From a virus: a stretch of 23,358 nucleotides of DNA. Positions 1 through 23,358 of this stretch are shown here, piece by piece (positions within the stretch are counted from its first letter, which is position 1; every line of letters starts with the position of its first letter). The DNA lies in IMG/VR virus record IMGVR_UViG_3300042567_000594, positions 1-23,358 of that record; one strand, 5' to 3'. The position numbers and the translations under genes were made by a program. The notes under the pieces were generated by a model. The model saw only the letters and a list, made by a program, of their open reading frames with translations. It made no database searches and was not told where the DNA came from.

Positions 1-1215
1 GAGGGCACGAATAACCGAGGGATAGAGTGAGTTAATGTCAACTGCTCCGACATATTCATGCATACCTCTTTTCGGCGTAGCAACAAAGGCACCTGCTGCC
101 TGCTGGATTTCATCATCATTTTCAGTCTTTCGTTTTTTATCTGGTACTACTAAGCCACGTTCATGGGCCTCATTAAAAATTGCCATCTCAATCATTGCCA
201 CCGAACCCATAACTGTTGGAAGCAGTACTGTATTTTCATGTGCAAGTTGATTAGCTAATTCTAAAAACTTAAGTTTGTTGTGAATCTTCACCAACAACAT
301 AGTATCTTGTCTGTTGTATTCAATGAACTTTTTAAAGTCTTTGTTATACAATTGGTCAAGAGTACCTTCATATTGAGTTTTGTTTTCACCTACTTCCATC
401 TCACCGATACTGTCAAGTTTATAACTGTGACGACTTTCATAGTTATACTTCTTGTATAGTTGTAGATAGTCCAAGTGAATACGACCTACTAAGTCATATG
501 TTGTTTCACTCTTACCGAATCGTTCATATTCACGTGCTTTAGGAAGTTGACCCATCAAGCAAAACTTGCGTGTATCATCCTTACTCATCACTCTAGTAAC
601 ACGATTGACCATGTAGGGTATATCATATCCTTCACTGTTCCAACCAGTCAATACATCAGCATCTTCAATGAGTTGAAAGAAAACGTCAAACATTTCCTTC
701 TCTGATTTGAATAGCATTGTGTTCTCAAACTCATTAGTGATTTCTTGGGCTGTTTCACTGCTCATATGTTTCGGAGCGATCACTAATGTAATACATTGAT
801 CTAGCCAATCTAAGTAACAACTGATAGCTGTAACAGGATTGAATGGATCACTTGTAGGACTAAATCCTTTTTCAGGATCAAAGTCTACTTCAATGTCAAA
901 GAAACAAGTATGAAGTTTAGGTGCATCAATGCCAAGATAATTTTCACTTAGACAGCGAAAGATTACCGGTACATCGCTTTCAAATAATTTCTTACCTGAA
1001 TGAATACGTTTTTCTTTTTCAAACTCTTGTCGTTTACGAGTGCTAAAACGACTGACTGGATTGCCATAAATGCTACGATGTTTACCCTTAGGATCGGAAT
1101 AATACAATACATAGTTAGTAGGGTATTCTTTGTATTCTCTTTTGCCGTCTTTATTTCTCTCTACGACATAGATACGATCCTCATCCCTACTGTGAATAGC
1201 ATCCACATAACTCAT
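1..1215 (-). CDS. 43: Family B DNA polymerase, T4 gp43-like (N-terminal 405 codons; runs off the left edge)
   Basis: This is the replicative phage DNA polymerase with 3'-5' proofreading. The frame read leftwards from ATG at 1215 stays open to base 1. Visible motifs are Exo I FFDIEVDF (D107, E109), Exo II LTGWNSEGYDIP (N193, D198), Exo III IEYNRQDTM (Y300, D304) and polymerase motif A DINSLYPSVIRAL (D393) at the window edge. The opening segment (residues 10-55, KDGKREYKEYPTNYVLYY) resembles the N-terminal domain of gp43-type enzymes. T4-like polymerases are about 850-900 residues, so roughly half is present; the rest of the palm, fingers and thumb lie outside. The start overlaps the stop of the upstream DsbA-like gene as ATGA, which suggests translational coupling. 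Confidence in the family is very high. Confidence 0.96.
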   Translation of the reverse strand, partial: MSYVDAIHSRDEDRIYVVERNKDGKREYKEYPTNYVLYYSDPKGKHRSIYGNPVSRFSTRKRQEFEKEKRIHSGKKLFESDVPVIFRCLSENYLGIDAPKLHTCFFDIEVDFDPEKGFSPTSDPFNPVTAISCYLDWLDQCITLVIAPKHMSSETAQEITNEFENTMLFKSEKEMFDVFFQLIEDADVLTGWNSEGYDIPYMVNRVTRVMSKDDTRKFCLMGQLPKAREYERFGKSETTYDLVGRIHLDYLQLYKKYNYESRHSYKLDSIGEMEVGENKTQYEGTLDQLYNKDFKKFIEYNRQDTMLLVKIHNKLKFLELANQLAHENTVLLPTVMGSVAMIEMAIFNEAHERGLVVPDKKRKTENDDEIQQAAGAFVATPKRGMHEYVGAVDINSLYPSVIRAL

Positions 1216-1478
1216 AGAGTTTTGCCGACTGTTTCCAAGATTGTATTGAGTTCATCGTGGTCTTTGTTTGTTTGACCCAATGAAGCTTTGTGTGCAATTT
1301 TAATTGCTTTCTTTAGTGTAGAAGCCTTGATTTCAAGTTCTTCTGCTACTGCTTTGATAGTGTCGCTCAATCCACCATTCAATGTATCAATTTCATGTAG
1401 GACATGCATACCTTCATTGACTAGTTGAGTTAGTTTAATCTTAGCTTCACCGTTAAAGGTTCTGTTATAATCTGACAT
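1212..1478 (-). CDS. dsbA: DsbA-like double-stranded DNA-binding / late-transcription protein
   Basis: This 88-residue, mostly helical protein resembles the T4 DsbA family of phage dsDNA-binding late-transcription coactivators. The central segment, residues 14-67, reads as helices ending in ASTLKKAIKIAHKAS, the basic helix pattern I associate with DsbA homologues of T4-like phages. A strong ribosome binding site (AAGGAG, seven bases before ATG) fixes the start. Its stop overlaps the polymerase start (ATGA), so the two are likely co-translated. Pairing with the polymerase fits a replication/late-transcription module. The assignment rests on recalled family resemblance and size. The alternative is an unrelated small DNA-binding protein. 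Confidence 0.68.
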   Translation of the reverse strand: MSDYNRTFNGEAKIKLTQLVNEGMHVLHEIDTLNGGLSDTIKAVAEELEIKASTLKKAIKIAHKASLGQTNKDHDELNTILETVGKTL

Positions 1479-1526
1479 AGTTTCTCCTTAAATAATTAGT
1501 TAGTATACTTGGTTTGTGTAGAGAAG

Positions 1527-2123
1527 TCAAGTATTTTGTTTACCTTCTACAATCTTTTTGACCAATTTAGGTAATCCTGGATTGACATGTAATGCATGTG
1601 GCATTAGTTCATTGCGAATATAGTTTCGGGTATATCTGGAATTCTTATTTGATTCATCTTCTATCCAGGGTACATTGTGACTTTCACACCAATAGATGAA
1701 GTCTTGTTTTCTAGTAGTTAGAAATGGTCTAATTACATTGTTGCGAGTTAATGGAATAACTTTGGGTGTACCATGAAGACTTGACCAAATATATGTTTCA
1801 ACACAATCATCTAAATGATGACAAGTAATGACTGGGCCAAGATCATTTAAAAATTCATAGCGTTCTCTACGCCAGTATTCTTCTTGACTTTCTTTACTAT
1901 TTTTTTGACTGCGAGGTGAGCCGTACATCATAACAATACTATGTTCACCACAGTACCTAGAAACAAACTCTGCGGCTTTTTCACCGTTTTGTGTTCTATG
2001 ATTAAAATGGGCGATAGTGATATCGTGTTTACGACTTAGAAAGTCAACAACTGCCATGCTATCTACACCACCGCTACATGCGATTGTGATACTTTTGGGT
2101 AATGGAACTGTTAACTTAATCAT
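1527..2123 (-). CDS. tilS: Minimal tRNA(Ile)-lysidine synthase (TilS, PP-loop domain only)
   Basis: TilS uses ATP and lysine to convert C34 of tRNA-Ile(CAU) to lysidine, so that it reads AUA instead of AUG. The PP-loop SGGVDS is at residues 17-22. The family motifs AHFNHRT (38-44), CHHLDDCVET (101-110), IRPFLTTRKQDF (131-142) and WIEDESNKNSRYTRNYIRNE (153-172) follow in the correct order. At 198 residues it keeps only the N-terminal catalytic domain; bacterial TilS proteins are usually 300-450 residues with extra tRNA-binding domains. No clear Shine-Dalgarno is seen before ATG 2123, and an in-frame TAG lies three codons upstream, so this start is forced. It is likely to support AUA decoding during infection. 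The recognised tRNA is not in this window. Confidence 0.92.
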   Translation of the reverse strand: MIKLTVPLPKSITIACSGGVDSMAVVDFLSRKHDITIAHFNHRTQNGEKAAEFVSRYCGEHSIVMMYGSPRSQKNSKESQEEYWRRERYEFLNDLGPVITCHHLDDCVETYIWSSLHGTPKVIPLTRNNVIRPFLTTRKQDFIYWCESHNVPWIEDESNKNSRYTRNYIRNELMPHALHVNPGLPKLVKKIVEGKQNT

Positions 2124-2178
2124 TTATCTATTGTAACATAGAATGATTTAGTTAGCAATGATTATGGTAAATTGTTGT

Positions 2179-3108
2179 TTAACCGTAACTTGCGGCTGCT
2201 AATCCCTGCCTAGCAGTACCTACTCCAGTAGTGTCTGTAGCAACTACTCCAGTGTTCGATACTAGGTTGGTCATTGATGTCATTGATCCAGTAGATCCAT
2301 AACCAAATATAGCTGTATCAGTTCCGTATCCGGCGGCTGCTAGAAAATATCTAGCAGTGCCAACACCAGTTGTATCAGTAGCAACAACACCAGTGTTTGA
2401 TACTAGATTAGTCATTGACACATTAACAGTAGTAAGACCGTAACCAAAAATAGCTTTATCTGTACCGTAAGTTGCGGCTGCAAGAACAGTTCTTGCAGTA
2501 CCTACACCAGTGGTATCACTAGCAACAGCGCCGGTGTTTGATACTTTGTTGGTCATTGATACTCTAGTACCATCACTACCGTAACCAAATATAGCTTTAT
2601 CAGTACCATAGCCAGCGGCCGCAAGTGCTCGTCTAGCAGTGCCGACGCCTGAAGTATCTGTGGCAACGACACCGGTGTTACTTACTAAGTTGGTCATTGA
2701 TAGCTTCGTTCCGCCATCGGTTTGGCCATATCCAAAAATAGCTTTATCTGTACCATAACCAGCTGCCGCAAGGTCTATTCTAGCAGTACCTACTCCTGTT
2801 GTATCAGTAGCAACTACACCTGTATTACTTACTTTATTGGTCATTGACACACTCGCAGTAGCAAGACCGTAACCAAATATTGCTTTATCAGTTCCATAAC
2901 CCGCGGCTGCAAGATAACTCCTATCAGTACCAACACCTGTAGTATCAGTAGCAACAACACCTGTGTTTGATACTAGATTAGTCAGTGATTGTTTAACTCC
3001 CCCGGTTGCCGATCCATATCCAAATATAGCCTTTACCCCTGCCGGTGGTGCAACTATAGTAAATCCCCCACCATTTAATGTTATTCCACCTGTTATTGTT
3101 ATTGACAT
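2179..3108 (-). CDS. Six-blade Kelch-like beta-propeller protein, copy 2
   Basis: The 309-residue protein has a 25-residue Gly-rich leader (MSITITGGIT, then FTIVAPP) followed by six near-identical repeats of about 47-49 residues. Each runs KAIFGYG, variable loop, SMTNLVSNTGVV, TDTTGVGTAR, two variable residues, LAAAGYGTD. The pattern of aromatic/Gly-Tyr strand, Asn-rich turn and TAR before the next strand is that of degenerate Kelch repeats, so a closed six-blade propeller is likely. Variation is confined to the loop after FGYG and two residues after TAR, which suggests a binding face. There is no signal peptide. It lies 22 bases after its paralogue and is likely a virion adhesin or tail-associated protein. 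Function is inferred; the repeats are seen directly. Confidence 0.8.
   Translation of the reverse strand: MSITITGGITLNGGGFTIVAPPAGVKAIFGYGSATGGVKQSLTNLVSNTGVVATDTTGVGTDRSYLAAAGYGTDKAIFGYGLATASVSMTNKVSNTGVVATDTTGVGTARIDLAAAGYGTDKAIFGYGQTDGGTKLSMTNLVSNTGVVATDTSGVGTARRALAAAGYGTDKAIFGYGSDGTRVSMTNKVSNTGAVASDTTGVGTARTVLAAATYGTDKAIFGYGLTTVNVSMTNLVSNTGVVATDTTGVGTARYFLAAAGYGTDTAIFGYGSTGSMTSMTNLVSNTGVVATDTTGVGTARQGLAAASYG
2182..3033 (-). repeat. Six protein-level Kelch-like repeats (about 141-147 bp each)
   Basis: Each unit begins at a KAIFGYG or TAIFGYG strand. The DNA copies differ at many third codon positions while the encoded core stays almost constant, so the units are old and held by protein-level selection rather than freshly duplicated. 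Confidence 0.85.
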
Positions 3109-3130
3109 TCTTTATTCTTTCTTTGTATAA

Positions 3131-4060
3131 TTACCCGTAACTTGCAGCCGCTAATCCTTGTCTAGCAGTACCAACACCTGATGTATCTGTAGCAACTACA
3201 CCTGTATTTGACACAAGATTAGTTATTGATGTATCTGGTGCAGAACCATATCCAAATATAGCTTTATCTAGTCCATATCCTGCGGCTGCTAATAATCGTC
3301 TAGCAGTACCAACACCTGATGTATCAGTAGCAACTACTCCAGTGTTTGATACTAAATTGGTCATTGATACTACATTATAACCACTATTCATTCCATATCC
3401 AAATATAGCTTTATCAGTGCCATACCCGGCAGCTGCGGGATTAAATCTAGCAGTACCAACACCTGTTGTGTCACCAGCAACCACCCCTGTATTACTTACT
3501 AAGTTAGTCATTGATACTACAGTAGAACCACCACCCATTCCATATCCAAATATAGCTTTATCAGTGCCATATCCAGTTGCCGCAAGATTGTTTCTACCAG
3601 TACCAACACCTGTGGTATCACCGGCAACAACGCCTGTGTTTGATACTAGATTGGTTATTGCTGTGACTGAACCACCATTACCGTAACCAAAAATAGCCTT
3701 ATCTGTTCCATAACCGGCTGCCGCTAGTCCTTGTCTACCAGTACCAACACCTGTAGTATCTGTAGCAACTACTCCAGTGTTTGATACTAAATTGGTTATT
3801 GATGAATTTGCCACACTGTATCCATATCCAAATATAGCTTTATCTGTACCGTAACCTGCGGCAGCTAGTAGTTGTCTACCAGTGCCAACACCTGTAACAT
3901 CATTACTAACTACCCCTGTGTTTGATACTAGGTTGGTTAATGATACCGCAGCACTGGTAAATCCATAACCAAATATAGCTTTTTTCTCTACCGGTGGTGG
4001 TGCAACTATAGTAAATCCACCACCATTTATTGTTATCCCACCTGTTATTGTTATTGACAT
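3131..4060 (-). CDS. Six-blade Kelch-like beta-propeller protein, copy 1
   Basis: This paralogue of the next gene is exactly the same length (309 residues) and shares its leader (MSITITGGIT, FTIVAPP) and six-repeat plan. Variable loops after FGYG include FTSAAVS, YSVANSS, NGGSVTA, MGGGSTVVS, MNSGYNVVS and SAPDTS; the dipeptide after TAR/TGR also varies (QL, QG, NN, FN, RL, QG). Units 1-3 use TGR where the other copy mostly uses TAR, so the two genes have diverged as blocks. ATG 4060 is preceded by AAAGAG eight bases upstream, just after the stop of the sigma4/metalloprotease gene. It is probably a virion adhesin or host-recognition protein, inferred from repeat architecture and tandem duplication; there is no enzymatic motif. 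Confidence 0.8.
   Translation of the reverse strand: MSITITGGITINGGGFTIVAPPPVEKKAIFGYGFTSAAVSLTNLVSNTGVVSNDVTGVGTGRQLLAAAGYGTDKAIFGYGYSVANSSITNLVSNTGVVATDTTGVGTGRQGLAAAGYGTDKAIFGYGNGGSVTAITNLVSNTGVVAGDTTGVGTGRNNLAATGYGTDKAIFGYGMGGGSTVVSMTNLVSNTGVVAGDTTGVGTARFNPAAAGYGTDKAIFGYGMNSGYNVVSMTNLVSNTGVVATDTSGVGTARRLLAAAGYGLDKAIFGYGSAPDTSITNLVSNTGVVATDTSGVGTARQGLAAASYG
3134..3982 (-). repeat. Six protein-level Kelch-like repeats in copy 1
   Basis: The repeat plan matches 2182-3033, with synonymous divergence between units and between genes. The last unit of each gene ends in the same peptide, RQGLAAASYG. Confidence 0.85.
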
Positions 4061-4070
4061 ATGTTACTCT

Positions 4071-5024
4071 TTATTGAAAGATTTCTGGATGTGCTTTGCC
4101 AAATATCTTAATATACTTGCCAGCCATCACATCCGCTTCTGCTTCTATTGGACTACCGGGATAACTATCGCCCGGTTTAATCATATTTAATTCACCCTGA
4201 CGCACATGTGTTAATTCATGGAAAACAGTGCGTAATATATCTACTAAATTTCTATTAGCACAATACACCCATACTTCACCCGTCTCTGGATTGTGTCTAC
4301 CAGTATGATGACCTTCTTGCGCTTCATCACTATCATAACTAAACTCTATCTTTGGAGTAGTTTCTAAATTTAACTTCTTACTTGTCCAAGCAAGAAACTT
4401 CTTTACAATAGGATTGTTATTTAAATCTTCTTGTTCAGATTCAGTAATGTAGGGTTTTAATAACTCAGGATCATATCCATTATGTCTAGCGGAATCTCGC
4501 AATCGTCTTAATCCTTTAGCTTCAATTTCTCTTATTCTATTTCTAGACAAGTCAAACTTATCACCAATCTGTTGTAATGTCATATCATACCAAAATCTTA
4601 AAATTAATACTTTTCGTTGGTCATCGGTTAATCTGTTTAAGCCATTTTGAATAATTTGTTTAATACTATCATCTATTTCAGGATCTTCACCAGCTGGATC
4701 TTTATATGGCACTCGTTCTGCTCTGTTATAAATATCGTTAGGATCATTTAATGTTGGCATTTTATTATAGGATCCGCGATATGTTGTACCATCCGGGTTG
4801 TAATGTCGTCCTCCAACCTCATCTAGTTTATCTTTAATCCAACTGTCCGGAGTCTTATGATATTTTCTAACAAACAAATCATGCAATGCATCACCGGTTA
4901 TACGATGTTTCTTTGCTATCTTTTTCATTAGTTTATCAATGGTATTATAGTCGTGCTTTTCTAAGCTAGGAAGTTTCTTAGCTAGGTCAGTTGCGGCTGA
5001 TTCGTATAGTTCTATTGCTCTCAT
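4071..5024 (-). CDS. Sigma-70 region 4-like domain fused to an HExxH metalloprotease, with a capsid-targeting-like N terminus
   Basis: From ATG 5024 the protein has 317 residues. It opens MRAIELYESA, resembling the leader of T4 internal head proteins, with LYE-S as a possible cut site. A helical domain of residues about 18-68 (YNTIDKLMKKIAKKHRITGD) follows. Residues about 123-184 match sigma-70 region 4: LNRLTDDQRKVLILRF, then TLQQIGDKFDLSRNRIREIE and LRRLR. A second site, YITE-S (about 193-196), separates this from a C-terminal zinc peptidase domain: VFHELTHVRQGE (HELTH at 269-273), then IEAEADVMAGKYI, whose Glu may be the third ligand. An upstream in-frame GTG at 5042 exists, but the late promoter octamer covers it, so 5024 is preferred. 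Protease and sigma-type HTH are seen; their joint role is unknown. Confidence 0.82.
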   Translation of the reverse strand: MRAIELYESAATDLAKKLPSLEKHDYNTIDKLMKKIAKKHRITGDALHDLFVRKYHKTPDSWIKDKLDEVGGRHYNPDGTTYRGSYNKMPTLNDPNDIYNRAERVPYKDPAGEDPEIDDSIKQIIQNGLNRLTDDQRKVLILRFWYDMTLQQIGDKFDLSRNRIREIEAKGLRRLRDSARHNGYDPELLKPYITESEQEDLNNNPIVKKFLAWTSKKLNLETTPKIEFSYDSDEAQEGHHTGRHNPETGEVWVYCANRNLVDILRTVFHELTHVRQGELNMIKPGDSYPGSPIEAEADVMAGKYIKIFGKAHPEIFQ

Positions 5025-5028
5025 ATTA

Positions 5029-5037
5029 GTATTTATG
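5029..5037 (-). promoter_or_regulatory. T4-late-like promoter element CATAAATAC
   Basis: It matches the T4 late octamer TATAAATA at 7 of 8 positions. It sits only 4 bases before ATG 5024, so a transcript starting at the usual distance would be nearly leaderless. Confidence 0.6.
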
Positions 5038-5042
5038 CTCAC

Positions 5043-5121
5043 TTATAAGGTCCAGTAGCGAATTGGATAACTTAAGGCAGAAGCCGCCTACCCTCGTAAC
5101 TAAGTTACGGTCCTAAGGGTG
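5043..5121. other. Structured, GC-richer intergenic segment resembling part of 23S rRNA helix 69-71
   Basis: This gap is unusually long for the window. The plus strand holds a perfect hairpin, CGTAAC-TAA-GTTACG (5095-5109), running into ACGGTCCTAAGG (5106-5117). A second piece, GGTCCAGTAGCGAATT, is at 5049-5064. From memory, both resemble the conserved 23S rRNA segment around helix 69 and the I-CeuI site (CGTAACTA, ACGGTCCTAAGG, GTAGCGAA). The GGTCCAGTAGC...AATTGGATA string also looks like a tRNA acceptor and D-arm, but no matching 3' half is present. No function is assigned. Confidence 0.35.
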
Positions 5122-5562
5122 TTAGTTACACCAAGAAGTTTTAGCTTCTCCGTAGTATTCTCTTGCAAATCCATTCTGTATTAACATCATTCTTAAACTT
5201 TGTCCATCAAGTAATATGTCACCCAATACACGTCCACCATACTTATCCCAATCAGCAATAGCTACTTGACGTTTCTGTGCTTTAGCTATAGCATTTTTAG
5301 TGAAAGCTGAAGCAGCCTGACCACGTTGGTCTTCACTTGGACATTGGGCTCTATGACCTTTTTCAGGTGTGTCAACACCAAATACACGAATACTTAGTTC
5401 TTGTTTTAATGGTGGGGGTAAGAATGTTGCTTGAAATGCTACAGTATCTCCGTCAATAACTCTAGTGATTGGAAAATCATATATATTCATTGGCTTTTGT
5501 TTTTGTGCAAATGCTACCATAGTTGTTAATGTTAGTGTTATTGCTATTAATATTTTTTTCAT
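5122..5562 (-). CDS. Exported staphylococcal-type nuclease (thermonuclease, SNase family)
   Basis: The 146-residue protein has a typical signal peptide: MKKILIAITLTLTTMVAFA with likely cleavage after AFA (residue 19). The SNase fold follows: VIDGDTV (35-41), IRVFGVDTPE (58-67) with the catalytic-type Arg59, Asp64 and Glu67, and DKYGGRVLGDILLDG (106-120) with Arg111. SNases are calcium-dependent endonucleases that cut DNA and RNA, and the signal sequence implies action in the periplasm or outside the cell. ATG 5562 follows TAGGA closely, and the stop of the upstream gene is 2 bases away, so the pair is co-transcribed. Possible roles are destroying incoming DNA of competing phages or degrading nucleic acid at lysis; the sequence does not decide. 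Confidence 0.93.
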   Translation of the reverse strand: MKKILIAITLTLTTMVAFAQKQKPMNIYDFPITRVIDGDTVAFQATFLPPPLKQELSIRVFGVDTPEKGHRAQCPSEDQRGQAASAFTKNAIAKAQKRQVAIADWDKYGGRVLGDILLDGQSLRMMLIQNGFAREYYGEAKTSWCN

Positions 5563-5564
5563 GT

Positions 5565-5813
5565 TTATCCTACTACTGTTCTATTTTTTACTTTACTAAT
5601 CTCAACACTGATTGGTGTATTAGTTGTTTTTGCTCTAAATATCTTATCTGTCTCACGTACACCTGGCTTAAGTTCAGATGCTATAATTAAGAATCTTGCT
5701 CTATTCTTTCTCATGCCAATAAACTCTCCTACTAATACTTCGTAGTTAGGATAGTTTGGTGTCAAATCTATTTTAGGATTAGCTTGCTCAGTGATAAATT
5801 CTGTTGCTCTCAT
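5565..5813 (-). CDS. Small protein with a capsid-targeting-like leader (MRATEFITE)
   Basis: This is an 82-residue protein. The first nine residues, MRATEFITE, followed by Q, closely resemble the T4 internal-head-protein leader (of the MKTYQEFIAE type) that gp21 removes after Glu. The remainder is a small strand-rich domain: YPNYEVLVGEFIGMRKNR, FLIIASELKPG, ISVEISKVKNR. It is perhaps an OB- or SH3-like fold, but I do not recognise a named family. The start overlaps the Dps stop (TAATG), and the stop lies 2 bases before the nuclease start, giving a tight dps-orf-nuclease operon. Packaging in the head is inferred from the leader only. Confidence 0.72.
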   Translation of the reverse strand: MRATEFITEQANPKIDLTPNYPNYEVLVGEFIGMRKNRARFLIIASELKPGVRETDKIFRAKTTNTPISVEISKVKNRTVVG

Positions 5814-6253
5814 TACTCACGTTCTCTTTTTAATGTAGAACGAATGAACCATGCTTTCTTGCCGTATAAGTCTTGTAACTCAGCCATGTAGTTAGCAATA
5901 CCTTGTTGACGTTCATTTGTAGCTTCGTCAAACATAGCAACAACAAGTTCTGTCATTGTTTCACAATTTTGTAGTAACTCAACAAACATAAGTTCTGCTC
6001 TTGGAACTTTAGTTTGGTCTTGTATAATACTTAGTTCAGTATAACGTGACAAACTGCCAGGAGTATATTGACCTAGAATTCTAATATATTCAGCGATAGG
6101 ATCAATAGTAGCATTTACATCTTCATACAATGTATTAAAGAAGTCGTGATATTGTGGAAAGTTACTTCCCTCCACATTCCAATGGAAGTTTTGTGTTTTA
6201 ATAGCAAAACTTTGTGTACTAGCTAATAGTACTTTTAAATTATCTGATAACAT
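5813..6253 (-). CDS. dps: Dps-like ferritin (DNA protection protein)
   Basis: Dps proteins form dodecamers that oxidise Fe(II) with peroxide, store iron and protect DNA. The ferroxidase signature is intact with the family spacing: H24 (KTQNFHWNVEG), H36 (FPQYHDFF), D51 and E55 (IDPIAEYIR). These are the 12-, 15- and 4-residue intervals known from E. coli Dps. The 146-residue length fits the family. The N terminus is short (MLSDNLKVLL), without the Lys-rich DNA-binding tail of E. coli Dps; the C terminus ends in KRERE. An AAAGG ribosome binding site precedes ATG 6253. It lies between the multidomain proteins and the leader-bearing small gene, so it may be made late. Whether it protects phage DNA or the host is unknown. 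Confidence 0.94.
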   Translation of the reverse strand: MLSDNLKVLLASTQSFAIKTQNFHWNVEGSNFPQYHDFFNTLYEDVNATIDPIAEYIRILGQYTPGSLSRYTELSIIQDQTKVPRAELMFVELLQNCETMTELVVAMFDEATNERQQGIANYMAELQDLYGKKAWFIRSTLKRERE

Positions 6254-6255
6254 TA

Positions 6256-9200
6256 TTAGCCTTTATTTTTCTTTGTATCAACATTGATAGCTTTACCACT
6301 ACGCTCTGGATTAGGATCTTCTCTACGCTTACGTTGAGCGGCACTAGCACGACCCTTTTTACCTAGACTATGTGCTTTACTTTGTGGCAAGCATTTTGGT
6401 TTACCTTCTCCTGGTTCTCTAGCACATGGACCTTTAATCTTCCCTTTAGTATCCATGCGAACCCATTTTTCTTTATTGAACCAATCGTGCAAACTTTCGT
6501 CCGCTTGTTCAATACCTTCTAGTATAGAGCTTTCATTTTTCTTTCCACCATTGCCCCAGTTGCTTGCACCTTTATTACGACACTTAACTAATGCACCACT
6601 AGCATAGGCACTTGGCCACACTTTGTAACGGCTCTTTACTTTATAGTAACAAGCATCTTTCTTTTCGTTCATTATCATTTCACTGAACATTGGACCATTA
6701 CAATGTGGACATTTTTCTTCCGTTACACCTTGTTGCGGATCCCATCTAGCATCAGGGTTGTTTACCCAACCATCAAAGTATGCTATAGCACTACCTCGCA
6801 TATTAGGAGGTGATCTAAACATTGCGGCAAAGTCAGCGTTTGGCATTTTCTTCATCCACATTTGTTTCCATTGACCTAATGTCATTTTAGCACCACCAGT
6901 AGTAGAACCCATGTCATTGTCAGACGGCATGCCTTCCGCTATACTTTCTTTAGGCACACATTTAGGGACCATTCGTCCACCTTTATTTTTCATACCTACT
7001 TGTTTATGTGTGTCCCAACATTTTTCATCTAGTTGTTCTTCGTTAGTTTTCTTTTTATTCTTTCTACAGTCTGGATATTGTTTTCCAAACATGGTTTTCA
7101 TACCTTCTTTGTGATAACCTTTCCAACATGCTTCTTCTAAATTAGTATGGTCTACATGAGTTTCACACATACCACAATCAGGACATGTCATCTCCATAAC
7201 ATTGTCAATACTTTCATTGTGTTTTTTCTTACCAGCACAATGAGCTTTTTGACTAAAGCCTTTAGGATGACTACAGTTGATACTAGATTTATATTTTTGA
7301 CTCCAACCTTCATCAACTTCATCTGTATTGCTCATCTTACTGTGAACTTTGCCGGGTTTACCTGCAGGTATTTTACCTGTTGTACGACCAAATGCATCAG
7401 CGGGTAATGCTTTTGAAATACCTTTAAGATTTTTTGGTGCGCCACGTGGTCCACCGGGTACACTGACTGGTACATTTTTTTCAAATTCATTTGAACCTGG
7501 ATCTACAAATAGATTTCCCTTGCCATAATCTCTACCTTGTCTAGGATTATCATATTCATCACGCTCATCATGTCCTTCTTTCAAACCTGACTTTTTACGT
7601 ATATACAATCTATCCTGTAACATTGAAATAGCATTGTCTAATTTTTTATTCAATGATTGATAGTTATCTTTTGCACCATACTTAACGTGCATACTAGTAT
7701 CGGTATCATTCTGCATTGCAGGAGTTAACAAACCTTTACGTTCTATTCTATCAATTAACTTATCTAATAGTTGTTGCTTTTGTATAGCATTATTTAATTG
7801 TGATAATCTAGCTTTTAATATAGAATGCTTTTCACCAGGTTGTGCAACTGGTGTTGCTTCTGGTGAACGTATCGGTTGACTTCTCATCTTACTAGCAACA
7901 TTATTTCTAAAATCTTGTTCCCATTGAGCTAAATCATCCATACGTTTTTGTTCAATTTGTTGTTTAAGTTGTGTTAATGCTTCTAATGATTTAGATTTTA
8001 ATTGATCACCTAAGTTTTCAAATGTTGATGAATAGCGTTTATCATCCAAATCATCATGGTAACTTCTTTGTGGTGGTTTTTTTAACTCTATAGGTTTATT
8101 AGATGAACCTCTATAACCACGTTCCCATGCCGCTGCACCTGCTGCCGCACTTTTACCGTTTTTGACAAAGTGATTAATAACTTCTTGTTTACTGTTAAAT
8201 CTATTTGCTGAAACAGCTTCATTTGTTGCCATTTCGCCATCAGGAGTATGACCAAAATATGCAGCCACTTTTTGCAACTCTGCTGAATTTCTAGCGTTAA
8301 GATAATCACTTACCAAATCGTGTATTTGATTTCTTTGTTCTTGTGGAGCAGGTAATTCTATTTCACCTTCAGTAGCATCAGCAATGTACACAGCACCAGG
8401 ACTGTCCAAGAACCATATTTCATCGTCCTCGTCCCATTCCAGGCCCCATTTGTCCACAGTTGCGGTCAACACATAATTGTTGGTAGTTCCTACCACAAAC
8501 TTGTTGTTGCCCAAGTAACGTGAACTGGTGGGCTGACCATAATCTTTATTGCCACCAAATGCCCCGGCAGTAGGTGGTTTAATAGGGGAAAATTCATTTA
8601 TACCTTGACTGATACCAGACTTCTTTGTATCGTTTGCAAACTGTTTCTTAGTTGCTTTAACAATACCACTGAAACGTTTATCACCACGTTTGTAGTCACC
8701 TTCCTTATCAGCTTTACCTGCATCTAATGCCGCCGCTGTCTTGTATTGACTTAACTTCTCATTAGAGATTTCATCTAGTTGTGATTCTGGCATCAAGCCA
8801 TATTTTTTAACACGTGCATCTAAGTCAGCACGTTCTTTGGATAATTTATCTACAAGTTCGTTATTACCCATCTTAATTGCTTGTCTAAGCTTTTCCTGAA
8901 TAGCGTCAGCTAAATTGTAATAATCATCCATTTTCATTCTATTGGTGTTATCTTCTTCTATTGTTTTACCTTGACCTAGTTGCTGTAAATCACTTGTTAA
9001 TACATCTTGTGTAACAGTACCTATACCCTTAGTAATTGTAATGCGAGAATGTTTACGATCCTTACTCATAGCAACTACTTTTGATGGTTGTCCAAGATAC
9101 TTAACTGTGTCACCAGTCTGTATATTCTTAATAGATACACCACCAAGATTAACTGGCTTATCACCTGCAAAGTTACCTTGATCTCCCCATGGATCATCTA

Positions 9201-9435
9201 TACCTTCATTTGTACCAGTTGCTAATCTATCATGGTCCGCATCACGTTTTTGTTTTTGGCTTAGTTGATACATCTTTTTAGAGTATTCAATATCAGCATC
9301 AGATGTGTCATCTTCTTGTGAACGATAACTAGAACGTGATTTGCCACTACGTGCTAGAGCATCCTGATAATCCCAATCACTGTCATAGTTATGCGGACTG
9401 ACTTCGTTTAATATACCTTTAAGAATATTGCTCAT
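6256..9435 (-). CDS. 1059-residue multidomain, Cys-rich module protein with many prohead-protease-like sites
   Basis: No single family covers this protein. It opens MSNILKGILNE-V, a leader-like site. Further candidate cuts are QLDE-I (219-222), QGINE-F (277-281), LKE-G (618-620), VDE-G (707-709), IAE-G (832-834) and VTE-E (904-906). Between them are distinct modules. These include a helical segment (164-215), a 130-residue domain with WGLEWDEDDEIWFLDS (330-345), a coiled-coil-like Gln/Lys-rich stretch (475-615) and Cys-pair modules around 721-826. The zinc-knuckle motifs are CPDCGMC (751-757) and CPHC (909-912). A C-terminal Lys-rich domain, WVRMDTKGKIKGPC onward (991-1055), is of a type common in T4-like phage hypothetical proteins. 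It starts just after the upstream stop (TAATATG). It is probably a virion internal protein or polyprotein; function is not known. Confidence 0.75.
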   Translation of the reverse strand: MSNILKGILNEVSPHNYDSDWDYQDALARSGKSRSSYRSQEDDTSDADIEYSKKMYQLSQKQKRDADHDRLATGTNEGIDDPWGDQGNFAGDKPVNLGGVSIKNIQTGDTVKYLGQPSKVVAMSKDRKHSRITITKGIGTVTQDVLTSDLQQLGQGKTIEEDNTNRMKMDDYYNLADAIQEKLRQAIKMGNNELVDKLSKERADLDARVKKYGLMPESQLDEISNEKLSQYKTAAALDAGKADKEGDYKRGDKRFSGIVKATKKQFANDTKKSGISQGINEFSPIKPPTAGAFGGNKDYGQPTSSRYLGNNKFVVGTTNNYVLTATVDKWGLEWDEDDEIWFLDSPGAVYIADATEGEIELPAPQEQRNQIHDLVSDYLNARNSAELQKVAAYFGHTPDGEMATNEAVSANRFNSKQEVINHFVKNGKSAAAGAAAWERGYRGSSNKPIELKKPPQRSYHDDLDDKRYSSTFENLGDQLKSKSLEALTQLKQQIEQKRMDDLAQWEQDFRNNVASKMRSQPIRSPEATPVAQPGEKHSILKARLSQLNNAIQKQQLLDKLIDRIERKGLLTPAMQNDTDTSMHVKYGAKDNYQSLNKKLDNAISMLQDRLYIRKKSGLKEGHDERDEYDNPRQGRDYGKGNLFVDPGSNEFEKNVPVSVPGGPRGAPKNLKGISKALPADAFGRTTGKIPAGKPGKVHSKMSNTDEVDEGWSQKYKSSINCSHPKGFSQKAHCAGKKKHNESIDNVMEMTCPDCGMCETHVDHTNLEEACWKGYHKEGMKTMFGKQYPDCRKNKKKTNEEQLDEKCWDTHKQVGMKNKGGRMVPKCVPKESIAEGMPSDNDMGSTTGGAKMTLGQWKQMWMKKMPNADFAAMFRSPPNMRGSAIAYFDGWVNNPDARWDPQQGVTEEKCPHCNGPMFSEMIMNEKKDACYYKVKSRYKVWPSAYASGALVKCRNKGASNWGNGGKKNESSILEGIEQADESLHDWFNKEKWVRMDTKGKIKGPCAREPGEGKPKCLPQSKAHSLGKKGRASAAQRKRREDPNPERSGKAINVDTKKNKG
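6716..6732 (-). repeat. Dispersed 17-bp module-junction repeat (QGVTEE)
   Basis: CAAGGTGTAACGGAAGA on the minus strand; it precedes the CPHC zinc-knuckle module. Confidence 0.5.
8591..8607 (-). repeat. Dispersed 17-bp module-junction repeat (QGINEF)
   Basis: CAAGGTATAAATGAATT on the minus strand; it lies exactly at the boundary where base composition rises into the 8401-8590 cassette. Confidence 0.5.
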
Positions 9436-9436
9436 A

Positions 9437-10516
9437 TTACGCTTTCTTATTCTTGTTATTTAACATGCCACGTTTGTTAGCTGTAGCCCACGCAATGTTT
9501 TCTGCTTTGTCTTTACTCTTGCCTAATTTTTTTTCTGATTGTGCTACATGTTTAACCATGCGGTCCACTTTAGCTCCTTCATTCATACCTTGCTGACCAT
9601 AATTATCAACTATTTGTTTAACATAGAAATTATAAAAACCACGACGGCTATTGTATTCTCTATCTCCTAGAACGGTCTTTAATGCCTTGATAGCATCAGT
9701 TACTTCTGGACCACGCATTATTTTTAATGAGTCAGTAACTAGTGTATCACCTCGTTGTGAGCCTTCTGATACACCTTGTCGACCGTATTTTTCTGCTTGT
9801 TTATTGATAAAATCAAGGAGGTCATCAAAGTCAATACCTACTTCTTGCAAAGCATTATCTACCTCTGCTAGAGAATTTGGACTTGTGATATTTTTTAATG
9901 CTTCACTTGCTGGTCTAGCATCTCGTAAACAAACAAAGATTTTTGACAATGATTGGTCACCTGTTTCTTTAATTGCTTTTCTAATTGCACCTCTAACAGT
10001 GTTTAGTAATTCATTACTATGCATGTCAGCAACGCCTTCATTTACACCCTGAACTTGTTTACCTTCTAAATATTCACGTATTGTGTTTAGATAGTCATTA
10101 GCTTTAATAATCTTTTCTTGTACCCAACCATCAAGTCCTTCTTCTTCACTAACATCTTTAATCATTGAATAAACTTGTTGAGCATTCTTTGCGGCACTGA
10201 ATAAATCACTACGTGCCATCTCAACTTCGTGGTCTATACGACTTTTACCATGTGGAATAAATCCATTTTTACGACCACGGCCTTGTCCAGGAACGACAAT
10301 AACATCATCTTCTTCTAGTTGTGCTTCACTAAGTTCAGCACCTTCATTAATGCTATTAGCATATGGGGCTTTAGTCTTTTTACCCTTGAATAGTGAGCCT
10401 ACTTTCTTTCCACCATATATACTAGGATTTCCTCTACTTTGTGTGCCACCTAATGCGGTTTCTACTGTAGCGATTGAGCCTGATGTTGTATTTTCAGTGA
10501 TTTGTTTGATTTTCAT
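9437..10516 (-). CDS. 359-residue protein of five helical modules separated by QGVxEG sites, with a leader peptide
   Basis: ATG 10516 gives MKIKQITE-N, a T4-type leader. A TTG 33 bases upstream is in frame but overlaps the late promoter, so it is rejected as the start. Modules are separated by INE-G (56-59), QGVNE-G (156-161), QGVSE-G (247-252) and QQGMNE-G (308-314). Module 2 contains MARSDLFSAAKNAQQVYSMI and WVQEKIIKANDYLNTIREYL, a helical domain seen in T4-like phage virion-type proteins. The last module (KVDRMVKHVAQSEKKLGKSK, ENIAWATANKRG) is a short basic helical tail that also recurs in such phages. No catalytic motif is seen. The site between every module suggests proteolytic release of small head proteins; this is inference. 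Confidence 0.75.
   Translation of the reverse strand: MKIKQITENTTSGSIATVETALGGTQSRGNPSIYGGKKVGSLFKGKKTKAPYANSINEGAELSEAQLEEDDVIVVPGQGRGRKNGFIPHGKSRIDHEVEMARSDLFSAAKNAQQVYSMIKDVSEEEGLDGWVQEKIIKANDYLNTIREYLEGKQVQGVNEGVADMHSNELLNTVRGAIRKAIKETGDQSLSKIFVCLRDARPASEALKNITSPNSLAEVDNALQEVGIDFDDLLDFINKQAEKYGRQGVSEGSQRGDTLVTDSLKIMRGPEVTDAIKALKTVLGDREYNSRRGFYNFYVKQIVDNYGQQGMNEGAKVDRMVKHVAQSEKKLGKSKDKAENIAWATANKRGMLNNKNKKA
9576..9592 (-). repeat. Dispersed 17-bp module-junction repeat (QGMNEG)
   Basis: CAAGGTATGAATGAAGG on the minus strand, before the basic C-terminal module. Confidence 0.5.
9762..9778 (-). repeat. Dispersed 17-bp module-junction repeat (QGVSEG)
   Basis: CAAGGTGTATCAGAAGG on the minus strand, between modules 3 and 4 of the helical module protein. 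Confidence 0.5.
10035..10051 (-). repeat. Dispersed 17-bp module-junction repeat (QGVNEG)
   Basis: CAGGGTGTAAATGAAGG on the minus strand, between modules 2 and 3. Confidence 0.5.
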
Positions 10517-10538
10517 AACGGATTCCCATACTATTAGT

Positions 10539-10547
10539 GTATTTATC
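10539..10547 (-). promoter_or_regulatory. T4-late-like promoter element GATAAATAC
   Basis: It lies 22 bases upstream of ATG 10516, with GGGA between, and covers the alternative TTG start, which supports the downstream ATG. Confidence 0.6.
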
Positions 10548-10571
10548 AAAATACCATAATATGGAAACTTA

Positions 10572-12548
10572 TTAGATTTTGCCTGATGGCTTTGCTGTTG
10601 GAGGAATACCTGCTCTACTAGTATTCCAATAGAATGCTTTTGCGTTCTTTTTGATACTGTCGGGCTTAATATCTACTGTTAGTGCTGTACTAAAACGAGG
10701 GTCATTTTTCTGTTTTTCACTAGGGATATAACCTGATGCTTCCGCCACATCTTGATTTTGTTTTGCTTTTACAAATTGATTAGGTCTTACCATATCCAAT
10801 CTACGAGGATCATTCATAATGACAGGATCTTTTGTCAGTTCGCTTTTAGGATTAATCCAAAATCCAACCATTGTTACTTTTAAAGGCAATGCACCTTTTG
10901 GGACAACTACTGCTTCTTCAAATTCTCCACCTGCTTTGGCAGTAGGTTCAGCATATTTCATTTTGGCCTTTGCATTTGCTCTTGCCATTGGATCTGTGTT
11001 CTGTGACCGTGCTTCGCCATTTTTCTTAAGGTATGGATTGAATGACAACCCTTTAATGTTAGTGCTTTGACTTGTACCTAAGGTCTTAAAATTACTTTCA
11101 ATTGTATTGCGATCCAACACTAGTATTGCATCTCTGCCAATTTCGGCCATTTGTTTGGATGCATTTGATCCACTAGCATATCCCCAATCTCTAGTCACGC
11201 TTACTGTAGGCAGTTTGGTCTGAGCCGAGGTTGCTGACTGTGGACCAGTTGCTGATCGAATACTACCAGACGATAGCATTCCTTTAAGACCACTCGCACT
11301 TGTAGCGTGATACAAATAATTGCCACCCACTGCTTCATCCAAGCCTTCCGCCACACCTTGTTTTGGTCCTATATAATATGGACTGGTCAATAACTCGTTG
11401 AACCAAGGTATATCTTTATATCCTTCTATTTCTTCTGTGCGTCTAGGGTTGAAATAGAATCCCTTTAATGTTCCTTTGATTGGCATTGATCCTTTAGGGG
11501 CAACAATTACTTCTTCATATTCGTCACCTACAGTTTGTGTACCTTGACTTGTACTAAACATTTTGTAATGATTAGCAACGGTAGTACGGTCAAATACTAA
11601 TATAACTGAATTGCCATCTTTAGTTAAGTTTAAGAAATCTACAAAATCGTTTGATTCTGCATATTGTTTTGACCTAGTTGTACTAATTGTAGGGTATTGT
11701 GTTTTTGATTTAGTAGATGGTTGTGGGCGATCAGTTGCTTTAATTATACCTGTACGCAGTATACGCATTATGCCTGCAGGCATTGTAGCGTGATATAGAT
11801 AATTATCAGTAACAGCTTCATTTACATTAGAATACATACCATTCAAACTTAAATGTTTGCTATGTAATCTATCACGTAAATCATATAGTTTTGTAATATA
11901 GCCCCTGCTACGTAATGCTTTATATGCTAGATTTTCAGGACCAAACTCACCACCTTTATCTAATCCAGCTTGACGATATTGCGTAATCTTCTTCAATACT
12001 TTATTAACTTTACCCATATTATCAGAATGTAATGCTGTATCAATAATATCCAATAGTTTTATATATTTTGCTTTAGTAGCTGTTTGATCAAAGTTAGCTC
12101 TACGCTTAGTTGGCAAACGCAACCATTTTTTATCTTTCACACTATATTCACCTAAGCTAGTTACAGGTTCTGACGCATCCTGTATATATAATTCTACTGG
12201 AATTCCATTGATAGTTATATCATGTGAATCATTGTATAAATCTTTTTTAGCTTTGAAGAATTCACGGTATACGTCATCATCCGGTAAATCTTTCATATTG
12301 ACTAAGATATGTAAATCTAAATCGCTATGGTCTGTATAGCTATAGGCTGCATTACTTCCAGAAACGGTGATATCACGTACATCCAAATCATGTATACCCA
12401 TTTCCTGCAGGAAGTCTTGTGCTATAGTTTTTAATTGTAGTTCTACTTCAGGTTGTAGATGTTGCCCACGAAATAATTTACTATTGAGGTTATCGTGAAA
12501 TGTCACCGCATCTGACATTTTGAATGAATGTAATTCTTTTAAGTCCAT
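10572..12548 (-). CDS. Pol-beta-type nucleotidyltransferase fused to two ADP-ribosyltransferase-like domains, with protease-like sites between
   Basis: This 658-residue protein has four parts. Residues about 40-240 form a nucleotidyltransferase: VSGSNAAYSYTDHSDLDLHI, with GS at 64-65 and D76/D78, and probably E119 (IPVELYI) as the third acidic residue. After VNE-A (242-244) comes domain A (249-368): NYLYHAT (H253), TISTTRSKQYA (Y296), ILVFDR and EYEEVIVAPKG (E345/E346). After QGVAE-G and LDE-A (397-405) comes domain B (410-566): NYLYHAT (H414), TVSVTRDWGYA (Y457), ILVLDR and EFEEAVVVPKG (E544/E545). The H...Y...E order matches the PARP-like ART superfamily. DVAE-A (600-603) precedes a small tail (SGYIPSEKQKNDPRF). 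T4 Alt is a packaged ART, a reasonable analogue. Target and activity are unknown. Confidence 0.8.
   Translation of the reverse strand: MDLKELHSFKMSDAVTFHDNLNSKLFRGQHLQPEVELQLKTIAQDFLQEMGIHDLDVRDITVSGSNAAYSYTDHSDLDLHILVNMKDLPDDDVYREFFKAKKDLYNDSHDITINGIPVELYIQDASEPVTSLGEYSVKDKKWLRLPTKRRANFDQTATKAKYIKLLDIIDTALHSDNMGKVNKVLKKITQYRQAGLDKGGEFGPENLAYKALRSRGYITKLYDLRDRLHSKHLSLNGMYSNVNEAVTDNYLYHATMPAGIMRILRTGIIKATDRPQPSTKSKTQYPTISTTRSKQYAESNDFVDFLNLTKDGNSVILVFDRTTVANHYKMFSTSQGTQTVGDEYEEVIVAPKGSMPIKGTLKGFYFNPRRTEEIEGYKDIPWFNELLTSPYYIGPKQGVAEGLDEAVGGNYLYHATSASGLKGMLSSGSIRSATGPQSATSAQTKLPTVSVTRDWGYASGSNASKQMAEIGRDAILVLDRNTIESNFKTLGTSQSTNIKGLSFNPYLKKNGEARSQNTDPMARANAKAKMKYAEPTAKAGGEFEEAVVVPKGALPLKVTMVGFWINPKSELTKDPVIMNDPRRLDMVRPNQFVKAKQNQDVAEASGYIPSEKQKNDPRFSTALTVDIKPDSIKKNAKAFYWNTSRAGIPPTAKPSGKI
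11344..11360 (-). repeat. Dispersed 17-bp module-junction repeat (QGVAEG)
   Basis: CAAGGTGTGGCGGAAGG on the minus strand, at the join between ART-like domains A and B; the DNA just downstream in the gene is richer in G+C. Confidence 0.5.
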
Positions 12549-12551
12549 AGA

Positions 12552-12560
12552 GTATTTATC
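12552..12560 (-). promoter_or_regulatory. T4-late-like promoter element GATAAATAC
   Basis: It ends 3 bases before ATG 12548 with no Shine-Dalgarno, so a normally spaced start site would give a leaderless mRNA. Confidence 0.6.
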
Positions 12561-12593
12561 AGTAGTTTGATAGTATCACTCAATAAACAATTA

Positions 12594-13304
12594 TCAACTC
12601 CAATACTTAGATGAATCCAGCTTATCCCAATATTGCTTGTTATTACGATTGACAAAATTCTTAACTAGATATTTAGCCATACCAAGATAGCCCATCTTCT
12701 TAAATCTACGACTATCTTGTCCAAAATGATGACGAACAATTCTGAACTTTTTAGGGCTGTACTTCCTAGACAAGAAATAGTCCTCAGATGTAGCAAAACT
12801 TTCAGGGAACCCGCCAAATTCTTCAAACTTATCTCTACGTGTCAACATAAATGCTCCAACTGCAAAGGGTGAGAAATATTTCAATGCATGGTTAATTGTA
12901 TTAAAAATAATAAATCCTAGCTTTGCTCTTGGATCCTTATCATAACATTTGATGTTTAAGCCAATAAGATCCAATGACTTGGATTCAATCAAATTAACAG
13001 CATCCTGTATAACATTATTCTTAAAGAAACGAACATCCGCGTCAATGAATAAGATATATGGTGTTGTGACTAATTTAGCACCATTGTTCTTAGCAATAGA
13101 CACAGGGCCGCCATCGATGATTTCAACATTTAATAAACTACTGTTATCCTTAATAACCTGTCTAGTATTGTCGGTAGAACAATCTGCAATGATAACTTTG
13201 GTATCACCAATATCTTGACCACGCAGTGAATCTAACAAATGATGGATGTAATTTTCCTCGTTTTTACAAGGTACTACGATAGTAATTTTATCACTTAGTT
13301 TCAT
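12594..13304 (-). CDS. GT2 family glycosyltransferase
   Basis: This is a 236-residue GT-A fold enzyme transferring sugar from a nucleotide donor. Visible are the N-terminal nucleotide-binding strand ITIVVPCKNEENYI (7-20), IIADCSTDNT (38-47), the metal-binding DAD in ILFIDADVRFF (88-90), and GGFPESFATSEDYFLSRK (164-181) with E174/D175 as the catalytic acidic pair. One moderately hydrophobic stretch (129-153) may associate with membrane. ATG 13304 follows GAAGGAAAG. It lies 72 bases after the metallophosphoesterase gene in the same direction. Together with the gene at 14292 it suggests modification of host surface glycan, phage DNA or virion protein; the acceptor cannot be inferred. Confidence 0.93.
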   Translation of the reverse strand: MKLSDKITIVVPCKNEENYIHHLLDSLRGQDIGDTKVIIADCSTDNTRQVIKDNSSLLNVEIIDGGPVSIAKNNGAKLVTTPYILFIDADVRFFKNNVIQDAVNLIESKSLDLIGLNIKCYDKDPRAKLGFIIFNTINHALKYFSPFAVGAFMLTRRDKFEEFGGFPESFATSEDYFLSRKYSPKKFRIVRHHFGQDSRRFKKMGYLGMAKYLVKNFVNRNNKQYWDKLDSSKYWS

Positions 13305-13376
13305 TTTTTAACACACTTTCCTTCAATTTTGAATTGATTAAACTTTAACCAATATGTCATGCTCTGTAGACTTTGT

Positions 13377-14219
13377 TCACACGACAACTTGTCTTGGAAC
13401 ATCAACTCCACTCTCGCCGGTATGTCTTTTGGTTCGTTCATATGAACTGCTAATATTATCAGTATCCACATTGTCCTTCTCCTTAGTCCAGGTAACTATT
13501 TCCCAACGTCCAGTATGATGTTCAACTAATGCTGTGCAGGATTCTACCCAGTCACCATCATTCATATATGTGACACCATCTATTTCTTTTATTTCAGCGT
13601 GGTGTATGTGGCCACATATAACACCATCAAAGCCACGTTTTCTACAATAGCCTGCTAGATTTTTTTCAAACTGAAACATGAAATCTATGGCTTTTTTTAC
13701 TTTGTATTTAAGGTATTTGCTAAGACTAAAGTACCCAAAACCAAAACGATGACGTATCCAATTAAATTTGCTATTAAGCGATAAAATGAAATCATAAGCT
13801 TTGTCTCCTAAAAATGATATCCACGGCGCTAACCTTGTGATGCCATCAAACAAGTCACCGTGTGTTACTAAATAGTGCTTACCATCAGCACCTATATGTT
13901 CTATTTGATTATGAATTTCTATTAGACCAAAACTAAATCCATACGGGATCATTGGTCTAAGAAACTCATCGTGATTGCCTGCTATGTAAACGACTCGGGT
14001 GCCACGCTTGGCATGCCCTAGTACACGACGAACAACATTGGTATGACTCTGTTTCCAACGCCATTTGTTTTGTTGTATGCGCCATGCATCTATTATATCT
14101 CCTACAAGATATAGTGTGTCACAACTATTATGCTTAAGAAAGTTATTAAGTTTATCTGCCTGACTATCTCTAGTACCAAGATGAACATCACTGATAAAGA
14201 TAGTGCGATACTTTTTCAT
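13377..14219 (-). CDS. Calcineurin-like metallophosphoesterase, LpxH-type (UDP-2,3-diacylglucosamine hydrolase family)
   Basis: This 280-residue protein carries all five metallophosphoesterase motifs: ISDVHLGT (D11, H13), LVGDIIDAW (D41, D44), AGNHDE (81-85), THGDLFD (H120) and GHIHHAEI (203-210). The segment DSQADKLNNFL and the helical insert FNWIRHRFGFGYFSLSKYLK (about 152-171) match the LpxH-related branch, which cleaves UDP-2,3-diacylglucosamine in lipid A synthesis in Gram-negative bacteria. ATG 14219 lies 3 bases after a late promoter element. The C-terminal 30 residues are polar and probably disordered. Substrate assignment to lipid A is family-based; a general nucleotide or phospholipid pyrophosphatase remains possible. 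Confidence 0.88.
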   Translation of the reverse strand: MKKYRTIFISDVHLGTRDSQADKLNNFLKHNSCDTLYLVGDIIDAWRIQQNKWRWKQSHTNVVRRVLGHAKRGTRVVYIAGNHDEFLRPMIPYGFSFGLIEIHNQIEHIGADGKHYLVTHGDLFDGITRLAPWISFLGDKAYDFILSLNSKFNWIRHRFGFGYFSLSKYLKYKVKKAIDFMFQFEKNLAGYCRKRGFDGVICGHIHHAEIKEIDGVTYMNDGDWVESCTALVEHHTGRWEIVTWTKEKDNVDTDNISSSYERTKRHTGESGVDVPRQVVV

Positions 14220-14222
14220 CTT

Positions 14223-14231
14223 GTATTTATT
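14223..14231 (-). promoter_or_regulatory. T4-late-like promoter element AATAAATAC
   Basis: It ends 3 bases (AAG) before ATG 14219, the same near-leaderless spacing as at 12552. It lies just downstream of the intrinsic terminator, so it restarts transcription for the phosphoesterase/GT2 pair. Confidence 0.55.
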
Positions 14232-14266
14232 TAGAATAGTATGTCAAATATGTGACAACATATCCA

Positions 14267-14290
14267 TTAAAAAGCCCCTTTCGGGGCTTT
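14267..14290 (-). terminator. Intrinsic (rho-independent) terminator after the glycosyltransferase gene
   Basis: On the minus strand, AAAGCCCC-GAAA-GGGGCTTT forms a perfect 8-bp stem with a stable GNRA-type tetraloop, followed by TTTTTAA. It begins 1 base after the stop codon at 14292 and is the only clear intrinsic terminator in the window. Confidence 0.93.
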
Positions 14291-14291
14291 A

Positions 14292-15248
14292 TTATGCGGC
14301 AGTAACTTTTTTAATTTCATTACCGTCTTTATCGGTAAACTTCATTCCGAATTTTTCTTGCTGTTCTTGTAGGAACATAGGTCCAATTGTTCTCATCAAG
14401 TGTTCTTGATTTTCTTGACAGAAAACATAACTACCACTATGACGTAATAGAACACGCTTATCCATCCAAATCTTACCGCCTATGTCACGCCAATTTTCAC
14501 AGAATGTCCAGTCTTCACTGTAGTAACGATTCTGACGAACTGCTGTATCAAAGTAGGTCTTTAAGTGTTGGTCATACTTTGGATCTAAACCAATATCGTT
14601 TTTATATTGCTTAACAGCAGGGTGAGATTTTAATTTCTCAAATACATGTTTCTTCATTAATAAGAAACCTGTACCAGCTTTAGATACTTCTTGTAATCCA
14701 TCTGATCCTTCTTCAGCACCTTCAAAGCCGTTAACAACCCATTTAATTGGCATAGTCTTCATTGGGTATAGTCCACCGATGACATCAACGTCACGGTTTA
14801 ATAATACTAATAGATGCCATGGCTCCCAACCAATGTCAGCGTCAACAAAGAATAAATGTGTTGCGTCTGGCATATCTAGGAACTTAGCAGTTAGTGTATT
14901 ACGGGCACGACTGATAAGACTTTCGTTAACCATTGTTTCTAATGTCCAATCAATACCAAGTTGCCGGGCTGTGTTAGCCCACTTGATGAATGACATGAAT
15001 GTTGATTCAGTTAGCATACCACCATAGCAAGGCATAGCGATATGTACTTTAGTAGTTTTTAGGAAGTCTACATTAACCTGAACTTGACCGGCTGCAGGAG
15101 CCTGTTGTTGTTCTTTTGCAGCCTGTTCAGCAATTTCCTGTACTTTTTCTACAGGGACTGTTTTTTCTGACTTGCTTGCTTTAGTTGTTTTGGGTGCTTT
15201 AGCTGCCGCTTTAGCGACTGTTGATTCAGATGTTTTCTTTGTTGCCAT
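14292..15248 (-). CDS. Phage GT-A-type glycosyltransferase with a Lys/Ala-rich N-terminal tail
   Basis: Residues 1-55 form a low-complexity Lys/Ala/Thr/Gln tail, followed by a glycosyltransferase-like domain. VHIAMPCYGGMLTEST (68-83) is the opening strand. ETMVNESLISRARNTLTAKF (104-123) follows, and HLFFVDADIGWEP (131-143) holds the DAD metal motif. VIGGLYPMK and AGTGFLLMKKHVFE come next, and a YSEDWTFCENW acidic motif is a likely catalytic-base region. This layout is common in phage glycosyltransferases related to GT2/GT-A enzymes. An AGAGGAT ribosome binding site precedes ATG 15248, and a strong terminator follows the stop. The acceptor is unknown; the basic tail could bind nucleic acid or an acidic surface. 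Confidence 0.87.
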   Translation of the reverse strand: MATKKTSESTVAKAAAKAPKTTKASKSEKTVPVEKVQEIAEQAAKEQQQAPAAGQVQVNVDFLKTTKVHIAMPCYGGMLTESTFMSFIKWANTARQLGIDWTLETMVNESLISRARNTLTAKFLDMPDATHLFFVDADIGWEPWHLLVLLNRDVDVIGGLYPMKTMPIKWVVNGFEGAEEGSDGLQEVSKAGTGFLLMKKHVFEKLKSHPAVKQYKNDIGLDPKYDQHLKTYFDTAVRQNRYYSEDWTFCENWRDIGGKIWMDKRVLLRHSGSYVFCQENQEHLMRTIGPMFLQEQQEKFGMKFTDKDGNEIKKVTAA

Positions 15249-15268
15249 TTTATCCTCTTGTTTAGATA

Positions 15269-15298
15269 CTATTATTTACATCAAAACAAGGGGGTCAA
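15269..15298 (-). promoter_or_regulatory. Possible sigma70-type promoter with overlapping late-like octamer
   Basis: TTGACC (15293-15298) and TAATAG (15269-15274) are 18 bases apart on the minus strand. TGTAAATA (7 of 8 to the T4 late octamer) lies at 15273-15280. It would drive the glycosyltransferase gene. Weak. Confidence 0.3.
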
Positions 15299-15299
15299 A

Positions 15300-16427
15300 T
15301 TATTTTTCTTCTAAATAATCCACGCTTTCGGTAACCTTAATTTCTTTCATAACCTTATCAACAGATTTAAATGAGAAATCTGTTTGTTTAAACTGTGGAT
15401 ATTTTTGTATAGCCTTCTTTATAAACTTGTCGTATATTGAATAAGGGATATCAGTTGCAACAAGTAAAGAGGGTTTACCTGTAGTATGTCTTACATAGAT
15501 ATTAACTTTATTAGGGCGCCCAAGACGTTGAACAAAAGGTCCTTCAGCAATTTCTTCGCCTTCCGCCAAACCTTGTTTTACTGTTTTATAGGCACTCTGT
15601 AGCACAAACATATATTCTTTATCTGTTATATCTGATAATATACCTTCAACTGCTGTATTAAAAAACTCATCACCTGCTATCATATTCATAGCATGTATCA
15701 TGCCCAATTCATAGACATTTTTTTGTTTTGCTACTTGTATAGCAATTTCTAATAGTTTTCTTATTCTACGATTTCTATCATTCTCGCCGCCACCTCTGTC
15801 GTCACTCGGTGGGGCAAATTCATTTAATGATCCTTCTGACAATTCATTACCCATACTCATATCCAACATTTTAACAACATTAGCGGCTAGTTTAGGGTTC
15901 TTTTGTGTAACAGGGTATAAACTCATAACCATTGCTGTTTTACGCTTATCATTCAATGTAGGCCATGCATTACGTATTTCTGTTGCACTTGTAATGCCGG
16001 GACCAAACTCTACTGTAGGTAAGTAAGCAATATATGCTTGTTTACCAAATGGTTGTACATTCTTACCTGTCCATGGCTGAAAATATGCAGGCGTACCATC
16101 TTTCTTTGTACCACCTGGTTTAGGACTTTCATTACGATCCTTCTCACTACGAACAAAGATTAACACATCTTCTTCGGGATTATATTGATCGGTTATTTCT
16201 CTAGGTTGAAAGGGACTTTTAACTTGAACAAAGTGTTTGTCAGCTACGCCTGCAAGCTTTGCTAGTTTCTCTTTAATGGCAAAAGGAAATGGTCTTGTTT
16301 TTGTATCATTAGTGGCGGCTACATACGTATCAGCATTATTAAAGGCTGCTATAGCACTCTTATATAGTGCGGCATGTCCTGCATGAAACGGATGAAAGCC
16401 TCCTGGCATAATGACAATATTTCTCAT
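15300..16427 (-). CDS. HIGH-motif nucleotidyltransferase fused to additional modules with protease-like sites
   Basis: From ATG 16427 the protein has 375 residues. A more upstream start at 16466 would overlap the preceding gene by 38 bases and add a tail before the first strand, so the shorter form is preferred. Residues 1-155 are a cytidylyltransferase/adenylyltransferase-like domain: IVIMPGGFHPFHAGHAALY with HAGH at 15-18, AATNDTKTRPFPFAIKEK, and GITSATEIRNAW (145-155), equivalent to the ISSTxIR motif of NMN and pantetheine-phosphate adenylyltransferases. Then come NELSE-G and SLNE-F (about 194-203), a helical module (218-285), QGLAE-G and EIAE-G (285-296), and a short C-terminal domain (297-375). 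The product could be NAD or another dinucleotide; the exact reaction is not decided. Confidence 0.82.
   Translation of the reverse strand: MRNIVIMPGGFHPFHAGHAALYKSAIAAFNNADTYVAATNDTKTRPFPFAIKEKLAKLAGVADKHFVQVKSPFQPREITDQYNPEEDVLIFVRSEKDRNESPKPGGTKKDGTPAYFQPWTGKNVQPFGKQAYIAYLPTVEFGPGITSATEIRNAWPTLNDKRKTAMVMSLYPVTQKNPKLAANVVKMLDMSMGNELSEGSLNEFAPPSDDRGGGENDRNRRIRKLLEIAIQVAKQKNVYELGMIHAMNMIAGDEFFNTAVEGILSDITDKEYMFVLQSAYKTVKQGLAEGEEIAEGPFVQRLGRPNKVNIYVRHTTGKPSLLVATDIPYSIYDKFIKKAIQKYPQFKQTDFSFKSVDKVMKEIKVTESVDYLEEK
15559..15575 (-). repeat. Dispersed 17-bp module-junction repeat (QGLAEG)
   Basis: CAAGGTTTGGCGGAAGG on the minus strand; it differs by one base from the copy at 11344-11360 although the two are over 4 kb apart in different genes. 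Confidence 0.5.
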
Positions 16428-16428
16428 T

Positions 16429-16950
16429 TTATTTTCCAGGAGGATTATAAGTCTGTTCGTATTCAACTTTTGCTACACGATAATAACCAGCATCCCCGTC
16501 TTTAACTAAGTAATCACCCGGTTTCATTATCATACTTTCTCCCCAAGGAGCAGTAAAAGTAATAGGTTGTTGACCTGTGTATAACGCTACTAACCGAGGA
16601 CCTTGTTCCGGAATAACTACACCACCCATAGTACCATCGTATAGTTTAGGAAATTTAGCACCCTTAACTACATAATTTTCTCTACTAGGACCAGACATAA
16701 TAATATCGTTTGGTAACGCAACATTCTGTGTTTCTTTACCATCGCTAGTAATAGTAACAACAGGTTGTTCTTGTGCTGAAACAGTATAAGTCATTGCTGG
16801 CATTTTACCAGGAACTCCATCTTTAACAAATTTATATTGTTTTGGTTGTTTACGGGTAGGTAAAAATTTTAATTGACTTGCAACTTGACTAATATCAACT
16901 GTATTCTCGTTTATAATATCTATATATTTTCTAAAAATATCGGTACTCAT
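16429..16950 (-). CDS. Virion-type protein of unknown function with a leader-like N terminus
   Basis: This is a 173-residue protein. It opens MSTDIFRKYIDIINE-N, resembling a capsid-targeting leader with an INE cut site. The rest is strand-rich: PAMTYTVSAQEQPVVTIT, IIMSGPSRENYVVKG, RLVALYTG, then GDYLVKDGDAGYYRVAKVEY near the C terminus. The last motif resembles small phage proteins of unknown role containing a PGDYLV-type strand pair. An AAGGAA ribosome binding site precedes ATG 16950, and the stop is 1 base before the nucleotidyltransferase start. No catalytic residues are recognised. Confidence 0.7.
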   Translation of the reverse strand: MSTDIFRKYIDIINENTVDISQVASQLKFLPTRKQPKQYKFVKDGVPGKMPAMTYTVSAQEQPVVTITSDGKETQNVALPNDIIMSGPSRENYVVKGAKFPKLYDGTMGGVVIPEQGPRLVALYTGQQPITFTAPWGESMIMKPGDYLVKDGDAGYYRVAKVEYEQTYNPPGK

Positions 16951-16961
16951 TTTAAATTTCC

Positions 16962-17348
16962 TTAATAACTTAACTTTACAAAATTAACTACACCACCTTC
17001 AAAGTCTACGACCTTTGCTCTCATATATACAAAATTACCATTTATATTTGTGTATACTGAGGCATTACTTGCAATTTGCGGAGCAGAGTTAGCTGCCGCA
17101 TTTGCGTTAGCTGTTAATTCATATACTTTGAACCAATCAGTACTACTTGGGGTTGTAGCTAAACTAGCTTCTATTGTAATATTACCAGTACAGTTTGTTA
17201 CGTTGATATTAACTGTTTGTAATGAACGAGGTGCAATAATGTATGACGCACCGGGTTGGCTGTTACCGGTAACAGTGTAGGGTGCTCCATTGCCTGGATT
17301 AACATATGCTGTTTGCGGCAATAGGATAAGAGTAGTTGTTTGGCTCAT
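16962..17348 (-). CDS. Small beta-rich structural-type phage protein
   Basis: The 128 residues are dominated by Thr/Asn/Val strands without charge clusters. The C-terminal segment, TNINGNFVYMRAKVVDF, then VVNFVKLSY, resembles the end of small virion-associated proteins common in T4-like environmental phages, probably an immunoglobulin-like or jelly-roll fold. There is no signal peptide or membrane segment. The start overlaps the stop of the 54-codon gene upstream (TAATG), indicating coupling. A virion role is inferred from composition and neighbours. Confidence 0.68.
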   Translation of the reverse strand: MSQTTTLILLPQTAYVNPGNGAPYTVTGNSQPGASYIIAPRSLQTVNINVTNCTGNITIEASLATTPSSTDWFKVYELTANANAAANSAPQIASNASVYTNINGNFVYMRAKVVDFEGGVVNFVKLSY

Positions 17349-17512
17349 TATGCTTTTACAACCTCAACAACTACACTATCACCAATTAATTCTTGGGCAA
17401 CTTGTTCTAAAGCCGCTTGGATATCAGGACTAGTAATACTAGTACCTGAATCGTTGTCTTTTACTATTTTACTAAAAGTGATTACGATTGATTCTGTTAC
17501 AATCTTTGCCAT
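17348..17512 (-). CDS. 54-residue small protein of unknown function
   Basis: ATG 17512 is preceded by TGGAG eight bases upstream and by a late promoter element 23 bases upstream. The stop TAA shares its A with the ATG of the next gene. The product opens MAKIVTESIVITFSKIVKDN and ends LIGDSVVVEVVKA, an alternating strand-helix pattern with an acidic middle. I do not recognise the family. Ribosome binding site, promoter and coupling make it a convincing real gene despite its size. Confidence 0.75.
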   Translation of the reverse strand: MAKIVTESIVITFSKIVKDNDSGTSITSPDIQAALEQVAQELIGDSVVVEVVKA

Positions 17513-17535
17513 GGTAAATACTCCATTTTATTAGA

Positions 17536-17544
17536 GTATTTATC
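17536..17544 (-). promoter_or_regulatory. T4-late-like promoter element GATAAATAC
   Basis: It lies 23 bases before ATG 17512, with a TGGAG Shine-Dalgarno in between. This is the conventional arrangement, unlike the near-leaderless ones at 12552 and 14223. Confidence 0.62.
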
Positions 17545-17547
17545 ATT

Positions 17548-18282
17548 TTAGATAGGATCAGGACGTTTTTCTAATTTATAGCGTTTTCCGAGATAATCTC
17601 CGTACATTATTGCTAGATAGCTTAATGTACTTTCATTATCATAATCAATGAAATGTGTAGGACTAGTAAAACGATATCTCCAAGTATGTTGATTTGTAGT
17701 AAGTAATGCACCTAGTAACCAATTTTTTAATGAATTACAGGGATATAAGCTAGGAGTACGTTTTAACAAATCATCAAGTTGTGGTACTAAATCACCCTTA
17801 ACTATCTTAGATTTCAAATATACTCTAAACTTATGCTTAGGCTCATTAACAAATGATTTTACACCCACAAAATTGTTTGTTTGTACCTGAGTATAATCAT
17901 ATTCTAATTCAGGTTTGATGTTTTCAATATTTTTCAAAAAAGATAAGTCATTGCTAAAAACAGATGCATGATTCCATTCTAAACGAACCGTTGCTTTACC
18001 ATCCTTTTTAACACTATTACGTAACTCTATTAACTGTTTAAGTGCTTCTAGATTTTCAGTAACTATTGGTCTATCTTCTGCTCTAATAACTCGCCAACCA
18101 CTAGTAGCATTATATCTTTTCATCAAGCCATCAACTTTATTCTCATTAATGATATATCTAATACTGGGCATTACAAATCTTAACCGATAATTGAACTTAT
18201 TATAATATTCAGTATCTCGGTAATCGTAATAATCTATACCCGGTACATCATTGACTGATTTCAATAATCCCATCTTCTCCAA
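17548..18282 (-). CDS. Conserved-looking phage protein of unknown function downstream of ClpA
   Basis: This is a 244-residue soluble protein. It overlaps the end of the ClpA-like gene by 35 bases if ATG 18282 is used; ATG 18273 (MGLLKSVNDVPG) is an equally good start with AAGG upstream. Features are an aromatic N-terminal segment (YYDYRDTEYYNKFNYRLRF), an Arg/Glu-rich middle, LEYDYTQVQTNNFVGVKSF, and a Trp/Tyr-rich C terminus (HTWRYRF, HFIDYDNESTLSYLAIMYG). No signal peptide or catalytic motif is seen. Overlap with the unfoldase suggests co-translation and perhaps a substrate adaptor role, but that is speculation. Confidence 0.7.
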   Translation of the reverse strand: MEKMGLLKSVNDVPGIDYYDYRDTEYYNKFNYRLRFVMPSIRYIINENKVDGLMKRYNATSGWRVIRAEDRPIVTENLEALKQLIELRNSVKKDGKATVRLEWNHASVFSNDLSFLKNIENIKPELEYDYTQVQTNNFVGVKSFVNEPKHKFRVYLKSKIVKGDLVPQLDDLLKRTPSLYPCNSLKNWLLGALLTTNQHTWRYRFTSPTHFIDYDNESTLSYLAIMYGDYLGKRYKLEKRPDPI

Positions 18283-20524
18283 CCTTCGCTATTGATTTTT
18301 GTACTACATTAAACTGAATCTTATCATCTACTAACACACACGTTACTGTAGCATTTTTAATACGTTCAAACAATACCTTCTTGCTTAATGGTACACGAAT
18401 CAATTCATCAATCTTACGACTTAATGGACGAGCACCCATCTTCTTATCATATCCCCTATCTGCCAAATAATCAACTACCGGTTCACTCAAGTTCAAACTA
18501 ATATTATGCTTATCAAACAATGATTTCTTCAATTCTTCTGTAAACTTAACAACAATTTTCTTAATTGCTAAGAAATCTAGTTTACCAAACTTACAAATCA
18601 AATCAACACGATTTCTGAATTCTGGCTTGAAGAACTCTTTAATTGCTTTGTCATCCTCACCTGTCTTTTCTTGATTACCAAAACCAATATTGTTTTTCTC
18701 ACTATCACTACTACCCAAGTTACTTGTCATGATAATAATAGTATTCTTACAGTTAACTTCTTTACCATTAGATCCAGTGATACGACCTTCATCTAACATC
18801 TGTAAGAAAATGTTAAAGATATCAGGATGTGCTTTTTCTACTTCATCAAATAGTAAAATACTATGCGGGTTCTTACTTAAGTCATTGATTAACCGACCGC
18901 CACCTACTTGACTATCACCAAACCCAACATAGCCAGGGGGAGGACCAATCAAACTTGATACTGAGTGTTTTTCACTATACTCACTCATATCATATTTGAG
19001 TAATGTCATGTCAAGGTTTTTACTTAACAACTTAGCTAATTCTGTTTTACCTGTACCAGTTGGGCCTAAAAAGATGAAACTTGCTGTAGGTTTATGTTCA
19101 TTACCAATGCCAGCAAAGCTAACATAGATACGTTCTAATACTTGTTCAACTGTCTCATCCTGTCCGTACAGTTTACCTTTGATATTAACTTCAAGGCTAT
19201 TGATACGGTCATAGTTATCACCGTTGAGTTTATCTGCAGGGACACCAGTAAAACGTTCAACTTGTTCATGGATCAAGTCTTTAGTAATGATTGCTCCTTT
19301 ATTACCAGCAACACGTTGTTTAGCACATGCCGCATCTAGTAAATCAATACTTTTGTCAGGGTTCTTGCGGTCATGAATATAACGTGCTGAACTATCTACT
19401 GCCGCAGTTACTGCTTCATCACTAATTTCAACTTCATGGAAATCATTTAATCGTGAACTTAGTCCTTTAAGAATACGAATAGTGCTATCATGTGATGGTT
19501 CATCAATAGAAACACGATAGAATCTACGCATTAATGCACGATCCTTCTCAAATGATTCGTAGTATTCTTCCCATGTTGTACTAGCAATAACTTTAAGTGT
19601 GCCTTTAGTAATAGCTGGCTTAATCATATTAGCAAAGTCAATACTTCCGCTACTAGATGATCCACTACCCTTCATGGTATGTGCTTCGTCAATAAACAAT
19701 ACTGACTTTTTCTTAGTGTTTAGTGCATCCAATACAGCTTTGACTTTTTCTTCAAAGTCGCCACGATATTTAGATCCAGCAAGTAATGCACCTACTTCTA
19801 GTGAATATAGTTCATGACCATGCAAGAATTCTGGTACTTCTTTATCAGCAATCATTTGTGCAAGACCCTCAGCAATAGCTGTTTTACCTACACCGGGATC
19901 GCCCACCATCAATACGTTTGACTTGAATCGTTTAGCTAATACATTAATAATATCGTCTAATTCAGTACTACGTCCAATCAACGGTTCAAGTTTACCTTGT
20001 CTAGCAAGATTAGTTAAGTTGGTAGTATATTCTTCAAGGATCTCATCTGCTTGACCTTCTGATAATTTACTAGTAAATTCTGAACCTTTATAAGTTTTTT
20101 GCCAATGTGCAACAAAATCATTCTTATTAATTCCGTATTTTAGTAAGAAGTAATGTGCATGACTATTACCTTCACTAGAGATAGATAGATACAAGTCAAT
20201 AGTAGTTACCTGTCTACGTCCGGTAAATAGTACCTGAGTAACAGAACGATTCATCACACGTTCTAAACTGTTTGTTTTACGTGGTTGTACTTGTTGGTCA
20301 GTATCTATTTTTGCTACGATAGCATGTAAGCTATCAACATATGAAGTAACCTCTTGAATCAAAGTTGTAGTTTCACATCCAAAACTATCTAAACATTTTT
20401 TGAATGGTGTATGTGTTATAAGAGATAATAGCAAGTGTTCGATTGTACAATATTGATGTTTACGTTGTTTAGACAACTCAATAGCCTGTTCAATAATGGC
20501 TTCGATTTCGGGTGAATTATTCAC
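18248..20524 (-). CDS. clpA: ClpA-type double AAA+ unfoldase with an IGF ClpP-docking loop
   Basis: This is a 758-residue, ClpA-length protein. An N-terminal Clp double-repeat domain (residues 1-145, TIEHLLLSLI) precedes AAA-1: Walker A GDPGVGKT (208-215), pore loop KYRGDFEEK (252-260) and Walker B LFIDEAH (276-282). AAA-2 has GPTGTGKT (487-494), pore loop GPPPGYVGFG (527-536), Walker B ILLFDEVEKAH (556-566) and sensor 2 GARPLSR (697-703). No ClpB middle coiled coil is present. After MTSNLGSS comes NNIGFGNQE (611-619), where ClpA carries its IGL ClpP-binding loop, so docking to ClpP is likely. No clpP is in the window, so host ClpP may be used. The start is GTG 20524, set by AAAGGAA. It lies 24 bases after dnaJ. 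Confidence 0.96.
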   Translation of the reverse strand: MNNSPEIEAIIEQAIELSKQRKHQYCTIEHLLLSLITHTPFKKCLDSFGCETTTLIQEVTSYVDSLHAIVAKIDTDQQVQPRKTNSLERVMNRSVTQVLFTGRRQVTTIDLYLSISSEGNSHAHYFLLKYGINKNDFVAHWQKTYKGSEFTSKLSEGQADEILEEYTTNLTNLARQGKLEPLIGRSTELDDIINVLAKRFKSNVLMVGDPGVGKTAIAEGLAQMIADKEVPEFLHGHELYSLEVGALLAGSKYRGDFEEKVKAVLDALNTKKKSVLFIDEAHTMKGSGSSSSGSIDFANMIKPAITKGTLKVIASTTWEEYYESFEKDRALMRRFYRVSIDEPSHDSTIRILKGLSSRLNDFHEVEISDEAVTAAVDSSARYIHDRKNPDKSIDLLDAACAKQRVAGNKGAIITKDLIHEQVERFTGVPADKLNGDNYDRINSLEVNIKGKLYGQDETVEQVLERIYVSFAGIGNEHKPTASFIFLGPTGTGKTELAKLLSKNLDMTLLKYDMSEYSEKHSVSSLIGPPPGYVGFGDSQVGGGRLINDLSKNPHSILLFDEVEKAHPDIFNIFLQMLDEGRITGSNGKEVNCKNTIIIMTSNLGSSDSEKNNIGFGNQEKTGEDDKAIKEFFKPEFRNRVDLICKFGKLDFLAIKKIVVKFTEELKKSLFDKHNISLNLSEPVVDYLADRGYDKKMGARPLSRKIDELIRVPLSKKVLFERIKNATVTCVLVDDKIQFNVVQKSIAKVGEDGIIEISQ

Positions 20525-20548
20525 ATCCAGTTCCTTTTAAAATAATAT

Positions 20549-21349
20549 TTACTGTGATTTAGATTGCAAAATGCTATCAGTTATACGACTGTCTATATTA
20601 TCAGGTATAAAGGGTTTTAGCAAGATGATTTGGTCACCAAATGCATTTGTTCCTTGTATAGGCATTCCGTGCCCAGATAATTTCAAATGCATAAATGGTT
20701 GTGTCTTAGGTTGAACAGTTACGTCCAATGTTTTCCCACCCATAGTAGTAAATGGAAATGTAGTCCCTACAATCAAATCCAACACAGAGATAGAATGATT
20801 AGTATGTAAATCATTCATTTTTCTTTCATATTGTAAATGAGGGTGTATCCTGTATTCCACAATCAAATCAGATGAGTCAACTATTTTTTCATATCGTACT
20901 TGTCCGCCGTCTGGTACACCTTTTGGAATGTTTACCCGTACCATATGTAATCCAGTAGAAGTTTGTAATTTTAATAATTCTTCCCCTCCTTTGTATGCTT
21001 GTTCTAAAGTAATCCAGTATGAGGTTCTATATGTATTTTGTTGTTGTGGATGTTGATGTTGCCGAAACATTTGTCCAAACATTTGATCCATATTGAATCC
21101 GTTCATATTGAATTGGAATCCTCCACCCGGAAATCCTTGAAACGGGTTACCCTGCGGCATAGGATTATCATATTGTTGTCGTTGATTTGGGTCAGAAAGA
21201 ATACGATATGCTTCTTCAATCTTTTGAAATGTAGAAGTATCACCACCTTTATCGGGATGATGTTGACTTGCTAATTTTCTATATGCTTTTTTTATGTCGT
21301 CGGCGTTAGAATTTTTACTAACGCCTAATGTTGAGTAATGGTCTATCAT
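20549..21349 (-). CDS. dnaJ: DnaJ/Hsp40-type co-chaperone (class B, no zinc finger)
   Basis: J proteins stimulate the ATPase of Hsp70 (DnaK) and deliver clients. The N-terminal J domain (residues 1-64) has YSTLGVSKNSNADDIKKAYR and the HPD signature (31-33, SQHHPDKGGD). A Gly/Phe/Met/Gln-rich linker covers about 65-108 (GNPFQGFPGGGFQF). Residues 109-250 resemble the DnaJ C-terminal substrate domains: ITLEQAYKGGEE, VNIPKGVPDGGQVRYE, LHTNHSISVLDLIVGT, LSGHGMPI and FGDQIIL. The CxxCxGxG zinc finger is absent, as in CbpA-type proteins. It lies immediately upstream of the ClpA-like gene, giving a two-gene folding/unfolding module likely controlled by the palindrome-bearing promoter at 21357-21385. 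Confidence 0.95.
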   Translation of the reverse strand: MIDHYSTLGVSKNSNADDIKKAYRKLASQHHPDKGGDTSTFQKIEEAYRILSDPNQRQQYDNPMPQGNPFQGFPGGGFQFNMNGFNMDQMFGQMFRQHQHPQQQNTYRTSYWITLEQAYKGGEELLKLQTSTGLHMVRVNIPKGVPDGGQVRYEKIVDSSDLIVEYRIHPHLQYERKMNDLHTNHSISVLDLIVGTTFPFTTMGGKTLDVTVQPKTQPFMHLKLSGHGMPIQGTNAFGDQIILLKPFIPDNIDSRITDSILQSKSQ

Positions 21350-21356
21350 AATATAA

Positions 21357-21385
21357 AGTTTAACACAATTTGTGTGTTAAGTCAA
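21357..21385 (-). promoter_or_regulatory. Sigma70-like promoter TTGACT-17-TAAACT before dnaJ-clpA
   Basis: The -35 (21380-21385) matches 5 of 6 and the -10 (21357-21362) 4 of 6, at ideal spacing. The expected start site falls at about the dnaJ ATG, so the mRNA may be nearly leaderless. Confidence 0.5.
21360..21380. promoter_or_regulatory. Perfect 8-bp inverted repeat TTAACACA-n5-TGTGTTAA, possible operator
   Basis: The arms (21360-21367 and 21373-21380) are exact complements and sit between the -35 and -10 of the dnaJ promoter. There is no T-run after it on the minus strand, so an operator or 5' hairpin fits better than a terminator. Confidence 0.55.
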
Positions 21386-21393
21386 TATTTATT
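21385..21393 (-). promoter_or_regulatory. T4-late-like element AATAAATAT
   Basis: It matches the late octamer at 7 of 8 and overlaps the holin stop codon, 35 bases before dnaJ. It may allow late expression in addition to the sigma70-like promoter. Confidence 0.4.
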
Positions 21394-21958
21394 ATGCTTT
21401 TCCTTCAATTTTTTCTTTTGTTCGCCCATAAGCAGCTATACCAAGAACAGCACCCATAGCTATATGGTACAATCCGGCACCTTGTAGTGTTAATGGTTGC
21501 CATTGCATAGTAACACTACCTTTACTCATTGCTTGTAGTAAACTCCATAGTATTGGAAATACAACAAAGTCCATAGTACAGGTTAACATATAGATCCAAC
21601 CCATAACCGGACGCCATTTTTTGTTAATCCAATCTGTATTGTCATTAGCTACTAATACATCCGCTCCACTAGCGGCATTGGTTGGGGCGGCTCCGGTAAG
21701 TACTGGTTGATTGCTGTTTGATTGATTAACGTTTTGTGTGCTACCAAATCCTGAACTTGATTGTTGGTTGAAGCTAGGACTTGAGAACGATCCTGATGAA
21801 CCAAAGCCACCAGGTGAGCCAAATGATGTGTTTGTACCATAACTAGTTCCTTGAGGGAATTGTTGTATTGTTGGGTCCGACGCTAACATGCCATAATGGT
21901 CATCATCTAGTGCCATGGGCTGTTCAAAGTTTGCTTTTTTAGGTAATATCGTTGCCAT
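21392..21958 (-). CDS. Holin-like membrane protein (3TM-holin type) with a low-complexity N-terminal half
   Basis: Residues 1-105 are Ser/Gly/Gln/Asn/Phe-rich and disordered (FGSPGGFGSSGSF). The C-terminal 80 residues read KKWRPVMGWIYMLTCTMDF, VVFPILWSLLQA (about 113-143), then LTLQGAGLYHIAMGAVLGIAA (157-176) and a charged tail KEKIEGKA. The WRPVxGW entry, long hydrophobic hairpin and final segment resemble the three-TM holin family first noted in gene transfer agents, which permeabilise the inner membrane at lysis. The disordered extension is unusual for a holin. The start overlaps the previous stop (TAATG). No endolysin is in the window. A structural membrane protein is the main alternative. 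Confidence 0.72.
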   Translation of the reverse strand: MATILPKKANFEQPMALDDDHYGMLASDPTIQQFPQGTSYGTNTSFGSPGGFGSSGSFSSPSFNQQSSSGFGSTQNVNQSNSNQPVLTGAAPTNAASGADVLVANDNTDWINKKWRPVMGWIYMLTCTMDFVVFPILWSLLQAMSKGSVTMQWQPLTLQGAGLYHIAMGAVLGIAAYGRTKEKIEGKA

Positions 21959-22515
21959 TATAAACCTGCCATTGATTTGAATGCTTTTATTTCAGCATCT
22001 TGTTTATCAGCATGAATTACTTTGACTTCTAGTCCAGCACGTTCACGCATTTCATTAATTTCTTCTTCTTCAACTTCAACTTCCTCACGATAATCATGAG
22101 GGCTAATAGTTATTACTTGTTTCAATACTTCTTCTTCAGGAGAGTATTCTTCTTCATCAACAATGATTGTCCAATCTTTAACTGGTATAGCAGTTAATGT
22201 TTCTAAATCATCTAATAATTCTATGATACGTTTAGGAACACTACTTCTACGATTCATTTCAACAAATACCAAGAATTGTCCGGGTTTTACTTCACCCTCA
22301 CTTACTTGAGCATCTAATACAAAATCATAACCACGTTCAAACCAATCAACTAAATCATTGCCGGCTGCTTCGCTTTTAATAGTAAAAGCTAGTGTAACAA
22401 TTTCGCTATCATTACCCATATGTGCGGCATATTCATCTACAGTTACTGTAGGAATCATTTGACCTTCAAGGTCATGATAGTCTAAACCTTCATTTAATAT
22501 AGTTTTATTAGTCAT
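21958..22515 (-). CDS. Conserved T4-like phage protein of unknown function
   Basis: This is a 185-residue acidic protein. It opens MTNKTILNE-G, another leader-like site. Middle motifs are IPTVTVDEYAAHMG, IVTLAFTIKSE, LVDWFERGYDFVLDAQVSEG, GQFLVFVEMNRRSSVP and RIIELLDDLETLT. A Glu-rich stretch (VEVEEEEINE) precedes a helical C terminus. It resembles conserved hypothetical proteins of environmental T4-like phages that lie near head genes, though I cannot name the family. The start is 1 base after the stop of the upstream gene. Confidence 0.72.
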   Translation of the reverse strand: MTNKTILNEGLDYHDLEGQMIPTVTVDEYAAHMGNDSEIVTLAFTIKSEAAGNDLVDWFERGYDFVLDAQVSEGEVKPGQFLVFVEMNRRSSVPKRIIELLDDLETLTAIPVKDWTIIVDEEEYSPEEEVLKQVITISPHDYREEVEVEEEEINEMRERAGLEVKVIHADKQDAEIKAFKSMAGL

Positions 22516-22516
22516 G

Positions 22517-23122
22517 TTACATTGGTGGTAATGGAGGCATTCCCATGCCAGGCGCTGCTGTACCGGTTTGATTCATCATGTCTTGTTGTTGGTCATCTTC
22601 TTCACCAGTATCTTCTTTGTCTAAATCATCATCATACGCATCATCTAACTCATTTAAGTCAATATTCTGACCGGCTAAGTCAATTGATCCTTCACGGATA
22701 TCATCCATCAAGTCTTTTGGCATTTCAATATATACTAGCCATACTTCACGTAGGGCAGTCTTTGGATATCTTGTACCAGGAATATAATCATCTGGATTTT
22801 CAACAGCTACTGGTACTTTAATCTTAGTTTTTTTGAACTTAATTTTACATCCTACACCAGCCAAACGTTTAGCACCACGTGGATCGGGCATTAATTTGTA
22901 GGGAAACATGAATATACATGCTACTGTATAGCGTTTAACGTCAGGTCCTTGAACTAATTCGCCCAGTTCCCAGTTCTTAAATGCGTATAAATCGGCTTCA
23001 TCTAGTACTCGCTCATAGTCTAGTAGAACAGCCATTGAGCCGTCGCTGGTAAATATACCTTTTACTGTGTCAATTATGCTTACATAATCAACGTTGTCAA
23101 AAAAATCGTCTGCGGTTTTCAT
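22517..23122 (-). CDS. Conserved T4-like phage protein of unknown function with an acidic, Pro/Met-rich tail
   Basis: The 201 residues form a mixed alpha/beta domain (1-150) containing GIFTSDGSMAVLLDYERVLD, YAFKNWELGELVQGPDVKRY, TVACIFMFPYKLMPDPRG and REVWLVYIEMPKDL. A strongly acidic stretch (DLNELDDAYDDDLDKE) and a tail ending PGMGMPPLPPM follow. It contains an LNE-L motif at the start of the acidic region. ATG 23122 lies 5 bases after a late promoter element without an obvious Shine-Dalgarno. It is the first gene of the leftward late cluster and probably virion-related by context only. Confidence 0.72.
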   Translation of the reverse strand: MKTADDFFDNVDYVSIIDTVKGIFTSDGSMAVLLDYERVLDEADLYAFKNWELGELVQGPDVKRYTVACIFMFPYKLMPDPRGAKRLAGVGCKIKFKKTKIKVPVAVENPDDYIPGTRYPKTALREVWLVYIEMPKDLMDDIREGSIDLAGQNIDLNELDDAYDDDLDKEDTGEEDDQQQDMMNQTGTAAPGMGMPPLPPM

Positions 23123-23127
23123 ATAAA

Positions 23128-23136
23128 GTATTTATC
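23128..23136 (-). promoter_or_regulatory. T4-late-like promoter element GATAAATAC
   Basis: It lies 5 bases before ATG 23122, the near-leaderless arrangement, and heads the leftward cluster. Confidence 0.6.
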
Positions 23137-23184
23137 TTTTATAGTTTGAATATATGAAATTAGACTAATTCATACCGCAGCCTA

Positions 23185-23193
23185 ATATTTATC
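23185..23193 (-). promoter_or_regulatory. Second T4-late-like element GATAAATAT
   Basis: It lies 62 bases upstream of ATG 23122, so its transcript would carry a conventional leader for the same gene. Confidence 0.5.
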
Positions 23194-23235
23194 ACTAATG
23201 GCTACACAATAAGTATGCTACTATGTCTCTATGTA

Positions 23236-23265
23236 TTGACCTTAAATAAACTTGAGTGTTATGAG
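23236..23265 (+). promoter_or_regulatory. Possible sigma70-type promoter for the rightward gene
   Basis: TTGACC (23236-23241) is followed after 18 bases by TATGAG (23260-23265). It is weak, but placed correctly before the only rightward gene. Confidence 0.3.
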
Positions 23266-23293
23266 AACTCACGCTCTACAAAGGAGAATTAAC

Positions 23294-23358
23294 TTGAGCA
23301 AACGAAAAACTAGCGCATTACGTACACAAGACACACGGTTTTCACACAATAAAAAACA
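23294..23358 (+). CDS. Start of a rightward gene (21 codons, runs off the right edge)
   Basis: A strong AAAGGAG lies seven bases before TTG 23294, and the frame stays open to the window end. The visible peptide is MSKRKTSALRTQDTRFSHNK, a basic N terminus. The TTG start is supported by the ribosome binding site, and there is no nearby ATG in this frame. The product cannot be recognised from so little. Confidence 0.55.
   Translation, partial: MSKRKTSALRTQDTRFSHNKK

Follow-up and report, generated by a model that had tools for sequence, protein, structure and literature searches.

This locus raises the question of why several large phage genes carry the same short glutamate motif over and over between otherwise unrelated domains. 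The window, by which we mean the whole stretch of DNA analysed (23,358 nucleotides), constitutes a 23 kb record from a jumbo phage of the T4 superfamily, and its cargo genes, together with many in related contigs, consist of unrelated modules strung together by QGVAEG joints. At the DNA level the joint is a dispersed 18-bp repeat, CAAGGTGTGGCGGAAGGC, and homologous modules start and stop at its edges. From sequence comparison, we put a probability of about 0.7 on these being polyproteins that are packaged in the head and cut there by the prohead protease, and whose modules are exchanged at a repeat that doubles as the cleavage site. An N-terminal capsid-targeting leader would draw the string into the prohead, aided in some strings by a copy of the capsid-protein N-arm after the leader; during head maturation, a gp21-type protease would cut after Glu at the [LVIM]xE joints, releasing nucleotidyltransferase-, ART-, GNAT- and peptidase-like modules and other pieces, which would remain with the DNA and pass into the next host. 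The strings would evolve by recombination at the repeat and, since the repeat spells QGVAEG, every new joint would carry its own cleavage site; after joining, the DNA would drift and the protease motif would mainly be retained.

Table 1. Cargo genes and junction elements of the window (slashes mark the predicted cut after Glu; mismatches are to the 18-bp repeat)
Feature	Coordinates	Strand	Length or mismatches	Basis or remarks
ORF A	6256..9435	(-)	1059 aa	PHROG matches; site list; stretches common with S-CREM2 gp160
ORF B	9437..10549	(-)	370 aa, counted from TTG	Three QGxxEG joints
ORF C	10572..12548	(-)	658 aa	PHROG 36119; 20-orthologue alignment; junction comparison
Cytidylyltransferase-like ORF	15300..16466	(-)	388 aa, from TTG	Pfam PF01467
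323-aa ORF	4071..5042	(-)	323 aa	Sigma-70 region 4 (Pfam PF04545)
Small protein	5565..5813	(-)	82 aa	CTS-like start MRATEFITE/Q
Junction element QGVAE/G	11343..11360	(-)	Exact 18-mer	ORF C, between two ART-like modules
Junction element QDVAE/A	10737..10754	(-)	3 mismatches	Precedes SGYIPSE of ORF C
Junction element QGLAE/G	15558..15575	(-)	1 mismatch	
Junction element QGVSE/G	9761..9778	(-)	3 mismatches	
Junction element QGVTE/E	6715..6732	(-)	4 mismatches	Precedes CPHC
Junction element ESIAE/G	6931..6948	(-)	4 mismatches	Precedes MPSDND
Decayed junction element QGVNE/G	10034..10051	(-)	5 mismatches	
Decayed junction element QGMNE/G	9575..9592	(-)	5 mismatches	
QGINE/F joint	8590..8607	(-)	8 mismatches	Protein motif only

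CTS-like starts are found in ORF A (MSNILKGILNE/V), ORF B, the 82-aa ORF and the gene at 4071 (MRAIELYE/SAA), while no leader cut site is seen in ORF C. Downstream of its start, ORF A shows eight recognisable module starts, in order ISNEKL..YKTAA, WSQKYK, CWKGY, CWDTH, MPSDND, CPHC, YKVWPSAYAS and HDWF. ORF B likely begins at MKIKQITE (10516), its ITE/NTTSGSIATVETALGG resembling the N-arm of the major capsid protein (MCP). ORF C comprises a nucleotidyltransferase-like domain (residues 1-235), ART-like modules at about 245-396 and 406-600, and a constant C-terminal module, SGYIPSE. The cytidylyltransferase-like ORF has an alternative start, MRNIVIMPGG, at 16427, and carries its QGLAEG joint and more sites in the C-terminal half. 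In the 4071 gene, an internal ITE/SEQ site (E201) separates sigma region 4 from a C-terminal half that may be peptidase-like, judging by the HExxH letters of its HELTH. In one relative, a C-terminus matching the 82-aa protein continues via VLE/D into a Tat-signal module.

The sequence-only reading had assigned repeated sites of this kind, often as QGVxEG, to five genes of the window, and the sites are indeed there. Counting [ILVM]xE[GASFND] against within-protein shuffles, we found (i) 8 sites in ORF B versus 2.45 expected, a number reached in 0 of 300 shuffles, (ii) 6 versus 2.06 in the cytidylyltransferase-like ORF (P = 0.01), (iii) 8 versus 4.24 in ORF A (P = 0.06), (iv) 4 versus 2.36 in ORF C (P = 0.18), and (v) 2 versus 1.73 in the 4071 gene (P = 0.54), so that site number on its own marks two of the five genes as significantly enriched and leaves three that are not. 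The form QG[VILM]xE occurs seven times, spread over four of the five, and QGVxEG is absent from the 4071 gene. All four ORF C sites of the [ILVM]xE[GASFND] form fall on module joints; allowing any residue after Glu raises the number of [ILVM]xE triplets to eight, and four of these (E5, E49, E134 and E469) lie inside modules.

That such sites stand at domain boundaries was confirmed, the evidence being carried by homology breakpoints among the relatives. In a blastp comparison of 240 non-redundant ORFs, 19.1% of 3,109 internal homology starts lay within 6 aa of a junction element (5.9% for random positions) and 14.0% of 2,893 internal ends within 3 aa (3.4%), both peaking at the edges of the element. 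An [ILVM]xE was present at most 12 aa upstream in 146 of 177 distinct contexts of 15 module types (0.12-0.32 expected), at a fixed distance for most types; all fifteen patterns were picked after the sequences had been seen, and at least five (HADQ.., MP[AS]DND, NTP.PVVVIQD, GAETSWSND and SENN) are circular, being drawn from post-element sequences. The ten others alone gave 125 of 154. One pattern, EKCPHC, was ill-set, its first residue being the site's own Glu (3/23); the CPHC module itself has a site within 12 aa upstream in 21 of 26 cases, and the SGYIPS module follows [ILVM]xE-x in all 27 upstream contexts. The order of sites and domains across relatives pointed the same way: among 20 aligned ORF C orthologues the ends are constant and the middle variable, and one orthologue (L077) lacks the second ART module, the gap running exactly from joint to joint. 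Sites are likewise in excess between the elements (663 v 380; other proteins of the related genome G001, 251 v 218), and these extra sites may be further joints.

As to entry into the head, a tight leader pattern matched 12 of 380 ORFs of G001, with 4.5 expected. Taking the ESI-MS/MS notes in the GenBank record of phage PA5oct as virion data, we saw no separation with a loose leader pattern (15/93 flagged v 47/294 other ORFs); a tighter one, fixed after the loose one had failed, predicted the flag weakly (6/93 v 4/294, P = 0.015). The N-termini of cargo proteins are similar to the mature N-arm of the MCP, and the arm motif was found in 32 contexts versus 0.33 expected, the motif having been defined from the same sequences and about 15 of the 27 non-capsid contexts looking like ORF B orthologues. 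With the arm peptide of the cultured phage S-CREM2, tblastn returned 21 records, the listed places being 20 annotated as capsid or head and one as 'hypothetical protein'; S-CREM2 gp160 itself was missed, and the arm resemblance of gp160 thus rests on direct comparison. We give even odds to the most far-reaching reading, namely that the 18 bp form a cassette system, serving both as recombination joint for in-frame effector swaps and as in-head cleavage site, with the capsid N-arm copy near the leader cut acting as an encapsulation or protease-docking signal.

The virion proteome of S-CREM2 contains homologues of pieces of ORF A and ORF C: gp160, a virion protein, has stretches in common with ORF A, and gp156 is a virion homologue of ORF C (37% identity); gp154, a cytidylyltransferase, is listed beside them. 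An AlphaFold2 model of ORF C (mean pLDDT 45, usable in its nucleotidyltransferase part) hints that the N-terminal part may adopt a nucleotidyltransferase fold: Foldseek gave no match at E ≤ 0.001, the best being a CdnE nucleotidyltransferase (3.8e-3) with aminoglycoside nucleotidyltransferases close behind. Neither this model nor one of the ART-like module (pLDDT 43) yielded a domain map beyond the nucleotidyltransferase. The ART-like label comes from a weak Pfam match (E = 0.093) and from residue patterns that we take to be typical of ART; three SPT5 chains returned for this module by a PDB profile search (E 0.64-1.1) were set aside as irrelevant.

Should the strings instead be core, scaffold-like proteins, they would be cut up in the manner of T4 gp22, with the pieces leaving the head undelivered. 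Multiply cut T4 core proteins mostly do leave it, as described in the available part of PMC9026906, and no protein of G001 has a larger site excess than its gp22-like scaffold (15 v 2.4 expected). Some modules, however, match enzymes or Tat-signal proteins, and gp160, with some of the same modules, is present in S-CREM2 virions, which makes this alternative unlikely.

The decay of the repeat bears on a second alternative, in which uncut polyvalent proteins are injected whole and QGVAEG does no more than link modules flexibly and serve as a recombination joint. Disparate domains do share one phage polypeptide here, as in polyvalent proteins, and phages and plasmids are known to encode such proteins, some of which are transferred uncut (PMC5512222, as far as accessible). 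Against it, in 417 decaying copies the hydrophobic P3 and the P1 Glu were mostly retained, with Q, the first G, A and the last G much freer: Glu showed 25 nonsynonymous versus 33 synonymous changes, P3 Val 80 versus 85 (63 of the 80 to M, L or I), and P5 Gln 184 versus 11. Furthermore, joints without the DNA element still keep [ILVM]xE, and all 10 Tat signals sit 4-9 aa past [VIL]xE (background for 3-9 aa, 0.133), a position from which cutting would free them. Sec-like signals, sought with a hydrophobic-segment test, showed no such placement (2 of 23 within 25 aa of an element, 13% expected). We therefore regard whole, uncut injection as improbable.

Polyprotein cleavage in the prohead would call for a suitable protease, which the sequence-only reading had expected elsewhere in the genome. 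The window record yielded no S77 (gp21-family) gene; the gene occurs in 6 of 14 related records, in 6 of the 7 largest relatives, and in 6 of 12 records picked by the DNA repeat alone. The 8 related and 6 repeat-picked records where it was not found, including G010 (316 kb), G018 (262 kb) and G019 (343 kb), may be fragments. Related scaffolds are dense in [LVIM]xE sites, their P3 use being (observed v expected) L 27 v 3.5, V 16 v 2.4, I 10 v 1.7, M 5 v 1.0, Q 5 v 2.1 and A 4 v 3.1; these counts come from four of six loci, the other two having yielded no scaffold, probably owing to one-strand reading. Taken with the junction decay, this scaffold usage suggests that the joints fit S77 specificity, as had been proposed, and the T4 gp21 rule, as given in the accessible part of PMC9026906, is likewise a hydrophobic P3 and Glu at P1. 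Cutting by another protease, whether a HExxH peptidase within the string or a host enzyme acting once the string has been injected, could draw on the HELTH end of the 4071 gene and on the peptidases carried by polyvalent proteins (PMC5512222, available part), yet the joint motif is that of the related scaffolds and of T4 gp21, and ORFs A, B and C gave no Pfam peptidase domain at E 0.1; we hold this to be very unlikely.

The joints are also repeated DNA, and to that extent their description as protease sites was incomplete. At 133 QGVxEG sites, GTG encodes 76% of the valines (background 11%) and GCG 87% of the alanines (7%), so uniform a codon choice extending across unrelated joints, and the flanks hold little information past two upstream bases. 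At orthologous joints, same-codon use exceeds that of the flanks (G 0.88 v 0.60, A 0.94 v 0.64, V 0.81 v 0.67, Q 1.00 v 0.80, E 0.96 v 0.85), so DNA-level constraint or conversion is possible. These features and the breakpoints at the repeat edges would suit a selfish or functional DNA repeat (a recombination site or homing-endonuclease target) read as QGVAEG incidentally, an account that is extremely unlikely given that one reading frame is used in 189 of 193 copies, and in 266 of 267 at loci fetched by DNA alone, although the 18-mer as written is stop-free in all frames, and that the protein motif outlasts the DNA sequence. It is likely true in part, the joint being a DNA joint and more than that.

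In RNA viruses, polyproteins likewise give several products from one ORF through boundary cleavage sites; there the protease, virus and purpose are different, and the modules of the window would be exchangeable cargo. The closest known kinds are the T4 Alt/IP cargo and the polyvalent proteins. With the former (PMC9026906, available part) the strings would share a putative N-terminal leader ending in a gp21-type site, the S77 protease encoded by relatives, predicted head residence and ADP-ribosyltransferase-like pieces; T4 cargo, however, is described as single, end-trimmed proteins, whereas here many modules share an ORF, with sites at joints that are a DNA repeat. Polyvalent proteins, which Iyer et al. 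2017 compared to polyproteins, also unite enzymatic domains of disparate kinds within a single phage polypeptide and are predicted to be injected, but their release, where one was proposed, is via embedded peptidases rather than prohead protease sites, and the accessible part of that paper (PMC5512222) does not speak of a repeated joint common to them. In phiKZ and SPN3US, gp175 and gp245, related to gp21, cut many head proteins after Glu, several times per propeptide; unlike the case proposed here, the propeptides are removed and one mature protein is left, and the SPN3US motif is A-x-E (PMC9026906, PMC10052503, available parts).

The claim of an undescribed delivery system accordingly needs narrowing: earlier work covers both the cutting of head cargo by S77 proteases and injected proteins with several domains (PMC9026906, PMC5512222, as far as accessible), and the new part is the string with its shared joint, no description of such joined cargo appearing in the accessible text found by a search for the QGVAEG string and related ideas. 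If polyprotein packaging holds, a few genes would load the capsid with many separate effectors, the set being renewed at one short repeat, which would help explain the varied early-infection weaponry of jumbo phages and offer a natural design for packaging multiple proteins in phage heads. Moreover, [LVIM]xE joints, QGVAEG and capsid-arm copies would provide a rule for finding candidate injected effectors in metagenomes, and the head cargo of uncultured jumbo phages becomes directly testable.

The cyanophage proteins S-CREM2 gp160 and S-CAM22 gp114 also string together some of these modules, and several of their joints have [ILVM]xE, but the 18-bp repeat at up to 2 mismatches was found in neither genome; of the seven named relatives scanned, six gave no match and PA5oct gave one. 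Scanning bacterial genomes for exact copies turned up 26 stretches, each with a single match and several from GC-rich genera; about 7 would be expected assuming equal base use, and we read these matches as chance.

The window, a complete IMG/VR virus record (23,358 bases), gave no megablast match in the phage collection. Among viral contigs, 68 loci were matched by ORF A and 44 by ORF C; some of these are 100% matches and others lie within large records of up to 525 kb. G001, a 349 kb relative, has a capsid protein that is 64-67% identical to its counterparts in Vibrio phage 2.275.O, Sinorhizobium phage Phosso, PA5oct and 121Q, all jumbo phages. The best reading of ORFs A to C and their relatives, at a probability of roughly 0.7, is that they encode head-packaged strings of exchangeable modules that are cut by a protease. 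Selection on the sites, their fit to the protease and the placement of Tat signals suggest that the strings would be cleaved, while homologues and analogy suggest that they may be delivered. The strings would work like T4 IP/Alt, yet we set them outside that class; likewise, they look like polyvalent proteins but are placed outside the polyvalent class.

The sequence-only reading had claimed repeated cleavage-type sites in five window genes, located at domain boundaries. Compared with shuffles, site counts were significant for ORF B and the cytidylyltransferase-like gene at 15300, borderline for ORF A, and not significant for ORF C and the gene at 4071. As to boundaries, all four ORF C sites in which the Glu is followed by G, A, S, F, N or D lie at joints; four further [ILVM]xE triplets lie inside modules. 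The case for the sites is one resting on relatives.

The joint is a dispersed DNA repeat spelling QGVAEG. Over 133 non-redundant QG[VILM]xE[GASDE] sites, joint codons depart from background (GTG, 76% vs 11%; GCG, 87% vs 7%; GGC for the last Gly, 71% vs 18%). The repeat core is CAAGGTGTGGCGGAAGGC; the two bases upstream carry 0.90 and 0.46 bits and the remaining flanks at most 0.35 bits per position. The exact repeat occurs in at least 120 stretches in viral contigs, and copies with at most 2 mismatches in 16 bases number 1-12 per record in 9 of 10 records and in 12 of 12 records chosen via the repeat, while its backwards control gave a single match, in 1 of 22 records. Near the query genes, the QGVAEG frame is open in 189 of 193 copies (at most 4 mismatches), and in loci retrieved by DNA alone it is the frame of the longest ORF for 266 of 267 copies (at most 2 mismatches). 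This bias is not forced, because the 18-mer as written is free of stops in all six frames. Among 417 copies with 1-5 mismatches, whose changes are not independent events because the copies are akin to one another and were collected by likeness to the repeat, nonsynonymous and synonymous changes numbered 25 and 33 at the Glu codon (P1), and 80 (63 to M, L or I) and 85 at the P3 Val; P5 Gln was freely changed (184 to 11), with P4 Gly at 81 to 30, P2 Ala at 100 to 65 and P1' Gly at 188 to 80.

In joint pairs alike on one side only (386 and 330, of which 264 and 236 were used after thinning), selected by likeness of both sides, the edge of the element marks a shift in nucleotide identity between levels of about 0.8 and 0.3. 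A blastp test without selection of pairs agrees with breakpoints at the element. ORF C orthologues keep the nucleotidyltransferase-like domain and the last module, and their middle varies from almost nothing (locus L080, 304 aa in total) to about 660 aa (locus L092, 957 aa in total). The ADP-ribosyltransferase-like module 2 of the window's ORF C is flanked by QGVAEG and QDVAEA, with QGVAEA at the same place in the related locus L077; the Glu and Ala preceding SGYIPS are invariant across 20 aligned orthologues. Across 83 pairs of orthologous joints, the same codon was used more often in the core than in the flanks for G (0.88 vs 0.60), V (0.81 vs 0.67), Q (1.00 vs 0.80), E (0.96 vs 0.85) and A (0.94 vs 0.64; 17 cells). 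Such a pattern agrees with a repeat that spread recently and drifts slowly, with a possible share for DNA-level constraint or conversion on the core; the way in which the repeat spreads is something we infer.

When a prohead protease, as that earlier reading assumed, was sought in related genomes, S77, the family of gp21-type enzymes, was found in 6 of 14 relatives, among them 6 of the seven largest; of the 12 records chosen via the repeat, 6 carry it. It was not found in the large records G010 (316 kb), G018 (262 kb) and G019 (343 kb), which are either fragments or carriers of another protease; relatives of similar size have it. In G001 the genes for protease, scaffold and capsid stand side by side, and the scaffold has 15 [ILVM]xE[GAS] sites vs 2.4 expected. 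The P3 position of four related scaffolds is strongly enriched over expectation for L, I, M and also V; Q is twofold up (5 vs 2.1) and A is as frequent as expected. The T4 enzyme gp21 cleaves after L/I-x-E (PMC9026906). Scaffold-like ORFs of six S77-positive repeat-bearing records, picked by a threshold of 9 sites and without shuffles, have 9-16 such sites each. G001 also encodes a 746-aa protein (317215-319455) with 13 sites vs 2.6 expected and the leader LDQLNE/A (slash after the Glu); it holds no repeat copy at up to 2 mismatches and is a candidate further string or core protein.

ORF B begins MKIKQITE/NTTSGSIATV, and LLAE/SSAGTTTAGNIATLN stands in the capsid protein of G001. From these sequences themselves the motif T[TS][AS]Gx[IV]A[TS][VLA] was defined. 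It occurs in 32 distinct contexts, or 50 hits when redundant ones are counted, vs 0.33 expected by shuffling. Five of the contexts are capsid proteins; of the other 27, about 23 lie near an N-terminus and about 15 are ORF B orthologues. Capsid proteins of six repeat-bearing records have a similar arm; that of S-CREM2 differs, and the S-CREM2 virion protein gp160 has a stretch resembling it. Such capsid-arm-like stretches stand directly after the leader cut site in S-CREM2 gp160 and gp145, ORF B and other cargo. A stretch resembling the mature N-arm found on the lineage's own major capsid protein may possibly act as an encapsulation or protease-docking signal. The S-CREM2 virion proteome (PMC10665884) includes gp160 (7 unique peptides), gp156 (6) and the cytidylyltransferase gp154 (3). 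Against ORF A, gp160 shows 77% identity over 48 residues and two more stretches at 43%; gp156 is 37% identical to ORF C residues 18-235. The gp154 leader is MKNFSSFLTE/A, and the window cytidylyltransferase, without a blastp match to gp154, resembles it in family name only. A cytidylyltransferase is likewise reported in S-SM1 virions (PMC3037559); peptide lists are silent on joint cutting. A mass-spectrometry-flagged 395-aa protein of PA5oct (156341-157528) has 8 [ILVM]xE[GASN] sites vs 1.9 expected, and is a candidate in which to look for cuts with data already available.

Of 11 RRxF[LVIM] motifs in element-bearing ORFs, 10 resemble Tat signals in having a hydrophobic stretch after them. In all 10, the RR lies 4-9 residues downstream of a [VIL]xE Glu (7 by the element, 3 by other triplets read off printed sequences), the background chance of a site 3-9 residues upstream being 0.133. 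In a wider set of RRGFL motifs, 19 of 20 are preceded by a site at most 12 residues away. Tat signals function close to an N-terminus, and cutting at the sites would therefore make them functional. A comparable test of Sec-like hydrophobic stretches after elements was negative.

Genes of the window (strand given for the three large ORFs)
Feature	Coordinates	Strand	Remark
TilS-like protein	1527-2123		by look of sequence
309-aa protein	2179-3108		repeats of type KAIFGYG..TNLVSNTGVVATDTTGVGTAR
309-aa protein, similar and adjoining	3131-4060		same repeat type
4071 gene	4071-5042
Staphylococcal-nuclease-like	5122-5562		within cargo cluster; signal-peptide-like start
Ferritin/Dps-like	5813-6253		within cargo cluster
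ORF A	6256-9435	-
ORF B	9437-10549	-
ORF C	10572-12548	-
Glycosyltransferase	12594-13304		by look of sequence
UDP-diacylglucosamine-hydrolase-like phosphoesterase	13377-14219		by look of sequence
15300 gene	15300-16466		cytidylyltransferase-like
ClpA-like ATPase	18248-20524		by look of sequence
DnaJ-like protein	20549-21349		by look of sequence

Cargo content was surveyed in 59 of 240 element-bearing ORFs, those richest in elements and below 1300 aa. Pfam gave 16 families with one to five members apiece, including GNAT families, Tat signals, dCMP deaminase, ParB-like nuclease, 5'-nucleotidase, methyltransferase and DUFs. Among the PHROG matches listed (25 of 34 families), cytidylyltransferase appeared in 5, virion structural protein in 3 and T7-type kinase in 1; the matched families are mostly without known function. 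The two 309-aa repeat proteins are possibly a virion adhesin or propeller. PA5oct, too, has annotated ClpA, DnaJ and TilS genes.
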